Part shown: positions 1 to 64,000 of the stretch, one piece after another
Layout of the letters: every line of letters starts with the position of its first letter
Position numbering within the stretch: position 1 is the first letter of the stretch
Source: Ferruginibacter sp.
GTDB taxonomy: Bacteria > Bacteroidota > Bacteroidia > Chitinophagales > Chitinophagaceae
Direction of reading: 5' to 3'
Assembly (NCBI GenBank): GCA_025963635.1
Contig: JAOQAK010000080.1
Location: 62,001 to 126,000, forward strand
DNA: 64,000 nt
Translations under genes and position numbers: made by a program
The notes under the pieces: generated by a model
What the model saw: the letters and a program-made list of their open reading frames with translations, nothing else
Told to the model about the DNA's origin: nothing
Database searches by the model: none

Positions 1-614
1 CGAATGAGCCAAAAGAAAGGATTGCACCAGCCAACGATCAAAATCACGTTCATAAACAATTTGTCGTAGCTGTGTTTCTGCTGAACATGGGCCAGCTCAT
101 GCCTGAATACCTGGTTGCCGGTAACGGTTTCGGGATCAATATGGTCGTTCCAGAAGATATATTTTAGAAACGAAAAAGGAGTTCCTGCTGCTGTGGTATT
201 GATGAAAAAGATATTTTCAACAAGGCTGTGCCGGTGTTTTATAAATAAGCTCCGGATCCTGGCAAGTGCCTGTATAAAAAGGCTGAGGAAAACAAACGAC
301 ACTATTGCATAAAGAATAAAGAGAGACTGTTCGGTAGTGAAATTTGTTTGCCCTGCTGTATTGAAAATATCATCGAGGTATTGACTACCATTTACAACCT
401 GCAATAGTTTGATGCTTTGCGGCAGCGGCTGGTTTGCATTGTGGAAAATATTAATCTCTATCAGGGGCAGTGATAGTGATAGCAGTACAGCTGCAAGCAG
501 GTAAAACCGGTTATACTGGTGGAATATTTTATTTTTTAGCATTAGCCAGTAATAGCCAAATAAAATACCCGAACAGATAATTACTTTCAGCAGGTATAAG
601 GCAAATGAGAGCAT
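1..614 (-). CDS. M56 family (BlaR1-like) membrane peptidase, C-terminus outside window
   Basis: Reading from an ATG at 614, an open frame runs off the window edge after 204 codons, so only the N-terminal part is present. It begins with hydrophobic helices (about residues 5-25, 36-53 and 97-118) and reaches the zinc-peptidase motif HELAH at residues 172-176, followed by a further hydrophobic stretch. This is the layout of BlaR1/MecR1-type M56 sensors: membrane helices around a cytosolic metalloprotease domain. It lies 100 nt downstream of a BlaI-type repressor on the same strand, the usual partner that such proteases inactivate. The signal sensed is unknown. In Bacteroidota such pairs are often unrelated to beta-lactam resistance. 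Confidence 0.85.
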   Translation of the reverse strand, partial: MLSFALYLLKVIICSGILFGYYWLMLKNKIFHQYNRFYLLAAVLLSLSLPLIEINIFHNANQPLPQSIKLLQVVNGSQYLDDIFNTAGQTNFTTEQSLFILYAIVSFVFLSLFIQALARIRSLFIKHRHSLVENIFFINTTAAGTPFSFLKYIFWNDHIDPETVTGNQVFRHELAHVQQKHSYDKLFMNVILIVGWCNPFFWLI

Positions 615-714
615 GGGTTCGATGTTTTAGTTAAATGGATGTTGAGCTGATCGATTGGAGAAATTGTAAATTTTGTAACTGCTGTTTTGTGGAAACGGCT
701 GCGACAGGATGTTC

Positions 715-1071
715 TTATTTCTTCTTCAACTGTTTTAGCAGCAATTCAAGATCTTCTACACTTAAATTGTTTTCCTTTACCATAAATGATACTGCATTGC
801 TAAAGCTTCCTTCAAAGTAGCCTTTCACAAAACTCCTCATGGTAGTTTTACTGTAAGCGTCTTTGCTTACCAGTGGGTAATATTGATGCATGCGGCCATA
901 CACTTTTAAGCCTACAAATTCTTTTTCCGTCAAAATTTTTATGATAGTGGCTACGGTGTTGTTGTGCGGTTTTGGATTGGGCAGTTCATCGATGATCTCT
1001 TTTAAGAATGCCTTATCTAATTTCCAGATCACCTGCATTATTTGCTCTTCCGCTTTTGTAAGTACTTTCAT
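715..1071 (-). CDS. BlaI/MecI/CopY family transcriptional repressor
   Basis: A 118-residue protein of typical BlaI length. The N-terminal two-thirds is a winged helix (LTKAEEQIMQVIWKLDKAFL, then a recognition region near PHNNTVATIIKILTEKEFV) and the C-terminal helix is the dimerisation arm. BlaI proteins bind palindromic operators as dimers and are cleaved when the partner M56 protease is activated. The M56 gene follows on the same strand. Upstream are a -7 promoter element on the minus strand and a large palindrome, consistent with autorepression. Family assignment is firm, target and signal are unknown. Confidence 0.9.
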   Translation of the reverse strand: MKVLTKAEEQIMQVIWKLDKAFLKEIIDELPNPKPHNNTVATIIKILTEKEFVGLKVYGRMHQYYPLVSKDAYSKTTMRSFVKGYFEGSFSNAVSFMVKENNLSVEDLELLLKQLKKK

Positions 1072-1094
1072 GGTTGTTTTTTTGAGTGCTGAAA

Positions 1095-1149
1095 CAAACC
1101 TATAACTAATATTTTAGTTTAACAACTATTTTTTTAGTTGTTAAACTAA
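1095..1149 (-). promoter_or_regulatory. Promoter and palindromic operator of the first BlaI/M56 pair
   Basis: Plus-strand CAAACCTA at 1095-1102 is TAGGTTTG on the minus strand, a match to the Bacteroidota -7 consensus TAnnTTTG, 24 nt before the BlaI start. Directly upstream is a perfect 14-bp inverted repeat (arms 1114-1127 and 1136-1149, TTAGTTTAACAACT and its complement) around an A/T loop. A further ACTAA half-site lies at 1105-1109. Position over the -33 region suits a repressor operator. Binding by the adjacent BlaI is inferred. Confidence 0.6.
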
Positions 1150-1299
1150 TTTAACAGATGATGATGAAAATTAATTTTCACTGGCGGGTATCATAGGATT
1201 AAATTTGCAGTGTAGCTCACATTCACTGGCGTGGTAAACTGTGCTTTAACCAGTAGCATCAATGCTCCTTTTGAATGTATTGGTTGATGTTAAGATGAG

Positions 1300-1307
1300 T
1301 ATATTTG
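1300..1307 (+). promoter_or_regulatory. Putative -7 element (TATATTTG) upstream of the FtsE-like gene
   Basis: TATATTTG fits TAnnTTTG. It lies 172 nt before the ATP-binding protein start, in the 408-bp gap between divergent genes, which would leave a long 5' leader. Apart from this element and the BlaI operator I see nothing else in the gap. Confidence 0.4.
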
Positions 1308-1479
1308 CCGCGTTTACGCTGAAGTATTCATTTAATTACGCTTAGATAAAAGCTGCTAATTGATTTGCGGTACAAGGGAGTGACACAACGATGTTGCCAT
1401 GAAAAGTAAATGATGGTAACAAAAATTTATAAATTCAACAAGTATCAGAAAGGTACAATCAACAATAAACAAAACAATT

Positions 1480-2166
1480 ATGTCTCAGGCGATCATAGAA
1501 TTAACGAATGCGAATATTTACCAGGGTAGCAACCTGATTTTAAGTGATGTAAATATTTCTGTGGATAAAGGCGAATTCGTTTATCTCGTAGGGAAAACCG
1601 GTACCGGTAAGAGCACCTTATTGAAAACTTTGTATGGAGATTTGACCCTTACGGAGGGAGAAGGCACCGTTGTGGGGTATAATCTTAAAGAAATGGACTG
1701 GAAGAAAGTGCCTTTTCTGCGTAGGAGCCTGGGCGTTGTATTCCAGGATTTTCAATTATTAACGGACCGGAATGTAAATGATAATTTGAAATTCGTGTTG
1801 CGTGCAACAGGCTGGAAAGATGAAAAATTAATGGATGAAAAAATAGCGGACGTACTGGATAAAGTAGGATTAAAAACCAAGGGATTTAAAATGCCTTTTG
1901 AACTGAGTGGCGGCGAGCAGCAAAGAATTGATATTGCCAGGGCCTTATTAAATTCGCCGAGGCTGATACTCGCCGATGAACCTACCGGAAACCTCGATCC
2001 GCAAACAAGCGATGAAATTATGCAGTTGCTTTTTCATATTTGCAAAGATTACGGTACCGCCATTGTAATGGCCACCCATGATTACATGGTGATCACGAAA
2101 TTTCCGGCCAGGACTATCAAAACAGAAAGAGGGAAAGTGTACGATAACGCAAGCATCGTTGATTAA
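1480..2166 (+). CDS. ftsE: FtsE-like ABC transporter ATP-binding protein
   Basis: A 228-residue ABC ATPase. Walker A is GKTGTGKST (38-46), the Q-loop lies near VVFQD (87-91), the signature is LSGGEQQR (143-150) and Walker B is LILADEP (163-169), with the H-loop in ATHD. The FtsE-type spacing and the ADEPTGNLDP stretch fit the FtsE/LolD branch. FtsE with FtsX regulates peptidoglycan hydrolases at the division site. No FtsX-like permease lies next to it, so the substrate-specific role rests on family resemblance only, and a LolD-like exporter ATPase is the main alternative. It is a monocistronic gene divergent from BlaI. Confidence 0.75.
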   Translation: MSQAIIELTNANIYQGSNLILSDVNISVDKGEFVYLVGKTGTGKSTLLKTLYGDLTLTEGEGTVVGYNLKEMDWKKVPFLRRSLGVVFQDFQLLTDRNVNDNLKFVLRATGWKDEKLMDEKIADVLDKVGLKTKGFKMPFELSGGEQQRIDIARALLNSPRLILADEPTGNLDPQTSDEIMQLLFHICKDYGTAIVMATHDYMVITKFPARTIKTERGKVYDNASIVD

Positions 2167-2192
2167 GAAGTTGTTTAATTTTTTTTAGTAAT

Positions 2193-2265
2193 GCCACGAA
2201 TGCACGAATATCCGTGAGCATTAGTTTAATTTGATTTATTGGTGCCAATTCGTACAATTAGTGGC
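2193..2265. repeat. Imperfect inverted repeat, possible dispersed intergenic element
   Basis: The segment starts GCCACGAATGCACGAAT and ends ATTCGTACAATTAGTGGC, so the ends pair as an imperfect hairpin (GCCAC, TG, ACGAAT matches). A 15-base part, ATTCGTACAATTAGT at 2248-2262, recurs with one change at 22474-22488. It lies between the FtsE-like gene and a convergent glycosyltransferase. Confidence 0.45.
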
Positions 2266-2356
2266 CTTAAAAATCTCATTGGTAATCCCCGAAACTATTT
2301 TCAAACAATTTCTAAGGGATGAATAATTTTTTTAAACCCTTATCGCTCACAATTAC

Positions 2357-3496
2357 TTAATTGATTTCTGACGGCCAAAATTCATCCATTACCTTTTGCA
2401 CGTTTTTTTGATTACAATATAAATGGTGAAGAAGTTGTTGGCGCTGTTTATTTTCTTCTGCATCAAAAGGTATATTGTACAAATAACTGATAGCGGTTTT
2501 AAAATCATCCGCATCTTCGGCGATCTGGCAGATACTGTCCAGGCCCGAACCCTCCACACCAGCTTTGTTGACAAGGCAATGTCGCCCGTTAAAGAGCGCA
2601 TTGAGCAATTTTAATTTCACCCCGGTATTATTTAAGGAAGGTAAAATATTGATCTGTGCCTTTGCGATCATGTCCTGCAATTCTTTATCGCAGGGGTTGG
2701 CCACCAGGCAGGTATGAGGATGCTCATGCGCCATAAAAGAAAGTTTTTGCGAAGGATCTTTACCGGCGATTACAAATGGAATTTCGAGCTGATCGAAAAC
2801 GTTTTCCAGTAACCAGATGGCTGCTTCTTCATTTTCGTTGATGGACAGGTTGCCGTGGTAAAGGCAAAAACATCCCTTGCCTTGCTTTCCGGCAGCCATG
2901 GTATAGGGAACAAAAACAGGCAGATGCGCAATGTTGTCAGCATTAAAAAGCTCCTTGTACAACTTCACATCCTGGTCACTTACCGCCGCTATTTTTACCT
3001 TTCCGGCGAGTTGCTTTTCATACTTTTTCAAAAGTTTGCTCTCATGAAGAAAATAGCACTTTTTTAAGGGATTTTTTTCAATCGTTGCCAGATGCTGGTA
3101 ATATTCAAACTCGGTGTTGTGCAGCCTCAGCAAAACGGTTCTGTTCACCAGCTTGCCCACATGCAGGTAGTAACTGCAATGGATACCCTCCAGCAGGATG
3201 GGGTAATTATCTTTCACCAGGTTAGCAATCAGGTCGTCGTTTTTTCTTGAGTTAACGATAAAGGGTAAGCGAAAAGAAAAATGATTGAGGTCAACATAGC
3301 GTTTGTAATAATGTACCTGGTGGCAATATTTTTCCAATTCTTCCTGCGCCGGGCGCTTATTAACAAAACAATGCAGGTGAATCTTTACTCCTGAATGGTG
3401 CAAGGCTTTTATTTTGTAAAACAGGTCGACCACGCCACCATAATCTACCGGCCAGGGTACATCATGTGTTATTATATGTAAATGTTTATCCTCCAT
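2357..3496 (-). CDS. Glycosyltransferase (GT4-like, GT-B fold)
   Basis: A 379-residue protein with a GT-B outline. The N-terminal acceptor domain starts with HIITHDVPWPVDYGG, a sugar-transferase-like opening in which the glycines after VDY lie near the active site. The C-terminal domain carries a donor-site-like segment (VFVPYTMAAGK, FCLYHGNLSINENEEAAIWL, IAKAQINILPSLNNTGVKLK). In the family, a glutamate near the latter contacts the nucleotide sugar. Here the region reads NNTGVKLKLLNAL, typical of Bacteroidota members. It is the last gene of a minus-strand run with a second glycosyltransferase and a dehydrogenase, so it probably builds a surface polysaccharide. Sugar specificity cannot be read from the sequence. 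Confidence 0.75.
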   Translation of the reverse strand: MEDKHLHIITHDVPWPVDYGGVVDLFYKIKALHHSGVKIHLHCFVNKRPAQEELEKYCHQVHYYKRYVDLNHFSFRLPFIVNSRKNDDLIANLVKDNYPILLEGIHCSYYLHVGKLVNRTVLLRLHNTEFEYYQHLATIEKNPLKKCYFLHESKLLKKYEKQLAGKVKIAAVSDQDVKLYKELFNADNIAHLPVFVPYTMAAGKQGKGCFCLYHGNLSINENEEAAIWLLENVFDQLEIPFVIAGKDPSQKLSFMAHEHPHTCLVANPCDKELQDMIAKAQINILPSLNNTGVKLKLLNALFNGRHCLVNKAGVEGSGLDSICQIAEDADDFKTAISYLYNIPFDAEENKQRQQLLHHLYCNQKNVQKVMDEFWPSEIN

Positions 3497-3559
3497 TTTC
3501 GTAGAAGCAAATGAATGGTGCTACCTGGAGAGGCAGCAAGTGCTATCCCCGTAGTCATT

Positions 3560-4750
3560 CTAATTATTATCTGTAAGGGTTAAATTCTTATAAAAGGCGA
3601 TCAGCGCTTTTTCTTCCTCCTGCCAGTTGTATTGCTTCCGTGCCTGCACACAGTTCTGTTGAAGTGTATTGTACAAAAACTCATTTTCAAGCAAATTGTT
3701 CAATTCAACAGCAAGATTTTTAGCGCTGGTGTCATTTACAAGCACGGCAACAGGTAATTCTTCATTCAGTTGCCGGTACACGGGGAAATCAACACAAACC
3801 TGTGGAATACCAGCATGGAGATAGTCAAAAAAGCGATTGGCCAGTGAATAATAATTGCTAAGTCCCTGCCTATCAAAAAGGGTAAGCCCAATATAGGCTT
3901 CACTGGTAATTTTTCTCAATTCCGCGGGAGGGAGTTTTCCCAATAAAATGACTTTTTTTTCCAGTTGATTTTGGGTGACCAGTTCCCTCAGCTGCGACAT
4001 ATAATTTCCGTCGCCACATACCAGCAATCTTGCATTCACTGTATTCATCGCGGGAATGAGGGCTTCAAAACATCTTCCTTCGTTTACTGCACCCTGGTAC
4101 AAAATAAATTTTTCCTTTTTTTCAACCGACACAAGTGGCCTTAATAGAGCAATGTTCCGGATCACCCGGTAATTGACGCCGTACATTTTCCGAAACGCAT
4201 CGGCAATCGGCTGATTTACTGTATATCCGTGGGTAAATTTTGGCACAGTAAACCGTTCGATCATCTTCCAGGTTTTGTAAATTAAGGGCCTGGTAACAAT
4301 TTCTTTCATCTCGCAAAACAACTCATGTGCATCATACACCCTCTGGAGTTTTTTTATAACTGATATGAAATAACAGGGAAGAATAGTATCCAGGTCAATA
4401 GCGCAAATGCAGTCCATCTTTTTAAACAGCAGGTAAAAGAACAGGCGGAAATTATATTCAGTGTAGAACAGTTTGCCTTTCTCAAAAAAACAAGTGATCC
4501 TTTGCTGATGAAAAGGCTGCAGGGTAATCGGGATGGATGAATTCAGTTTTCTTCCTACTAAAACAATTTCATAGCCGGCTTCAGAAAGAGAAGTACAAAT
4601 CCTGATCATTCTTTGATCATAGCTAAGATCCGTTGTAACGGTGAAGTATATCTTTTTTTTGTTGCCGGAATCACTGTTTGAAAGTGATGGTGAATTTGAA
4701 TCAGCAGTATTGTTCATTGAAAAAGCGGCTGGTGAAATAAAAGCGAGCAA
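3560..4750 (-). CDS. Glycosyltransferase family 4-like protein
   Basis: A 396-residue protein. After a poorly conserved leader the GT4 N-terminal domain begins (YFTVTTDLSYDQRMIRICTS, then AGYEIVLVGR). The C-terminal donor domain includes FILYQGAVNEGRCFEALIPA, LLVCGDGNYM and IGLTLFDRQGLSNYYSLANR, ending in an FDYLHAGIPQV segment where family members hold the donor nucleotide. The ATG at 4750 lies 5 nt after the upstream dehydrogenase stop. An internal ATG at 4717 would remove eleven residues and is an equal candidate. Same-strand spacing indicates an operon for polysaccharide assembly. Confidence 0.8.
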   Translation of the reverse strand: MLAFISPAAFSMNNTADSNSPSLSNSDSGNKKKIYFTVTTDLSYDQRMIRICTSLSEAGYEIVLVGRKLNSSIPITLQPFHQQRITCFFEKGKLFYTEYNFRLFFYLLFKKMDCICAIDLDTILPCYFISVIKKLQRVYDAHELFCEMKEIVTRPLIYKTWKMIERFTVPKFTHGYTVNQPIADAFRKMYGVNYRVIRNIALLRPLVSVEKKEKFILYQGAVNEGRCFEALIPAMNTVNARLLVCGDGNYMSQLRELVTQNQLEKKVILLGKLPPAELRKITSEAYIGLTLFDRQGLSNYYSLANRFFDYLHAGIPQVCVDFPVYRQLNEELPVAVLVNDTSAKNLAVELNNLLENEFLYNTLQQNCVQARKQYNWQEEEKALIAFYKNLTLTDNN

Positions 4751-4755
4751 GATAC

Positions 4756-5760
4756 TTATTGCGGCCAGGATAAATCTGCATAAATTTTTTCAATAATCTC
4801 AACTGTTTTAAGGCCTTCGGCTGCACTGGCAAAATGGTGTGCCGGATCCTTCAAAGCTTTTATCAAATTTTCATATACCTTATCATGATTGCTCATACTA
4901 CCCTGGTAAAACCCGTAGCTGTTGGCGGCATTGCCACGGGGTAATACAGGTGCCACCATTCCTTCCACACTAAAATATTCAAGTTCATTCAGGTATTGTC
5001 CCCCGATTTTTACCGATCCTTTTTCACCAAATACCGTCACAGATCCTTCCATATTTTTATCATAACTGTTAACGGTATAATTGAGTGATCCAATGGCCTG
5101 ATTCATCATTTCAAACAATACCATGCCTGTGTCTTCAAATTCAATGATTGGGTGGGCAAAATTTCGGGTGACCGCTTTTACCCGGGCGACATCCCCCAAT
5201 AACCAATACAGCAGATCAATAAAATGGCTGAATTGCGTAAACAGTGTACCGCCATCCAGCAACTTTTTGCCTTTCCAATCTGTGTAATAGGTGGCAGGCC
5301 TGTTCCAGAAGCAGTTCAACTGGAAGCTGTAGATCTTTCCCAGTGAATGGTTAGTGATCAACTCTTTCAAAAGCATAACCGGTGGATTGTAGCGGTTCTG
5401 CTTTACGACAAATAGATATTTTCCCGCTTTACTTTCAGCTTCGATCATCGCATTTCCATCGATCGTATGGATGCATAATGGCTTCTCACACAAAACGTGT
5501 ATGCCGGCTTCCAAACATTGGATTGAATGTGTTGCATGCAGGCCGTTGGGGGTACATATGCTAACGACATCTATTTCTTTTTCAACTAATAAGAGTCGTT
5601 CTAATGAATAATACGGCGTTGCTCCGTACTGTTGGGCCAAAGTATTTGCCCGTTCCGGGATAATATCACACACGGCTTTTACGTTTCCTAACCGGGAAAT
5701 CTGTTCTGCATGACGAAGGCTAATTCTTCCACAGCCGACAATAACGAAATTTTTTTGCAT
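4756..5760 (-). CDS. Gfo/Idh/MocA family NAD(P)-dependent oxidoreductase
   Basis: A 334-residue enzyme. The Rossmann fold opens the protein with a dinucleotide loop at GCGRIS (9-14). The family signature EKP is at 92-94 (VLCEKPL) and a lysine-containing stretch VVKQNRYNPP follows. The C-terminal alpha/beta substrate domain contains WKGKKLLDGGTLFTQFSHFIDLLYWLLG, with the conserved glycine-rich and histidine positions. Such enzymes oxidise or reduce sugars and nucleotide sugars. Being first in a run with two glycosyltransferases suggests nucleotide-sugar synthesis (for example a WlbA/WbpB-type step). Substrate is unproven. Confidence 0.85.
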   Translation of the reverse strand: MQKNFVIVGCGRISLRHAEQISRLGNVKAVCDIIPERANTLAQQYGATPYYSLERLLLVEKEIDVVSICTPNGLHATHSIQCLEAGIHVLCEKPLCIHTIDGNAMIEAESKAGKYLFVVKQNRYNPPVMLLKELITNHSLGKIYSFQLNCFWNRPATYYTDWKGKKLLDGGTLFTQFSHFIDLLYWLLGDVARVKAVTRNFAHPIIEFEDTGMVLFEMMNQAIGSLNYTVNSYDKNMEGSVTVFGEKGSVKIGGQYLNELEYFSVEGMVAPVLPRGNAANSYGFYQGSMSNHDKVYENLIKALKDPAHHFASAAEGLKTVEIIEKIYADLSWPQ

Positions 5761-5867
5761 TTTATAAACGCAAATATGGGTGATTAATTAAGTAAGTTGA
5801 AAAAAAACATCTAACAAATACCGTATTCTCAAAAAAAAATCATAACCTTGACACCAACCTATTAAAT

Positions 5868-6371
5868 ATGCCAGAAGAAACTCTCAACTCAACGGGTCAA
5901 AATACGATCCGGCCATTATTCATTACTATTTTATGTATAATAACCTTTATCGGAAGCATAGTAGGTGTGGTAACTAATATCAAAGGATATATTAATGCAC
6001 CGGAAGAAGTTGAAAATATCACTTCAGGAAAAACCAAAACCCAGTTAAAGAAATTGTTTTCCCCCGATAATACTTCCTCAGAAGAACTTGTAAGGATCGG
6101 TAACCTGAATGTGGAAAATTACAAGAAGTTTTCAATAGGCGGCATCGCTTCCTACCTGCTTTGCCTGGTGGGTACTGTACTTATCTTTAAATTGAAACGG
6201 ACAGGTTTTTATTCCTTCACTTTAGGCACTTTCTTTAATCTCATCACCCACTTCCTTCTATTTGGCGATAACTTTGGAGCAATGGGCATTTCTATAGTGG
6301 GCTCATTGGCATTGTTTGTATTTGTAATCCTGTACGGAATGAACCTGAAGTACATGGAAGATGTTGCCTGA
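5868..6371 (+). CDS. Hypothetical membrane protein, first of a tandem paralogue pair
   Basis: A 167-residue protein of unknown function with four predicted membrane spans: about residues 15-35 (LFITILCIITFIGSIVG), 88-108, 115-133 and 137-158. A soluble loop of about 50 residues separates the first from the second. It ends FVILYGMNLKYMEDVA. The next gene encodes the same architecture with clear matches at both ends (RAVFITVLCILTFIGS and IILYGVNLRYMK). I do not recognise the family. Confidence 0.7.
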   Translation: MPEETLNSTGQNTIRPLFITILCIITFIGSIVGVVTNIKGYINAPEEVENITSGKTKTQLKKLFSPDNTSSEELVRIGNLNVENYKKFSIGGIASYLLCLVGTVLIFKLKRTGFYSFTLGTFFNLITHFLLFGDNFGAMGISIVGSLALFVFVILYGMNLKYMEDVA

Positions 6372-6515
6372 TTATCACGAAATAGTATATTCAAGGGTAT
6401 TCAATTTGAGCTCAATAAGGACAGCGGCCGGTAAATTCAGTCCATGACGCTTGCAATCTTTTCACCTGTTTACGCTTGCATTTCTTTATCACTAAATACC
6501 CCAACACTTAATAGC

Positions 6516-7021
6516 ATGGCAGAAGAATTACAGGATTATGAAAGAGCTCCTTCAAGAGCGGTTTTTATAACAGTATTGTGCATTCTCACTTTTATAGGAA
6601 GCGGCTGGTCAGTAATTAACAACAGCTATAAATATTTTACCGCTAATATGAGGTCGGCAGAGATATCCGTTGCAAGAGAAAAAGCGAATGCAGATATGCA
6701 AGAAATAAGGACTCCGGTAAAGGTTCGCAATTTGCGATCAGGATGGTGAATAGTTTAGATTCCTCGCCTCAAAATATAAAAAAGGCGGCTTTATGGAGTA
6801 TCGTGGGTGCTATCCTTTGCCTTTGTGGCGCTTTTATGATGTGGAATCTTAGGAAAAGAGGGTTCTTCATTTATATCGCGGGAACATTGGTAGGCCTCAT
6901 CAGTCCGTTTGTGATTTTTGGGGGCAACAATTTTATAGTGATTATCGGGTCGGTTGTTATTGGCTTTATAGGTATGATATTTATTATATTATATGGTGTT
7001 AACCTTCGATATATGAAATAA
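6516..7021 (+). pseudogene. Frameshifted second copy of the four-span membrane protein
   Basis: From ATG 6516 (MAEELQDYERAPSRAVFIT) the frame matches the preceding paralogue through the first membrane span and stops at 6747-6749. The remaining three spans continue in another frame, open from before ATG 6743 to 7021 (MVNSLDSSPQNIKKAALWSI, ending VNLRYMK). Joining the two needs a -1 shift (or +2) between about 6650 and 6745. An A-rich stretch lies at 6679-6683 but it does not form a classic slippery heptamer in the zero frame. Likely an indel, though the 7-nt ATG/TGA overlap (6743-6749) would also allow coupled translation of two halves. An upstream in-frame ATG at 6444 lacks similarity to the paralogue. 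Confidence 0.65.
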
Positions 7022-7109
7022 CACTCCTTAATTTGTGTTAAAAGCTTCCGGACCGGGGGGCCTTATTTTAATATTTCTGATCACTTTCAAACAATTAAAT
7101 ATTTTTTGT

Positions 7110-7117
7110 TACTTTTG
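7110..7117 (+). promoter_or_regulatory. Putative rpsO promoter -7 element
   Basis: TACTTTTG matches TAnnTTTG and lies 49 nt upstream of the rpsO ATG in an AT-rich stretch. Confidence 0.5.
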
Positions 7118-7166
7118 CAAGCTAAATAAAAAGTAAACTAACAAAGACGTTATTAAAAACAAAGAA

Positions 7167-7439
7167 ATGCCGTATTTAACAATCGAAAAAAAAGCAAAAA
7201 TTTTTACAGACTTTGGTGGTAAAGCCTCCAACACAGGTTCAATCGAAGGTCAGGTTGCATTATTAACCGAAAGGATTAATCATATTTCTGATCATCTTAA
7301 GCTTAACAAGCACGATTTTTCCTCTCAGCGTGGTTTGATGATGATGGTTGGCCAGAGAAAACGCCTCCTTACCTACCTCAGCAAGCATAACCTTACAGGC
7401 TATAGAGCTTTAATCGAAAAATTAGGCCTTCGTAAATAG
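7167..7439 (+). CDS. rpsO: 30S ribosomal protein S15
   Basis: A 90-residue protein of standard S15 length. The four-helix fold shows the conserved segments TGSIEGQVALLTERI, HLKLNKHDFSSQRGLM and RKRLLTYLSKHN, ending GLRK. S15 is a primary 16S rRNA-binding protein that nucleates the platform of the small subunit. It stands just before pnp, the classical rpsO-pnp order, but with a strong hairpin terminator between them, so pnp probably depends on read-through or its own promoter. Confidence 0.97.
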   Translation: MPYLTIEKKAKIFTDFGGKASNTGSIEGQVALLTERINHISDHLKLNKHDFSSQRGLMMMVGQRKRLLTYLSKHNLTGYRALIEKLGLRK

Positions 7440-7462
7440 CTACTTCATGTTTAAATAAATTT

Positions 7463-7502
7463 AATTCCCAACTAACTTTCTAGCAGTTGGGAATTCTTTT
7501 TT
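7463..7502 (+). terminator. Rho-independent terminator after rpsO
   Basis: Perfect 11-bp stem (AATTCCCAACT at 7463-7473 with its complement at 7485-7495), 11-nt loop, then a T run at 7497-7502. Confidence 0.85.
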
Positions 7503-7559
7503 GTTTAAACCTATTACTTGGTGCGCCAGGCACCGCTTACAAATTTTTAAATAATCAAT

Positions 7560-9689
7560 ATGAGTTTTAATATTAAATCAGAAACCTTTGATATAGGTGG
7601 TGGCCGTATGGTTACTATCGAAACAGGGAAGATGGCCCGCCAGGCTGACGGAGCTGTTACAGTGCGCCAGGGAAATTGCATCCTGCTAGCAACGGTTGTT
7701 GCCAATAAGGAACCAAAAGAAGGGCAAAATTTTTTCCCTTTGTCCGTAGATTACCAGGAAAAATTTTCATCAGCAGGCCGTGTACCGGGTTCATTTTTTA
7801 AGAGAGAAGCACGCCTCAACGATTACGAAATATTAACCAGCCGTTTAATTGACCGGGCATTGCGCCCATTATTTCCTGAAGATTACTTATGTGATGTGCA
7901 GGTATTGATCAGCCTGGTTTCCAGTGATGCAGAAGTATTACCGGATGCATTGGCTTGTTTGGCAGCATCTGCTGCGTTGGCGGTGTCTGATATTCCCATC
8001 CAGGAAATCATTTCAGAAGTGAGGATTGGCAGAAAAAACGGCCAATTCATTGTAAATCCTACCCGTTCAGAGCTGGCAGAATGCGATCTTGAATTCATCA
8101 TCGCTGCTACGGAAAAGAACATTATGATGGTAGAAGGTGAAGCCAAAGAATGCCAGGAAGAAGACCTGGTAAAAGCGTTGGAATTGGGTCACGAAGCTAT
8201 CAAAGCACAGATTAAAGCACAACAAAATCTCAGAGATCAGGTTGGCAGCACTACCAAAAGAGAGTACACCAAACCTTACCGTAACGAAGCGTTGAATGAA
8301 AAGATCATCGGTTTCGCAAAAGATAAAATGTATGCGATTTCTTCCGCTGCATCCGCAAAACACGACAGAAGCGACGCATTTGATGCTTTGAAAAAGGAAG
8401 TAAAGGAATTTTTAGGTGAAGAATTGCCCGATGAAGACAAAGCGCTGATCGGTCATTATTTTGGCGAATTGCAGTACAATGTGGTTCGGGATATGATTTT
8501 GGATGACAGGAAACGTTTGGATGGAAGAGGTACCGAAGACATCCGCCAGTTGTCTATGGAAACCAATATACTACCAACTCCCCACGGATCTTCTTTATTT
8601 ACAAGGGGCGAAACACAATCCCTCACTACTGTTACTTTCGGAACACCGTTAGACGAATTATTGGTGGAAAGTGCGTTTAAATCAGATTACACAAAGTTCA
8701 TCCTGCATTATAATTTTCCTCCTTTCTCAACCGGGGAAGTGAAAATGATGAGAGGTGTTGGTCGCAGAGAAGTGGGCCACGGTAACCTGGCAATGCGTTC
8801 GTTGAAAAAAATGATGCCGGGCTCAGAATACCCATACACCGTGAGAGTAGTAAGTGATATTTTGGAAAGCAATGGCTCGTCTTCAATGGCGACGGTTTGT
8901 GCAGGTTCGCTTGCATTAATGGATGCCGGCGTTCCTATAAAAAAGCACGTGAGCGGAGTGGCAATGGGACTTATTAAAAAAGACGACAAATTCGCAGTAT
9001 TAACCGATATCCTTGGTGATGAAGATCATTTGGGAGATATGGACTTTAAAGTAACCGGAACCCGTGATGGAATTTGCGGTGTTCAGATGGATATTAAAGT
9101 AGATGGCTTAAGCATGGATATCATGCGCCAGGCATTGGAGCAGGCTCGCAAGGGCCGTTTACATATACTGGATGCTATGTACGAATGTATGCCTTCACAC
9201 AGGGATGATGTGAAACCACATGCACCACGAATGGTTAAATTAACCATTGATAAGGAATACATCGGTGCCGTAATCGGGCCAGGTGGTAAGGTGATACAGG
9301 AAATACAACGTGAAACCGGTGCCACTGTAAATATTGAAGAAGTTAACAATGTAGGTGAAGTGAGTGTATTCTCAGCATCTAAAGAAAGCCTCGATAAGGC
9401 AGTTAACTGGATCAAAGGCCTGATAGCAGTTCCCGTAGTAGGTGACACTTACGACGGCACGATAAAAAGCATTAAGGAATTTGGCGCTTTTGTAGAATTT
9501 TTACCAAAGAAAGAAGGCCTGTTACATATCAGCGAAATAAGCTGGAAACGTCTTGAAACAATGGAAGGAATTTTTAAAGAAGGCGACCGCGTGAAAGTAA
9601 AATTGTTGGAAATTGACCAGCGTACCGGTAAGTTCAAGCTAAGCCGCAAAGCGCTGATGCCAAAGCCTGAAGCTCCGGCAAGGTCGTAA
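7560..9689 (+). CDS. pnp: Polyribonucleotide nucleotidyltransferase (PNPase)
   Basis: At 709 residues this is normal PNPase length. Two RNase PH-like domains are separated by the alpha-helical linker. The second core holds DDRKRLDGRGTEDIRQL and the phosphate-binding region FTRGETQSL. The KH domain (about 558-620) has the GxxG loop as IGPGGKVI and the S1 domain (about 627-695) begins GDTYDGTIKSIKEFGAFVEF. The enzyme degrades RNA 3' to 5' with phosphate and can add 3' tails, normally as a trimer with RNase E/G-type partners. It follows rpsO after a 120-nt gap that includes a terminator. Confidence 0.98.
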   Translation: MSFNIKSETFDIGGGRMVTIETGKMARQADGAVTVRQGNCILLATVVANKEPKEGQNFFPLSVDYQEKFSSAGRVPGSFFKREARLNDYEILTSRLIDRALRPLFPEDYLCDVQVLISLVSSDAEVLPDALACLAASAALAVSDIPIQEIISEVRIGRKNGQFIVNPTRSELAECDLEFIIAATEKNIMMVEGEAKECQEEDLVKALELGHEAIKAQIKAQQNLRDQVGSTTKREYTKPYRNEALNEKIIGFAKDKMYAISSAASAKHDRSDAFDALKKEVKEFLGEELPDEDKALIGHYFGELQYNVVRDMILDDRKRLDGRGTEDIRQLSMETNILPTPHGSSLFTRGETQSLTTVTFGTPLDELLVESAFKSDYTKFILHYNFPPFSTGEVKMMRGVGRREVGHGNLAMRSLKKMMPGSEYPYTVRVVSDILESNGSSSMATVCAGSLALMDAGVPIKKHVSGVAMGLIKKDDKFAVLTDILGDEDHLGDMDFKVTGTRDGICGVQMDIKVDGLSMDIMRQALEQARKGRLHILDAMYECMPSHRDDVKPHAPRMVKLTIDKEYIGAVIGPGGKVIQEIQRETGATVNIEEVNNVGEVSVFSASKESLDKAVNWIKGLIAVPVVGDTYDGTIKSIKEFGAFVEFLPKKEGLLHISEISWKRLETMEGIFKEGDRVKVKLLEIDQRTGKFKLSRKALMPKPEAPARS

Positions 9690-9708
9690 CATTCTGAAAT
9701 TAATTTTG

Positions 9709-9735
9709 CTCCGAAGATCTTCTTCGGAGTTTTTT
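9709..9735 (+). terminator. Rho-independent terminator after pnp
   Basis: Nine-base-pair stem (CTCCGAAGA at 9709-9717, complement at 9721-9729), 3-nt loop, six T residues. Confidence 0.85.
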
Positions 9736-9863
9736 ATTTAGGAGCTCTTTCGTAAAACGAATTGCCTTATTTATTTTTACCTTATAACTTTATTGCCAAA
9801 TAAGCCCGCCTTTAATGTACTTGCCGCGACGGCGATAAGAAAGATAAAACAAACAGCAAATTC

Positions 9864-10682
9864 ATGAACTACTTTCAATTTGATTTTGATATCGAAAACG
9901 CTGAGCAACTGGAGAAACTGGTTGCCTTATTGGCTGAACAAGGTTTTGAAGGATTTGAAGAAAGTGAGGATAACCTGGATGCGTTTATTCCTGAACAAAA
10001 ATTTGATGAAGCAGAGTTTTCCCGTATAATTGATTTCTTTCCTACCGTCAGCTATACTAAAACCGTCGTTGAAAATATAAACTGGAACAAGCGATGGGAA
10101 GAAGATTTCAAACCTGTGATGGTGGATAATTTCGTAGCAATACGGGCCTCATTTCATTCGCCAATACCCAACGTTGCGCATCAAATCATCATTACTCCAA
10201 AAATGAGTTTCGGTACAGGCCATCACGCCACTACTTACCTCATGATCAGCCAAATGCAGCACATTGATTTTATTGGAAAGTCGGTGCTCGATTTTGGAAC
10301 CGGAACCGGTATACTGGCAATTTTGGCCAGCAAGCTTGGCGCGGCAAAAGTTGTTGCCATCGACTATGATGAGTGGAGTATTGGGAATGCAAAAGAAAAC
10401 ATCACTCAAAATGAATGCGTTAATATCCAGGTTGAGCAATTGGATGAAATTCCGGTTACCCAAAAATTTGATATTGTGTTGGCAAATATTAATTTAAACG
10501 TAATTGTTTCAAATATGGAAGCCATTGTAAAAGCTTCATTTACAGGAGCTACCATCTTGTTGAGTGGATTTTTAAAAGAAAATGAAGCAGATTTAAAGGA
10601 GGTACTGGAAAAAGCCGGCCTGCAGTTTTTTAACACTATGCAACGTGGTGATTGGATTGTAGTTATGGCCAAAAGTGAGTAG
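9864..10682 (+). CDS. prmA: Ribosomal protein L11 methyltransferase
   Basis: A 272-residue protein. A short N-terminal substrate-recognition domain (MNYFQFDFDI to about residue 65) is joined to a Rossmann SAM-dependent methyltransferase domain. Diagnostic segments are KMSFGTGHHATTYLM, the SAM loop LDFGTGTGILAILASKLG and VLANINLNVI (the NPPY-equivalent of PrmA, here ANIN). PrmA trimethylates the N-terminus and lysines of L11. It is slightly shorter than the enterobacterial enzyme, as is usual in Bacteroidota. It sits between terminator-separated pnp and plsY. Confidence 0.93.
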   Translation: MNYFQFDFDIENAEQLEKLVALLAEQGFEGFEESEDNLDAFIPEQKFDEAEFSRIIDFFPTVSYTKTVVENINWNKRWEEDFKPVMVDNFVAIRASFHSPIPNVAHQIIITPKMSFGTGHHATTYLMISQMQHIDFIGKSVLDFGTGTGILAILASKLGAAKVVAIDYDEWSIGNAKENITQNECVNIQVEQLDEIPVTQKFDIVLANINLNVIVSNMEAIVKASFTGATILLSGFLKENEADLKEVLEKAGLQFFNTMQRGDWIVVMAKSE

Positions 10683-10732
10683 CAGGGAAAATTTTGTACG
10701 GTGATTAAGCCTTTTCAAAGGCAAAAAACCGG

Positions 10733-10740
10733 TATATTTG
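10733..10740 (+). promoter_or_regulatory. Putative plsY promoter -7 element
   Basis: TATATTTG matches TAnnTTTG and ends 25 nt before the plsY ATG. Confidence 0.5.
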
Positions 10741-10765
10741 TTAAATCAACTCACTAAAAGAAACA

Positions 10766-11413
10766 ATGAACGAATTACTATTAATAGTATTTGCCTATTT
10801 TATTGGATCTATTCCTACTGCGCTGATCATTAGTAAAAGCTTTTTTCACATAGATATCCGCGATTATGGAAGTGGAAATATGGGTGCTACTAATACCTTT
10901 CGCGTATTGGGTTCTAAATACGGAACCATTGTAATGGTTTTCGATATTCTGAAGGGTATGGGTGCCGTTGCCTTGTATAATTTCCTGCCATATTACCTTA
11001 CAAATGAATGGGATAGAACGAACTTGATGGTAGGGCTTGGACTTGCAGCGGTGTTGGGGCACATATTTCCCATTTTTGCCCAATTCCGTGGGGGCAAAGG
11101 AGTGGCTACTTTATTTGGAATGATCCTTACCGTACAGCCTGTAATTGCGATTAGTTGTGTAGGGGTCTTCTTATTGGTTTTGTATCTTACCAGGTATGTT
11201 TCATTAAGCTCCATTTTAGCGGGTATTGCATTGCCTGTATGTGTATTGTGGATTTGGAACGATGATGTAACCCTATATAGAATTTTTGCCATACTGGTTG
11301 CAGCACTTGTTATCATCACACATCAGAAGAATATTGTAAAGATTCTACGCGGAAGCGAAAGCAGGGTGCCAATCTTCAAAAACCGGGACAGGCGTAAACT
11401 CCGGCGCAAATAA
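10766..11413 (+). CDS. plsY: Glycerol-3-phosphate acyltransferase PlsY
   Basis: A 215-residue integral membrane enzyme with about five to seven hydrophobic spans. Three PlsY motifs are visible: the N-terminal FIGSIPTALII region, the signature GSGNMGATNTFRVLG, and the FRGGKGVATLFG loop followed by THQKNI. PlsY transfers the acyl group from acyl-phosphate (made by PlsX) to glycerol-3-phosphate to form lysophosphatidic acid, the first step of phospholipid synthesis. The basic tail (NRDRRKLRRK) is cytosolic by the positive-inside rule. No plsX is adjacent. Confidence 0.95.
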   Translation: MNELLLIVFAYFIGSIPTALIISKSFFHIDIRDYGSGNMGATNTFRVLGSKYGTIVMVFDILKGMGAVALYNFLPYYLTNEWDRTNLMVGLGLAAVLGHIFPIFAQFRGGKGVATLFGMILTVQPVIAISCVGVFLLVLYLTRYVSLSSILAGIALPVCVLWIWNDDVTLYRIFAILVAALVIITHQKNIVKILRGSESRVPIFKNRDRRKLRRK

Positions 11414-11519
11414 TCCTCTCGAAATTTCCTTATTTTTTAAGCTTAAAGCCAAAGATTTTAACCAGGTTTAAAATAAACTTGGTACGCCAATTGTCTTGGT
11501 ATGAATAAAGCATAATAAT

Positions 11520-12320
11520 ATGAAGAAAACATTTTTTTGGATACTGGCATTACCAATTGTATTCATCGCATGTACCACTAATGCTGTAACAGGCCGCAAA
11601 CAGCTTAGTTTATTGCCGGAGAGCCAACTTCAGGAAACAGCGGTTACTGAGTACAGAACTTTTTTATCGCAGAGCAAAGTAGTGAGTTCATCGACGAACA
11701 AAGATGCGGAAATGGTACAAAGAGTAGGCAGCAGGATTGCCAACGCCATCACAAAGTATTACCAGGGCAAGGCGGATGTTTTAAACGGTTATAAATGGGA
11801 GTTTAACCTGGTAGATAACAAGGAAGTAAATGCATGGTGTATGCCTGGTGGCAAAGTGGTCGTGTATACAGGGCTGTTGCCGATTGCACAAAACGAAGCA
11901 GCATTGGCGATTGTATTAGGCCACGAGATTACCCATGCGGTAGCTAATCATGGCAACGAGCGTATGAGCCAAATGATGGTAACACAAGGAATCGGGGCAG
12001 TGGGGGATGTACTAACATCCGGCAACAGCAAGGTGAATAGCATTTTTAACGGTGTTTTCGGACCTGGAAGCCAAATTGGATATACACTTCCCAATTCAAG
12101 AAAGCAAGAGTATGAAGCCGATCATTTGGGACTGATTTTCGCCGCGATGGCCGGTTACAATCCAAGGGAAGCTATTCCATTCTGGCAGAGAATGTCGGCC
12201 GCCGGAGGAGCTAACAAACCACCAGAATTTTTGGCAACTCACCCTTCAGATGAAAATCGTATTGCCCGTTTACAGGGATATATGAACGAAGCCCTCAAGT
12301 ATTATAAACCTGTAAAATAA
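11520..12320 (+). CDS. M48 family metallopeptidase, lipoprotein
   Basis: A 266-residue exported protease. The signal peptide ends in a lipobox-like FIACTT with the cysteine at about residue 18, so it is probably lipid-anchored. The catalytic zinc motif is HEITH (about 135-139) within LGHEITHAVANHGNERM, and the third ligand region reads EYEADHLGL. The C-terminal part holds the TPR-like ALPFWQRM/THPSDENRI segment seen in BepA/LoiP/YcaL-type periplasmic M48 proteases (here AIPFWQRM). The role is likely outer-membrane protein quality control. A terminator follows. Confidence 0.92.
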   Translation: MKKTFFWILALPIVFIACTTNAVTGRKQLSLLPESQLQETAVTEYRTFLSQSKVVSSSTNKDAEMVQRVGSRIANAITKYYQGKADVLNGYKWEFNLVDNKEVNAWCMPGGKVVVYTGLLPIAQNEAALAIVLGHEITHAVANHGNERMSQMMVTQGIGAVGDVLTSGNSKVNSIFNGVFGPGSQIGYTLPNSRKQEYEADHLGLIFAAMAGYNPREAIPFWQRMSAAGGANKPPEFLATHPSDENRIARLQGYMNEALKYYKPVK

Positions 12321-12343
12321 CAGCCTTTTAGCTATATTTTTAG

Positions 12344-12373
12344 ATAACCTCACCCTAAAGTGGGGTTATTTTT
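12344..12373 (+). terminator. Rho-independent terminator after the M48 protease gene
   Basis: Ten-pair stem with one T-G wobble (ATAACCTCAC at 12344-12353 with GTGGGGTTAT at 12360-12369), followed by five T residues. Confidence 0.75.
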
Positions 12374-12396
12374 ATTTCTATATGAATTATTAAGCC

Positions 12397-12404
12397 TAAA
12401 TTTG
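12397..12404 (+). promoter_or_regulatory. Putative -7 element for the OmdA-domain gene
   Basis: TAAATTTG matches TAnnTTTG. The downstream ATG is 128 nt away, leaving an A/T-rich leader. Confidence 0.4.
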
Positions 12405-12531
12405 CACCGCAATTCGTAGCCTTTCCCTATTTGCAAATTACTTTAACAGTGAGTATGAAGATGTAAGTTATTCCTGAAAATAGCTTCAGTACTCTCTTGG
12501 TTTATCTACATACATTTAAAATTTTTTTTAC

Positions 12532-13191
12532 ATGGAAGTATTAGTACCATCGCAGTCATTATTAGAAAAGTTGCAATTAAAAGATGAAAGAAATTTGTTA
12601 ATCCAGGGATTACCTTCTACCGTTGAAAAGCAATTTGTTAAAATATCCTTCGCAAAAAACGTTACTCCGCTTCTTAAAGTAAGAAAGATTGATTTTGCTC
12701 TGGTATTTGCCATCAGCCATAAACAGTTAAAAGACATTTTACGCGATGTAGTGCCGGCTTTACATGAGGATGCAAAGTTGTGGGTGGCTTATCCAAAGGT
12801 ATCCTCCAAGATCGTAAGTGATTTAACACGAGATTGCAATTGGGAATGCATTGCGCAGCATGGTTTTGAAAGCATTCGATTAATTGCGCTTGATAATATT
12901 TGGAGTGCAATGCGTTTTAAAAAGGCAGAAAAAATCAGGATACCAGCAATTGTGAATGAGGTAGCTGGTATTGATATGGAAAAAAGAACCATAACTACTC
13001 CGATTGAATTGGAGGTTTTGTTTTCAAAAAATAAGCCAGCCAAGGCGTTCTTTGAAACACTTTCCTTTACTAACAAAAAGGAATATATCACCTGGATTAC
13101 AGGTGCTAAAAGAGAGGAAACCAAACAAGCCCGTTTAGAAGCCACCATCGATAAGTTAACTTATCTCAAAAGAAATCCTTCTGAAAAATAG
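12532..13191 (+). CDS. DUF3052-like and YdeI/OmpD-associated (OmdA) two-domain protein
   Basis: 219 residues in two parts. Residues 1 to about 125 resemble DUF3052 proteins (LPSTVEKQFVKISF, DFALVFAISHKQLKDILRD, LWVAYPKVSSKIVSDLTRD, ALDNIWSAMRFKK). Residues about 155-219 form the C-terminal YdeI/OmdA domain (NKPAKAFFETLSFTNKKEYI, WITGAKREETKQARLEATID, KLTYLKRN). YdeI-type proteins have been linked to resistance to antimicrobial peptides, but the biochemical activity is unknown. Domain calls are from memory of the motifs. Convergent with the next gene, with only 2 nt between the stops. Confidence 0.75.
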   Translation: MEVLVPSQSLLEKLQLKDERNLLIQGLPSTVEKQFVKISFAKNVTPLLKVRKIDFALVFAISHKQLKDILRDVVPALHEDAKLWVAYPKVSSKIVSDLTRDCNWECIAQHGFESIRLIALDNIWSAMRFKKAEKIRIPAIVNEVAGIDMEKRTITTPIELEVLFSKNKPAKAFFETLSFTNKKEYITWITGAKREETKQARLEATIDKLTYLKRNPSEK

Positions 13192-13193
13192 TT

Positions 13194-13712
13194 TTACTTC
13201 GGCATCTCTGCAAAATTGATTCTTTTTGCCAGCCAGCTATTTCTTATTGGAATGATCCAGTTTTGAAGCAATTCTTTTTTAGTGAGTACCGTGTTATTAA
13301 AATACAAAGTATCGGCATTAATAAAGTCATTTTTTACCGCATAGTCCAATTGCGACATCGGTAATAACTGGATCTTCTCTTTCACCAGGAATGCAAGTGT
13401 TTGCCTGTCGAAAAGCTGCACATTAAATTTTGTTTCGATTTCTTTGATGATCCTTATTGAACTATCTGTACTGCATCCGCTTACTCCTGTTGCGGTTTCA
13501 TCAGCCATCAACACAATGAATTGTCCAAAAAACAAATTAGCATAGCCTTTTACTTCGTCTCCATGGCTCTTCCATCCTGCAACAAAATTTTCGAGCATTT
13601 CTTCAATCTGTAAAGCTTCACTTAAAAAAAATAAACGGTTGCATTGATAAATCCACACCCGTGATGCCTCGTTAAAAGTGCCGGGTACCTGTTCCTGAAA
13701 TTGTAAATTCAT
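13194..13712 (-). CDS. Conserved hypothetical protein in a Fe-S protein operon
   Basis: From ATG 13712 the product is 172 residues (MNLQFQEQVPGTFNEASRVW). An upstream ATG at 13739 would add nine residues. I see no signal peptide, no membrane span and no Walker A or B motif, although relatives of this family in databases are sometimes labelled ABC transporter ATPase, which the sequence does not support. Notable segments are IYQCNRLFFLSEALQIEEML, VAGWKSHGDEVKGYANLFFG and a cysteine-containing DETATGVSGCSTDSSIRII. It overlaps the boundary of the upstream (Fe-S) protein gene closely (10 nt gap), so it is co-transcribed and may serve the same redox process. Confidence 0.7.
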   Translation of the reverse strand: MNLQFQEQVPGTFNEASRVWIYQCNRLFFLSEALQIEEMLENFVAGWKSHGDEVKGYANLFFGQFIVLMADETATGVSGCSTDSSIRIIKEIETKFNVQLFDRQTLAFLVKEKIQLLPMSQLDYAVKNDFINADTLYFNNTVLTKKELLQNWIIPIRNSWLAKRINFAEMPK

Positions 13713-13722
13713 AATTTTATAT

Positions 13723-14499
13723 TTAAATGGATGCTGCAATTAATTCAGCGATATCCAGTACGCGTATTGTTTCTTCTTTATCACAGTTTTTTACGCCGTC
13801 GGTTATCATTGTATTGCAAAAAGGGCAAGCAGCAGCGATGATGGATGCTCCGGTAGCAATAGCTTCATCGGTTCTTGCAAAGTTAACACGTGTATTCCCT
13901 TTTTCCTCTTCTTTAAACATTTGTGCGCCGCCCGCACCACAACAGAGGCCGTTCGTTCTGCAATGTTTCATTTCTACCAACTCGATGTCAAGTGCTTCCA
14001 GTACTTTCCTGGGAGCTTCATAGATATCATTGATCCGCCCGAGATAGCAGCTATCATGATAAGTTATTTTTTTTCCTTTGAAGTCTCCGCCTTCCTTCAT
14101 TACTATTTTTCCTTCATCAATAAGTTGTTGTAAAAATGTAGCGTGATGAATTACTTCGTATACGCCGCCCAACTCAGGATATTCATTTTTCAATGTGTTG
14201 AAACAATGAGGGCACGCGGTAACAATTTTTTTTATGCCATAACCATTCAAAACCTCGATATTCTGGTAAGCCATCATCTGGAACATAAATTCATTCCCCG
14301 CTCTACGGGCAGGGTCGCCCGTGCACATTTCTTCTTTACCCAATATCGCATAGCTCGTGCCTACTTTATTTAGAATGGTGGCAAATGCTTTGGTTATTTT
14401 TTGTGCCCGTTGATCGTAACTTCCTGCACAACCAACCCAAAATAAAATATCAGGATTTTCACCTTTTGCAATCATCTCTGCCATTGTGGGTACATGCAT
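13723..14499 (-). CDS. (Fe-S)-binding CCG-domain protein, HdrB/GlpC-like
   Basis: 258 residues from ATG 14499 (MHVPTMAEMIAKGENPDILF). A longer reading from 14544 would begin upstream of the -7 element at 14519-14526, so the shorter start is chosen. Two cysteine-rich CCG-type modules are visible: CAGSYDQRAQ with ACPHCFNTLKNEYP, and HDSCYLGR with NGLCCGAGGAQMF and AACPFCNTM. Such modules in HdrB, GlpC and LutA bind unusual Fe-S clusters and move electrons between quinone-linked and soluble partners. Its usual Bacteroidota partner, a membrane protein with two [4Fe-4S] sites, is here 6.4 kb upstream at 20854-22179 on the same strand. Confidence 0.85.
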   Translation of the reverse strand: MHVPTMAEMIAKGENPDILFWVGCAGSYDQRAQKITKAFATILNKVGTSYAILGKEEMCTGDPARRAGNEFMFQMMAYQNIEVLNGYGIKKIVTACPHCFNTLKNEYPELGGVYEVIHHATFLQQLIDEGKIVMKEGGDFKGKKITYHDSCYLGRINDIYEAPRKVLEALDIELVEMKHCRTNGLCCGAGGAQMFKEEEKGNTRVNFARTDEAIATGASIIAAACPFCNTMITDGVKNCDKEETIRVLDIAELIAASI

Positions 14500-14518
14500 A
14501 TAATATATTTCAGTAGAA

Positions 14519-14526
14519 CAAATGTA
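14519..14526 (-). promoter_or_regulatory. -7 promoter element for the CCG-domain operon
   Basis: Plus-strand CAAATGTA is TACATTTG on the minus strand, matching TAnnTTTG, 19 nt before ATG 14499. The -33 region would fall inside the adjacent palindrome. Confidence 0.5.
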
Positions 14527-14527
14527 C

Positions 14528-14584
14528 GTAAAGACACGATGCATCGTGTGTACAGAGTAGAGACGCGATGCATCGCGCCTCTAC
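14528..14584. repeat. Two tandem TGCA-centred palindromic repeat units
   Basis: Unit 1 (14528-14553) is centred on ACACGATGCATCGTGT. Unit 2 (14557-14584) begins GTAGAGACGCGATGCATCGC and ends GCCTCTAC, a 28-bp palindrome with one mismatched pair. The same consensus (GTAGAGACGC, TGCA centre, GCGTCTCTAC) forms a longer perfect palindrome at 22998-23051. This looks like a dispersed REP-type element. Confidence 0.7.
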
Positions 14585-14615
14585 AGAAAACATGGCATTG
14601 TTGCTGATAAGGCGT

Positions 14616-14623
14616 TAATTTTG
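14616..14623 (+). promoter_or_regulatory. -7 promoter element, near-leaderless
   Basis: TAATTTTG matches TAnnTTTG and ends 7 nt before ATG 14631, so transcription should begin at or beside the start codon. Confidence 0.55.
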
Positions 14624-14630
14624 CGGTCCG

Positions 14631-15689
14631 ATGAAATTTACCAAAAAAATAATCAATAAGATTACCAGCTGGGAAGCCTGGCCTTTTGAATTACTTTACT
14701 TCCCGATGTCGTTTTTCTGGTTCTGGTATATTATCCGATCCCGCGCTTTTTGGTTCTTCACTTCCAGCAACCCGAAACTAACTTTTGGAGGCATGGAAGG
14801 AGAACCCAAAAAAGAAATGTACGACCTGTTGCCTCCCGAATTGTACCCGGCTACCTTCAATGTTTTACCAGGCGAAGATTTTTCTTCATTGCAGGAGAAA
14901 TTGACAAAGTATAAAATCAATTACCCGCTGATCGTAAAGCCAGAGATTGGCGGCCAGGGAATTTTATTGCGAAAGATAGATGATGAGGAAGCATTTAAGC
15001 GATATCATCGTTTAATGCGGTGGGAATATATCGTACAGGACCTTGTGTACTATCCAATGGAAGTGAGTGTTTTTTACATCCGGCACCCGCTGGAAAAAAG
15101 TGGCAGGGTTACAGGGTTTCTTCATAAGATCCCTTTGCAGGTAATTGGCGATGGCCGGCAAACATTGGCATCGCTGATTGAACAACATCCAAAAGGTGCG
15201 AAACGGTTAGAAGAGCTCTTTAACAAACATAAAGAGAGATGGAATGAAGTTTTGCCCGCAGGCGAAAAATACATGTTGAGCTATGCGGCTAACCATAACC
15301 GTGGCGCCCACTTTATTGATCTCAAAGAAGCCATTGATGACAAACTGGTAAAAATATTTGACGAAATAAGCTTACGCATCGATGACTTTTTCTACGGCCG
15401 CTATGATGTAATGTGTACCAATATAGATGATCTGAAAAAGGGAAAAAATTTCACGATATTGGAATACAACGGGTGCGGCGCAGAACCCAATCATTTTTAT
15501 GATACAGGATATACACTATTGGGGGCGTATAAGGAAATATTGAAGCACTGGAAATTCTTGTACGAAATAAGTAAATACAATCGCCAACAGGGTGTAGCAC
15601 CATGGCCATTTATGAAAGGGCGAAATTTTGTGAAAGTTACTTTTCAGCGCATAAGGGAGATGAAGAAAGTAGACGCCGAGATGGGGTAA
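14631..15689 (+). CDS. ATP-grasp family protein (D-Ala-D-Ala ligase-like)
   Basis: 352 residues. An N-terminal hydrophobic segment (WPFELLYFPMSFFWFWYIIR) precedes an ATP-grasp core. YPLIVKPEIGGQGILLRKI holds the nucleotide-binding lysine and glycine-rich loop, WEYIVQDLVYYPMEVSVFYI gives the second strand pair, and FFYGRYDVMCTNIDDLKKG with FTILEYNGCGAEPNHFYD supplies the metal-ligand acidic and asparagine residues. ATP-grasp enzymes join a carboxylate to an amine or thiol through an acyl phosphate. The substrate is unknown. The gene faces away from the CCG-domain operon and converges with the FAD oxidoreductase of the polyketide operon. Confidence 0.75.
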   Translation: MKFTKKIINKITSWEAWPFELLYFPMSFFWFWYIIRSRAFWFFTSSNPKLTFGGMEGEPKKEMYDLLPPELYPATFNVLPGEDFSSLQEKLTKYKINYPLIVKPEIGGQGILLRKIDDEEAFKRYHRLMRWEYIVQDLVYYPMEVSVFYIRHPLEKSGRVTGFLHKIPLQVIGDGRQTLASLIEQHPKGAKRLEELFNKHKERWNEVLPAGEKYMLSYAANHNRGAHFIDLKEAIDDKLVKIFDEISLRIDDFFYGRYDVMCTNIDDLKKGKNFTILEYNGCGAEPNHFYDTGYTLLGAYKEILKHWKFLYEISKYNRQQGVAPWPFMKGRNFVKVTFQRIREMKKVDAEMG

Positions 15690-15729
15690 AAGCCGCTCAA
15701 CTCCAATGTTAGATCATGAGCCTGGGAAA

Positions 15730-16869
15730 TCAAAATGATTTTCCGTGTGTTTGTTTGATCAGCAATTTGGTAAGTGCAGGGAATTGCTTCATCATAGCTA
15801 TAAACCTGTTCGTGAGCCATTCTTTCCCAAACATTTTTTGAATACATCTCCCGGTGATAAGCCTTTTTGAAAACATTTTTTTCCATGCTATAGTATATGC
15901 ATTTTCCATTTCAGTCCTGGTGATTTTTTGCAGGATAAATGATGAAATAAAGGGTAATAGAATTTTGCTGCTGTGCAACGCCATACTCATCCCATTACCA
16001 CAAAGCGGTGTGATCATTCCTGCTGCATCTCCCAACATTAAAATATGGTTTTCTACCTGGGTTTTCTTAGAGAAAGATATTTGTGAAATAGTGACAGGTG
16101 ATCTATACATCATCTCACTATTTTCAAAAATATCCCGCAGGTATTTGTTTTTATAAAGCACCGATCGCTCCATAGCCTGTATCGAATTATTATTATTTTT
16201 TAGATTAGCTGCATTGGTGAGATAACAAAGACAGAACTGATCATCTTCTATTTTGGATATGCCACAATACCCATCTTTGAAGTTGTGCAATGCAATGGTG
16301 TCAGCAGGGAAATTGGTTTTGATATGATATTTTACCCCAATGAGATTATTGAGTTTACTGGTTTTCTGCGTGATGAAATTTCTTTTCAGCTTTAGGTCGA
16401 GGTTGCTTCGTTTACCAAAGCTGCCACAACATACTTTGCTCAGAAATCCGCCTGCACTGGTTTGCAACGTAAACTGGTCGCCTGCAAAGCACACCTCTTC
16501 TACTTTGCAATTTTGATGGATGATTACTCCCCTTTGTGCCGCAATTTCTTTTAATTGATTGTCCAGTGTGTAACGGCTGATTCCAAAGCCACCCAATGGT
16601 AAATTTTGTTGCAGGTACTTGCCACCCGGCGAGCTCACCACCAGCTTTTTTATAAGTGGAAGGTGCATATCCCGCAAGGGCAACCCAAGACCTTCAAGAA
16701 AATTCCAGCTTTCAAGACTTATGTACTCGCCGCACACTTTGTGAAAAGGATATTGTTCTTTTTCAAACAAGATCACACTGTGCCCGTGTTCTTTTACCTG
16801 TATAGAAAGGGCCAGGCCGGCAAGCCCGCCGCCAATAATAGATACATCATATTTTACCGGTTCATTCAT
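15730..16869 (-). CDS. FAD-dependent oxidoreductase (geranylgeranyl-reductase/hydroxylase type) of a type III PKS operon
   Basis: 379 residues from ATG 16869 (MNEPVKYDVSIIGGGLAGLA). This start overlaps the upstream methyltransferase stop by 8 nt, the same spacing as the previous gene pair. The N-terminal FAD motif is IIGGGLAGLALSIQ, with FEKEQYPFHKVCGEY after it, and the second FAD motif is LMLGDAAGMITPLCGNGMSM. These mark the flavoprotein group that includes p-hydroxybenzoate-hydroxylase-like monooxygenases and geranylgeranyl reductases. In Streptomyces srsABC the third gene is a flavin hydroxylase acting on alkylresorcinols, so ring hydroxylation is the favoured inference. It is the last gene of the operon. 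Confidence 0.8.
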   Translation of the reverse strand: MNEPVKYDVSIIGGGLAGLALSIQVKEHGHSVILFEKEQYPFHKVCGEYISLESWNFLEGLGLPLRDMHLPLIKKLVVSSPGGKYLQQNLPLGGFGISRYTLDNQLKEIAAQRGVIIHQNCKVEEVCFAGDQFTLQTSAGGFLSKVCCGSFGKRSNLDLKLKRNFITQKTSKLNNLIGVKYHIKTNFPADTIALHNFKDGYCGISKIEDDQFCLCYLTNAANLKNNNNSIQAMERSVLYKNKYLRDIFENSEMMYRSPVTISQISFSKKTQVENHILMLGDAAGMITPLCGNGMSMALHSSKILLPFISSFILQKITRTEMENAYTIAWKKMFSKRLITGRCIQKMFGKEWLTNRFIAMMKQFPALTKLLIKQTHGKSF

Positions 16870-17605
16870 TTGCAAATTTATTGACCTGTAATGGCATCTC
16901 CTGGTGCACATAAACAATTAAGTGCCTGAATGCCCATTTCCATTGAAGGGAATACCCGGTTATTCCTGCCTCACTATTTATCATTTGCCATTCCCTCTTT
17001 TTAAAGCCACGGACCACCGAAAGTGGAGCATCGTTTTTAACAAGATAAGAGCGGGAAAAAATAGCAGTAATCAATTTAATCGAATAATAAGCCAATGGAT
17101 GCCTGTGAAGATCATTGATAAAAAATCCGAGGCTTGAATTTTCTTTCATCCATCGAAGCATTTTCACAATATCCTTTTCAATAAAATGATGGCAAAAAAG
17201 AGAAGAGAAAATGATCCCTGGTGGTTGCTTTGTGAAATTTACTTCTTTATAATCTGAAACAATCCATTGTGCATTGAGTGTGGGATACTGTTGCCTTGCG
17301 AAGTCGATACAATCTTCTTTTATATCGATCCCAATAAAGCTAGCATTGATAGAATGATGATTACAGTATTTTTCAATCGCTTTAAGATTGTCGCCGCCAC
17401 CGCAACCAATTTCACAGATGATAATGGATTGATGAACTGGAAAGCTTTGCAGGATTTTTTTAACTCCATCCACCGTTATTTTGTGCCCACCAAGCAAGGA
17501 ATTGATTACATTCAATTCCTCCATGTTTTTTTGGACATCCGCAAAAGGAATGTCCGCGCCGTCTAATAATTCTTTTTTGTATGATCGCTTACTTAGACTA
17601 AGCAT
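16862..17605 (-). CDS. SAM-dependent methyltransferase of a type III PKS operon
   Basis: 247 residues from ATG 17605 (MLSLSKRSYKKELLDGADIP), which overlaps the polyketide synthase stop by 8 nt. An upstream start at 17644 is possible. The class I methyltransferase SAM loop is ICEIGCGGGDNLKAI, with the acidic ribose-binding end in FIGIDIKEDCIDFA and motif II near IIFSSLFCHHF. Position between a type III PKS and a flavoprotein matches SrsB, which O-methylates alkylresorcinols in Streptomyces. Substrate here is inferred from context. Confidence 0.8.
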   Translation of the reverse strand: MLSLSKRSYKKELLDGADIPFADVQKNMEELNVINSLLGGHKITVDGVKKILQSFPVHQSIIICEIGCGGGDNLKAIEKYCNHHSINASFIGIDIKEDCIDFARQQYPTLNAQWIVSDYKEVNFTKQPPGIIFSSLFCHHFIEKDIVKMLRWMKENSSLGFFINDLHRHPLAYYSIKLITAIFSRSYLVKNDAPLSVVRGFKKREWQMINSEAGITGYSLQWKWAFRHLIVYVHQEMPLQVNKFANE

Positions 17606-18698
17606 AAGTAGCGATAAATGTTTCCATGGTAAGACCCGGGCCAAATGCTGCGTTAAAAATTGTTGCTGCGTTACCGGTAGGTTGATTTTGTAATTCCAGC
17701 ATTATTTTCTCAAGAACAAATAGCAGGGTAGGAGAACTCATGTTGCCATAATTGTTAAGAACATCGTACGAGTATTGCAGGTGGGTTTTAGAAAGTCCTG
17801 CACTTTTTTCGATTGCTTCCAAAATCTTTGTTCCTCCTGGGTGAATGCACCAATGGCTGATATCGGCTTTATTCAGTGATGCATTTTTCAGTGCATTTTC
17901 AACCAAAGTATTAAAATCTTCTTTTACCAGGTCGGGAACATAACCTGACAGAGTCATTAAAAATCCTTTGGAAGAAAGTTTCCAGCTCATGTCCTTCTTG
18001 CCTTTAAATTCAACCTCTGAATAAAAATGTTTCAACGTAAATCCTTTATTGATACTTTCATCATGTTGAACCAATACTGCGGCACATCCATCCGCGAATA
18101 TCAGTGTGGAGGTGATATTGTCGATCGAGTTTTCCTTTTGAAAATGAAGGGTACAAAGTTCAGTACAAACAATTACCACATTCGCGTTAGTATTGGTCTT
18201 ACAAATTGCATCGGCAATTTTTAGGGCGTGAACGGCGGCATAACACCCCATAAAGTTTACAGAAGTTCTATAAATATTTCGCTGTAAACCCATCGCTTCC
18301 ATAATTTCAAGATCAAGCCCGGGTGCACTCATGCCGGTACAACTTACTGTAATCAAGTGAGTGATATCGTCGCTTTTAATAAGTCCATTTATACATTTCG
18401 AAATCGTTGTTACCGACAACGGTGCTGCATTGTCCGCGTAGCATTCCATCCTCTTTTCCAGGCTGGGAAAAGGTTCGAGACCAGGAGTGTCTTCATATAA
18501 TTTGCGTTCCGTTCCATTCAGGCTATAATCGGGTATCACTGAATACCTGGTGGTAATGCCACTATGCCGGTAAAGAAATTTCATTTTACGGGATTCATCG
18601 CTGTTAGTACAATAGATCGTATCAGCAAAAGAACATATATTTTCCTGTTGATGTTTATACGGTGGTACTCCTGTGGCTATCGAAACTATTTTGCTCAA
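17598..18698 (-). CDS. Type III polyketide synthase
   Basis: 366 residues, normal for the chalcone/stilbene synthase superfamily. The Cys-His-Asn triad is visible: Cys152 in SVNFMGCYAAVHA, His286 in WCIHPGGTKI and Asn319 in NNYGNMSSPTL. The CoA/acyl region includes TVSCTGMSAPGLD and ADGCAAVLV. Such enzymes extend a starter acyl-CoA with malonyl-CoA and cyclise the chain, giving alkylresorcinols, alkylpyrones or similar products. Its ATG overlaps the UbiA stop by 4 nt and its own stop overlaps the methyltransferase start, so the four genes are translationally coupled. The product likely is a prenylated or alkylated phenol or quinone. Confidence 0.93.
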   Translation of the reverse strand: MSKIVSIATGVPPYKHQQENICSFADTIYCTNSDESRKMKFLYRHSGITTRYSVIPDYSLNGTERKLYEDTPGLEPFPSLEKRMECYADNAAPLSVTTISKCINGLIKSDDITHLITVSCTGMSAPGLDLEIMEAMGLQRNIYRTSVNFMGCYAAVHALKIADAICKTNTNANVVIVCTELCTLHFQKENSIDNITSTLIFADGCAAVLVQHDESINKGFTLKHFYSEVEFKGKKDMSWKLSSKGFLMTLSGYVPDLVKEDFNTLVENALKNASLNKADISHWCIHPGGTKILEAIEKSAGLSKTHLQYSYDVLNNYGNMSSPTLLFVLEKIMLELQNQPTGNAATIFNAAFGPGLTMETFIATYA

Positions 18699-19564
18699 GT
18701 TTTCTCAATTAAAAATAAAACAATAAATGCTGCATTGGTAAAGATGGATGCGAGTACATTCATTCGCATGGTATAGACAAAATTTGCGCCACTATTGTTT
18801 GCAGCAACTTTTTTAAACCACCATACAAAATATACGAGCACAGGAATAAAAAAGATCTGGATGATGAAAAAACTTGTTTGCTGACCTGCAGTTATCAATT
18901 GAACAGCCAATGCCAACATAGCGAATAAATAGAGTATAGCTGTGAAAATGAATGTGCCGTTATATCCCAGCAACATGCTGATGGTAGTTACGCCATCTTC
19001 CTTATCCTGGCGGTGCTGGTAAATTTGTGTGAGTGGATAGAACCCGCCAATTAATAAAGATGCAGCGATCATCCCCGCAATTGGAACTTCCAGGGTTTTG
19101 TCTTTACTGGCACCATGCATTACTAAAAAAAAGGTGACTGCCCCCTGGAAGAGAATTACCGTTAAATAACCGATGATAGGATATTTTTTTAGCCGGATAC
19201 CCCGGTAACTATAAGCCCTTGAGGCGAGGATATAAGATACCAGGCCGAGTACAAACCATTTGCTGATAAGGCAACTCAACAAAATACCAATAATGTCCAG
19301 AATCACCGTTACATAAAACAATTGCCTGGTAGGTTGCAGTGGGTTTTTGAGACCACCGATACTGTCCGTATCTCTGTCCATATAACTGTTGTACCCGTTG
19401 CTTGCAGGGTATACCAGTAAATGCAGGATGATAAAAATAAGGATTGCATCGGTGGTATTGATGAAAGGGGTTTGACTTAATGCAAACCAATAAACAGGCA
19501 TAAGAAAAAACGAGAAATGAAACCGAAGCAGTTGTGTGGTAGATCGAACAAGCATGAAGCGCAA
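18695..19564 (-). CDS. UbiA family prenyltransferase
   Basis: 289 residues, almost wholly hydrophobic with about eight or nine spans. Both aspartate-rich, Mg-diphosphate-binding motifs are present: NGYNSYMDRDTDSIGG (Asp63, 65 and 67) and YQHRQDKEDGVTT (Asp186 and 190). UbiA enzymes attach a polyprenyl chain to an aromatic ring or polar head group at the membrane. It is the first gene of the UbiA, type III PKS, methyltransferase, flavoprotein operon, so it may prenylate the polyketide. It could instead act on a different acceptor. Confidence 0.9.
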   Translation of the reverse strand: MRFMLVRSTTQLLRFHFSFFLMPVYWFALSQTPFINTTDAILIFIILHLLVYPASNGYNSYMDRDTDSIGGLKNPLQPTRQLFYVTVILDIIGILLSCLISKWFVLGLVSYILASRAYSYRGIRLKKYPIIGYLTVILFQGAVTFFLVMHGASKDKTLEVPIAGMIAASLLIGGFYPLTQIYQHRQDKEDGVTTISMLLGYNGTFIFTAILYLFAMLALAVQLITAGQQTSFFIIQIFFIPVLVYFVWWFKKVAANNSGANFVYTMRMNVLASIFTNAAFIVLFLIEKT

Positions 19565-19814
19565 TAAATTTATACTGAAATATACATTACTTATCCGAGC
19601 CTTGGAACCTCAGTGTACATTAGTTAATAATTAATCGGTTGATTTTAATAAATGGTTGCCAGGCGGGGAAGGGGTGGCCCCACTTTGCCCTTTTCCCGCT
19701 CAACGGTATTATGCAAATTTCAACAAGTATTGCAGGATGAAGCCACTTTTTTCCGGGTAAAAAATGGTTAGAAATATCAATTGCTGTTTCATAAAAGCAA
19801 ACATGATAAACTTC

Positions 19815-19822
19815 TATCTTTG
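19815..19822 (+). promoter_or_regulatory. -7 promoter element deciding the LysE-family start
   Basis: TATCTTTG matches TAnnTTTG and ends 4 nt before an in-frame GTG at 19827. ATGs at 19764 and 19803 lie upstream of or at the promoter and cannot be used from it. Confidence 0.55.
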
Positions 19823-19826
19823 CCCG

Positions 19827-20510
19827 GTGAAAAAAATCTTCCGAATTTTTCTATGGGGTTTGATCATCAGTTTTCTCGGATCGTTGCCATTAGGAACCCT
19901 GAATGTAGCCGCCATGCAAATCGGTATCCAGGAAAGTATAAAGGATGCCATTTGGTTTTCCTTAGGTTCTTTGTTGGTAGAGATGATATATGTACGTGTT
20001 TCATTGGTAGGCATCGATTGGGTTCGTAAACAACAGAAGTTGATGAAGGCGATGGAGTGGATCACGCTGGCTATTATCGTTGCGCTTGCAATTGGGAGTT
20101 TCATCGCCGCCTCCAAAGGAGGTGGTAGCGCCAAAAATGTAATGTTTCACAATAATATGCACCGGTTCTTTTTAGGAATGTTTATGTGTGCTATTAACCC
20201 GGTGCAAATTCCATTTTGGTTTGGCTGGAGTACGGTATTGTTTACAAAGAAAATACTGGAACCAAGGCAATCCCATTACAACTGCTATATAGTGGGCATT
20301 GGGATAGGAACCCTGATGGGCAATTCTGTTTTTATTTTCGGAGGTAAATGGGTTGTTCAACGGATAGCTAACAGTCAGCAATACCTGAACTGGGTGATCG
20401 GTGGAATATTTGCATTGACCGCCCTGATTCAATTTATCAGGATCATGAGGAAAAAAGATGCGATTTCCAAGTTTACAGAAACACCGGGTTCTGTAACACC
20501 TGGTTTATAA
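19827..20510 (+). CDS. LysE-type translocator family membrane protein
   Basis: 227 residues from GTG 19827 (KKIFRIFLWGLIISFLGS), chosen because the -7 element ends at 19822. About six hydrophobic spans are present. The LysE/RhtB family opening is recognisable as FLGSLPLGTLNVAAMQIG with FSLGSLLVEMIYV, and the second half repeats the pattern in MCAINPVQIPFWFGW. Family members export amino acids or small metabolites by proton antiport. It sits upstream of and divergent from the polyketide operon, so it could export its product, but this is only positional. Confidence 0.7.
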   Translation: MKKIFRIFLWGLIISFLGSLPLGTLNVAAMQIGIQESIKDAIWFSLGSLLVEMIYVRVSLVGIDWVRKQQKLMKAMEWITLAIIVALAIGSFIAASKGGGSAKNVMFHNNMHRFFLGMFMCAINPVQIPFWFGWSTVLFTKKILEPRQSHYNCYIVGIGIGTLMGNSVFIFGGKWVVQRIANSQQYLNWVIGGIFALTALIQFIRIMRKKDAISKFTETPGSVTPGL

Positions 20511-20522
20511 TTCATACCAGCG

Positions 20523-20852
20523 TCAATCTACAATGAATAATTTGCAGCCGCATTTTGATTCACTCCTGTGGGCTTCATTTCCGTCACCAACGAAATAGTT
20601 CATTCCTGCCTTCAATACATAATTTCTGCCCTCTGCGAGGGTGGTCTGCATTTCACCTTCTATACAGTAAATAATATGCCCCTTGCTGCACCAGTGATCC
20701 GCTGAATAATTTGCTGAATATTCAACCAGTCTTATCCTTGTTTCATTCATTATAAATACTTTCCATGTAGCCACACCGGTGGTGCCGGAATGTGTTTCGG
20801 ATTCAATGGTAGTCCAATCCAGCGTTTGAAAGGGAAAAAAGGGAAGCGTCAT
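20523..20852 (-). CDS. Small cupin-fold protein with DHWC motif
   Basis: 109 residues. The single cupin barrel is suggested by RIRLVEYSANYSADHWCSKG, HIIYCIEGEMQTTLAEGR and GMNYFVGDGNEAHRS. The DHWC segment (DHCW-type cupin family) replaces the usual HxH metal motif, so metal binding is uncertain. It starts 1 nt after the stop of the membrane (Fe-S) protein gene and is certainly in its operon. Function is unknown. Confidence 0.7.
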   Translation of the reverse strand: MTLPFFPFQTLDWTTIESETHSGTTGVATWKVFIMNETRIRLVEYSANYSADHWCSKGHIIYCIEGEMQTTLAEGRNYVLKAGMNYFVGDGNEAHRSESKCGCKLFIVD

Positions 20853-20853
20853 T

Positions 20854-22179
20854 TTAAGGAGTTGTGGAGTTCAATTCTTCGGCCCATTTGTCCCGGTCGT
20901 CAGGACTAAACTTCCATGGGGCGAAATTATTTTCAATATTCCCGAACATTCCGTTCCATTCATTCGGCGCATTGCTGTCTTCCATTACCAATGAACGGCG
21001 CAATTCTAAAATAATATCCAGCGGGTGAATACTAACGGGGCATTCTTCTACGCAGGCATTACAGGTAGTGCAGGCCCGCAGTTCTTCAACGGTGATGTAA
21101 TTGTATAATAATGTTTTTCCATCGTCTTTAAACTCACCATTGACGTTGATATTGTGGCCCACTTCCTGTAAACGATCCCGGGTGTCCATCACGATTTTTC
21201 GTGGACTCAATGCTTTACCGGTTTTTGTGGCCGGACAGGCCGCACTGCATCTGCCACATTCTGTGCAACTATATGCATCGAGCAGGTTTTTCCAGCTAAG
21301 GTCAAAGACATCTTTGGCGCCAAATTTCATGGGCGCCGCTTCTCCTGCCGGGGCCAATTCGGGCTGCATCATGTATTTCACTTCATCCTGCACATTTTTC
21401 ATATTATCCATCCTGCCGCGGGGAACCTGCCTTGCATACCATGCATTTGGGAAAGCCAGCAAAATATGCAGGTGCTTGCTGTAAGGCAGGTAATTGAGAA
21501 AGGCGAAAATACCGAGAATGTGCATACACCAGCCGGTTCTTTCAATCGCCATTAAAGTTGAAACCGATAACCCACTAAAAAAGGGTGCCAGTAAACCGGA
21601 AAAAAGGAAGTTGCCTGTATCATGATAATGTTCGGTTCCACGTAATTGCAACGCACGGTCGGCCGTGTTCATCGTAAGAAACAAACTCATCAGGATGATC
21701 TCCGCTACCAGGATGTAATTGGCATCGCTTCGCGGCCAGCCGTTCAAATCCCTGCTGGTAAAGCGCTTCAGCTTTAGAATATTTCTCCTGGAAAGAAAAG
21801 CGATACATACGATAATGACTCCTACTGCCAATACTTCAAAAAAATTGATCAGGAGCGGATAAGCATTTCCAAGAACAGGGAAAAACAGTCGATGGGTGCC
21901 AGCTATCCCATCCAGCACAATCTCGAGTACTTCAATATTAATGATAATAAAACCGGCATAAATAACAAAATGCATCACGGCCACCAACTTGTTTTTAAAC
22001 ATTTTCTTTTGGCCAAAGGCAAGCAGCAACAAATTTCTCCAGCGTTGTTTCGGATCACCGCTCAAATCTTCCTCCTTTCCCAGTAAAATATTACGGCGGA
22101 TCTGCAATATGTTTTTTGAAAAAAGCCATACGGCTACAGCAATGAAAGCAATAAATATAACCTGCGGTAGAAATTCCAT
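20854..22179 (-). CDS. Membrane-bound (Fe-S) oxidoreductase subunit
   Basis: 441 residues. The N-terminal half has about six hydrophobic spans (HFVIYAGFIIINIEVLEIVL, LLINFFEVLAVGVIIVCIAF and others) resembling a NarI/HdrE-like membrane domain. The C-terminal half carries two [4Fe-4S] motifs, CTECGRCSAACPATKTG and CTTCNACVEECPVSIHP. This suits electron transfer from the quinone pool to a soluble CCG-domain partner. The partner candidate is the CCG-domain protein at 13723-14499 on the same strand. The substrate of the complex is unknown. A 1-nt spaced cupin gene follows. Nothing else is evident in the 322 bp upstream except a short repeat copy. Confidence 0.85.
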   Translation of the reverse strand: MEFLPQVIFIAFIAVAVWLFSKNILQIRRNILLGKEEDLSGDPKQRWRNLLLLAFGQKKMFKNKLVAVMHFVIYAGFIIINIEVLEIVLDGIAGTHRLFFPVLGNAYPLLINFFEVLAVGVIIVCIAFLSRRNILKLKRFTSRDLNGWPRSDANYILVAEIILMSLFLTMNTADRALQLRGTEHYHDTGNFLFSGLLAPFFSGLSVSTLMAIERTGWCMHILGIFAFLNYLPYSKHLHILLAFPNAWYARQVPRGRMDNMKNVQDEVKYMMQPELAPAGEAAPMKFGAKDVFDLSWKNLLDAYSCTECGRCSAACPATKTGKALSPRKIVMDTRDRLQEVGHNINVNGEFKDDGKTLLYNYITVEELRACTTCNACVEECPVSIHPLDIILELRRSLVMEDSNAPNEWNGMFGNIENNFAPWKFSPDDRDKWAEELNSTTP

Positions 22180-22473
22180 AGATCGTTTTTGTGAGTGCTA
22201 AGATAATTATCAAACGTCAATTCGAAGAAATATATGAACTGTCGAACAGAAGCAGGTTTTAAAACGGTTGAGTCGTCTGGGGTATAAATCCAAGGCGAAA
22301 AGTTTCTATCGGTTCGGCAAAGGACCGGGTAGCTTTCCTCCTGTGGCGAAACCTTGAACATTTCGCTTCAAGGCTTTCCCTATGGGAGAAGTATTATTCA
22401 AAACGTTTATCCCGGGAGCTTATGCAATTTTGTAAAACTCTGCCACGTATAAAGTGATCAATTATTAGTATAA

Positions 22474-22488
22474 ATTCGTGCAATTAGT
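22474..22488. repeat. Second copy of a 15-base intergenic motif
   Basis: ATTCGTGCAATTAGT matches 2248-2262 at 14 of 15 positions. A GCCACG also precedes it at 22442, like the first copy. It ends 13 nt before the next start codon. Confidence 0.35.
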
Positions 22489-22501
22489 ATAAAATATTCC
22501 T

Positions 22502-23014
22502 ATGGCAGAAAAAAAATACATTTTATCGAAAGAAGTGGCTGAAAAAAAGCTTCGCAGGATGGCGCTGCAGGTGGCTGAGCAAAATTACGATGAGCCACAA
22601 TTGACTTTAATTGGCATAAAGGAAAACGGGATTGTTATTGCCCGTAAAATCAGCACCTACCTGCAGGAGGTATATAATGGAGAAATTATCGTAGTGGAGC
22701 TTTCCATGAATAAAAGAAAGCCTGCAGCCATAAAATTGGAGCCTTCCATGGATTACAATGGCAAAACGGTTATAATAATAGATGATGTGGCCAACAGCGG
22801 AAGTACCATGCTGTATGCCCTAAAGCCCTTGCTGGAAACGCATCCAAAAAAAATCCAAACACTTGCATTGGTGGAAAGAACCCATAAATCATTCCCCATT
22901 GATGTGGATTATGTTGGCCTTTCTATTTCAACCACCCTTGATGAACATATTTATGTAGAATTGGATGGTGATGAAATAGCCGGGGCGTGGATGGAATTGG
23001 ATTTGGTGACGTAG
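22502..23014 (+). CDS. Phosphoribosyltransferase family protein (PyrR-like)
   Basis: 170 residues with the type I phosphoribosyltransferase fold. The PRPP-binding loop is VIIIDDVANSGSTM, two acidic residues followed by the phosphate loop, and the pyrophosphate region is LIGIKENGIVIARKI. The overall layout resembles the second phosphoribosyltransferase in the window, the pyrR gene at 46332, but the C-terminus (VELDGDEIAGAWMELDLVT) differs. Substrate base is not identifiable. The last codons and the stop are embedded in a 54-bp perfect palindrome. Confidence 0.8.
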   Translation: MAEKKYILSKEVAEKKLRRMALQVAEQNYDEPQLTLIGIKENGIVIARKISTYLQEVYNGEIIVVELSMNKRKPAAIKLEPSMDYNGKTVIIIDDVANSGSTMLYALKPLLETHPKKIQTLALVERTHKSFPIDVDYVGLSISTTLDEHIYVELDGDEIAGAWMELDLVT

Positions 23015-23051
23015 AGACGCAATGCATTGCGTCTCTACGTCACCAAATCCA
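22998..23051. repeat. 54-bp perfect palindrome between convergent genes, likely bidirectional terminator
   Basis: The sequence is its own reverse complement from 22998 to 23051, with the axis between 23024 and 23025 (TGCA). The outer part reads TGGATTTGGTGAC and the core begins GTAGAGACGCAATGCA. It contains the stop codon of the phosphoribosyltransferase gene (23012-23014) and ends one base before the stop codon of the convergent DUF2279 gene. The core matches the repeat pair at 14528-14584. Confidence 0.85.
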
Positions 23052-24179
23052 TTAAAACACCAACGCCTTCAATTTAAATTTTCCGTTCGAAAATTCCAGG
23101 CTGGGTGCAGGCATTTTAAAAGCGCTCAAAAGGGTAAGTAAAGCCTTCACGCCCTTTTTCTTTGTTCTGATTTTGGTGAAATCTATATCTGGTGCCAGGT
23201 ACCACTGCCGGTATCGTTTAATGTCATGCCTGTCGAAAGTGATATTGCCGTTTACATCTTTAGCGACATTCTCCCTTGCTCCAAACAGTCCTTCGGCACC
23301 ATAGCCCACCGCTACTGAAAGCCACGGCGGTAACTTAGATTCCGGAAAAAATGAATGAATATTGCCGCTCGCCCATATTGTCAGCGAATTGTAATCCTTG
23401 TTAAGCCGTTCGAGCAGGCTTTTGCCGTAGATTTTATCAGCCCTGTTATTTAGTTCGTCAGTTCCATAATCATTTTTGTGGAAAGACAATTTTAATTTTA
23501 CCCGCTGATCATCCCATGCTAGTTCCTGTGCAATCAGTATTCCACTTCCCATTGTATTGGCAGCCATATCTCCCCAACTCCAGCCCCATGCCGTACTGAA
23601 ACCGTCCAGCGTTTCTATAATGGTTTGGTATACTATACCACTCAACCCGCCAAACCAGATTCTCTTTTTACGCTCAATGCCCGTCCAGCGCCAAAGTTCC
23701 ATACTCATACGGCTTTCGATATATGCGCCAAACATATGGCCCCCTTTATCTACCTGCAGCCATTCCTTGTTGTCGTTAAAAAAATGAAAACTGCTTCTTG
23801 GATAATTGGTATACCATGAATTGTTTAAACTAACCAGTATTGCAGAATAGACCGTTATGTTAGTGGCAGCCACCGCCCAAACCCTTGTTTTTTTTTGCTT
23901 GTCGGTAAGTGTTTTATTAAGTGATAAATCTTTAAAAGATGCCAGGTGCGGCTGTTCATTAGTTAACCTGCTTAAACTGGTATCCGGATTTACTTTTGTA
24001 ACCGAATCCTGTGCAAGCGCAGAAAATTGGCATGTCAGGCAAACCACGAGGAAACATATCACCTTGAGAAAATGAACGTCATACCTTAAGGAAATGGGAA
24101 ATGGAGTAGTTAAAGATGGGGCATTTTCAAAGGAACAGCGCTTTATCGAAGCTGATCTTTGATGGAATGGTTGGTTCAT
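23052..24179 (-). CDS. DUF2279 (YfiM-like) protein
   Basis: 375 residues from ATG 24179 (MNQPFHQRSASI), chosen because a minus-strand -7 element ends 6 nt upstream. A longer frame to 24263 would overlap the divergent mutase gene. A hydrophobic signal-like segment (FLKVICFLVVCLTCQFSALA) lies unusually far in, at about residues 38-57, so an internal GTG may be the true start. The DUF2279 core includes WLQVDKGGHMFGAYIESRMS, ELWRWTG, IETLDGFSTAWGWSWGDMAA and ANTMGSGILIAQEL. The family is uncharacterised, probably outer-membrane or periplasmic. Confidence 0.8.
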   Translation of the reverse strand: MNQPFHQRSASIKRCSFENAPSLTTPFPISLRYDVHFLKVICFLVVCLTCQFSALAQDSVTKVNPDTSLSRLTNEQPHLASFKDLSLNKTLTDKQKKTRVWAVAATNITVYSAILVSLNNSWYTNYPRSSFHFFNDNKEWLQVDKGGHMFGAYIESRMSMELWRWTGIERKKRIWFGGLSGIVYQTIIETLDGFSTAWGWSWGDMAANTMGSGILIAQELAWDDQRVKLKLSFHKNDYGTDELNNRADKIYGKSLLERLNKDYNSLTIWASGNIHSFFPESKLPPWLSVAVGYGAEGLFGARENVAKDVNGNITFDRHDIKRYRQWYLAPDIDFTKIRTKKKGVKALLTLLSAFKMPAPSLEFSNGKFKLKALVF

Positions 24180-24185
24180 AAAAAA

Positions 24186-24232
24186 CAAATTTACTGCTAT
24201 ATGCTTTATTATAGCTGAAACAATTATTTTTG
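24186..24232. promoter_or_regulatory. Divergent -7 elements for DUF2279 and phosphohexomutase genes
   Basis: Minus strand: CAAATTTA at 24186-24193 is TAAATTTG, 6 nt before ATG 24179. Plus strand: TATTTTTG at 24225-24232, 17 nt before ATG 24250. Both fit TAnnTTTG. Confidence 0.55.
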
Positions 24233-24249
24233 AGCCGTAAACCAAAAAT

Positions 24250-25974
24250 ATGAACCAAAACATTCAACAAAAAATTGACAACTGGCTGACTGGTGACTAT
24301 GAACAATCTGTGAAAGACGAGATCATCCGATTACAAAAAGAGAACCCGGATGAACTTGCTGATGCGTTCTATAAAAACCTTGAATTTGGTACCGGCGGAC
24401 TAAGGGGTATAATGGGCATTGGCACCAATCGTATCAATAAATATACGATCGGAATGGCCACACAAGGCTATGCCAATTACCTGAAACAATTTTTTGGTGA
24501 TGATGTAAAGGTTGCCGTAGCACACGACTGTCGCAACAACAGCCGTTTTTTTGCTGAAACTACTGCCAATGTTTTTGCAGCCAATGGCATTAAAGTTTTT
24601 TTATTTGAAGCATTACGGCCTACTCCTGAACTGAGCTTTGCCATCCGTCATTTGAAATGCCAGGGTGGAGTGGTTTGTACCGCCTCTCATAATCCTAAAG
24701 AATACAATGGTTACAAGGCTTACTGGGATGATGGTGCGCAGATGGTATCACCGCATGATGAAAACGTGATCAAGGAAGTTGAAAAGATTGCAACTTTGGA
24801 AGATGTAAAATGGAGCGGCGGAGAAGCTAATATCACCATCATAGGGAAAGACCTCGACGAAATTTACCTCAATATGGTAGCGGGTTTGAGTGTATATCCC
24901 GAGATATGTAAAGACCAGCACGATCTTAAAATTGTATATACTCCCATACATGGCACGGGGATTACCTTAGTACCGCAGGTACTACAAGCGTTTGGGTTCG
25001 ATAATGTGCACATCGTGGAAGAGCAAAGCACACCGGATGGAAATTTCCCTACGGTGATTTTCCCAAACCCTGAAGAAAAAGAAGCCATGAGCATTGGGCT
25101 TGAACAAGCAAAAAAGCTGGATGCCGATATATTATTGGGTACCGATCCGGACAGTGACCGCGTTGGAATAGGTGTCAAAAACAGTGAAGGAGAATGGGTC
25201 CTGATGAATGGCAACCAAACCGCGGTACTGGCTTTTAATTACATGATCGAGGCGAGGAAAACAAAAGGAATTTCCCAGCCAAATGATATGGTGGTTAAAA
25301 CAATCGTTACCACTGAAATGATCGACACCATCTCCAAAGCCAACAACATTAGTTGTTACAATGTGCTTACAGGATTTAAATGGATCGCGGCTTTAATAAA
25401 AGAAAAAGAAGGAAAAGAAAAATACATCATCGGCGGTGAAGAAAGCTTTGGATTGATGGTAGGCGATGAAGTAAGGGATAAAGATGCTATCAGTGCCGTT
25501 GCTTTGTTGTGCGAAATGGCAGCCTATGAAAAAAGCAAGGGGAGAAGCCTTTATGCAAAAATGATTGATTTGTATGTGCAATACGGCATGTACAAGGAAA
25601 ACCTCATCAGTATAACAAAAAAAGGCATGAATGGCGCAGCTGAGATTGCCAGTATGATGCAGGGCTACCGCGAAAATCCCCCCTCTACCATTGACGGCGT
25701 GCAGGTTTCAGAACTATTGGATTATGAGCTCCAGGTGGGCAAAAATTTACAAACCGGTGAAAGCTGGAGAATCGAACTTCCCCAGAGTAATGTATTACAG
25801 TTTGCTTTAAGTGACGGCACTAAGATTTCAGCCAGGCCAAGTGGAACAGAACCAAAAATTAAATTTTATTTTAGCGTAAACACCAAACTCGATAGCCCGG
25901 AAGGGTTTGCCGCAGCCGAAAAAGTGTGCAATGATAAAATTGACCGGATCGTGAAGGATATGAAACTGAAATGA
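24250..25974 (+). CDS. Phospho-sugar mutase (phosphoglucomutase/phosphomannomutase family)
   Basis: 574 residues, four-domain alpha-D-phosphohexomutase. The phosphoserine loop is CTASHNPKEYNGYK, the metal loop LLGTDPDSDRVGIG, the sugar-binding loop IIGGEESFGLM and the phosphate-binding loop SARPSGTEPKIKFYF. The early GTGGLRGIMGIGTNRIN is typical of the long PgcA-type enzymes that interconvert glucose-1- and 6-phosphate. Mannose and glucosamine phosphates are alternatives. The gene has its own promoter and a strong terminator. Confidence 0.93.
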   Translation: MNQNIQQKIDNWLTGDYEQSVKDEIIRLQKENPDELADAFYKNLEFGTGGLRGIMGIGTNRINKYTIGMATQGYANYLKQFFGDDVKVAVAHDCRNNSRFFAETTANVFAANGIKVFLFEALRPTPELSFAIRHLKCQGGVVCTASHNPKEYNGYKAYWDDGAQMVSPHDENVIKEVEKIATLEDVKWSGGEANITIIGKDLDEIYLNMVAGLSVYPEICKDQHDLKIVYTPIHGTGITLVPQVLQAFGFDNVHIVEEQSTPDGNFPTVIFPNPEEKEAMSIGLEQAKKLDADILLGTDPDSDRVGIGVKNSEGEWVLMNGNQTAVLAFNYMIEARKTKGISQPNDMVVKTIVTTEMIDTISKANNISCYNVLTGFKWIAALIKEKEGKEKYIIGGEESFGLMVGDEVRDKDAISAVALLCEMAAYEKSKGRSLYAKMIDLYVQYGMYKENLISITKKGMNGAAEIASMMQGYRENPPSTIDGVQVSELLDYELQVGKNLQTGESWRIELPQSNVLQFALSDGTKISARPSGTEPKIKFYFSVNTKLDSPEGFAAAEKVCNDKIDRIVKDMKLK

Positions 25975-25995
25975 TAAACACAATAAATTTCCAGC

Positions 25996-26027
25996 AATGT
26001 CAGGAACTTACTCCTGGCATTTTTTTT
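25996..26027 (+). terminator. Rho-independent terminator after the phosphohexomutase gene
   Basis: Ten-pair stem with one T-G pair (AATGTCAGGA at 25996-26005, TCCTGGCATT at 26012-26021), then a run of T to 26027. Confidence 0.85.
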
Positions 26028-26200
26028 CTGCGGTCAGCAGCAGATGAAACGATTTACTCCTCACAATTTTTTAACTTGCAGTTGATTTATTGATTTGATA
26101 TCAGTAGATGCATGTTTTTGACCATGCCTGCAAATAACGTTTGTAAAACCTGATGCTTCCCGCAAATTATCCTGCCTGGAAGCCAACTGGTGTCCCTTTT

Positions 26201-26857
26201 ATGAGAAACTACGAAGACACATATCGACACAAAGGCCTGCGTAAAAAGTTGGTCGAAATCCTTCGGAAAAAAGGCATTACAGATGAAAATGTACTGAAGG
26301 CAATGAACAATATCCCCCGCCACTTTTTCCTCGACAGCGCCTTTGATGAAATCGCTTACGAAGACAGGGCATTTCCTATAAGTGAAGGACAAACCATTTC
26401 CCAACCCTATACGGTTGCTTATCAAACCCAGCTATTACAGGTAAAACCTCATGATAAAGTGCTTGAAATCGGCACCGGCAGCATTTACCAGGCAACAGTG
26501 CTGGCGGAGATGGGCGCAAAAGTATTTACCATTGAACGGCAAAAAGCCTTGTTTGAAAAGACGAAGCGCTTCATTTTCAAAAGCAAATATCCAAACATCA
26601 AGTTTTTTTTTGGAGACGGTTACGAAGGGTTGCCAACCTATGCGCCGTTCGATAAAGTGATTATTACCGCTGCAGCGCCATTTATCCCCCCCAAATTAAT
26701 TGATCAATTGAAACCAGGCGGCAAAATGGTAATTCCGGTTGATGAAGGTGAGCACCAGCGCATGTTACGGATTACAAAAAACGCAGACGGGTCAACCAGC
26801 GAAGAAGCCTTTCAATATTTTTCGTTCGTACCAATGCTCTCCGGAAGAAACGGGTAG
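26201..26857 (+). CDS. pcm: Protein-L-isoaspartate O-methyltransferase
   Basis: 218 residues from ATG 26201 (MRNYEDTYRHKGLRKKLVEI), a better family fit than ATG 26153, which would add sixteen residues. Family signatures include VPRHFFLDSAFDEIAYEDRA-like NIPRHFF, ISEGQTISQPYTVAYQT, the SAM loop VLEIGTGSIYQATVLAEMG and VIITAAAP. PCMT methylates isoaspartyl residues in aged proteins so that they can revert to aspartate. The SAM loop has isoleucine where most members have glycine (GSGYQ), worth noting but probably tolerated. Confidence 0.93.
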   Translation: MRNYEDTYRHKGLRKKLVEILRKKGITDENVLKAMNNIPRHFFLDSAFDEIAYEDRAFPISEGQTISQPYTVAYQTQLLQVKPHDKVLEIGTGSIYQATVLAEMGAKVFTIERQKALFEKTKRFIFKSKYPNIKFFFGDGYEGLPTYAPFDKVIITAAAPFIPPKLIDQLKPGGKMVIPVDEGEHQRMLRITKNADGSTSEEAFQYFSFVPMLSGRNG

Positions 26858-26951
26858 ATTATGGGCGGGGAAGCAGTTGTCTGCTAGATTGATAGATACT
26901 TTCTTTAACTTTTACCGGGTAAAATCCACTTTCACTGATCATTCATAATGT

Positions 26952-27248
26952 ATGAAAATATTTTCCCGGATTGCATTTATCTGTAACATTAGTTTCCTGG
27001 TATTCATTGTTCTTGCATACATCGAACTGGGTAGCAAAAAAAAAGGGGTACCCGGGGCAATAAGACCGCTGCCGTTTATAACCGGCCTGCTCGTGATCCT
27101 GGGTCAACTTGCTATTTTCATCAATCTTGCTTTTTGTTTGATCTGTCTGGCTATGCTGCTTTCTAAAAGGATGAAAACGGTTCCTCAATGGCTCGTTATT
27201 GTTAACTTCATATTGTTGCTGGTACAGGTATATTATTTTTTTATTTAG
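26952..27248 (+). CDS. Small hypothetical membrane protein
   Basis: 98 residues with three hydrophobic spans (about 7-23, 43-68 and 80-97) and short charged links (GSKKKGVPG, SKRMKT). No known motif. It ends 10 nt before the queuosine-precursor transporter start, so the two are probably co-transcribed. Function unknown. Confidence 0.65.
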   Translation: MKIFSRIAFICNISFLVFIVLAYIELGSKKKGVPGAIRPLPFITGLLVILGQLAIFINLAFCLICLAMLLSKRMKTVPQWLVIVNFILLLVQVYYFFI

Positions 27249-27258
27249 AAAATAAACA

Positions 27259-28041
27259 ATGATACAGAACATATTAAAAGACAAGCCGGTTAAACTGTTT
27301 GTGATATTCACTGCCTTTTTTGTGGCAAATGCACTCATCGCAGAATGTATCGGTGGAAAGATCTTTTCATTGGAAAAATTATTTGAATTGCTGCCGTCCC
27401 ATTTTTCCCTTTTTGGTCAAAAAGATCTGTCATTTAATCTTACCTGCGGCGTATTGCTTTGGCCGCTTGAGTTTGTATTGACTGATATTGTAAATGAATA
27501 TTATGGTCCAAAAGCCGTAAGAAGGATTTCTTATACCGCCGTTGCATTGATTAGTTACGGGTTTATAATGTTTTATTTTGCGATGGCAGTTCCGCCAGCC
27601 GATTTCTGGTATGGTACCGGCGTGCAGGATGGAATTCCGGACATGAGCAAAGCTTTCAACGGGATATTCGGGCAGGGGATGTGGATTATCCTGGGGAGCC
27701 TGGTAGCATTTTTAGTAAGCCAGATTGTAGATGTCACTATCTTTCATAAGATAAAAAGATATACCGGTGAAAAAAAGATTTGGCTTAGGGCTACCGGTTC
27801 TACTTTAATTTCTCAATTGGTGGACAGTTTTATTGTGCTGTTTATTGCTTTTAAAATAGGCAAAGGTTGGAGCTGGCAACTGGTGTTAGCAATTTGCCTG
27901 GTAAATTATACTTATAAATTTACGATGGCCATCATCCTCACCCCGTTAATATACGCGGTTGAAAAATGGATCGAAAAATATGTTGGTCACGAAACCGCAA
28001 TAGCCATGAAACACGCTGCAATGGGTAAGGAAAGCGAATAA
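27259..28041 (+). CDS. Queuosine precursor transporter, YhhQ/VUT family
   Basis: 260 residues with about six or seven membrane spans. The DUF165/VUT signature is seen in VLLWPLEFVLTDIVNEYYGP and VRRISYTAV. A second conserved part is VSQIVDVTIFHKIKRYTGEK followed by WLRATGSTLISQLVDSFIVL. The family imports 7-cyano- or 7-aminomethyl-7-deazaguanine for tRNA queuosine. No other queuosine genes are in the window. It is somewhat longer at the N-terminus than the E. coli protein. Confidence 0.88.
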   Translation: MIQNILKDKPVKLFVIFTAFFVANALIAECIGGKIFSLEKLFELLPSHFSLFGQKDLSFNLTCGVLLWPLEFVLTDIVNEYYGPKAVRRISYTAVALISYGFIMFYFAMAVPPADFWYGTGVQDGIPDMSKAFNGIFGQGMWIILGSLVAFLVSQIVDVTIFHKIKRYTGEKKIWLRATGSTLISQLVDSFIVLFIAFKIGKGWSWQLVLAICLVNYTYKFTMAIILTPLIYAVEKWIEKYVGHETAIAMKHAAMGKESE

Positions 28042-28051
28042 GTAATTAAAG

Positions 28052-28091
28052 TGCGGGAGGCCAGTCACTGCATTGGCCCTATACTCCCGCA
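28052..28091 (+). other. Nested hairpin downstream of the YhhQ-family gene
   Basis: TGCGGGAG (28052-28059) pairs with CTCCCGCA (28084-28091). Inside, GGCCA pairs with TGGCC. There is no T run, so termination is not certain. The rest of the gap to 28368 shows nothing I can name. Confidence 0.45.
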
Positions 28092-28368
28092 AAGTAATTT
28101 CCGACCGATACTTTACGTCAAAAGGCTTTTATAAAAACATGCAGAAAAATGGTTTAACATGCGATTGGTATCCATTGTCTGAATAAACTCCGGTAAGCCG
28201 ATTTACGGCGGGATTGTTGTAATAATAAGCCGATGGAATAGCGATAAAGATGCTTGCTAAATTGCTTCAACATAATAGGTGCCGGTGATTGTTCGTTATT
28301 TTGAAGTTTGGAACCAAATGCATAGATGTTCCAGGCGATTCCTTTAATCTAAAAATCTTCTATAAATC

Positions 28369-30201
28369 ATGGTAAAACAGGTTTTTGTGGTTGTTTTATC
28401 AATGCTCGGACTGTTATTTTCTACTACGCTGCCGCTGGTTGCGCAGGAAGTGCCGGCAAAAAAAGATACTTTCTTTTTTTCTGAAAGGAAAGGGCTTTTG
28501 AGGCGATTGGGTAAAAGCATTTCGACTACTCCTCCTGGTGCGGAACTGGTTAAGATTGCTAATCCTTACCTGGAGCATGCCGGTAAAACAATACGATCTA
28601 TCCGAATAATGAGCCTCGGCTTTGAAAGGAATATTTACGATACCAGTAAAGTGAGAAATACATTCGGAGTGGTGGTTGCCAACGCTTTTCATAAAAATAC
28701 CCGTGAATGGGTAATCTTCAACAATCTCTTTTTTAGGGAAGGGAGCAAAATAAATCCTTACCTGGTCGCTGACAACGAACGCCATCTGCGAGACCAGGTA
28801 TATATCCAGGATTGCCGGATATTGGTTGTGTCTGTGCCGGGAAGTACCGACCTGGCCGATGTAATCGTTATAACAAAAGATGTGTTTTCAATCGGCGGTA
28901 ATATTAATTTAAATGGGGTAGACCGGGCAAAAATCGGAATCAAGGAAGAAAATTTTAGTGGCAGCGGATCAAAAGTCTCTGTAAGCACCTTTTATGAAAG
29001 AGAGCGGCATCCTAATTTTGGATACGGAGCGGAAATCATCACGAGAAACATCAAAGGCTCGTTTATTGACTGGAGTGGCGGCTTTCAAACCTATAAGAGT
29101 GCATTCAATAGTGGCAGGGATGAGGAAAGCTATTTTTATACTCATTTTGAAAAACCCCTGGTGACGGTTTACATTCCCTGGGTCGGCGCTGCAGACTTTT
29201 CTTACAGCAAAACAAATAATTATTACGTTAAAGATTCTATCTATAACAGTGATTATAAATACGGCTATTACAATGCCGATGCATGGTTTGGATACAATTT
29301 CGGCAGCAAAAGATTACTTACGGACAATGTAACCAATCGCGTACGGAAATTTGTTGCTATAAGAGGATTGTACCAGCGTTTTAACCAAATGCCCGATAGA
29401 AATATTGTTACATATGATTACCGCTATGCCGATATTTCAGGTGTATTGCTTGCCGTCAGCGCCTTTAAGCAGGATTTTTATAAAACCAGTTTTATCTATG
29501 GTTTTGGCCGAAATGAGGATGTTCCCGAAGGTTTTACCGCATCTCTTATCGGAGGCTTCACCAATAAAGATAATCGTACGCGGTCGTATTATGGCATTGA
29601 TGCACAACGCAGTCACTTCAACAGCAAAGGATTTTACAGTTCTTATACATTTCGGTTTGGAAGCTATTTATATAAAAACCGGTGGGAGGATGTTGATATT
29701 CTTTTTGGTGTTGATCATTTTACCAGGATAAAAAAACTGGGCAGTAAATGGCTCAACCGAAATTTTTATGGGGCCTCCTTTACGCAACAAATGCGGCCCG
29801 TTTTGAACCAGCCTTTATTTTTGCGCAGCATGTTCGGCCTTCCTTACTACGACAACAGCACCATTACGGCCGATTTCAGAGGTTCCATCAAAGGGGAGAC
29901 TGTTTTTTATGATCTGAATAAATACTGGGGTTTTAGAATAGCTCCATTTTTATTTGGAGACATGAGTGTTGTCAGGCCTATTAACCAGCCATACAGTAAA
30001 AGCGAATTATATAGTGCCTGGGGTGGTGGAATACGTACACGAAATGAAAACCTCATCTTTGGCACCATTGAATTGAGAGCGTATATTTTTCCCCGCCCCA
30101 TCGGGTATATGAAGGGGTATAAAGTGGAATTAAGTACCAGTCTGAGGTTCAAATACAATAGCAGTTTTCTCCGGAAACCCGATTTTGTGGTGCCCAATTA
30201 A
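28369..30201 (+). CDS. Outer-membrane beta-barrel protein with POTRA-like N-terminus
   Basis: 610 residues. A signal peptide (about 1-25, ending LVAQ) is followed by a globular region (about 60-190) with a POTRA-like stretch (HAGKTIRSIRIMSLGFERNI, REGSKINPYLVADNERHLRD, VVSVPGSTDLADVIVITKDV). The remaining 400 residues are alternating aromatic/polar strands typical of an Omp85-like barrel (EENFSGSGSKVSVSTFYER, FGYGAEIITRNIKG). The C-terminal residues are LRFKYNSSFLRKPDFVVPN. It resembles BamA/TamA-like surface-antigen proteins in Bacteroidota, with a single recognisable POTRA unit. Function is unknown. Confidence 0.7.
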   Translation: MVKQVFVVVLSMLGLLFSTTLPLVAQEVPAKKDTFFFSERKGLLRRLGKSISTTPPGAELVKIANPYLEHAGKTIRSIRIMSLGFERNIYDTSKVRNTFGVVVANAFHKNTREWVIFNNLFFREGSKINPYLVADNERHLRDQVYIQDCRILVVSVPGSTDLADVIVITKDVFSIGGNINLNGVDRAKIGIKEENFSGSGSKVSVSTFYERERHPNFGYGAEIITRNIKGSFIDWSGGFQTYKSAFNSGRDEESYFYTHFEKPLVTVYIPWVGAADFSYSKTNNYYVKDSIYNSDYKYGYYNADAWFGYNFGSKRLLTDNVTNRVRKFVAIRGLYQRFNQMPDRNIVTYDYRYADISGVLLAVSAFKQDFYKTSFIYGFGRNEDVPEGFTASLIGGFTNKDNRTRSYYGIDAQRSHFNSKGFYSSYTFRFGSYLYKNRWEDVDILFGVDHFTRIKKLGSKWLNRNFYGASFTQQMRPVLNQPLFLRSMFGLPYYDNSTITADFRGSIKGETVFYDLNKYWGFRIAPFLFGDMSVVRPINQPYSKSELYSAWGGGIRTRNENLIFGTIELRAYIFPRPIGYMKGYKVELSTSLRFKYNSSFLRKPDFVVPN

Positions 30202-30556
30202 GGGATAAAAAATGTCGAAAAGTGATTTTTCTCATTAATAATCCATTATTTTGCACAAAAAATAGTCCTTCCGTAGAAACGGAAGGACTTTAACGATTGC
30301 TTGCTATATGAAATTCTTATTTATCTTTTACTGACAACCTCAGTTTAATTTACTGCACACTATGTGTGTGCAACTACTAACGATTGATTGCCTTTTAAAC
30401 GATTGCCTGCTGTATGATTTGTTTGCATGTCTTGTTTCACAAAAATAAGATGCGCACTATTGCTCTCATAACCAACTTATGAGTGTTTTTATTATTGCTA
30501 AAAGTTGGCTTTTATTGTAAAATCCCCTTTGGCACTACATTATAGAAAAAATATTA
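30202..30556. other. Intergenic region with two hairpins and short direct repeats
   Basis: A perfect 11-bp hairpin with GAAA-type loop (AGTCCTTCCGT at 30264-30274, complement 30279-30289) follows the barrel gene with only three T after it. A second hairpin pairs TGCACAC (30354-30360) with GTGTGCA (30366-30372). The motif AACGATTG recurs near 30292, 30379 and 30399, twice followed by a related GC(T/C)TGCT(A/G)TATGA. The first hairpin may terminate transcription. The rest is unexplained. Confidence 0.45.
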
Positions 30557-32116
30557 ATGATGCCCACCCGATTTTCAGATACATTGTTTCAGCTTATTAA
30601 AACTCTTGAGAAGGCAGAAAAACGAAATTTCAAGCTCTATATCAAAAGGAGTTCGGGCAACGAAGACCTAAAGATTATTGAGTTGTTCGATGCGCTCGAT
30701 AAACTGAATGAGTACGACGAAACTGTTCTTCTTAAAAGGCTTTCTTCCATTCGGAAACCGCAGTTGTCGAATACTAAAGTTCACCTTTACAAGCAATTGC
30801 TGGCAAGCCTCAGAATTTTAAAAAGCACTGATAGTATCGACATGCAGTTAAATGAGCAACTTGATCATGCCCGTATTCTTTACAACAAAGGCTTGTTTTT
30901 ACAGAGCCTGAAAATTCTGGAAAAATTAAAGGAAACTGCCAAACACCATAATAAATTCAATTTTTTAACCCAGGTAATTTCCTGGGAAAAGAAAATTGAA
31001 ACCTTGCATATCACACGGACCATGCAGGACAGGGGGGAGCAATTATCGGCAGAAGCATTGGAAGTGAATTCCAGGGTGAATATGGTTTCGCAATTGTCGA
31101 ATCTTGCCTTACGGCTATATAGTTTTTACATTAAAAATGGTCATGCCCGAAATGAAAAAGACGAAACAGGCGTAATAAATTTTTTAAACAACCATCTTCC
31201 ACCCAATGCGCATCAGCAAACCGGTTTTTACGAACGGTTGTATTTATACCAAAGCTATTGTTGGTATGCCTTTATCCGGCAGGATTTTTTGATGTATTAT
31301 CGTTATGCTCAAAAATGGGTGGACATCTTTCATGAACAGCCTTTAATGATCCGTGTGGAAACAGGTTACTACATCAAAGGCTTGCATAATTTGCTCAATG
31401 CCCATTTTGATTTAAGAAATTACCAAAAGTTTGAGAATGACCTGCAGGCTTTTATCCGTTTTTCGAAATCGCCAATAGCAAACCAGCATGATAACCATAG
31501 GATACAATCTTTCATTTATATAAACAGTGCCAGGATCAATCAACATTTTATGTTGGGTACTTTTTCGGAAGGATTGAAAGAGGTTCCCATGATTGAGGAA
31601 AAGCTGAAGGAATATGCCTTATACCTTGATCCACACCGGCAGTTGGTGTTTAACTATAAGATCGCTTCTCTTTATTTTGGTAATGGCAATTTTGACATTT
31701 GCATCGACTACCTGCAAAAAATTATCAACGGCAACGATGCAATGCGCAACGACCTGCAATGCTATGCCAGGCTGATGCACCTGATGGCGCATTATGAACT
31801 TGGCAATTTTGAAATAATCGATTCTCTCATACGATCAGTCTACCGTTTTATGGCAAAGATGGAGAACCTTACTATTGTTGAGGAGGAAATGTTTAAATTC
31901 CTGCGTAACAGTTTTCATGTTCATCGTCAGAAGTTAAAACCTGAATTGGAAAAGTTCCTCGTCACTATAAAGAAGCTTGAAAAAAATCGCTTTCAAACGC
32001 GTTCTTTTGCGTATCTCGATATCATATCATGGGTTGAAAGTAAGGTGATGGAAAAGCCACTAAGCTTCATCATCAAGCAAAAATACCTGCAGGGTAAAAA
32101 AAGATTGTATCCATAG
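30557..32116 (+). CDS. Hypothetical helical-repeat protein
   Basis: 519 residues, predicted almost all alpha-helical, no signal peptide or membrane span. The N-terminus (FSDTLFQLIKTLEKAEKRNF, KLYIKRSSGNEDLKIIELFD) and repeated helix pairs such as ARILYNKGLFLQSLKILEKL and IASLYFGNGNFDICIDYLQK look TPR-like. It is rich in Lys, Leu and Tyr. Comparable proteins are widespread in Chitinophagaceae genomes, but I know of no function. A cytosolic scaffold role is a guess. Confidence 0.65.
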   Translation: MMPTRFSDTLFQLIKTLEKAEKRNFKLYIKRSSGNEDLKIIELFDALDKLNEYDETVLLKRLSSIRKPQLSNTKVHLYKQLLASLRILKSTDSIDMQLNEQLDHARILYNKGLFLQSLKILEKLKETAKHHNKFNFLTQVISWEKKIETLHITRTMQDRGEQLSAEALEVNSRVNMVSQLSNLALRLYSFYIKNGHARNEKDETGVINFLNNHLPPNAHQQTGFYERLYLYQSYCWYAFIRQDFLMYYRYAQKWVDIFHEQPLMIRVETGYYIKGLHNLLNAHFDLRNYQKFENDLQAFIRFSKSPIANQHDNHRIQSFIYINSARINQHFMLGTFSEGLKEVPMIEEKLKEYALYLDPHRQLVFNYKIASLYFGNGNFDICIDYLQKIINGNDAMRNDLQCYARLMHLMAHYELGNFEIIDSLIRSVYRFMAKMENLTIVEEEMFKFLRNSFHVHRQKLKPELEKFLVTIKKLEKNRFQTRSFAYLDIISWVESKVMEKPLSFIIKQKYLQGKKRLYP

Positions 32117-32154
32117 CGCCAACTGCTGTGTGCAGGTGCAAATAGTGCGGCCAT

Positions 32155-32943
32155 TTATCGTTCGACAAAAGGTTTTCCGTTATCGTTATTAAAGATTTTC
32201 TGTAATATTTTATACAACTCAGGATGTTTGGAGTTAAGTTCGGCGGGTTTTTCAAAAAAGTATTCTGATACTACCGCAAAGAATTCGCCCTGGTTAGTGG
32301 CGCCATAGGGATTGATGTCAGAATTACCTTCCCGTATTTCCCTTATTTCTTCGTGCATGCGGTTTATCCAGGGAATAATATACTGCCTTGATAATATATT
32401 CTCCGGTATCCCGTTTATATCACCGTCTGTTTTATCTATAAGATGAACAAACTCATGAATGGCCGTATTTTGCGTACCAGATTCCTTTAAAAATCCTTCC
32501 CTCAATGCAGCCTGGCTCAGTATCATCACATGCTGCATCGGGCCATTGCCCACCATTCCTAATACAGGCCTTTCTTTATCTTTTTGCAATTCGAATTCTT
32601 CGCTGAATGAGTCAGGGTAAAGCAACACTTCGTTTAAGTTATTGTATTCCCAATTATCAAAGAAAAAAATGGGGATAAGAGCGCTTGCTGCAATGAATAC
32701 TTTATCCTCTTCTTTCACCATAACACCAATGCCGGTAATCTTTACATGATCAAGAAATTGAAGCATTCTTTTTTCGAAAGCCGATTTATCAGCATCAGTT
32801 AACAAATTGTAAAAATGAACGTGTTTTAAAAGGATCGTACGAAAAGATTCCGGAAAAGAAATTGTGCCTTGTGGCTTTTTTTTAGTGTACCAGAATATCC
32901 AACCGATAATAATAAACAATAAAATAAGTGCGGTGATTTGCAT
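32155..32943 (-). CDS. Zinc-dependent peptidase, MtfA (M90) family
   Basis: 262 residues from ATG 32943 (MQITALILLFIIIGWIFWYT). A longer reading from 32982 adds a polar extension before the hydrophobic segment and is less likely. One N-terminal membrane anchor is followed by the MtfA-like domain, with HEFVHLIDKTDGDING as HExxH motif, the preceding YPDSFSEEF and VLGMVGNGPMQHVMILSQAA, and GEFFAVVSEYFFEKP as the downstream Glu ligand region. E. coli MtfA binds the repressor Mlc and has aminopeptidase activity. The membrane anchor here is common in Bacteroidota. Convergent with the preceding gene. Confidence 0.85.
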   Translation of the reverse strand: MQITALILLFIIIGWIFWYTKKKPQGTISFPESFRTILLKHVHFYNLLTDADKSAFEKRMLQFLDHVKITGIGVMVKEEDKVFIAASALIPIFFFDNWEYNNLNEVLLYPDSFSEEFELQKDKERPVLGMVGNGPMQHVMILSQAALREGFLKESGTQNTAIHEFVHLIDKTDGDINGIPENILSRQYIIPWINRMHEEIREIREGNSDINPYGATNQGEFFAVVSEYFFEKPAELNSKHPELYKILQKIFNNDNGKPFVER

Positions 32944-32982
32944 GAGGCATGAAGATAATAAACGTTGATGAAGCTCAATCAA

Positions 32983-33739
32983 ATTTTAAAACAAGTGTCT
33001 TTCACAACCCAAGTTCGGCAATCCGACTATCAGCGGGATTCACCCGGGTCATAGTTATTTAAACCAATGATAAGCCTGGCGAAATCAGGAACTAAATCTC
33101 GCGAATCGAAGTGCTGGCGCAGGTTTCAAACGAATCAGAGCAGTAAATTATGTAAGTAAAATCAAAAATTGTGTAACATTTGCCTGTAAAAGAATTCGGA
33201 CCTTTGGGGTATCGTTTTAAGTACTTACCAACAGAATTCTTAAGATTGTAAAGGTATAAAAATCCGATCGCCTGCCAGGCAATACTAGGAATTTTGAATC
33301 GCCTTGGATATTTTAACAATTCTTATAAACTTAAAAATCTCTAATTGTTGTGATTAGCTTGTATTTGGTAAGTGTTGATTATAACTGGCATTCAACAACA
33401 AATAATTTTAACATAAAATTGTTGCTACCTCCCAAAAGAAAAACAACGGCTGAAATTCTTAGGCAAGGTAATGTTTACGTAATCCGTAATGTAAAACATT
33501 GAATGGCTGATGGGTTACTTCAACTTTAAATTACACTGTTGATTTCCGCATCAACTATAGGTTGAATCCGATGACATTATCAACCATTTAACCATTTTAA
33601 AAATTAGTATGCTAACAATTTCACCTAAACGATCCAATCCTTTTTGATTAGTAAGTGCCGGCTACTGTAAGGTCGGCCGGCATTTTACTGATCAATATCC
33701 TTCACTTTCCACAGCTTTATCCATTTGATTTTTAAACGA
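32983..33739. other. Long A/T-rich intergenic region
   Basis: About 750 bp with no convincing gene. A minus-strand open frame at 33092-33319 lacks any recognisable feature. Near its right end TGCCGGC (33656-33662) pairs with GCCGGCA (33676-33682), followed by four T residues, a hairpin of terminator shape. I see no cobalamin-riboswitch box, which is worth recording because the next gene binds B12. Confidence 0.4.
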
Positions 33740-33765
33740 TATTTTTGTACTCAAAATTAATTGAT

Positions 33766-35967
33766 TTGAGTGCGCCTGTATTTTTGATAACACCTCCATT
33801 TACACAATTGAATACGCCGTATCCAGCAACGGCCTACCTAAAAGGTTTTTTAAATACCAGGTCAATCTCATCTTACCAGGCCGATCTTGGCATCGAAGTA
33901 ATGCTGGCTATATTTTCAAAACAGGGTTTAATACATCTATTTGAGGAGATCAGGCAAACAGGAAAGCCGACCTTTTCAGAAAATGCTTCCCGGATCATTG
34001 CATTGCAGGACGATTATATACATTCCATTGATGCGGTAATACTGTTTTTGCAGGGGAAAAGTCCAACGCTTGCTCACCTGGTGGTGAAGAGAAATTTCCT
34101 GCCGGAAGCCAGCCGCTTTGCACAATTGGATGACCTGAATGAGACCTTTGGAACCATGGGAATACAGGATAAGGCCAAGCATCTTGCGACCATGTATCTC
34201 GAAGATTTATCAGACCTGGTTAAGGAATGCGTGGATCCGCATTTTGGATTCAGCAGGTATGCGGAAAAGTTGGGGAGATCTGCCAATAGCTTTGATGAAT
34301 TGTATGGGGCATTGCAGCAGGAGTATTCTTATGTTGATAAAGTGCTGATCCACCTGCTCGAAAAAAGGATAAAAATTTTGAATCCTTTATTAGTTGCAAT
34401 TTCAGTGCCTTTCCCCGGAAACCTATATGCTTCTTTGCGGTGCGGGCAATGGATCAAAAAGCATTATCCCACTTTGAAAGTGGTGATGGGCGGTGGGTTT
34501 GCCAATACAGAATTACGTTCCTTATCAGACCGAAGGGTATTTGAATTTTTCGACTTTATCACCCTGGATGATGGCGAAGCGCCTATAGAAAATCTTGTTC
34601 AATACATCGAAGGAAAAATACCGCTGCTTTCTTTAAAAAGATGTTTTACTTTATTGGATGATAAGGTGACTTATATCAACAACAGCAACTGTACGGATTA
34701 TAAACAGGGGCAGGTAGGAACGCCGGACTACAGCGATTTTTTGCTGGATCATTACATCTCCGCCATTGAGATAGTAAACCCGATGCACAGTCTTTGGAGC
34801 GATGGCCGCTGGAATAAATTAACGATGGCGCATGGCTGCTATTGGGGCAAGTGCACATTTTGTGATATCTCGCTGGATTACATTAAACTTTATGAACCGA
34901 TTACCGCTTCATTGCTTTGCGACAGGATGGAAGAAATGATTGCACAAACCGGCGAAAACGGATTTCATTTTGTAGATGAAGCCGCACCACCGGCATTGAT
35001 GCGGGCACTGGCGCTCGAAATTATCAGGAGGAAATTAGTGGTTAGCTGGTGGACAAATATCCGTTTTGAAAAGAGCTTTACGAGAGACCTTTGCCTGCTG
35101 CTAAGGGCCTCGGGTTGCATTGGTGTTTCTGGTGGATTGGAAGTGGCGAGCGACCGCCTTTTGCAACTGATTCAAAAGGGAATCACTGTTGCACAGGTGG
35201 CAAGAGTAAATAAAAATTTTACCGAGGCTGGCATTATGGTACATGCTTACCTGATGTATGGTTTCCCTACTCAAACAGCCCAGGAAACAATTGATTCTTT
35301 AGAAATGGTAAGGCAATTTTTTCAGTTAGGAATTCTGCAATCCGCGTTTTGGCATCAATTTACAATGACGGCACATAGCCCCGTAGGCTTGAATCCTGAA
35401 AAATTTGGGGTAAAAAAAGTCACCACCACCGAAGGCACTTTTGCAAATAATGACATTGAGCACCTTGATCCTACAGGCACCGATCATCCCGAATTTGGCT
35501 TCGGACTAAAGAAATCTTTACTGAATTTCATGCACAGCGCATGCTTCGATTATCCCTTGCAAAAATGGTTTGACTTTAAAGTGCCAAAAACATCTGTGCC
35601 CCCGACTTATATTTCAGAAGCCTTACTAAATGAAGAATTGTATACTAAAAAATTGTCGGCAAAAATTATTTGGCTGGGTAAAGATCCCACGGTAGAAAGT
35701 TTCACCAAATCAAAAAAAGGAAGCCAATGGGAAATGGCTTCATTAACTTTTCAAAGTAGGAAAGAAATAGTAAATATTAAGGTAACCCCGCCACAAGGTA
35801 AATGGCTGGCTGATATATTACCGCAATTGTCAGTTGAAAATAGTAAAACGTTTACTTTACAAGAGGTGAAAGATAATTATGAAGCCGCCGGGCTCACCGA
35901 TTTCGAATTATTTTGGGATAATAAGCCTGTCAACACTTTATATAAAATAGGGCTGTTACATTTATAA
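33766..35967 (+). CDS. B12-binding domain radical SAM protein
   Basis: 733 residues from TTG 33766 (then SAPVFLITPPFTQLNTPYPA). There is no ATG near the N-terminus. Another in-frame TTG at 33745 lies inside a TATTTTTG match to the -7 consensus (33740-33747), so the later TTG is preferred. The radical SAM cluster motif is HGCYWGKCTFCDIS (CxxxxxCxxC, here spaced C-4-C-2-C) near residue 357. The N-terminal half resembles a cobalamin-binding domain (LVVMGGGFANTELRS-like VVMGGGFANTEL). The C-terminal region after HSACFDYPLQKW is extra. Product unknown. It stands alone with a hairpin at its end. Confidence 0.85.
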   Translation: MSAPVFLITPPFTQLNTPYPATAYLKGFLNTRSISSYQADLGIEVMLAIFSKQGLIHLFEEIRQTGKPTFSENASRIIALQDDYIHSIDAVILFLQGKSPTLAHLVVKRNFLPEASRFAQLDDLNETFGTMGIQDKAKHLATMYLEDLSDLVKECVDPHFGFSRYAEKLGRSANSFDELYGALQQEYSYVDKVLIHLLEKRIKILNPLLVAISVPFPGNLYASLRCGQWIKKHYPTLKVVMGGGFANTELRSLSDRRVFEFFDFITLDDGEAPIENLVQYIEGKIPLLSLKRCFTLLDDKVTYINNSNCTDYKQGQVGTPDYSDFLLDHYISAIEIVNPMHSLWSDGRWNKLTMAHGCYWGKCTFCDISLDYIKLYEPITASLLCDRMEEMIAQTGENGFHFVDEAAPPALMRALALEIIRRKLVVSWWTNIRFEKSFTRDLCLLLRASGCIGVSGGLEVASDRLLQLIQKGITVAQVARVNKNFTEAGIMVHAYLMYGFPTQTAQETIDSLEMVRQFFQLGILQSAFWHQFTMTAHSPVGLNPEKFGVKKVTTTEGTFANNDIEHLDPTGTDHPEFGFGLKKSLLNFMHSACFDYPLQKWFDFKVPKTSVPPTYISEALLNEELYTKKLSAKIIWLGKDPTVESFTKSKKGSQWEMASLTFQSRKEIVNIKVTPPQGKWLADILPQLSVENSKTFTLQEVKDNYEAAGLTDFELFWDNKPVNTLYKIGLLHL

Positions 35968-35980
35968 ATATAACAGCCCT
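35949..35980. terminator. Hairpin overlapping the radical SAM stop codon
   Basis: Ten-bp perfect stem AGGGCTGTTA (35949-35958) with TAACAGCCCT (35971-35980). The stop codon sits in the loop. No clear T run on the plus strand, while the minus strand continues into ATTTTAT, so it could act in either direction. Confidence 0.5.
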
Positions 35981-36035
35981 TGATAATAAAATTGCAAAAA
36001 GATACTCTCTTATCTATATTTTTCTTGTAGTGTTC

Positions 36036-36572
36036 TTATTGTTGTGCTTTCTTCCGTGCAACACGCCCACTTTTTACATCTCTTGCTCTTCCGATCGCAT
36101 AACCGGCACCGCCACCGATTACACCGCCAATAACTGCACCCTTGACATTTTTTCCTACAACTGCACCTATGATCGCACCTGATCCTACACCAATGGCTGT
36201 TCCCTTTGCAGCATCGCTGAATTTAGCATCTTTTTTAACCGGCGCAGTCGCAGTGGTGCTACTGTTAGCTGTTGAACTGTTGTTTGTATTAGCAGTACTT
36301 CTACTTCTACGAGGGGCCGGGCTTGCATAAACCTTTCTTTTTGGCGTAATTACTTTAGGACCTGTAGTGGTGGTAGTGGTCACCGTTGTTGTAGTAGAAC
36401 TGGTGGTTGTGCCCACTGGGACAACAGCCTTTGCGCTATCAGATAAAAATCCACTTCTCCGCAATAGAGAGGTATCCGTAAGCACTAAGTTTTTATCAGT
36501 AGCCAGGTTGCTTTTGTTTTTACACGCTAAAAACAAAGACGACATTGCAAAAACGATTAGAATTTTTTTCAT
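36036..36572 (-). CDS. Glycine-zipper lipoprotein (YMGG-like)
   Basis: 178 residues. The signal peptide ends in the lipobox SLFLACKN (Cys at 17). A low-complexity Thr/Ser linker (about 55-70) and a Ser/Asn/Thr segment precede a glycine-zipper membrane domain (about 127-163: AKGTAIGVGSGAIIGAVVGK, GAVIGGVIGGGAGYAIGRA), as in YMGG or Rickettsia 17-kDa type proteins, which inserts in or against membranes. The C-terminus is basic (SGRVARKKAQQ). Convergent with the radical SAM gene. Confidence 0.8.
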   Translation of the reverse strand: MKKILIVFAMSSLFLACKNKSNLATDKNLVLTDTSLLRRSGFLSDSAKAVVPVGTTTSSTTTTVTTTTTTGPKVITPKRKVYASPAPRRSRSTANTNNSSTANSSTTATAPVKKDAKFSDAAKGTAIGVGSGAIIGAVVGKNVKGAVIGGVIGGGAGYAIGRARDVKSGRVARKKAQQ

Positions 36573-36911
36573 AATATTCTTTTAAATGATGAATTATGAT
36601 TTTCTTGCGATGATCGGTTATTTATAAATCATGCAGAAAATCCCGGTTCCCGGGTAAAGATTACCCCAATGTTTAAATTGGCGGTAAATATGGGAATGGT
36701 TATGTTCAGTAAGAGTGGCAGGTTTACTTGTGGTGCTTCTTCTTACTGGTTGTATAAGATAATATCATGCCAATAAACATTTAAGTCATTGAATACATGA
36801 TGTACCTTAGTAATCTTTAAGTAAAGAACTTGCGCATATCTATGGGCGCAGAATTATAGACTGAAAATTTTCCGCACAGTTTAAATGATCTCAATTATTA
36901 AAAACATTTCT

Positions 36912-37673
36912 ATGAGGCCTTATATTTTAGCTGAAACCAACTGGAAACATATAAAGAATGCCGAAGTTGAGCTTGCCATCCTTCCATGGGGTGCCACTGA
37001 AGCACATAACTACCATTTACCGTATGGCACCGACATTATCGAAGCGGATTTTATTGCCGCTGAATCTGCACGCAAAGCCTGGGAAAGGGGTGCCAAACTA
37101 ATTGTTTTGCCCGTGATCCCTTTTGGTGTTAATACTGGCCAGGCAGATATTCAATTGGATATCAACCTCAACCCAAGCACTCAATTAGCTATTCTTGCAG
37201 ATATTATCGAAGTTTTAAACCGGCAGGGCATCTTCAAACTCATTATTTTAAACAGCCACGGCGGCAATGATTTTAAATCTACGCTCAGGGAATTGGGCCT
37301 GCGGTTTCCAAAAATGTTTTTGAGCGTTTGCAACTGGTTTCAATCGCTGGATAAGTCAGCGTATTTCGATAAGGACGGAGATCATGCCGATGAAATGGAA
37401 ACCAGTCTAATATTGTATTTGAAGCCGGAATTGGTGCTTCCTTTGTCAGAAGCAGGTGATGGTAAAGAAAGAAAGATGAAGATCAAAGCGTATTCAGAAA
37501 AATGGGTTTGGGCCGAAAGAAAGTGGTCACAAATAACGGTGGATACCGGGGTGGGAGATCCGCGGGCCGCCACCAGTGAAAAGGGAGAAAAGTATTTTAA
37601 CGATGTAACTGAAAAAGTCGGCAATATGTTTTTTGAACTGGCGAAATGTGATACGGAAGATTTGTATGAATAG
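36912..37673 (+). CDS. Creatininase family protein
   Basis: 253 residues from ATG 36912 (MRPYILAETNWKHIKNAEVE), with an alternative ATG at 36885. Family signatures are LPWGATEAHNYHLPYGTDII, IVLPVIPFGVN, LIILNSHGGND and DGDHADEMETSL, which contain the Glu/His/Asp metal ligands of creatinine amidohydrolase. Members act on creatinine, N-formyl pyrrole carboxamides or mycofactocin precursors. The substrate here is unknown. Convergent with the TonB-dependent receptor gene, 156 bp away. Confidence 0.88.
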   Translation: MRPYILAETNWKHIKNAEVELAILPWGATEAHNYHLPYGTDIIEADFIAAESARKAWERGAKLIVLPVIPFGVNTGQADIQLDINLNPSTQLAILADIIEVLNRQGIFKLIILNSHGGNDFKSTLRELGLRFPKMFLSVCNWFQSLDKSAYFDKDGDHADEMETSLILYLKPELVLPLSEAGDGKERKMKIKAYSEKWVWAERKWSQITVDTGVGDPRAATSEKGEKYFNDVTEKVGNMFFELAKCDTEDLYE

Positions 37674-37829
37674 TATGCAATTAAAGTTGCCCAATGATAC
37701 CAGGTACAAGAGGGCGATGCAACGATGATGACCATTGCTTCACTGTCCGGACAAAAAATTGTATTCAGTATTCCATCCAAAAAAATCAGACATCAACAAA
37801 TCAGCCATCAGACATTAAACGTATTTCAT

Positions 37830-40289
37830 TTACTGTTGCCCATTCCCCAAATTTACCCTGTTCTGCTCATCCTGCGAAGCTGCATTGCGGCGACGGCTTT
37901 GTTGTTGCTGCATGTTTTTACCAAATCGCCAGTTGAATGTGATAATACATCTCCGGTTATCCCACTTGCTCCTGATTTGGGTTTCAAACACATCCAGGTC
38001 AACTTCTCCCCTGAATTTTTGAATCCAGAACGGATCACGGAGATTGACTCTTACAGTTCCTTTTCCTTTTAAAATTTGTTTGCCTCCACCCAAAGAAAAT
38101 ACGCCCATTGGTCGCGAAATGATTACACTGCTGGATAAATTTTTACTTTGAAAAAAGCCGCTCAATTCAGCAGTCCAGCCCTTTTTAAAAGTAAACTGGT
38201 TGCTTACATTCGTCATAAAACTGGGCACCGAAACATCAATCTTTTCATTTGAAATATAGCCCGAATATTTGCTGTCATAAGCATTGACAAAAATATTACT
38301 GGTCCACCATTTTGTGACAGGGTAATTCCAGTTAATACTTAAGCCAATATTTTTGTTATCTGCAAGATTTTCTTTGGTGAGGTAAGTTGTATAATTATCA
38401 CCTGTTTTGAAAGTATGCAGTACATCATTTATTATCCCGTTGGTGGTGGTGTAATTAAGGGAGATATTTAACTGGCCTTTGTAGTTGTAACTTGCTTCTA
38501 TATTATGACTGAATTGCGGCTGAAGATCGGGATTTCCTTGGCGGTAGGTGAACCTATCCAGCAGGTATTGGAATGGATTAAGATCCTGGTAACCTGGCCG
38601 GTTGATCCTGCGGCCATAGGATAATCCAAACGTGCTTTTATCATTTAACTTGTAACTGACATAACTGGTTGGAAATATTTTTAAATAGTTCAAAGAAAAC
38701 TTTTTATCCTGCGACAACTGGTTGCCTTTCGCAACTGTTTGCTCAGCCCTTAACCCCACCTGAACTCCCCATTTTTTTAGCTGTTTATTCACGTTGACAT
38801 AAGCTGCGTTGATATTCTCCTTGTACAGGAAATGATTACTTCGCCCATTATCTACCTGCCATATATCTGTACCCTTATCATAGTAAGTATATTGTGCATC
38901 GTTGTCTGTTTTTACATAGCTGCTTTTTAACCCTGCTTCCAATTTCATTTCACCTTTGAGCGGTTGTGTGTAATCCGTTTTAAAACTAAAAATATCGATG
39001 TTAGCGGGAAGATAACCTCTTAGCAGGTAAGGGTCTTCAGAAAGCACATCACTGTTGTCGTAGAGGTAGTTGTCAGAAAATTGCTTACCCTTGGTACGAT
39101 ACAAAATATAGTCAATATCAGCTGTAATTTCCCTTCCTTTCGTATTGATTAAATGCCGTATGTTTCCGTTGAAACCCACATTTGTCCACGGGTCTTTATT
39201 TTGCGAACTAGCGATGTTATAGTTTACGAATTGATACAGGCTATCATAGATGAGCGACTTTCCGAAAGAAGTAAACCTGCGTTTATCGATTAAACCGCTG
39301 ACTACAACGCCAACCGTAGTTTTTTTATTAACGGTATAATCTACTCCCAGTTTAAAACTCTGTGGGGTGCCCTTAAATTTTCCAAAAGTTGATTGAGAAA
39401 AATAACGATTGAATTGAAAATCTCTTGATTTCCTGAACTGGCGGTCGATCGTAATTTCATTAAATCCTTCCCAGTATGCATACCCTAAATTGCCAAAGAG
39501 GTTTATTTTATTTTTGCGCCAGTTAAAATTAAGACTGTTGGTATTTTTAAAGTAATTGGCAAAGATGGCGCTGGTACTTAGATTTCCGTTAAATCCATTT
39601 GCTTTGTTTTTTTTGGTTTTAATATTAATGATTCCGGAGTTGCCGGAAGCATCATATTTTGCTGATGGCTGTGTCATGATCTCAATCTGATCGATTTGAT
39701 TGGAGGGCATGTTCTTTAGATAATTTGCAAGATCCTGGCCACTTAAATAAGAAGGTTTTCCATCGATCAGGATAATTACCCCACTCTTTCCTTTTACACT
39801 GATATTGTCATTGTTGTCGATGGTTACACCGGGCGATTTCTCCAATACTTCCATGGCAGACAGCCCGGTATTGGTTGGAGATGCGTCAACATTCACCACA
39901 GTTTTATCAATAAGATTTTCAATCAACGGGCGTTTTCCAATCACAGTTACATCAGCCAGTTTGGTACCGGAAAGTTCCAATTGGATATTCCCGAAGTTTA
40001 TCGGGGTAGGGGTAATCGTCACATTTTTATAAATTGTTTTGTAACCTACTCCCGAAAAAGAGACAATGAAATTTCCCTCCCTTAAATGATCTACTTCAAA
40101 GCTCCCATCTTTACGACTGATCTCTATTTTCACCAGGGCTGAGTCCTTTACTTTTAAGATACTGATGCTTGCCCTTTCAACCGGAGAATTTCCTGCAGTA
40201 ATTGTTCCACTGATTGCACCGGTTTTTGATTGGCAGTAGGCTGAGCAACCCAGGATGACGGATATAAGAAGTAGATAGAATTTCTTCAT
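37830..40289 (-). CDS. TonB-dependent receptor (outer-membrane transporter)
   Basis: 819 residues. Signal peptide (about 1-20, ending AYC), a carboxypeptidase-regulatory-like beta domain (GAISGTITAGNSPVERASIS, GSFEVDHLREGNFIVSFSGV), a plug domain (LSAMEVLEKSPGVTID, SVKGKSGVIILIDGKPSYL, IDQIEIMTQPSAKYDASGNS) and a C-terminal barrel ending in INFNWRFGK-like TFNWRFGKN. After it comes an unusual basic/glutamine tail (QQQQSRRRNAASQDEQNRVN). No SusD gene is adjacent, so it is not a standard SusCD pair. It resembles the outer-membrane-beta-barrel family lacking a TonB box of known ligand. Confidence 0.88.
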   Translation of the reverse strand: MKKFYLLLISVILGCSAYCQSKTGAISGTITAGNSPVERASISILKVKDSALVKIEISRKDGSFEVDHLREGNFIVSFSGVGYKTIYKNVTITPTPINFGNIQLELSGTKLADVTVIGKRPLIENLIDKTVVNVDASPTNTGLSAMEVLEKSPGVTIDNNDNISVKGKSGVIILIDGKPSYLSGQDLANYLKNMPSNQIDQIEIMTQPSAKYDASGNSGIINIKTKKNKANGFNGNLSTSAIFANYFKNTNSLNFNWRKNKINLFGNLGYAYWEGFNEITIDRQFRKSRDFQFNRYFSQSTFGKFKGTPQSFKLGVDYTVNKKTTVGVVVSGLIDKRRFTSFGKSLIYDSLYQFVNYNIASSQNKDPWTNVGFNGNIRHLINTKGREITADIDYILYRTKGKQFSDNYLYDNSDVLSEDPYLLRGYLPANIDIFSFKTDYTQPLKGEMKLEAGLKSSYVKTDNDAQYTYYDKGTDIWQVDNGRSNHFLYKENINAAYVNVNKQLKKWGVQVGLRAEQTVAKGNQLSQDKKFSLNYLKIFPTSYVSYKLNDKSTFGLSYGRRINRPGYQDLNPFQYLLDRFTYRQGNPDLQPQFSHNIEASYNYKGQLNISLNYTTTNGIINDVLHTFKTGDNYTTYLTKENLADNKNIGLSINWNYPVTKWWTSNIFVNAYDSKYSGYISNEKIDVSVPSFMTNVSNQFTFKKGWTAELSGFFQSKNLSSSVIISRPMGVFSLGGGKQILKGKGTVRVNLRDPFWIQKFRGEVDLDVFETQIRSKWDNRRCIITFNWRFGKNMQQQQSRRRNAASQDEQNRVNLGNGQQ

Positions 40290-40519
40290 AACATTAGTTT
40301 AAGTAAAGAACTAATGTGAAATTCTATATGAAAGCAGGAAAATAAAAGATAATATTTATGAAAGGCGAATTACAATTGGTAAGTGGATTCGGCAAAATGA
40401 TGGGAGAGGACCGTTTATCTTAACTTGTTATGGCATGAATGATTGCAACCATACACTTTATGCAAATGTGCATTTCTTATCTACCGACTTTCTGGATGAA
40501 GGTGTGAATGAGAAGAGGG

Positions 40520-40990
40520 TCAATAATTTTTTGCATCGTTAATTTCTATCCAGTACCCGTCAGGATCCTTAAAATAGATTTGAAACACTCCGTCGACTCT
40601 TTTTGTTACCTGCATTTTAGCCCCCGCCCAATTTTCATATTCAATCATATTGGCGTCAAGCGTTTTTATAAATTCAGGAACTGATGAAACGGTAAAGCAC
40701 AGGTGATTGTCTTTATCGTGTGCAGTAGCGAGCTTTGCTCCCTGGATAATGTGTAAATGACCAACGGGGCCGATTGCAAACCAGGTATGCCTGCCATCGT
40801 GAAAAGGCTCAGGTATGGTATCAAGTTGCACGATGTGCTGGTAAAAGTTGGTACTCTTTTTCAGATCAACAACATATACTGCAATATGATTTAGGGTTGG
40901 CCTCATTTTACCAGTTTCCTGGGCAATCAGCCGGAAGTTTAAAAAGCTAAATGACATTGCAAGTAGGATACAACAAGCTATTTTTTTCAT
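40520..40990 (-). CDS. VOC (glyoxalase/bleomycin resistance) family protein, exported
   Basis: 156 residues. A probable signal peptide (about 1-24, IACCILLAMSFSFLNFRLIA) precedes the VOC fold, with TLNHIAVYVVDLKKSTNFYQ at the first repeat and HLCFTVSSVPEFIKTL, KDPDGYWIEIND at the second. His in LNHIAV and Glu in YWIEI match glyoxalase metal ligands. A periplasmic glyoxalase-like enzyme is unusual. The activity is not known. Confidence 0.83.
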   Translation of the reverse strand: MKKIACCILLAMSFSFLNFRLIAQETGKMRPTLNHIAVYVVDLKKSTNFYQHIVQLDTIPEPFHDGRHTWFAIGPVGHLHIIQGAKLATAHDKDNHLCFTVSSVPEFIKTLDANMIEYENWAGAKMQVTKRVDGVFQIYFKDPDGYWIEINDAKNY

Positions 40991-41092
40991 TAATGATTGT
41001 TTGAAAAGAAATTACCGGTAAGCTATGAAAAAATTAAGGATAAATTATTGCTCCCGATATTTTCTTTCCAAACAAAACATGGAGCGTTGGGA

Positions 41093-41362
41093 TTAGGTAA
41101 GTTTTAATTCTTCCTCAATCACCTCATGAAAAATTTCCTCATTGTCCAGTACCCACTGCGGAAGCGGTTGTTTAATGACTTTCCAGCTATTATCAACTTT
41201 TTGAATATTGAAGAAGACCCTTGAATCACGCTCATCTACCACATCTACGGTAAACATTCCTTCTTTATGATCATTAAGTTTCCTGAAGTTGAATTCCTTC
41301 AGCCGGCCATTCGCCTTTATCAGCCTGGTAAATTGAATATTCTTGGTGAATTTGAATTGCAT
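41093..41362 (-). CDS. Small conserved hypothetical protein
   Basis: 89 residues (MQFKFTKNIQFTRLIKANGR), with a beta-rich start and an acidic C-terminal helix (EEIFHEVIEEELKLT). No motif recognised. A minus-strand -7 element is 16 nt upstream, which supports it as a real gene with its own transcript. Confidence 0.6.
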   Translation of the reverse strand: MQFKFTKNIQFTRLIKANGRLKEFNFRKLNDHKEGMFTVDVVDERDSRVFFNIQKVDNSWKVIKQPLPQWVLDNEEIFHEVIEEELKLT

Positions 41363-41378
41363 TGGTTATAGTTTGATG

Positions 41379-41386
41379 CAAAAATA
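41379..41386 (-). promoter_or_regulatory. -7 element of the small conserved gene
   Basis: Plus-strand CAAAAATA is TATTTTTG on the minus strand, matching TAnnTTTG. Confidence 0.45.
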
Positions 41387-41711
41387 TAGCAATAACCATA
41401 CTATAATTTAAAAAAATGTTCTTGCAGCGGAGATAAATGCAAATCCAGAATCTGCAAAAAAAAGTATATACATGAGTCAGCTTTTGGCAAACTAATTTTT
41501 ATTAGAAATAACAGTATAGGCCTTTTAGGAAGTAAGTATTTGCCTGTAAGTCTTTTATATATTAACTTATATATTCACATGATTAAAATAAAATTAGAAG
41601 TCAGGCAAGCGAAAGCAAAAAAAATGGACCGGTGCATACTAAATCCCGCATTTGAAGCGTTCAATATGGGTATAGAAATTAATCCCTATCATCTAAAACT
41701 ACAATTCGTCT

Positions 41712-41801
41712 ATGGAAAAAATCGCAGTAAAGTTTATCATGGCATCGAGTGCCGTAATTCTCTGCATCAGTGTAATCAAACTGGTTACCGATTTAGGTTA
41801 A
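41712..41801 (+). CDS. Possible 29-residue single-span membrane peptide
   Basis: MEKIAVKFIMASSAVILCIS runs on to a basic/polar end (KLVTDLG) with a hydrophobic centre, as in small membrane proteins. No clear ribosome-binding site or promoter match was found, so this could be chance. Confidence 0.25.
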   Translation: MEKIAVKFIMASSAVILCISVIKLVTDLG

Positions 41802-41848
41802 ACATGATCAGCAAGGTTCATCACGGCGAACCTGGGATTACACGCTGA

Positions 41849-42571
41849 TTAATTATTAAAAATCAAGCGAAAGAGTATTTCATCAAAATTGGGTTGTATT
41901 TATACAGCCCACTTTTGTGTAAAATCGTGAATGAATCAATGCGGTACCAGTGAGTGAGTGATGAGAGATGAGTGATGAGTAATGAGGGTGGAAATCACCA
42001 CTTGCTTAAAAGTGGTTGCCTATTAGATATTGCTTATTGTTTTTTGGGCTTTTACCCATTCACCAGCGGCACCGTAATCCTATTGCCAAAAAGTGGGGCC
42101 GGATAGAAATCCAGCCCCTTTCTACTTTCCAATATTCTAGAAGAAAAACCTAGTGACTTGTTATTAATTAATGCCTGCACTTGCCATTTTAATAAGGTGT
42201 TAACAAATGTAATATTCATTTGCTCCGAAGGATACTTCTTTTAGCAATTGGCGGGATTGATTCTGTAAATGGTGATGCGGGACTATCTTCTGGTTGCGTC
42301 CTTGCTATTTTCCCTATGAGTAAGTTGGTTTAAATTATTATTGGATTTGCCTTTAAACGCAGGGAAGACCGGGCAACCAGGTGGTTACTATTTGTTTTCG
42401 AAATCTTGTGTTTGTTGGTGCATACCTCCTGCAGTTCAGCGATAAGCATAACGTTTCCAAGATTGAAAAAGGGTGGTTAATTCCCGATTCACAGGTAGTT
42501 GATGCAAAAATGATGGTATTTTCTATCATCGCGTTAGCCAGGCAATCATTTGTGCGTTCCGAAATATCCCT
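41849..42571. other. Non-coding region with a degenerate simple repeat and hairpins
   Basis: A purine-rich GAGTGATGAG-type simple repeat covers 41951-41986. A hairpin follows (ACCACTT at 41997-42003, AAGTGGT at 42010-42016), and a GGGGC (42095-42099)/GCCCC (42114-42118) hairpin is followed by T. Open frames at 42353-42775 and 42381-42587 show no recognisable protein features. The region leads into the prfB promoter. Confidence 0.4.
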
Positions 42572-42579
42572 TATTTTTG
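42572..42579 (+). promoter_or_regulatory. prfB promoter -7 element, near-leaderless
   Basis: TATTTTTG matches TAnnTTTG and ends 4 nt before ATG 42584. Confidence 0.55.
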
Positions 42580-42583
42580 CCGC

Positions 42584-43679
42584 ATGACTACAGAACAATT
42601 GAAGGATATAAGAGACCGGGTACTGGTCTTGAGGAGGTTTCTTTGACGTCGCTAACAGAGAAGCTAAAATAAATAATGACAAACAACTCTCGCTTTCGCC
42701 GGGTTTTTGGGATGATAATGCCCGTGCCACTTCCATTCTAAAAGAAACTAAGGTAAACGAATATTGGGTAAACATGTATCACGATACCGTGTCGTTGGTG
42801 GAGGATTTTACCGTTTTGTTTGAGTTTTGGAAAGAGGGCGAAGCCACTGAGGAGGAGGTAAAAGAAGCATTTACAAACGCCAACAAGGCAATTGAGGAGG
42901 CGGAGTTTAAGAGCACGCTCAACGAACCGACCGATGCCTTGCCGGCTGTACTCCAGATCAATAGCGGCGCCGGCGGCACAGAAAGCCAGGATTGGGCTGA
43001 AATGCTTGCCAGGATGTACAGGATGTATGGCGAAAAGCAGGGATGGAGCGTAACGGAACTGGACTGGCAATGGGGCGATGGCGCCGGTATTAAAACCTGC
43101 ACCTTTCAGTTTGATGGTCCTTTTGCCTATGGTTTTTTAAAGGCGGAAAGCGGTGTGCACCGGCTCGTTCGCATCAGCCCTTTTGACAGCAATGCCAGGC
43201 GTCATACATCGTTTGCAAGCGTGTATGTTTACCCTTTAATAGATGATACCATTGAAATCGCTGTAAATCCTGCTGACGTGGAGTGGGCGTTTTTTAGAAG
43301 TGGCGGCAGCGGAGGACAAAATGTAAATAAAGTAGAAACCGCAGTAAGGCTAACGCATAAGCCGAGTGGCATCATCGTGGAATGCCAGCAGGCCAGAACG
43401 CAGGGCGAAAACAGGGAGAAGGCCATGGCAATGTTGAAGAGCAGGCTATACGAAGAAGAGATGCGCAAAAGGCAGGCGGCGCTCGATCTCAGCAATTCTT
43501 CCAAGAAAAAAATTGAATGGGGCAGCCAGATTCGTTCCTATGTATTTCATCCGTATAAGATGATAAAGGATCATCGTACAGACTTTGAAGTGGGAAATGT
43601 TGGCCCCGTAATGGATGGCGAACTGGATGGCTTTATTAAGGCTTATCTTATGAGCGAAAAAGAAGCCGGTACAACCTAA
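42584..43679 (+). CDS. prfB: Peptide chain release factor 2 (programmed +1 frameshift)
   Basis: Translation starts at ATG 42584 ([20 protein letters not shown]) and meets a TGA at 42644-42646. After a +1 shift it reads [20 protein letters not shown] and continues to 43679, giving about 364 residues, the usual RF2 length. The catalytic GGQ is in [17 protein letters not shown] and the codon-recognition region is near [14 protein letters not shown]2 releases at UGA and UAA and controls its own synthesis through this frameshift. A gene call starting at 42774 would lose the first fifth of the protein. Confidence 0.97.
42632..42647 (+). promoter_or_regulatory. prfB frameshift site: SD-like AGGAGG and CTTTGAC
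   Basis: AGGAGG (42632-42637) precedes TTT and the slip site CTTTGA (42641-42646), with a C after the stop. This matches the universal prfB recoding signal: an internal Shine-Dalgarno spaced three bases before CUU UGA C. Confidence 0.93.
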
Positions 43680-43706
43680 AGTTTAATGCAGATAAATGAA
43701 GAAAGT

Positions 43707-43725
43707 GAAGGAAATCACCTTCTTT
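43707..43725 (+). terminator. Weak hairpin after prfB
   Basis: GAAGG (43707-43711) pairs with CCTTC (43718-43722), followed by T residues. Confidence 0.35.
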
Positions 43726-43799
43726 TCGATGGAGGCAGTGAATACTAACAGTTCTTTTTCATAAGCGGTATTTAAATTTAAAATATAAAATTTAAAGAA

Positions 43800-44333
43800 A
43801 TGAAAAAATGTATTTTATCCATTATTTTATTTACCACAGTAACTGCCTGCAATGCGCCAACGACATCGCCGGAAGTACAACTCTCCAGCCTGCCGGATTC
43901 TATACCCCAAAAATTAGATTCTCTTAAACCCACTACAACAGATTACAGTATCGGGAGTGGATTGACCCAGGAAGAAATGACGGATGACACGCTATTCAGC
44001 GATGGAAGTAAACCCACTTCCTGGGAAGTTGCCGGCATTTCTGATGTAAAAGGCTTTAAGTTATTTTTAAAGCAGTTGCAATCGTTGGTGCTCAATAATG
44101 ATAAGGAGCAACTCGCTAAATACATACAATACCCGCTAAGAAAATCCATCAAATCCCCAAAAGATTTTATTAAAAATTACGACAACATCTTTACCAAAGA
44201 CGTTAAATTATCCATAGCTAAAATTAATTTAAGCCAGGTATTCAGAAACAGCAAGGGAGCAATGAGTGAAGAGGGCAGGGTATGGTTTTCGCAGGTGGGT
44301 AATGAGTTTAAAATTATAGCAGTGAATAGTTAG
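43800..44333 (+). CDS. Hypothetical lipoprotein
   Basis: 177 residues. The signal peptide has a lipobox at FTTVTACNAP (Cys 17). The first half of the mature part is low-complexity Ser/Pro/Thr (TTSPEVQLSSLPDSIPQKLD). The second half has a globular segment, VKGFKLFLKQLQSLVLNNDK, LAKYIQYPLRKSIKSPKDFI and FSQVGNEFKIIAVNS. This resembles the NTF2-like or DUF4440-type small surface lipoproteins, but no family can be named with confidence. It may serve in the cell envelope. Confidence 0.7.
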   Translation: MKKCILSIILFTTVTACNAPTTSPEVQLSSLPDSIPQKLDSLKPTTTDYSIGSGLTQEEMTDDTLFSDGSKPTSWEVAGISDVKGFKLFLKQLQSLVLNNDKEQLAKYIQYPLRKSIKSPKDFIKNYDNIFTKDVKLSIAKINLSQVFRNSKGAMSEEGRVWFSQVGNEFKIIAVNS

Positions 44334-44444
44334 GCCCTCTTTGAATAGATTGAGATAAAAGCGATCTGTCTTTACAGTCCATTCCGTATAATCCTTTCCC
44401 TCATGAGTTTCTAATTTATTTTGAAAAGAGGTAAGTCAATGATT

Positions 44445-44452
44445 TACCTTTG
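44445..44452 (+). promoter_or_regulatory. Putative pruA promoter -7 element
   Basis: TACCTTTG matches TAnnTTTG and lies 127 nt before the pruA ATG. Confidence 0.4.
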
Positions 44453-44579
44453 TCGTTTTTGGGCTATGCCGGTAATTATCCGGTTTGAATACTATTATTT
44501 AACAGTCCTTCTTAACTGGATGGATTGCATTTCAGCGGCAATTTGAAGGCCTCACCAGTTTATAACACAAAGACAAACT

Positions 44580-46214
44580 ATGCAATACGGAGATTTTTAT
44601 TACCCATTGCCGGTGAATGAACCGGTTTTGAATTATGCCCCGGGCAGTAAAGAAAAAGCGGAGTTGAAACTGGCATTAAAAGAGTTAAAAAGTGAAACAG
44701 CGGACATTCCAATGTACGTCGGAAATGAAGAAGTGCGCACTGACATTAAAAAAGAACTTAGGCCCCCTCATGAACATGCTCATTTATTGGGGCATTATTA
44801 CCAGGGAGACGCTGCCCATATTCAAAAAGCGATCAATGTTGCCTTGGAGGCGAAAGAAAAATGGGCGAACCTGAACTGGGAAAATAGGGCGAACATATTT
44901 CTAAAGGCCGCCGATCTGCTGGCTACGAGGTATCGCCCTTACATTGTTGCGAGCACAATGCTCGGGCAAAGTAAAAATCCTTACCAGGCAGAAATCGATG
45001 CAGCTTGTGAACTGATCGACTTTCTTCGGTTCAATGTTCATTTTTTAAGTGAAATTTATCGCCAGCAGCCGACCAGCGGTGTTGGAATGAACAACCGGGT
45101 AGAATACCGGCCCCTCGAAGGGTTTGTGCTAGCTATTACTCCCTTCAATTTTACTGCAATTGGTGGAAATTTACCCACAAGCGCTGCCATGTGCGGAAAT
45201 GTCGTCGTTTGGAAATGTGCTCATACACAGATTTTTAGTGCGCACATATTTATGCAGGTGTTGAGAGAAGCGGGTTTACCGGATGGCGTAATCAATCTTG
45301 TTTTTGTGGACGGGCCTGTTCTGGGAGAAGTTTGCTTTAACCATCCCGATTTTGCGGGAATACATTTTACGGGCAGCACCGGCGTATTTAATTTTATGTG
45401 GAAAACGATCGGCGCCAATGCCGGTATATATAAATCGTATCCACGCATTGTTGGCGAAACCGGAGGAAAGGATTTTGTAATAGCCCATAAAAGCGCTCAC
45501 CCCGATGTAGTTGTTGCTGCGCTTGCAAGAGGTGCATTTGAGTACCAGGGGCAAAAATGCTCTGCCGCATCAAGAGCGTATATTCCCTCCAATATTGCAA
45601 AAGAAGTTAAAGCCAAACTGGTGACGGAACTAAATAGCATGAAAATGGGCAGTGTCGAAGATTTTACCAATTTTATCAACGCAGTGATTGATGAAACCAG
45701 TTTTGATAAACTGGAATCATATATAAAGAACGCAGGGGAAAAGAACGGCGATGCTACTATACTTGTTGGCGGCAAGTGTGATAAGTCGAAAGGTTTTTTT
45801 ATTGAACCAACTGTAATTGAAACTACGGATCCACAGTATGTCACAATGTGCGAAGAGCTGTTTGGGCCGGTGCTTACTCTATATGTGTACGATGAAAATA
45901 AATTTGAAGAAACCCTGGAATTGGTTGATAGCACATCGCCCTATGCATTAACAGGGGCAGTGATTGCCCAGGACAGGTATGCGGTAGAATTAGCAACCCA
46001 CAAATTGCGTTTCAGCGCGGGTAACTTTTATATTAATGATAAGCCTACAGGCGCAGTGGTGGGGCAGCAGCCCTTTGGTGGCGCAAGGGCAAGTGGCACA
46101 AATGATAAGGCGGGAAGCATGTTGAATTTATATCGGTGGCTGAGTGCAAGGACGATCAAAGAAACTTTTACTCCTGTTACAAATTATCGGTATCCGTTTA
46201 TGTTAGAAGAGTAG
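44580..46214 (+). CDS. pruA: L-glutamate gamma-semialdehyde dehydrogenase (P5C dehydrogenase)
   Basis: 544 residues, an aldehyde-dehydrogenase superfamily member of the single-domain PruA type. NAD-binding ITPFNFTAIGGNLPTSAAM, HFTGSTGVFNFMW, the catalytic Cys in YQGQKCSAASRAYIP and the Glu loop in IVGETGGKDFVIAHKS are visible. The C-terminal GQQPFGGARASGTNDKAG is a P5CDH hallmark. It oxidises glutamate semialdehyde (from proline degradation) to glutamate. putA/prodh is not adjacent. Confidence 0.95.
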   Translation: MQYGDFYYPLPVNEPVLNYAPGSKEKAELKLALKELKSETADIPMYVGNEEVRTDIKKELRPPHEHAHLLGHYYQGDAAHIQKAINVALEAKEKWANLNWENRANIFLKAADLLATRYRPYIVASTMLGQSKNPYQAEIDAACELIDFLRFNVHFLSEIYRQQPTSGVGMNNRVEYRPLEGFVLAITPFNFTAIGGNLPTSAAMCGNVVVWKCAHTQIFSAHIFMQVLREAGLPDGVINLVFVDGPVLGEVCFNHPDFAGIHFTGSTGVFNFMWKTIGANAGIYKSYPRIVGETGGKDFVIAHKSAHPDVVVAALARGAFEYQGQKCSAASRAYIPSNIAKEVKAKLVTELNSMKMGSVEDFTNFINAVIDETSFDKLESYIKNAGEKNGDATILVGGKCDKSKGFFIEPTVIETTDPQYVTMCEELFGPVLTLYVYDENKFEETLELVDSTSPYALTGAVIAQDRYAVELATHKLRFSAGNFYINDKPTGAVVGQQPFGGARASGTNDKAGSMLNLYRWLSARTIKETFTPVTNYRYPFMLEE

Positions 46215-46331
46215 GCATTTGGATATATCCGGTTATGCTAAGATCAATTTCACCTGATCTTCAACATCTAAAACCATTCTTAATTTTTTTTTTGGACAAT
46301 ATCTGATAAATTCGCTACTTAATATCAAGGT

Positions 46332-46841
46332 TTGAAAACGATACTGGACAAACGACAATTACATTTAACCATCTTAAGACTGGCTCACCAACTCCTTGAA
46401 AACCACGTTGATTTGAAGGATGTCGTGTTTATTGGGCTACAGCCACGAGGTGTTCAGATCAGCAAACTAATTGTTGAAAGTATCGCGAAGCTCTGCCCCG
46501 GTGAAAAAATCAAATATGGCATTTTAGACATCACTTTTTACCGGGATGACGTAAGAAGAGAATTGCGCATTGCCAATACAACAGATATCAACTTTTCAAT
46601 AGAGGGTAAAATCGTGATATTGATTGATGATGTTTTGTACACTGGCAGAACCATCCGGGCAGCATTAGACGCTTTACAGGATTTCGGACGCCCGCAAAAA
46701 GTAGAGTTGTGTGTATTGGTTGATAGAAGATTTAACCGGGAATTGCCAATTCAACCCGATTACTGTGGAAAATCCATCGATACTGCCTTTTCTCAAAAAG
46801 TGAAAATTGAATGGGATAAAGAAGAAGTGATTTTATATTGA
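46332..46841 (+). CDS. pyrR: Bifunctional pyr operon regulator / uracil phosphoribosyltransferase
   Basis: 169 residues from a TTG start (46332), since no ATG lies near and the sequence KTILDKRQLHLTILRLAHQL fits the PyrR N-terminus. A TAAATTCG element (one mismatch to TAnnTTTG) lies 17 nt upstream at 46307-46314. PRPP loop: VILIDDVLYTGRTIRAA. Lysine and arginine residues in FYRDDVRREL suit uracil binding. Gram-positive PyrR binds pyr leader RNA with UMP. In Bacteroidota the RNA target is less well studied. It is followed by pyrB, 108 nt away. Confidence 0.92.
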   Translation: MKTILDKRQLHLTILRLAHQLLENHVDLKDVVFIGLQPRGVQISKLIVESIAKLCPGEKIKYGILDITFYRDDVRRELRIANTTDINFSIEGKIVILIDDVLYTGRTIRAALDALQDFGRPQKVELCVLVDRRFNRELPIQPDYCGKSIDTAFSQKVKIEWDKEEVILY

Positions 46842-46934
46842 ATATTGAAGATTTAAAATAGCATCATCTTTCAACCGATCATATTAAAATGGCGAAAATC
46901 TGATCAGGGTTTGAAAAAATTCAAACAAATCTAT

Positions 46935-46942
46935 TAGCTTTG
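46935..46942 (+). promoter_or_regulatory. pyrB promoter -7 element, near-leaderless
   Basis: TAGCTTTG matches TAnnTTTG and ends 7 nt before ATG 46950. It means pyrB can be transcribed separately from pyrR. Confidence 0.55.
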
Positions 46943-46949
46943 ATCTTTA

Positions 46950-47885
46950 ATGCAACTATCCACCAGACACTTATTGGGCATTAAAGATCTTTCCCCAGAA
47001 GACATTGCCCTGATTTTAGCTACCGCTTCACAGTTCAAAGATGTTTTACAAAGACCTGTTAAAAAGGTTCCTTCTTTAAGAGACGTTACCATCGTAAATT
47101 TATTTTACGAAAATAGCACCCGCACAAGGATATCTTTTGAACTTGCTGAAAAGCGTCTCAGCGCTGATACCATTAATTTTTCCGCTTCTGCTTCTTCCGT
47201 ATCCAAAGGAGAAACTTTGTTAGACACCGTCAACAATATTTTAAGCATGAAAGTAGATATGGTGGTGATGCGGCATAGTGCAAGCGGCGCACCTCATTTT
47301 TTAGCTCAACATATCCCGGCTGCGATTGTAAATGCAGGCGATGGAATTAACGAGCATCCCACACAGGCATTGTTAGATGCCTTTTCAATACAAGAGAAAC
47401 TGGGAACACTGGAAGGTAAAAAAATCGTGCTGATCGGTGATATCATGCATTCACGGGTTGCACTCAGCAATATCTATTTATTAAAAAAAATGGGTGCTGA
47501 AGTCATGGTTGCCGGGCCGCCAACATTAATTCCAAAGTATATCAGGGAAGCATTACAGGTACAAGTTGAATATAATTTGAAGAAAGCCCTGGAATGGTGC
47601 GATGTGGCGAATGTATTGCGCATTCAGTTGGAACGGCAAAACCAGGTACTTTTTTCTTCCCTCAGAGAGTACAACCTTGCCTATGGTGTAAGTAAAAAGT
47701 TGTTGGATGGTTTAGATAAAGAAATTGTCATCATGCATCCCGGCCCGATTAACCGGGGAGTGGAGATTGATAGCGATGTTGCAGACAGCAAACAATCCAT
47801 TATATTGCAACAGGTGGAAAACGGCGTAGCAGTAAGGATGGCAGTTTTATATCTTTTAGCAAGTAAAAAACCCGATTTAGTGTAG
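46950..47885 (+). CDS. pyrB: Aspartate carbamoyltransferase, catalytic subunit
   Basis: 311 residues. The carbamoyl-phosphate domain has YENSTRTRISFELAEKRL and SSVSKGETLLDTVNNI. The aspartate side shows MRHSASGAPHFLA, NAGDGINEHPTQALLDAF and HPGPINRGVEIDSDVAD. It forms N-carbamoyl-L-aspartate, the second step of de novo pyrimidine synthesis. No pyrI regulatory-subunit gene is present nearby. The neighbouring pyrR and the pyrE gene 1.8 kb downstream share its near-leaderless promoter type. Confidence 0.96.
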   Translation: MQLSTRHLLGIKDLSPEDIALILATASQFKDVLQRPVKKVPSLRDVTIVNLFYENSTRTRISFELAEKRLSADTINFSASASSVSKGETLLDTVNNILSMKVDMVVMRHSASGAPHFLAQHIPAAIVNAGDGINEHPTQALLDAFSIQEKLGTLEGKKIVLIGDIMHSRVALSNIYLLKKMGAEVMVAGPPTLIPKYIREALQVQVEYNLKKALEWCDVANVLRIQLERQNQVLFSSLREYNLAYGVSKKLLDGLDKEIVIMHPGPINRGVEIDSDVADSKQSIILQQVENGVAVRMAVLYLLASKKPDLV

Positions 47886-48000
47886 AGGTGCTCCGCACAG
47901 TGCAGAAAACAAATGGTGTAGCGATTCCTGCTGTGAGTTGATCCAATCCTTTTTCAGACAGTTACAACAACTATAGATTACATAACAACAGACTTACAGT

Positions 48001-48480
48001 ATGCAACGCACCTGTTTATTTCCTGGTACTTTTGACCCCGTTACCATGGGGCATATCGACATTATCAACAGGGCAATGCCTTTATTTGATAAGTTGGTCA
48101 TCGGCATCGGCCGCAATGTAAACAAAGTGCCCATGTTTAGTGAGGAACAAAGATTAAGCTGGCTGCTTGAAATTTATAAGGATGAGCCAAAGATCACCGC
48201 AGTGGTTTATGACGGATTAACTATCAACTGCTGCAAAAGCGTAGGAGCAGGGTTTATTCTTCGCGGAATCCGGTATGTAAATGATTTTGAATACGAAAAG
48301 GCAATTGCAGATATGAACCGAAGCCTGACAGGCCATATAGAAACAATTTTTCTTACCTGTTTACCACAATACACTTCAGTAGCCTCCACGTTGGTGAGGG
48401 ATGTGTTGAATAACGGGGGCGATGTTTCGCAATTCCTTCCGGACGTTGTAAATAAATCTATTTCAAAGAATAAAAAATAA
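48001..48480 (+). CDS. coaD: Pantetheine-phosphate adenylyltransferase
   Basis: 159 residues. The nucleotidyltransferase motif is LFPGTFDPVTMGHIDIINRA, with GLTINCCKS, GIRYVNDFEYEKAIADMNR and CLPQYTSVASTLVRDV as further CoaD segments. It adds AMP to 4'-phosphopantetheine to make dephospho-CoA. The stop lies 5 nt before the thioesterase start, so the two are co-transcribed. Confidence 0.96.
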   Translation: MQRTCLFPGTFDPVTMGHIDIINRAMPLFDKLVIGIGRNVNKVPMFSEEQRLSWLLEIYKDEPKITAVVYDGLTINCCKSVGAGFILRGIRYVNDFEYEKAIADMNRSLTGHIETIFLTCLPQYTSVASTLVRDVLNNGGDVSQFLPDVVNKSISKNKK

Positions 48481-48485
48481 ATCAA

Positions 48486-48917
48486 ATGTCTATCTGGTTT
48501 AAAAAGTCAATCAAGCTGGCAGATCTAACTCCCCTGGGAGCAGAAACGATGGCGGAATATCTCGGCATGGAATGGATGGAGATTGGAGATAACTATTTAA
48601 AGATAAGGATGCCGGTTGATCATCGTACCAAGCAACCCTATGGGCTTTTGCACGGCGGAGCCAGTTGTACATTGGCGGAAACAGCCGGGAGTATTGCATC
48701 ACATTTGGTAATTGACCCCACTAAATACAGCTGTGTAGGCCTTGAAATAAATGCAAATCATATCCGCAGTGCAAGACAGGGTTTTGTTACCGGAATTGCC
48801 AGTCCCCTACATCTGGGGGCCACCACACATGTATGGGACGTGAAAATCTATGATGATCTTGAAAAATTGATTTGTATTTGCCGCCTTACCGTTGCTATTT
48901 TAAATAAAGCTTTTTAG
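48486..48917 (+). CDS. Hotdog-fold thioesterase (PaaI/YdiI-like)
   Basis: 143 residues with one hotdog domain. The signature includes MPVDHRTKQPYGLLHGGASC, with the catalytic-side HGG and LAETAGSIASHLV, and the strand GLEINANHIRSARQGFVTG. Small enzymes of this type hydrolyse aryl- or acyl-CoA esters (menaquinone DHNA-CoA or PaaI substrates). Directly after coaD (5 nt). Confidence 0.9.
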   Translation: MSIWFKKSIKLADLTPLGAETMAEYLGMEWMEIGDNYLKIRMPVDHRTKQPYGLLHGGASCTLAETAGSIASHLVIDPTKYSCVGLEINANHIRSARQGFVTGIASPLHLGATTHVWDVKIYDDLEKLICICRLTVAILNKAF

Positions 48918-48923
48918 CCAAGG

Positions 48924-49553
48924 CTAGGGAAGATCAAAAAATTGATTAATAATGTCCCTGATGGAGGCGTACGTGTTAGCAAGCGGTTCTTTCATGTTCT
49001 TCGTTCCAATCCATTTAATCTCAGTGATGTCTTCTTCAGTCTGTGGAACAAGTGTTTGGACCTTTGTACAGGTCATATAGTACCAGTGAGAGATTTTTAA
49101 GAAATGTTTGCCAAAAGCATTATAGGTATGATAGGTTTCACCCGCTTTATTGTGTATGGTTAACTGTTTGATACCGGTTTCTTCCTCCACCTCACGCCTG
49201 GCACATTCGGCTAAATTTTCCCCCTTTTCCAATTTCCCCTTTGGCAAATCCCATTTACCCAAACGGAAGATAAAAAGAAGCTCCTTTTTATCATTTTGCA
49301 CGATGCCGCCAGCTGCTTCAATTACATGGAAATTTTTAAAGAAGGCTTTTTTGAGCTTCTCAAGATCGGTATTCAATAATACCCCCGCATGAAACTCCTC
49401 CTTTTTGATCTCATGTAGTAAGGATTTAATAGCAGGACCGGAAATTTCATCAATATAAACAGCATCGGGGTGATGCAGTATTTCATTAAGTTCACTATCT
49501 ATTTCGTCACATAAATAAACCGGTTTGTCGTCGAAGTAAATTTTTATTTTCAT
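48924..49553 (-). CDS. Nudix hydrolase
   Basis: 209 residues. An N-terminal extension of about 70 residues of unclear role (KIYFDDKPVYLCDEIDSELN, start) precedes the Nudix domain, whose box GKLEKGENLAECARREVEEE followed by TGI fits Gx5Ex7REUxEExGU. The gene is convergent with the thioesterase (6 nt between stops) and divergent from pyrE. Substrate unknown. Confidence 0.88.
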   Translation of the reverse strand: MKIKIYFDDKPVYLCDEIDSELNEILHHPDAVYIDEISGPAIKSLLHEIKKEEFHAGVLLNTDLEKLKKAFFKNFHVIEAAGGIVQNDKKELLFIFRLGKWDLPKGKLEKGENLAECARREVEEETGIKQLTIHNKAGETYHTYNAFGKHFLKISHWYYMTCTKVQTLVPQTEEDITEIKWIGTKNMKEPLANTYASIRDIINQFFDLP

Positions 49554-49658
49554 GTTGGTGCTGTGAAATGTTAGCTTTCTTCCAAATTCGGGCTGAGGTA
49601 AAACATGATGTATTGTGTGTGAATGAAATAGTTAGGCTTAAAGCTAATCCCTTTTTTA

Positions 49659-49666
49659 TAAATTTG
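49659..49666 (+). promoter_or_regulatory. pyrE promoter -7 element, near-leaderless
   Basis: TAAATTTG matches TAnnTTTG and ends 4 nt before ATG 49671. Confidence 0.55.
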
Positions 49667-49670
49667 CAAC

Positions 49671-50303
49671 ATGACAAATGAAAAGGCTACAGCAGAAAAA
49701 CTTTTACAAATTAATGCAATTAAATTAAGCCCTCGGGAACCCTTTACCTGGGCGAGTGGATGGAAGAGTCCGATATACTGCGATAACCGGAAGGTTTTAT
49801 CATTTCCTTTCACAAGAGACTTTATCAAAAGTGAGATGTGTAGCGTAATTTTTGAACAATTTCCCGGAGCCGAAATGTTGGCAGGGGTTGCTACTGCAGG
49901 TATTGCCTGGGGAGCTATGGCGGCAGACCAATTAAAATTGCCGTATATATATGTTAGACCCAAACCAAAAGAACATGGCCTGGGAAACCAGATTGAAGGC
50001 TTTTACGAGAAGGGTAGCAAAGTGGTTGTGATTGAAGATTTGATTTCTACCGGCAAAAGTAGTCTTGAGGTAGTGGAGGTACTTCGAAAAGAAGGGATTG
50101 AAGTCATCGGGATGGTCTCTATTTTTACCTATGGCTTTGATATCGCAGCCGAAGCTTTTTCGGCAGCAGGTGTTCCCTATGTTTCGTTAACCAATTATAA
50201 CACACTTATAGCGTTGGCCGAAGAAAGGGGAATCGTAAATGCAGATCAAAAAAATACTTTAATAAGTTGGAGAAAGGATCCCGCAAATTGGGAAAGTGTT
50301 TAG
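49671..50303 (+). CDS. pyrE: Orotate phosphoribosyltransferase
   Basis: 210 residues. Type I phosphoribosyltransferase loop VVVIEDLISTGKSSLEVV, flexible-loop region YVRPKPKEHGLGNQIEGFYE (which clamps PRPP) and the ATAGIAWGAM strand are all diagnostic. The enzyme makes OMP from orotate and PRPP. A strong terminator follows. Confidence 0.96.
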   Translation: MTNEKATAEKLLQINAIKLSPREPFTWASGWKSPIYCDNRKVLSFPFTRDFIKSEMCSVIFEQFPGAEMLAGVATAGIAWGAMAADQLKLPYIYVRPKPKEHGLGNQIEGFYEKGSKVVVIEDLISTGKSSLEVVEVLRKEGIEVIGMVSIFTYGFDIAAEAFSAAGVPYVSLTNYNTLIALAEERGIVNADQKNTLISWRKDPANWESV

Positions 50304-50361
50304 ATAAATAATATCATAATATATTTTTTTAGCAGGGTTTACCCAATAAACTACAATCTTC

Positions 50362-50384
50362 AACCGCCCTTCCGGCGGTTTTTT
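50362..50384 (+). terminator. Rho-independent terminator after pyrE
   Basis: AACCGCC (50362-50368) and GGCGGTT (50374-50380) with a T run to 50384. It reaches the 3' end of the convergent LEA gene. Confidence 0.85.
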
Positions 50385-50854
50385 CATTGCCCTAAAAATG
50401 AAAATTTTTGCTTGCCTTCATAATTTACCGGGAAGCTTTTATAAATATTGGCTTTGCCTACAGTTATGTTCCCCGTTACTTTTATCGTCACCTCATTGCT
50501 GATCAGGGAAGTAAAACTATTCTTCAAAAGGTTTTTCATATCTACATCAATCTTAATGGGAATCATAAATTCTTCCCGCTTCGGAATGGATACCAATTCT
50601 TCCTGGATGGTATGCCCAAGGTAATTGTTATCCACGAAAATGTCCAGCTCTGTTGCCTTTAATTGCAACCCAAAATTGTTGGGATTATAATATACCAGGT
50701 CCATTTTTATGACCGAACCAGCAAACCCAATTTTTTCGATGGAAAAATTTTTAAAATCCCTGTACTCTAATTCCTTTGGTGTGCTGCAGGAAACCAGCAA
50801 TAATGTCATGAATGAAACAATTGCCATACTAGAGAGTTTCGGGAAGTACATCAT
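50384..50854 (-). CDS. LEA type 2 family lipoprotein
   Basis: 156 residues. Signal peptide with lipobox LLLVSCSTPK (Cys 23). The LEA14/WHy domain is recognisable: GFAGSVIKMDLVYYNPNNFG, LKATELDIFVDNNYLGHTIQ and ISNEVTIKVTGNITVGKANI. Such proteins are small beta-rich, periplasmic/outer-membrane, and associated with stress. Convergent with pyrE. Confidence 0.85.
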   Translation of the reverse strand: MMYFPKLSSMAIVSFMTLLLVSCSTPKELEYRDFKNFSIEKIGFAGSVIKMDLVYYNPNNFGLQLKATELDIFVDNNYLGHTIQEELVSIPKREEFMIPIKIDVDMKNLLKNSFTSLISNEVTIKVTGNITVGKANIYKSFPVNYEGKQKFSFLGQ

Positions 50855-51161
50855 AGATTTTTATTTGTGGGTATTTAGGCAAGGTAAGCGGTTATTAAGA
50901 AAAACAAAATAAAACGGCGACTATATACATACCGACACAAGGTTTTGCAAGTACTTCACACTTAATGGTTTCCTCAATTTTTCACTTTTAATTATACTAT
51001 TTATCCACATATGTAAATCTCTCAACTAAGATACTTTTGCCAAAATGTCAAATGTTGTCCGCAGGAATGTTCAATTAAATTTCAAGTAAAGTGAATGGTA
51101 CAATATAAAAAATTTCATTTTATCTTTTTAAACTCCTATTTTGTTTACAAATTTTTAATAA

Positions 51162-51803
51162 ATGCAAGCTGTAATGAAAATTAAAGGCAAGTTTATAGCC
51201 ATTTTTGGAATAATCTTACTCACCGCATCTTTCTGGTTTTTAATTAAAACTGTTCCCCTGATGGAAATGGTAGAGCTATTTTTAATACACACAATAATAG
51301 GGTTTATTGTAGCGTTCATATTTTTGTTATTATTGCTTAGGTTTTTTCGTCCCCTGATTGAACTATCGTCTTTTATCTGCAAGAATGGAGATAAATATAT
51401 ATTTAAAATTGTCAACAAGTCAATATACCACGCCTTTGATTGTAAGTTTGAATTATTTTTAATGGAACCAATTCATCATACGGGAGGGCATACCAATATA
51501 AAAATAACTCCAATCTCATTGAAAATTTCAAATTTAACCTTCCTACCAAGAAACAGAGTAAAAGATCATGAAAACGATCCGTATTCGCAATTTGCACATA
51601 CTTTTTTTACAGAAGAAGACTTGGCACCATCGTTAAGCGCAAATGGAACTTATTTAGAATTACATATAAATGCTCGCCACGGGCTTACGGGATTGTCACA
51701 TACCTTTAAACAGCGATTTAAAAATGAGGCTATTATTAAAGAAAATAGCAAATTCTGCTTCGGTAACAATTTAGGAACGATGTCTATAAATGAGGCTTAT
51801 TAA
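51162..51803 (+). CDS. Hypothetical membrane protein of the AT-rich region
   Basis: 213 residues. Two N-terminal membrane spans (about 10-28 and 38-60) are followed by a beta-rich soluble part of about 150 residues (EPIHHTGGHTNIKITPISLK, HNARHGLTGLSHTFKQRFKN-like INARHGLTGLSHTFK). No homology recognised. Base composition is more AT-rich than the preceding housekeeping genes, and this is the first gene of the accessory region. An inwardly rectifying channel-like topology (two spans then a large beta domain) comes to mind, but no pore motif such as TxGYG is visible. Confidence 0.6.
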   Translation: MQAVMKIKGKFIAIFGIILLTASFWFLIKTVPLMEMVELFLIHTIIGFIVAFIFLLLLLRFFRPLIELSSFICKNGDKYIFKIVNKSIYHAFDCKFELFLMEPIHHTGGHTNIKITPISLKISNLTFLPRNRVKDHENDPYSQFAHTFFTEEDLAPSLSANGTYLELHINARHGLTGLSHTFKQRFKNEAIIKENSKFCFGNNLGTMSINEAY

Positions 51804-51960
51804 CATACCATTGTTTACTTTAGCATAATAATTGCGTCTAATCTTTAGGAATTATCAAAATAAATATTACATTTATAAAAACTAAGCAGCATGGAAACAA
51901 ATTTTTGTTTGAATTTCGATAGTGAATCGACCAAGTAAACAATATTACTAAAGATAATTT

Positions 51961-51983
51961 GGGGGCGCATTAGCCCCCTTTTT
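51961..51983 (+). terminator. GC-rich hairpin terminator at the left edge of the DUF262 locus
   Basis: GGGGGC (51961-51966) with GCCCCC (51973-51978) followed by five T residues. A 15-codon frame (51891-51938) lies just before it. Confidence 0.8.
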
Positions 51984-52061
51984 ATTTTAAAAAATTCCCT
52001 ATTGATGTGTCAGCCGCAAGGCTATTAAGAAATACAATAATTCAAAGAACTTAAAAACTAC

Positions 52062-52184
52062 TTATTTAACTTTCTTCTTACCCACCTTTTTAGGAAGCGG
52101 GGTATTGAGTGCTTTCTTCATAGCTTCTTCAAAGGGCATGTTCAGTTTAACAGGTTCATCCTTTTTGTTTTTTTTCTTTGTCAT
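52062..52184 (-). CDS. Small basic 40-residue protein downstream of the DUF262 nuclease
   Basis: ATG 52184, a clean frame to TAA at 52062. The product starts MTKKKNKKDEPVKLNMPFEE and ends PLPKKVGKKKVK: strongly basic at both ends with an acidic/hydrophobic centre (MPFEEAMKKALNTPLP). It begins 9 nt after the nuclease stop, so co-transcription is near certain. Similar tiny lysine-rich proteins accompany other Bacteroidota accessory genes, but I know no function. It may help fold, inhibit or tether the nuclease. Confidence 0.6.
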   Translation of the reverse strand: MTKKKNKKDEPVKLNMPFEEAMKKALNTPLPKKVGKKKVK

Positions 52185-52193
52185 GGCTAAGTA

Positions 52194-54014
52194 TTATAAT
52201 TTCCAGATTTCCTTTGCTAATTCATAAAGGTATTTTTGTCTTGTGTCAATTTCAGTATAACCCCACTTTTCATAATCGACTAAATTCTTAGTTATTGTTA
52301 TTATTGATTTAGAATAATACTTTTCTTTTTTTATTTTGAAATCCCTATTAGAAGCTCCGATGTTCTTTTCTTTTTTGATATAAGTTAAATTCCCCAATCT
52401 GTTAAGGTATTCTTCGTAAGTTTCTTTATTACTTGACTGCAAAATCTCCCATTCCCCGGCGACTGTTTGTGGCATTATATGTTCAAACCAAACATTGGTT
52501 GTTGCAAAATCAATTCCTTCATCGCCCATTGAATTAATTATTCTCTTAAGTATCATTTTAGAAAATCTGGGAGCAGCAGTAATAAAGTTACTTTTAAATT
52601 TATCTTCATCAGTCATTGATGAATGGTCTTTAATTTTCTTAATCATGTTGTCAATTTCATTATCAGATTTAAGTCCCTTAAGTAAATCTTGATAGTATAG
52701 CTGTTCTAAATCTTTTGGCTCTTTGTTTAGTATGCTATGACGTAAAGAGATACTTTCAATCCCTTTTGCAAGTCTTTCAAAATTCTTTTCATTTAGTTTA
52801 TTTTTCGCTCTTAGTAAGAGGGGGTAACATTTAGTAAGATTCATCGCCCTTAATCCTTCTAAATATGTCGTGTATTTTTTGGAACTAATGGCAGGACGGT
52901 AAAACTCACTATAAGTTTCTGCTTTTTCCTTCAAATCTTCTAAAAAAGTAAGAATATCTTCAACTTGGTTTATTTTATATTCATAAGCACTAAAAACCAT
53001 TTTTTCTGGTATAATGGGCAAAAAAGTTGACTCATCTATGGTTTCAGACGTGTTATGTTTTTCAAGGTATTTTCTTATTTCAATAGCATCTTCTAAGTGG
53101 TTTATGTAATGGAATAGAAACAAATCCACATTTGCTTTTTCATCTTCAATCGTAACTCTCATTTGATCCCATAGGCTAATAGCGTTTTCTATACCTTGTA
53201 TTGTACTGTCACTTTCTTTTACCTTAATACAAACTTCATTTTTTATTAAATCTGATTCAGAAAGCTCTATACCCCTTGAATTTAGAGTTTTAAAGAGCAT
53301 CCTTTGATCTTCCTTTTTATTAGTCGAAATGCTTATGTATAAGCAATCTGTTATTTTATCCAGGTATGCAATTAATTCTCCGATACTTCTTTTAGCTACA
53401 AAATCTTTTGTTTTTGTATTAAGAAAAACATAAGCATTCAACAATAGCTTGTGTGATTTTCTTCTTAAATCCTTTTCTTTAGTATAATCGATGCCTTGTA
53501 GGATTAATTTAAATAATTCCCTATCTCTTCTTCCAGTAGTAAGATATAAGTCATTGCTTTTGGATATATCGGATGCTTTGGTACTTCTTTTATAGATTAT
53601 TTCTTCAGTCTTGCTTACAGCTTTTACCATTCTTGCTGTGCTAATTGGGTCTTTATCTTGTAGACCTTCGTACCATTCTTTAACACGTTCTCTAATGCAA
53701 TATATTATTAAAAAAATAGTAGTTAAACGTTGTTGCCCATCAATGATTTCAGTAATATTATTTTCATTTATAAAGAATAAGAAAGAACCTAAAAAAAGAG
53801 GGGATTGGTCACTTGAATTATCGATGTCGTGAAATAAATCTGAAACTTGTTCTAATTCCCACGAGTATTCCCTTTGATAAAGAGGCACTTCAAGCGGTCT
53901 ATTATCTAAATTAGTTTTAAGACCATCTAATTTTGAAGGGTTTGTAACTTCCATTGTTATTTTTTTAGAAAATGGAATATACATAACATTGTCTAAAGTT
54001 TCACGGTTTTTCAT
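52194..54014 (-). CDS. GmrSD-like DUF262 and DUF1524 (HNH) nuclease
   Basis: 606 residues. DUF262 domain: VPLYQREYSWELEQVSDLFH (about 43-62), then FLGSFLFF and the DGQQR motif (92-96) in EIIDGQQRLTTIFLI. C-terminal DUF1524: EHIMPQ (His 512), RLGNLTY (539-545) and the NRDFKIKKEKYYSKS tail, the HNH-like nuclease layout of GmrD/Sso-type enzymes. GmrSD proteins cleave modified (glucosylated) phage DNA using NTP hydrolysis. Here both parts are in one chain. It starts 4 nt from the transposase stop on the same strand. Many Lys/Ile/Asn codons agree with the local AT bias. Confidence 0.88.
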   Translation of the reverse strand: MKNRETLDNVMYIPFSKKITMEVTNPSKLDGLKTNLDNRPLEVPLYQREYSWELEQVSDLFHDIDNSSDQSPLFLGSFLFFINENNITEIIDGQQRLTTIFLIIYCIRERVKEWYEGLQDKDPISTARMVKAVSKTEEIIYKRSTKASDISKSNDLYLTTGRRDRELFKLILQGIDYTKEKDLRRKSHKLLLNAYVFLNTKTKDFVAKRSIGELIAYLDKITDCLYISISTNKKEDQRMLFKTLNSRGIELSESDLIKNEVCIKVKESDSTIQGIENAISLWDQMRVTIEDEKANVDLFLFHYINHLEDAIEIRKYLEKHNTSETIDESTFLPIIPEKMVFSAYEYKINQVEDILTFLEDLKEKAETYSEFYRPAISSKKYTTYLEGLRAMNLTKCYPLLLRAKNKLNEKNFERLAKGIESISLRHSILNKEPKDLEQLYYQDLLKGLKSDNEIDNMIKKIKDHSSMTDEDKFKSNFITAAPRFSKMILKRIINSMGDEGIDFATTNVWFEHIMPQTVAGEWEILQSSNKETYEEYLNRLGNLTYIKKEKNIGASNRDFKIKKEKYYSKSIITITKNLVDYEKWGYTEIDTRQKYLYELAKEIWKL

Positions 54015-54017
54015 TGG

Positions 54018-54932
54018 TCAAAGTTTTTGGGTTAATTTCTTATAAGTTAGCCGGTATCCATCTGCATTACTTAGGCTGTTAACAAACCTTTCCTTATCTG
54101 TTATCTTTCTCGTATTGTACCGGTAACTTGTTTCTTCGCAATATTGCTGTAAATGTTTTGGGCTGATCTGGTGGTAAATTCCATAGATAGAACGTTTAAG
54201 GCTTGAAAAGAAACCTTCTACGGTATTTGTGTAGGTCATGCCGTCTCTATATTGTCCTTGTGAATGATTAACCGTTGTATGTCCGGCAAATTCATAAATT
54301 AGCCCTTGATAAGATAAATGTGTATCAGTCATTAGCAAGGCAGACGAATTAACATTTTCTCGTATAACATCTTTCCACGAACTATTTCCTATAACTGTCA
54401 ATCTTGCTTTGCCATCCCTTTCTAACATTCCCATTATACCTACTTTATTATCCATATTTAATTCCTGATATTTTTTGCGCCGATCAAGGTGCATATTTTT
54501 GAATTTTCCCCCCACATACGTTTCGTCTATCTCAACTGTATTCTCCAAAGGTTCGGGGGCAGGGTCGCCCATTATATATCGAATACGATGTAATATGAAC
54601 CAAGCGGTCTTTTGGGTAATTCCCATATCTCTTGCAAGTTGGCAACTGCTTATTCCTTTTTTGTGGGCAGTAATTAAAAACATTGATCCCATCCATGTAG
54701 CCAAAGGAATTTTAGATTTCTCAAAAATTGTTTTTACCGTAACTGTAAAATTCTTTTTACAGGTCTTATCGCTGCACCTGTAAAGTTTGCCGCCTTTCAA
54801 TTTGTAAGGTCTTGGAGCATTGCAATGTGGGCAGGTTGGATTTCCACCCCAGCGTAATTGAGCATAATATTCCCGGCAAACATCCTCGTCTTTGAGGTAG
54901 GTCATTAGCTCTTTTAAGTTTTTAAATTCCAT
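54018..54932 (-). CDS. IS1595-family transposase
   Basis: 304 residues. N-terminal zinc ribbon (Cys 34, 37, 53 and 58 in CPHC and CSDKTC) and a helix-turn-helix segment (CQLARDMGITQKTAWFILHR). DDE core: Asp 136 in VEIDETYVGGKF, Asp 203 in LMTDTHLSYQG and Glu 239 in NTVEGFFSSLKRSIYGI. The C-terminal HLQQYCEETSYRYNTRK is a family hallmark. All catalytic residues are intact. It is first in a same-strand run with the DUF262 nuclease. I did not find convincing terminal inverted repeats. Confidence 0.9.
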   Translation of the reverse strand: MEFKNLKELMTYLKDEDVCREYYAQLRWGGNPTCPHCNAPRPYKLKGGKLYRCSDKTCKKNFTVTVKTIFEKSKIPLATWMGSMFLITAHKKGISSCQLARDMGITQKTAWFILHRIRYIMGDPAPEPLENTVEIDETYVGGKFKNMHLDRRKKYQELNMDNKVGIMGMLERDGKARLTVIGNSSWKDVIRENVNSSALLMTDTHLSYQGLIYEFAGHTTVNHSQGQYRDGMTYTNTVEGFFSSLKRSIYGIYHQISPKHLQQYCEETSYRYNTRKITDKERFVNSLSNADGYRLTYKKLTQKL

Positions 54933-56092
54933 GATTTAGTGATTTTAAGATTTACGAAATGTTTTAGTAAATCTAATAGTTCGGTAATAATGTCAGGGGA
55001 GATGGATAGCACATTTTAGCCACCTGCTAAACAGGTCTTGCTAACATTTTTATTTCTGCCTGTGTTGATATGTATATAATCGCCAATAAAACTTCGTTAA
55101 GAAGCCTGCTACATTTATTAGCATGGCCTAATGTCAACCTGTCAATTCACCACAAAATTCATTACTAAATTTTGTAGGATTATATTTTAGGTATTAATGT
55201 TTTATTTACAACATATTAGATGTATAAATATCATTTTTAATATTCAGTATATGCACACCTTATATCAAATAAAATTCCAAATAAGACATCGTTAAACCAT
55301 TCGATAGAATTCCATAATTTTATGTCAGATAACATATTCATTATTAACGTTTTATGACTTATAACGAAAGTTTAAGTTCATTTACAATTCACATAAAACT
55401 ATTATTGTATATTTAAGCGCCTTCAATCGCCGGTTTTGGCAGCATTTAAATAAAATGGAGAGATTTGAAGGTCTACTCCATTTGGTATTCACGATGAGCT
55501 TACAACGCACTTAAAAATTTTGTAATCGGTAAGCTTGGATTTACTGCTATAATGTCATAAGGAGATGAAAATTATTCTGTGCCGTTTTAAATTTCGTGAG
55601 TTGCTTAGAATCGGGTGCAGAGTTGGTTCGTCCTGTAATCGTAAGGCGGGAAACTTTGGTGGACGATGAGCACTAACAACGGAAACATTGTCACGGGCAA
55701 AACCTGCAACATGAAAAATTATGGAACAAACCGTTAAAAAATTCACGCCTTGCCGGAGAGGCAGGTGTTCGCGTTGAAAGAGGAAAAATGGAATAGGTTC
55801 AGCAATCTCCTGGAACTGGGGAGAAGATTTAGCACTGCGTGCCCGGTAGTGTAAACCAGATCGCAGCTGACGCGATTTATGTCAGTCGTGTGAACAGGTG
55901 AGAATATTGCTTTGCCACACAGGGCGGGGGTTAACCAGATACCTAACTTTTTAAGGAATGCAAATCTATATATTATGAATAAAATTGGATTTAAAAAAAA
56001 TGTATTCAAGGAGATTTATAGGCCACATCGCTACCATAATTAAATATGATCTTAATTGCTATGTGTTTACTAGCCGAACCTGGCATCTAAGG
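54933..56092. other. 1.16-kb non-coding region with structured segment
   Basis: The left half (to about 55500) is very AT-rich, with a hairpin (AAATGGAG 55453-55460, CTCCATTT 55476-55483). The right half is more GC-rich. At 55615-55673, GTGC pairs with GCAC and TCGTCC with GGACGA around a loop of 27 nt. Minus-strand frames at 55555-55746 and 55743-56009 have no protein features. This could be a degraded element or a non-coding RNA. Confidence 0.4.
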
Positions 56093-57601
56093 TTAAGAGG
56101 TGATTTTCTTTTTAGCTGCAATCGGAGCCGTTAAGGAATCAAGTATTTTTATGACTGGTATTTTCATAGAGATTTTTTTGAGCGCTACCTTATACTTAAA
56201 TTTATTCAGTATAAGCAGTGGCTTAACTGCTGGAATGCCGTCTTTATTATCCAGTTCAAAATAATAGGTGTTCGTAGGTTTTTTACCAGACTGTTCTTCT
56301 TCTACCGAAACAATCAGCTTAGAATTGCCCGTTTCCTTTTCACCCACCTGGCTAATCACCGGCTCAACAGGAGGGGCATTGTTTAATAACTCTTCGTTTA
56401 TAAACGCGTTTACATATTCTTTTTCATGTTCGATGACAGGCGCTACAGGTCGTTTCTTTTTACTAACCTTTTTTGCGATTAGCTTCACCTTTTCTTTCGA
56501 GCCGGTATTTTCAAATACAATCTCGGCAGGATTTTCCATCGACCGATTTGGAACGATCACGCGAGGAATTTGTATATTTTTTCTTTGTACAGTAGTTTTG
56601 CTGGTTGGTTGTTTAGCCGAAATTGACGGCGAGAAACTGATTATTGTCGCCAATAATAAAAGCATCAGGCTAACAAGTTTTAATTTTTGTGTCCGGCTAA
56701 AACTGGTTTGCGGCGGTAAATTGAACATTCGTTTAACCCGTTTCAACAGGTTCTTTTTATTATTAGTAGCTGCCAGAACTAATCCCGGTCTGGTTAAATG
56801 ACGATGCTCTTCCAAGACTACAAGTGCTTTTGCGTAATCATATTGGCCATATCGGAAGTTCATTACCCAGTCATCACAGCAATTTTCTCTCTCTCTTTTT
56901 ACAGCTTTACTTAGTAAAACTGCGAAAGGATTAAAGAATAACATTAATTCAATTACAGTTTGCACCAGATTGAGTAAGTAATCATTCCTTTTGATGTGCG
57001 CCAGTTCATGTAAAATGATCGCTTCCACCTGTGAAACTGAAAGGTGATTCAGTATAGCTAAAGGAAGCAGGATTACTGGCTTAAAAAAGCCACTAACCGA
57101 TGGAACGTCTACCTGCCCCGACATCCATATGTGTACATTTCTTTTAATCCCAAGATGTAGTGCAGTCTGCGTAGTAAATACCCGGAAATCTACCGGCGCC
57201 TTGCTCAAACCATTCTGTTGTAAAAACCTGGTTGCTGATAAATTCTTCAAAAAAGGGATGAGATACAAACACAAGAGGGTGAGGTAGCAAATTGCCAGAA
57301 ACGGTAGCACATTATCAAATGCCTTTATTTCAAACATCCATGCGCTAGAAACAATCTTCGGGAAACCACCCAGGTTTACAAGCATCCTGTAGTTCACGAG
57401 GAATGTGAAAATAAACCATGAAAAAGAAGCAAAAAGCAGAACAACGCCAAGATTGTACTTGATAATTGCAGATAATTTTTTATCGCTGGCGCTTATCAAC
57501 TGGTAAAGCAGCCATAAACTACCAATTTGCCAAAAACTGTTAATAATGGCCCAACCAATAGATTTTAACAAGTAAGCGTTCTCAAAAACAGGGAAATGCA
57601 T
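56093..57601 (-). CDS. M56 family (BlaR1-like) membrane peptidase
   Basis: 502 residues. Four hydrophobic segments precede and follow the zinc motif (about 26-36, 53-70, 98-117 and 327-341). HELAH is at 198-202 (LHELAHIKRNDYLL) and the NCCDDWVM segment supplies the remaining ligand region. After the last span a periplasmic-type region of about 160 residues (ending LDSLTAPIAAKKKITS) replaces the penicillin-binding domain of true BlaR1, so the signal is unlikely to be a beta-lactam. Starts 7 nt after its partner BlaI stop. Confidence 0.9.
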   Translation of the reverse strand: MHFPVFENAYLLKSIGWAIINSFWQIGSLWLLYQLISASDKKLSAIIKYNLGVVLLFASFSWFIFTFLVNYRMLVNLGGFPKIVSSAWMFEIKAFDNVLPFLAICYLTLLCLYLIPFLKNLSATRFLQQNGLSKAPVDFRVFTTQTALHLGIKRNVHIWMSGQVDVPSVSGFFKPVILLPLAILNHLSVSQVEAIILHELAHIKRNDYLLNLVQTVIELMLFFNPFAVLLSKAVKRERENCCDDWVMNFRYGQYDYAKALVVLEEHRHLTRPGLVLAATNNKKNLLKRVKRMFNLPPQTSFSRTQKLKLVSLMLLLLATIISFSPSISAKQPTSKTTVQRKNIQIPRVIVPNRSMENPAEIVFENTGSKEKVKLIAKKVSKKKRPVAPVIEHEKEYVNAFINEELLNNAPPVEPVISQVGEKETGNSKLIVSVEEEQSGKKPTNTYYFELDNKDGIPAVKPLLILNKFKYKVALKKISMKIPVIKILDSLTAPIAAKKKITS

Positions 57602-57608
57602 ATAAATG

Positions 57609-57986
57609 CTATTTGATGGCGTTTAAATAGTCTTTAATTTCCTGGAGTTCTTGTTTGGATGCCTTATGATTTCCTAAAGCCTGCATCACCAATTGAGCCG
57701 ATGAGCCACTAAAAAGAGAATCAATCATCTTGTTCAGAAAAAGTGTTTGTGTATTTTCCCTGCTCACTGCGGGTTGATAAATATGAGTTTTACTGCTACT
57801 ATCGCGGGTAACCAAACCTTTTTCAAACATAATCTGCATCAGTTTAAGAGTGGTTGTATATCCTGAACCCTTGATTTTCATTAATTCTTCATGCACATCT
57901 CTCACCGTAGCAGCACTTTTATCCCAAAGTACCTGTAATATTTCGAGTTCGCTTTCGGTAGGTTTAATGCTCTTTTGTAATGCCAT
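57609..57986 (-). CDS. BlaI/MecI/CopY family transcriptional repressor
   Basis: 125 residues with the winged-helix N-terminus (PTESELEILQVLWDKSAATV, GYTTTLKLMQIMFEKGLVTR) and the C-terminal dimerisation helices. It pairs with the following M56 gene in the usual BlaI-BlaR order. Upstream are two near-palindromic sites, different from the operator of the first BlaI in the window, so the two systems should not cross-regulate. Confidence 0.92.
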   Translation of the reverse strand: MALQKSIKPTESELEILQVLWDKSAATVRDVHEELMKIKGSGYTTTLKLMQIMFEKGLVTRDSSSKTHIYQPAVSRENTQTLFLNKMIDSLFSGSSAQLVMQALGNHKASKQELQEIKDYLNAIK

Positions 57987-57988
57987 AA

Positions 57989-58027
57989 TACGATATATTT
58001 CGTAAGCAATGTATGAAATATTTCGTA
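57989..58027. promoter_or_regulatory. Two candidate BlaI operators upstream of the second pair
   Basis: TACGATATATTTCGTA (57989-58004) and TATGAAATATTTCGTA (58012-58027) share TA(C/T)GA and TTCGTA arms with 23-bp centre spacing, about two helical turns. The first begins 3 nt before the ATG. Binding is inferred. Confidence 0.55.
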
Positions 58028-58132
58028 ATACAGAAAACCTTTCATCATTTTTTTATCGTTGGCCAAAAAACTGCTTCGAATGGTTGTGGAGATTGTAGGT
58101 TCTGGAGATCTAAAATTCATTGATGTAATCAA

Positions 58133-60955
58133 TTACCGGAGCAATAGGAAGCTGCCCTTTTTGGTTAAAGTTTCACCCAATTCACAAATTACTTCCAGGG
58201 TGTAAACATAAGCTGCAGGCGACTGAATCTGGCCTTTATATTGCCCGTTCCAGCCAAAATATTTGGTATTAGGAGGAAAATTCTGGGCTTCATACATCAA
58301 TTTGCCCTCCCGGTTGTAGACAGTAAATCTTTTGATAATTTTTATTCCTCTCGTGAGAGGATAGTATACGTCGTTTAAATTATCATTGTTAGGAGTGAAG
58401 GCTGTAGGCATCAGAATATTTGCATTTTTACATTCTACGAACACGGTCAAACTGTCGCTGGCGACACAGCCACTATCGGAAGTTACCTGTATAGTATAGG
58501 TTTCTGAATGTAAGGCAATTCCATTGGGAATTGCACAATTACTGCATGACAATAAACTCGAGGGGGTCCATGAATACTGCCTTACATTCGGGCTGTAGGC
58601 CGGCGCCATTGTATATTTTGAATTATACGAAACAACTTTATCGGGCCCTGCATCGACGGTGGGCAAAGATTTAATTACAACATCAACGGTAGCATTGCTG
58701 GTGAAACATCCCACTGAATCCGTCAAAGTAGCAATGTATCGGGTGGTTTGAGACGGAGACGCAATGGGTTTATGGGTGTTTGGATTGGAAAGCCCGGCCG
58801 CCGGAGCCCAGTTTACAACGTATGATTTCGGGCTTACATCAAGTTGAGCTGATTGATTTTGGCAAATGTAAAAAATGTTTGGTCGGGCAGTTGCGGTAAA
58901 AGGATTGTATACTTTTACAAGCACACTGTCTTTACTGATGCAATTGGACGGGGTGGTTGCCGTAACAAAATATTTTGTGGTGACCGAAGGATTTGCCACT
59001 ACTGAATCGCAGGTGGTACAAGAAAGATTGTTAGTAGGTGACCATACAATAGGCTGATTGGAAAAAGCCCTGAGAATGCCGGTTTGTCCCTGGCAAAGTG
59101 TGTCCGTGTTTGGAACAACCTGCAGAAAAGGAAGCGGATTTATAACAATAGTCTTTGTAAGACTATCCTTGCACCCGTTTATATCAATACCTGTAAGCTT
59201 TATTCTAAAGGAGCCCGGTCCCCCGTATTGAAATGCATTCGGTTGATAAATGGTATCATTCACATTCGTATTACCGTAGTTCCAATACCAGAGAACTACA
59301 GAATCGGTGGGAATAAACGGTTGGGAATTATTGACGATACTAAATGGAGCATTGAAGCACAAAGATGATGGAGCCGTAAAGGTTAGATTGGCGCCTTTTA
59401 CCAATAGAGAATGACTTAGTCTGACCGTATCAGGACAACTCTGTCCACCATAATTTATGGACACGAAGTTATTAAAATTTCCAAGGATGCCTGCTTTCAC
59501 TGATAAAGAAGCATTTTTAGAAGGACCATTCTTTATTCCTGCTACATTCCACGTATAAGTCGCCGCAGAGTTGGTGTAGGTATTTTGAAGCGAAAAAGTA
59601 GTGTTGGTATATTTACAGATTGATGAATCCACATTCACCATAATAGGGTCAGCTGTGTAAATTGTTTGTGAAAAGGTATCATCACAGCCGGTAATTGCAT
59701 CGGTAACCGTAACTTTTGTAATAAACTCCCCGGATGGTGCAAATGTATGCGTTGCATTGGTGGTGGATAAAGTTCCGGTATTGTCTCCGAAATCCCATAG
59801 TACAGTTGATAAGTTACCAAGGCTCGTGTTGGTAAAAGAATAGGTTTTCCTGTCTCCACAGGTATTCTTGTAAGTGTCTTTAGCAATTACGCCTACAATT
59901 GTGATTTTAAAAGTTGCGGGCGTTCCTGCGCAACCATTGAAATAGGGTGTTACTGTTACTGTTTTGGAGCCAAGAGTTGAATACTTATGCTGGGTGACAG
60001 TATCGGTGACCGATACTGTTGTTCCATCACCAAAATTCCATCGGTAGCTGTTCGCATTGGTAGCTGCTGCGTAAAATTGCGGTGCTTCTGAACCGCACAC
60101 AACCGTTTTGCGGGGAAATGCAACCAAATTTGTAGGAGGTATTCCATAGGCAATTACGGGGTATGCAAATGAATTGGTACATCCATCATTTGTAGTAATG
60201 CTAACCGAGGGACTATGTGTACCAACGGCGGCGTATTGATGGATTGTGCTATTAGAATTAGTGGAGGAAACCGGAATTCCATCATTGAAATCCCATGTAT
60301 AACTGGTTACAAAATCCTTTACAGGCACATTCACATTTGCTACGAAATTTACATCGGCCGGAATGCAACCTTCTGGTGGTGTAGCGGTTGCACTAATAGT
60401 GGGTTTGGTGACCTGAACTGTTGCACCAGCCTGTCCCACACAACCCGAGATATCGGTGGATTTTAACGTAACCTGGTAATTGCCAAAATTTGAATAGCTA
60501 TGTGCAGTGTTGTTAGTGGCAACATTCGTTAAACCGGAACTATCACCAAAATCCCATGCATAATCTACTATATTTCCCGTACTTATACCTGTAAAATTTA
60601 TTACACCGGGAGTGCAGATATAATTTCTATCGGTTCCGATCGAAGATACTACGGCAGGATTCACTACTATTGTCTTAGCAACAGTTACACTTGTTTGATC
60701 ATAAATAGCGGTCATGGTAACTGTATAAGTACCGGCGTTGATATAGGTAACCGATACATCGCCTCCAACCCCCTGTGTGCTGTTGCCGAAATTCCAGAAG
60801 AAGCCGAGCGGACTTCCCGTTGCATTTTGGGTAAACTGTATCGTAGCAGGAGCACACAATGCCTGCGAATTGCTTTTAAAAGTAAAATCTGCAGTCTGCG
60901 CACTGGCAAATGCAGTCCATAAAAGAAGTGATATTAAAAGGGAAGTTTTAGGCAT
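58133..60955 (-). CDS. PKD-repeat protein with gliding-motility (T9SS type B) C-terminal domain
   Basis: 940 residues. Signal peptide (1-20, WTAFASAQ). Many PKD-like repeats follow, each with a WDFGD/WNFGN-type core (FFWNFGNSTQGVGGDVSVTY, YAWDFGDSSGLTNVATNNTA, YTWDFNDGIPV and YRWNFGDGTTV), as well as several later CxCN/C-rich repeats. The last about 90 residues are the CHU_C gliding-motility domain (ANILMPTAFTPNNDNLNDVY ... GSFLLLR), the sorting signal for type IX secretion. It is therefore exported to the cell surface or medium, likely as an adhesin. No T9SS genes are in the window. Confidence 0.9.
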   Translation of the reverse strand: MPKTSLLISLLLWTAFASAQTADFTFKSNSQALCAPATIQFTQNATGSPLGFFWNFGNSTQGVGGDVSVTYINAGTYTVTMTAIYDQTSVTVAKTIVVNPAVVSSIGTDRNYICTPGVINFTGISTGNIVDYAWDFGDSSGLTNVATNNTAHSYSNFGNYQVTLKSTDISGCVGQAGATVQVTKPTISATATPPEGCIPADVNFVANVNVPVKDFVTSYTWDFNDGIPVSSTNSNSTIHQYAAVGTHSPSVSITTNDGCTNSFAYPVIAYGIPPTNLVAFPRKTVVCGSEAPQFYAAATNANSYRWNFGDGTTVSVTDTVTQHKYSTLGSKTVTVTPYFNGCAGTPATFKITIVGVIAKDTYKNTCGDRKTYSFTNTSLGNLSTVLWDFGDNTGTLSTTNATHTFAPSGEFITKVTVTDAITGCDDTFSQTIYTADPIMVNVDSSICKYTNTTFSLQNTYTNSAATYTWNVAGIKNGPSKNASLSVKAGILGNFNNFVSINYGGQSCPDTVRLSHSLLVKGANLTFTAPSSLCFNAPFSIVNNSQPFIPTDSVVLWYWNYGNTNVNDTIYQPNAFQYGGPGSFRIKLTGIDINGCKDSLTKTIVINPLPFLQVVPNTDTLCQGQTGILRAFSNQPIVWSPTNNLSCTTCDSVVANPSVTTKYFVTATTPSNCISKDSVLVKVYNPFTATARPNIFYICQNQSAQLDVSPKSYVVNWAPAAGLSNPNTHKPIASPSQTTRYIATLTDSVGCFTSNATVDVVIKSLPTVDAGPDKVVSYNSKYTMAPAYSPNVRQYSWTPSSLLSCSNCAIPNGIALHSETYTIQVTSDSGCVASDSLTVFVECKNANILMPTAFTPNNDNLNDVYYPLTRGIKIIKRFTVYNREGKLMYEAQNFPPNTKYFGWNGQYKGQIQSPAAYVYTLEVICELGETLTKKGSFLLLR

Positions 60956-61202
60956 TTAAAATAGCTTGTTTTCAAATAAGTAGTAAGTTTTCCGGGAATT
61001 TCGAAATACGCTATCTGCAATACCTATACCAAAATAAAAAATAGGTAAGAAAACAGAGGTAAAGCTTCAAACGAGACGGATATGTTTATTTGCGGGAATG
61101 TTTCGGACCCATTCCGCAATAAAATCACCCATAAAAAGGGTAGAACCCATTTACTCTTACAATCGATTTTAAAAGGTTAGTTGATTTGAGACGTTGATAT
61201 TT

Positions 61203-62111
61203 CTAAGAATGTATGGACGGATTCACTTTATCAAAAAGACATTCGGTAGATGGTTCTCTTCTTAACTGGGCAGTAGTTTTACTGGTGCCGTCATGGCTCC
61301 AGCCAGGCGACTTAATAAAATACTTAATACCTGTAATCAAAGAGCCGGATGAATATGCTTTTTTGAATAATTGTCCCCATGTAGTAAAGGCCAGGATAGC
61401 AGGATTGAAAGATTCAATGTTTCTGGTTAATCCGTAGGTTGGCTTTTCCTCTTCAGGCTGAAAGCTACCAAAAAGTCTATCCCAGATGATGAGTATCCCT
61501 GCATGATTTTTATCAAGGTATTTGAGATCGCTTCCATGATGCACCCTGTGATGTGAGGGGGTATTGAATATAAATTCAACAAGTTTGGGGAGCTTATCAA
61601 TGGTTTCGGTATGTATCCAGAACTGGTAGATCAAACTGATCTGTTGCATAAATAAGATCCAGATTGGATGAAATCCCACAAATGGCATCCACGCCCAAAA
61701 AAGAAATGAACCTGAGGCATTCCCTGTCCAGGTTTGTCGCAGTGCTGCGGCCAGGTTATAATGCCTGGAAGAATGATGTACCACATGGCTTGCCCAGAAA
61801 TAATTCACAAAATGGCTGGTTCGATGAAAACAGTAATAAGAAAAATCATCGGCAAAAAACAATAGTACCCAGAACCACCATTTGGATGCATCCAGCGTAA
61901 ATAACCTGAATTGATAGATAAATGAAAATAAGCCGAATATCAAAGCTTTGGTTACAAACCCCGTTAACACGTTTCCTATACCTAGCCCCAAACTGCCGAA
62001 TGTGTCCCTTGTTTCATAAAGGTTTTTTTGTTCCTTATAGGAGAACCACGCTTCTATAGAAAGCAGCAGTACGAAAAAAGGAATGGCATAGTATAATATA
62101 ACCGGGGGCAT
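61203..62111 (-). CDS. Sterol desaturase family protein
   Basis: 302 residues, four or more membrane spans. The histidine clusters of the fatty-acid hydroxylase superfamily are present: HRTSHFVNYFWASHVVHHSS (HxxxH and HxxHH) and HHRVHHGS with DKNHAG. These bind a di-iron centre for C-H oxidation. The substrate is unknown (Bacteroidota lack sterols, so a carotenoid, fatty-acid or ether-lipid role is more likely). Confidence 0.9.
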   Translation of the reverse strand: MPPVILYYAIPFFVLLLSIEAWFSYKEQKNLYETRDTFGSLGLGIGNVLTGFVTKALIFGLFSFIYQFRLFTLDASKWWFWVLLFFADDFSYYCFHRTSHFVNYFWASHVVHHSSRHYNLAAALRQTWTGNASGSFLFWAWMPFVGFHPIWILFMQQISLIYQFWIHTETIDKLPKLVEFIFNTPSHHRVHHGSDLKYLDKNHAGILIIWDRLFGSFQPEEEKPTYGLTRNIESFNPAILAFTTWGQLFKKAYSSGSLITGIKYFIKSPGWSHDGTSKTTAQLRREPSTECLFDKVNPSIHS

Positions 62112-62293
62112 CAGGATAAAATTCGTATTGAAGTGTTTAAATTGAGCATAAATTATGGTTCAAGTTAATTAGGTTTATTCAAATATGAATTTATATATTT
62201 TAAATTATATTGATCGAAAAAATAAGGCGCTTACGGCCTGCTGTTGAAAAATTATCAAATAAATAAGTTTCGGAGGACTTTAATCGCCAATTG

Positions 62294-62321
62294 AAAAAGC
62301 CCGGTACAGACCGGACTTTTT
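62294..62321 (-). terminator. Terminator downstream of the pyrophosphatase gene
   Basis: On the minus strand AAAAAGTCCGGT and ACCGGGCTTTTT form a 12-bp stem with one G-T pair around a 4-nt loop, followed by a T run. Confidence 0.75.
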
Positions 62322-62414
62322 ATAAAATATCTATTTCAATTTTCTGTAAACCAGTTAAACCGGAAGACAGTATTTTGAAGATGAGCTTTACTACAATCGC
62401 ATTACACCTTCAAT

Positions 62415-64000
62415 TTATTCCTTAACAGGTTTGCCGGCATCCATCTTTATAAGCACCTCCATTTGAGCTTTCCTGTTTGCTTCAATTTTGTCGTGGTGTA
62501 TAACGGCGAGGGTAGGGGCTATTACCAAACTTACAATACTCATCAATTTTATCAAAATATTCATAGAAGGACCGGATGTGTCTTTGAACGGGTCGCCGAC
62601 GGTGTCACCAGTCACAGAAGCCTTGTGCGGCTCAGACTTTTTGTAGAACATTTCGCCATTGATCTCAACGCCTTTTTCAAAAGATTTCTTTGCGTTATCC
62701 CAGGCACCGCCGGCATTATTCTGGAACATGCCCATTAATACTCCACAAACCGTAGCGCCTGCAAGAAATCCGCCTAAAACTTCCGGACCAAAAATAAACC
62801 CGATTAAAATAGGCGATAATAAAGCAATTGCACCAGGCAACATCATCTTCTTAAGAGATGCCTGGGTTGAAATAGCCACACATTTATCGTACTCCGGTTT
62901 GCCCGTTCCTTCCATGATCCCCGGAATGGTGTGAAACTGGCGGCGAACTTCTTCTACCATTGCCATTGCAGCTTCACCAACGGCACGGATGGCCAAAGAA
63001 GAAAATATAAATGGAATCATTCCTCCCACAAATAAGCCGGCCAGTACATCTGCATGATAAATATTAATTCCATCAATACCTGCTATACCTACAAAGGCTG
63101 CAAACAAGGCAAGCGCTGTTAATGCCGCGGAAGCAATTGCAAAACCCTTTCCACTTGCCGCAGTTGTATTACCTACCGCATCCAGGATGTCTGTTTTTTC
63201 TCTCACTTCTTTTGGCAATTCACTCATTTCAGCAATACCCCCGGCATTGTCAGCAATGGGGCCAAACGCATCAATTGCCAATTGCATGGCTGTGGTAGCC
63301 ATCATACCAGCAGCTGCAATTGCTACACCATATAATCCTGCACAGGCAAAAGATCCGTAAATACCTGACGCCAGTACTAAAATCGGCAATAAGGTACTTT
63401 CCATTCCTACTGCCAAACCTCCAATAATATTAGTAGCGTGACCTGTAGCCGATTGCCGGATAATACTCATCACCGGGCGTTTGCCCATAGCGGTATAATA
63501 TTCCGTGATCAGGCTCATCAATGTTCCTACGGTAAGTCCTACCATGATAGCACCAAAGATGCCCATCTTGGTAAATTCGTGTCCACGCAAGCTCATCGTT
63601 CCTGGCATTAACCAGTTTACCAGGAAATAGGAGGCGATCGCCGTAAGTATAATTGATCCCCAATTGCCCATGTTCAGTGCTTTTTGAACGGCATTGGTGC
63701 TGATGCCCGCGTTTTCCGAAATCCGGACAAAAAAGGTTCCGATAATGGAAAACAAAATGCCCATCGATGCAATCAGCATTGGTAAAAGAATCGGCGACAT
63801 TCCGCCAAAATTATCAGTGAGCGCACTCGTTTCCCTCCCAAGCACCATGGTAGCTAAAACCGTAGCGACATAAGATCCAAAAAGATCGGCTCCCATACCT
63901 GCTACATCACCCACATTATCACCCACGTTATCCGCGATGGTGGCCGGATTTCTTGGATCATCTTCAGGAATACCTTTTTCAACCTTGCCAACAAGATCGG
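62415..64000 (-). CDS. hppA: Membrane-bound proton/sodium-translocating pyrophosphatase, 5' end outside window
   Basis: The frame is open to the window edge, so the start is missing and about 528 residues are present. Many membrane spans surround the catalytic DNVGDNVGD repeat (upstream of [13 protein letters not shown]). The later [15 protein letters not shown] stretch has Ala in the position that is Lys in K+-independent enzymes, which points to a K+-dependent form. C-terminal segments include [20 protein letters not shown] and [17 protein letters not shown]. The pump converts pyrophosphate energy to an ion gradient (H+ or Na+). Confidence 0.97.

Follow-up and report, generated by a model that had tools for sequence, protein, structure and literature searches.

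The search for defence genes usually concentrates on islands, prophages, plasmids and large elements. Insertion sequences of the IS1595 family generate an 8-bp target duplication, and one of them, tISCpe8, is reportedly linked to lincomycin resistance, going by the title of a paper. The concept of the transporter IS (tIS) is illustrated by MTnSag1/tISSag10 and tISCpe8, which the accessible parts of the reports present as mobilizable elements (PMC3129680, PMC9330008, PMC5704250). The motifs of single-chain GmrSD type IV enzymes, namely Eco94GmrSD and also BrxU and SspE, are likewise given in the accessible parts of the corresponding papers (PMC4619093, PMC4437046, PMC10952713).

In the 64,000-nucleotide stretch of Ferruginibacter sp. 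DNA that we analysed (the window), we identified a complete passenger-carrying IS1595 transposon, or transporter IS, of 4,169 bp (50916-55084; Table 1). Terminal repeats of 24 nt, matching at 21/24 positions, surround the transposase, a perfect 8/8 target duplication (AATAAAAC) flanks the whole element, and passenger genes lie between the ends. The original prediction had placed three ORFs in an AT-rich island, on one strand and separated by 3 nt (transposase to nuclease) and 9 nt (nuclease to small gene), and all of this stands, the GC content of the element being 0.321, compared with 0.399 and 0.390 in its two 5-kb flanks. It had also viewed the nuclease as cargo of a mobile element whose inverted repeats and 8-bp duplication were to be sought; both are present, and they enclose all three genes. 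Since these genes lie inside one complete transposon, the nuclease is the cargo of an IS1595 transporter IS, which is a known kind of element. A fourth ORF inside the element, on the + strand (51162-51803), had escaped the original prediction, as had the ends of the element (50916 and 55084) with their 8-bp duplication.

Table 1. Features of the transposon and its borders (window coordinates)
Feature	Position	Strand	Basis or remark
Left 8-bp target-site duplication AATAAAAC	50908..50915		read; recovered by script
Complete IS1595 transposon (transporter IS)	50916..55084		4,169 bp; same plan in relatives
Left terminal inverted repeat GGCGACTATATACATACCGACACA	50916..50939	+	inverted-pair and pattern scans
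Passenger ORF, 213 aa, two hydrophobic N-terminal segments	51162..51803	+	ORF call, hydropathy
Intrinsic-terminator-like hairpin GGGGGCGCATTAGCCCCC then TTTTTATTTT, after the 213-aa ORF	51961..51978	+	terminator scan
Basic protein, 40 aa, pI 10.3, K-rich 'LNMxFEEAMKKALNTPLPKK' family going with the transposase	52062..52184	-	homologues, alignment
GmrSD-type (DUF262 + DUF1524) predicted NTP-dependent modified-DNA endonuclease, 606 aa, cargo	52194..54014	-	Pfam, motifs
IS1595-family DDE transposase, 304 aa	54018..54932	-	Pfam, NCBIfam
Right terminal inverted repeat, GGCGATTATATACATATCAACACA on the - strand	55061..55084	-	inverted-pair and pattern scans, script
Right 8-bp target-site duplication AATAAAAC	55085..55092		read; recovered by script

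The 24-nt end pattern occurs just twice in the window, at the two ends, where 0 occurrences are expected by chance, and without mismatch it is found at these two places only in the whole genome; four more genomic places match it with 2 mismatches, which is the level of the reversed-pattern control. The sole end pair returned by the script encloses all the genes, and the same scan gave no better ends between the three genes. The insertion site lies 61 bp upstream of a LEA2-type gene next to pyrE. In seven loci of relatives with the nudix-pyrE-LEA2 order, no ORF of more than 144 aa was found upstream of LEA2 (flanks of 0.27 to 1.5 kb); at these sites the flanking LEA2 protein is just 53-65% identical, and occupied and empty sites are compared at the level of ORFs and gene order. 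Thus, the seven loci and the end scan revealed neither the nuclease alone at the same place nor ends between the genes, two observations that would have spoken against the original prediction.

The transposase matches DDE_Tnp_IS1595 (PF12762, 8.3e-37), the N-terminal zinc ribbon Zn_ribbon_IS1595 (PF12760, 1.5e-11) and, above cut-off, the NCBIfam model NF033547 for IS1595 (4.6e-52). Its nuclease neighbour is a predicted NTP-dependent endonuclease acting on modified DNA: it matches GmrSD_N (PF03235, 9e-35) and GmrSD_C (PF07510, 8.6e-22), with no NCBIfam match, and like GmrSD type IV enzymes it has a DUF262 domain with DGQQR (residues 92-96) and a DUF1524 His-Me nuclease domain with E/D-H-N-N. 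In 35 aligned sequences, including that of the window, D92-R96, H512, P515 and N542 are invariant and E511 and N556 are conserved at 90% or more, the two N residues having been paired by eye with the published asparagines. The catalytic motifs announced as intact are indeed conserved for DGQQR and the EHIMPQ region, while the DDE residues of the transposase (D136/D203/E239) are presumed, by eye, from motif positions. Among solved relatives, the nuclease matches the DUF262 protein 9jfl (E 5.6e-14) and SspE (E 8e-10), with low similarity.

From their spacing, the transposase, nuclease and small genes form an apparent operon and would be read as one transcript. Transcription of the 213-aa ORF runs towards this trio; its product matches no Pfam family, and among the fetched loci it has no homologue except those of its own genome. 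The evidence for the hairpin behind it is weak, as three terminator-like sites were found in the region for a mean of 2.3 in shuffles. We rejected the reading of an RNA element, the Rfam scan of 50000-57000 giving no match.

To compare the element with its relatives, the best-scoring transposase loci were taken, not a random selection (20 + 60 regions, and three more from small-gene matches); L085, a 42-residue transposase remnant, was excluded from the 85 places considered. Ends were required to start with GG, with at least 15/24 matches and a duplication of at least 7/8. Clear ends were found at 54/85 places, with a median length of 3.5 kb, and the duplication is 8/8 in 53 of the 54 bounded relatives and 7/8 in the other. 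The ends of one bounded element (L080, 7,933 bp) may have been paired by chance; without this element, the passenger list comprises 149 ORFs of at least 90 aa. Around two distant transposases (L083 and L086), paired ends are separated by about 1 kb, as in bare insertion sequences; since these pairs failed the duplication rule, the absence of bare elements holds for the 54 only. Judging from these relatives, members of this transposon clade would normally carry passengers.

Among the cargo, DUF262-type nucleases appear repeatedly. Nuclease matches were found in 12 other genomes, of which nine were examined (G261, G681 and G686 were left out); genome tallies from homologue searches include the window's own genome. 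Such cargo is present in G275, G532, G612 and G712, and none of these loci lies beside the flanking genes of the window. The trio was expected to recur at unrelated sites, and it does so: it is found in the same order, with gaps of 4 and 9 nt, in another genus of the same family (G275, locus L092), and G532 (L108) has a related trio of transposase, DUF262-HNH nuclease and the same small-protein family, with gaps of 12 and 12 nt, enclosed by repeats and duplications. In G063 (L071), a DNA methylase replaces the nuclease (gaps of 1 and 3 nt). The recurrence of the trio points indirectly to movement as a unit. As for the GmrSD protein itself, one of its close relatives (G469, 45%) lacks both an IS1595 transposase and the small gene within the 14 kb retrieved. 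Its nearest relative (G672, 64%) has a candidate small gene behind it, an open TTG-started frame of 44 aa that overlaps the nuclease end; the ATG expected as the start is not in the reading frame of the conserved core. A transposase remnant seen by eye before the G672 nuclease (13 residues, E 0.17) is not claimed, because the transposase profile gave it no support. We also rejected an occurrence of the element on phages or viral contigs: when viral contigs were scanned with the nuclease and with the alignment of the small protein, no relatives were confirmed. Two unannotated 'phage' records hold transposases that are 36% identical, and one of them, L216, has ends and a duplication according to the script.

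The 40-aa ORF is a real gene, as indicated by its 46 database homologues and by the AMKKALNTPL stretch, which is invariant in 37 aligned sequences, that of the window included. Of 56 bounded elements (the 54 plus L156 and that of the window, the last two added by other routes), 42 have a homologue, whereas none turned up among 5,091 flanking ORFs or in two decoy sets; the count of 42 accepts E up to 0.05, and 41 ORFs remain at E < 0.01. The unbiased first model (A1 only) gave 15 matches in elements and 0 outside, and held-out tests 19-25 matches in 35-36 elements and 0 outside. Outside training, 8/11 genome matches adjoin an IS1595 transposase, and the other three have no transposase within the DNA fetched. 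On the transposase tree, presence of the small gene requires 5 changes, compared with a shuffled mean of 12.9 and a minimum of 8 in 300; eight loci without mapped ends, and likewise Methylocystis, were labelled 'small' by hand for this analysis, and a few fetched loci are absent from the tree, no full transposase ORF having been picked.

Most elements with a small-protein homologue have cargo other than the nuclease. Passenger families were scanned with the 125 ORFs of at least 110 aa, the results covering the first 25 of 34 Pfam and 147 PADLOC families; among the families listed, Pfam places a DUF262 gene in only two of the 42 elements with a small gene, those of the window and L108. The family otherwise stands beside an N6 methylase (L071), NYN (L094, L095), AAA_21 (L096), Fic (L133, L134) or RelA/SpoT (L103) proteins and many of no recognised family. 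Conversely, 14/56 bounded elements have no recognised small gene, including the GmrSD-type carriers L156 and L149; L149 has a look-alike only, and the GmrSD locus L157 is likewise not scored as having the small gene. The small protein thus occurs without the nuclease and is inherited along with the transposase, irrespective of the passengers. The most fitting interpretation is an accessory protein that is part of the transposon rather than a partner of the nuclease.

Altogether, 50916-55084 is very probably one complete transporter IS that bears GmrSD-type cargo, a membrane-protein gene and a small transposon accessory protein. Its transposase presumably recognises the 24-nt ends and mobilises the whole intervening segment, with the apparent operon and the oppositely oriented gene of the putative membrane protein, and it may still do so today. 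The nuclease is predicted to bind NTP via DGQQR in DUF262 and to cut modified foreign DNA via the His-Me domain of DUF1524, which would give a selective benefit to the host and so to the element. The 40-aa protein, lysine-rich and largely unstructured with one short helix, most likely binds DNA or the transposase, and may act in transposition or in its regulation.

Could the repeats and duplication be a chance pairing around genes assembled separately? In AT-rich DNA short repeats are common, with 285 inverted pairs counted, and the octamer AATAAAAC has eight copies in the window, which matches chance expectation, so that it is informative only through its placement at both ends. However, the 24-nt pattern is not expected by chance at all, only 2/85 chimeras pass the end rule, both with a 7/8 duplication, against 54/85 real places, and comparable ends, for instance GGTAACTATATAC, occur together with 8-bp duplications in many relatives. 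This explanation is hardly credible. A dead element, inserted long ago and kept for its nuclease only, is a less remote but still unlikely alternative. It would agree with the imperfect repeats and with the single copy in the genome, owing to which there is no direct sign of recent movement and the original idea of a self-spreading unit is weakened; the perfect duplication, the intact transposase with its conserved motifs and the fact that all ORFs are open argue against it.

Concerning the small protein, the original prediction proposed an inhibitor or cofactor of the nuclease, in which case a defence operon (GmrSD and a small inhibiting or assisting partner) would merely lie behind a transposase. 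Indeed, only 9 nt separate the small gene from the nuclease gene in the window and in G275, and 12 nt in G532; in G672 a candidate small gene lies directly behind the nuclease, with no detectable transposase; and the two genes probably share three metagenomic contigs, as suggested by GmrSD and small-protein homologues with equal longest contigs (9953, 5023 and 17843) and the same source labels. Nonetheless, the presence of the small gene beside unrelated cargo or directly behind the transposase, its absence from the scores of L156, L149 and L157, and its agreement with the transposase tree largely contradict this role, which we rejected as improbable. There is a somewhat better, although still limited, chance that the protein, instead of being a direct transposition factor, serves the element as a general regulator or as a chromatin-like silencer of element promoters or of the host nucleoid. 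In favour of this, the pI exceeds 9 in 40/42 members, with a median K+R of 29%, a single helix is predicted (residues 18-27) with otherwise low structure, and the position and strand of the gene vary between elements. On the other hand, no known DNA-binding family was matched by the seven small or look-alike proteins scanned, and by sequence there is no convincing structural relative (best E 0.03).

Beyond the role of an accessory protein, we tentatively propose a wider possibility, namely that an IS1595 clade whose members range from Chitinophagaceae to, at the least, one plasmid of an alphaproteobacterium (Methylocystis rosea) possesses a second core gene that has been overlooked. This gene would encode a lysine-rich protein of about 40-60 aa working with the transposase, and the two genes would offer a fixed frame for swapped defence- or toxin-like genes. 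Such a clade would be a cassette carrier for immune genes, exchanging GmrSD, DUF262-HNH, DNA methylase, Fic, RelA/SpoT, NYN/PIN and AAA ATPase cargo in elements of mostly 2-5 kb. Here, a predicted type IV restriction enzyme rides a 4-kb, single-transposase element with mapped ends. What looks new is a passenger-rich clade with recurrent DUF262-type cargo and a small protein tied to the transposon; the latter is a concrete lead, and comparative tests separate it from the cargo.

One of the closest counterparts, in G275, has a transposase 65-66% and a GmrSD protein 47-48% identical to those of the window, and a small protein of 44 aa. It differs in that none of the window's flanking proteins is nearby and in that only one end was found, by eye, with 14-15/24 matches, since the contig runs out shortly behind the small gene. 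The IS1595 element of Roseomonas marmotae plasmid p1318-1 (L219) follows the same plan, with a transposase, passengers, a small charged protein in last place, ends at 20/24 and an 8-bp duplication; it is alphaproteobacterial, carries a PIN protein and a protein of 266 aa as passengers, and has a small protein of another sequence family. Like Eco94GmrSD, BrxU and SspE, the window nuclease joins DUF262 with DGQQR and DUF1524 with E/D-H-N-N in one chain; unlike these enzymes, it has E-H-I-M-P-Q in place of D-H-x-x-P, shows low similarity to solved relatives and sits in a small transposon. With MTnSag1/tISSag10 and tISCpe8, the element shares an IS1595 DDE transposase, short inverted repeats, a target duplication and passengers between one end pair. 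It departs from these mobilizable elements, as far as the accessible parts of their reports go, by carrying a GmrSD-type nuclease, a membrane protein and a small basic protein, and by belonging to a clade in which a protein of this last kind accompanies the transposase.

The original prediction of a mobile unit called for terminal inverted repeats and an 8-bp target duplication, and both were found, bounding the IS1595 transposase, the nuclease and the small lysine-rich protein (see the table). A script seeking paired ends with an 8-bp duplication around the window transposase returned this pair alone. A pattern spanning both ends occurs at two places in the window, the ends themselves (shuffles expect 0), and across the whole 6.6-Mb genome its only mismatch-free occurrences are again these two. 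The element is 4,169 bp long, with a GC content of 0.321 versus 0.399 and 0.390 in the 5-kb flanks, and we regard it and its borders as highly probable. Re-reading of the sequence confirmed three ORFs on one strand with gaps of 3 and 9 nt, and family searches agreed that the first gene is an IS1595 transposase, present as one copy in its genome, and the second a DUF262+DUF1524 (GmrSD-type) protein. A fourth ORF within the element (51162-51803, + strand) has two hydrophobic segments, no family match and no relative among the loci fetched from other genomes.

Ends of the window element, and DUF262 nuclease cargo in other genomes
Locus	Feature	Position	Ends matched	Target duplication	Basis
Window	24-nt inverted pair	50916-50939 and 55061-55084			inverted-repeat search
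Window	target duplication	directly outside both ends of the element		AATAAAAC	read from sequence
L156/G612	order nuclease - transposase - KilA-N protein		20/24	ATAAATTA	
L149/G712	DUF262 nuclease cargo		24/24		
L108/G532	DUF262 with HNH domain		23/24		

At 9 of 14 LEA2-homologue loci of relatives (L197-L210), pyrE and nudix lie on one side of LEA2, as in the window; on the side bearing the window's element, no ORF longer than 144 aa is present in the 7 relatives' loci examined (flanks of 0.27 to 1.5 kb). At these loci it is the neighbourhood that is empty; they do not represent an empty site resolved to the base. The stretch of about 1 kb (55093-56092) that separates the element from the M56 peptidase gene contains no convincing gene and has no Rfam match.

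A transposase homologue was detected in 23 of 98 relatives at E <= 1e-3; across the family, presumably Chitinophagaceae, the figure was 93 of 394 genomes at E <= 1e-40. The window's own genome is included in both counts. We scanned 85 transposase places in the best-scoring fetched loci for ends matching at least 15/24 with a duplication of at least 7/8, and 54 were bounded in this way, 53 of them with an 8/8 duplication; in a chance control made of chimeras of unrelated halves, 2/85 passed, both at 7/8. These 54 elements are 2.2-7.9 kb long (median 3.5 kb) and none is a bare 1-kb insertion sequence, so passengers are usual in them. Two loci with distant transposases outside the 54 (L083 and L086) look bare. 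For the 125 passenger ORFs that reach 110 aa, the Pfam families listed include P63C (5), GmrSD_N (4), GmrSD_C (3), Fic (2) and NYN (2), with N6_Mtase, KilA-N, SocA_Panacea, RelA_SpoT, PIN, AAA_21 and others once each; HEC-06 (3), HEC-09 (2) and SoFic (2) figure in the first 25 PADLOC families of the tally. An all-against-all comparison split 149 passenger ORFs into 127 clusters, and the cargo is therefore very diverse. One cargo pair, a transposase-type zinc-ribbon protein (125-168 aa) and a P63C-domain protein (286-332 aa), is common to L077, L109, L144, L146 and L153.

Several loci stand out by target or structure. Five (L094, L100, L101, L102 and L111) have a common short target, TTGCGTCGCAC..., with the duplication GTTGCGTC or close to it. 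The sequence AAGAGTGCGACGCAAC is a dispersed repeat, found with at most 2 mismatches at 53 places in the window's own genome versus 2 for a reversed control. Different IS1595 elements adjoin with a single common duplication copy at L096:2513-5464 and 5473-9616 (CATAGCTT) and at L080:5151-8249 and 8258-16190 (TTTAGTGT), which suggests insertion precisely next to an element already in place; at L080, the ends assigned to the second element may have paired by chance. Finally, L085:4964-7231 (G050:C13; also L061) has paired ends resembling the window's and no duplication. Its transposase is reduced to the first 42 residues (79% identity to the window transposase), and the locus is possibly a decayed or non-autonomous relative with other ORFs.

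The predicted recurrence of the trio was borne out at L092 (genome G275), which carries transposase, GmrSD nuclease and small protein. The window's flanking proteins are absent there and at the three other nuclease-bearing loci (L156, L149 and L108). L156 was located via the nuclease itself; when it and the window are left uncounted, DUF262 nucleases are carried by 2/54 bounded elements, plus the unbounded L092. Since the L149 and L108 nucleases are just 23.5-30% identical to the other cargo nucleases and to each other, sequence comparison suggests that these elements acquired nuclease genes at least three times. Four nuclease relatives above 40% identity were found in 394 genomes. Those of G275 and G612 sit in IS1595 elements; that of G672 (64%) has small-gene sequence of uncertain start immediately 3′ and no significant transposase at its locus, and at that of G469 neither small gene nor transposase was found. 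In addition, three nuclease homologues in the database match three homologues of the small protein in exact longest-contig size and in source, suggesting further candidate linked cases.

The 40-aa ORF has no match in Pfam, NCBIfam or PADLOC. It is nonetheless a true gene rather than a chance ORF: a set of 5.8 billion proteins contains 46 homologues, 38-64 aa in length, and AMKKALNTPL is unchanged across 37 aligned members, the window's included. A first profile, built from the window protein's database homologues only, matched 15 ORFs in 56 bounded elements (the 54 with the window and L156 added), none of 5,091 flank ORFs and none in two decoy sets; on the order level it matched 4/396 genomes, the window's and three others, each time adjoining an IS1595 transposase. 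An iterated profile found members in 42/56 elements. As iteration trains on element sequences, we ran a held-out test on halves: five repeats gave 19-25 matches in 35-36 unseen elements, with 0 outside and 0 in decoys. A look-alike 'FHNIMAASV' version is present in four elements scored as lacking the small protein (L077, L144, L146, L149). In 198 genomes, a wider profile gave 21 matches in 18 genomes; of 11 outside training, 8 have an IS1595 transposase nearby; the other three comprise one at the end of a contig, one whose contig is 3.7 kb long and one with no transposase within 11 kb. On a transposase tree of 65 labelled tips, small-protein presence changes 5 times versus a mean of 12.9 and a minimum of 8 in 300 shuffles, hence the small protein descends with the transposase.

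Its position varies: among 42 cases the gene lies at most 250 nt behind the transposase in 12, has its 3′ end (never its 5′ end) 55-97 bp inside the terminal repeat in 14, and shows neither placement in 18, including the window. Of 20 small genes that share the transposase's strand and lie more than 250 nt behind it, 6 come last in a simple transposase - cargo - small arrangement that lacks any ORF of at least 100 aa on the other strand. In a Methylocystis rosea plasmid element, the member overlaps the transposase stop. The predicted structure of the window's 40-aa protein is a single helix (residues 18-27; mean pLDDT 77, pTM 0.37). IS1595 loci of alphaproteobacterial plasmids (L219, L220, L221) encode a different charged protein of 46-61 aa (RFxEAARxL...). 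Its gene follows the transposase at a distance of 0.2-1.4 kb downstream and, in L219, is the last gene of the bounded element.

Only the ends, gene content, recurrence and linkage are directly observed. The transposase most likely mobilises the DNA enclosed by the 24-nt ends. The GmrSD-type enzyme is predicted to restrict modified foreign DNA, a role that we consider rather probable, and the small protein would assist or regulate transposition by binding to DNA or to the transposase, a role in transposition being slightly favoured. The transporter-IS idea is reportedly owed to Siguier et al. 2009, who defined the IS1595 family. Among the other papers listed by searches of an open-licence library, we saw none that describes GmrSD as cargo of an IS1595 element or that deals with the small protein. 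Both known components have precedents in earlier papers, which describe transporter ISs (PMC3129680, PMC9330008, PMC5704250) and the GmrSD, BrxU and SspE enzymes (PMC4619093, PMC10952713, PMC4437046).
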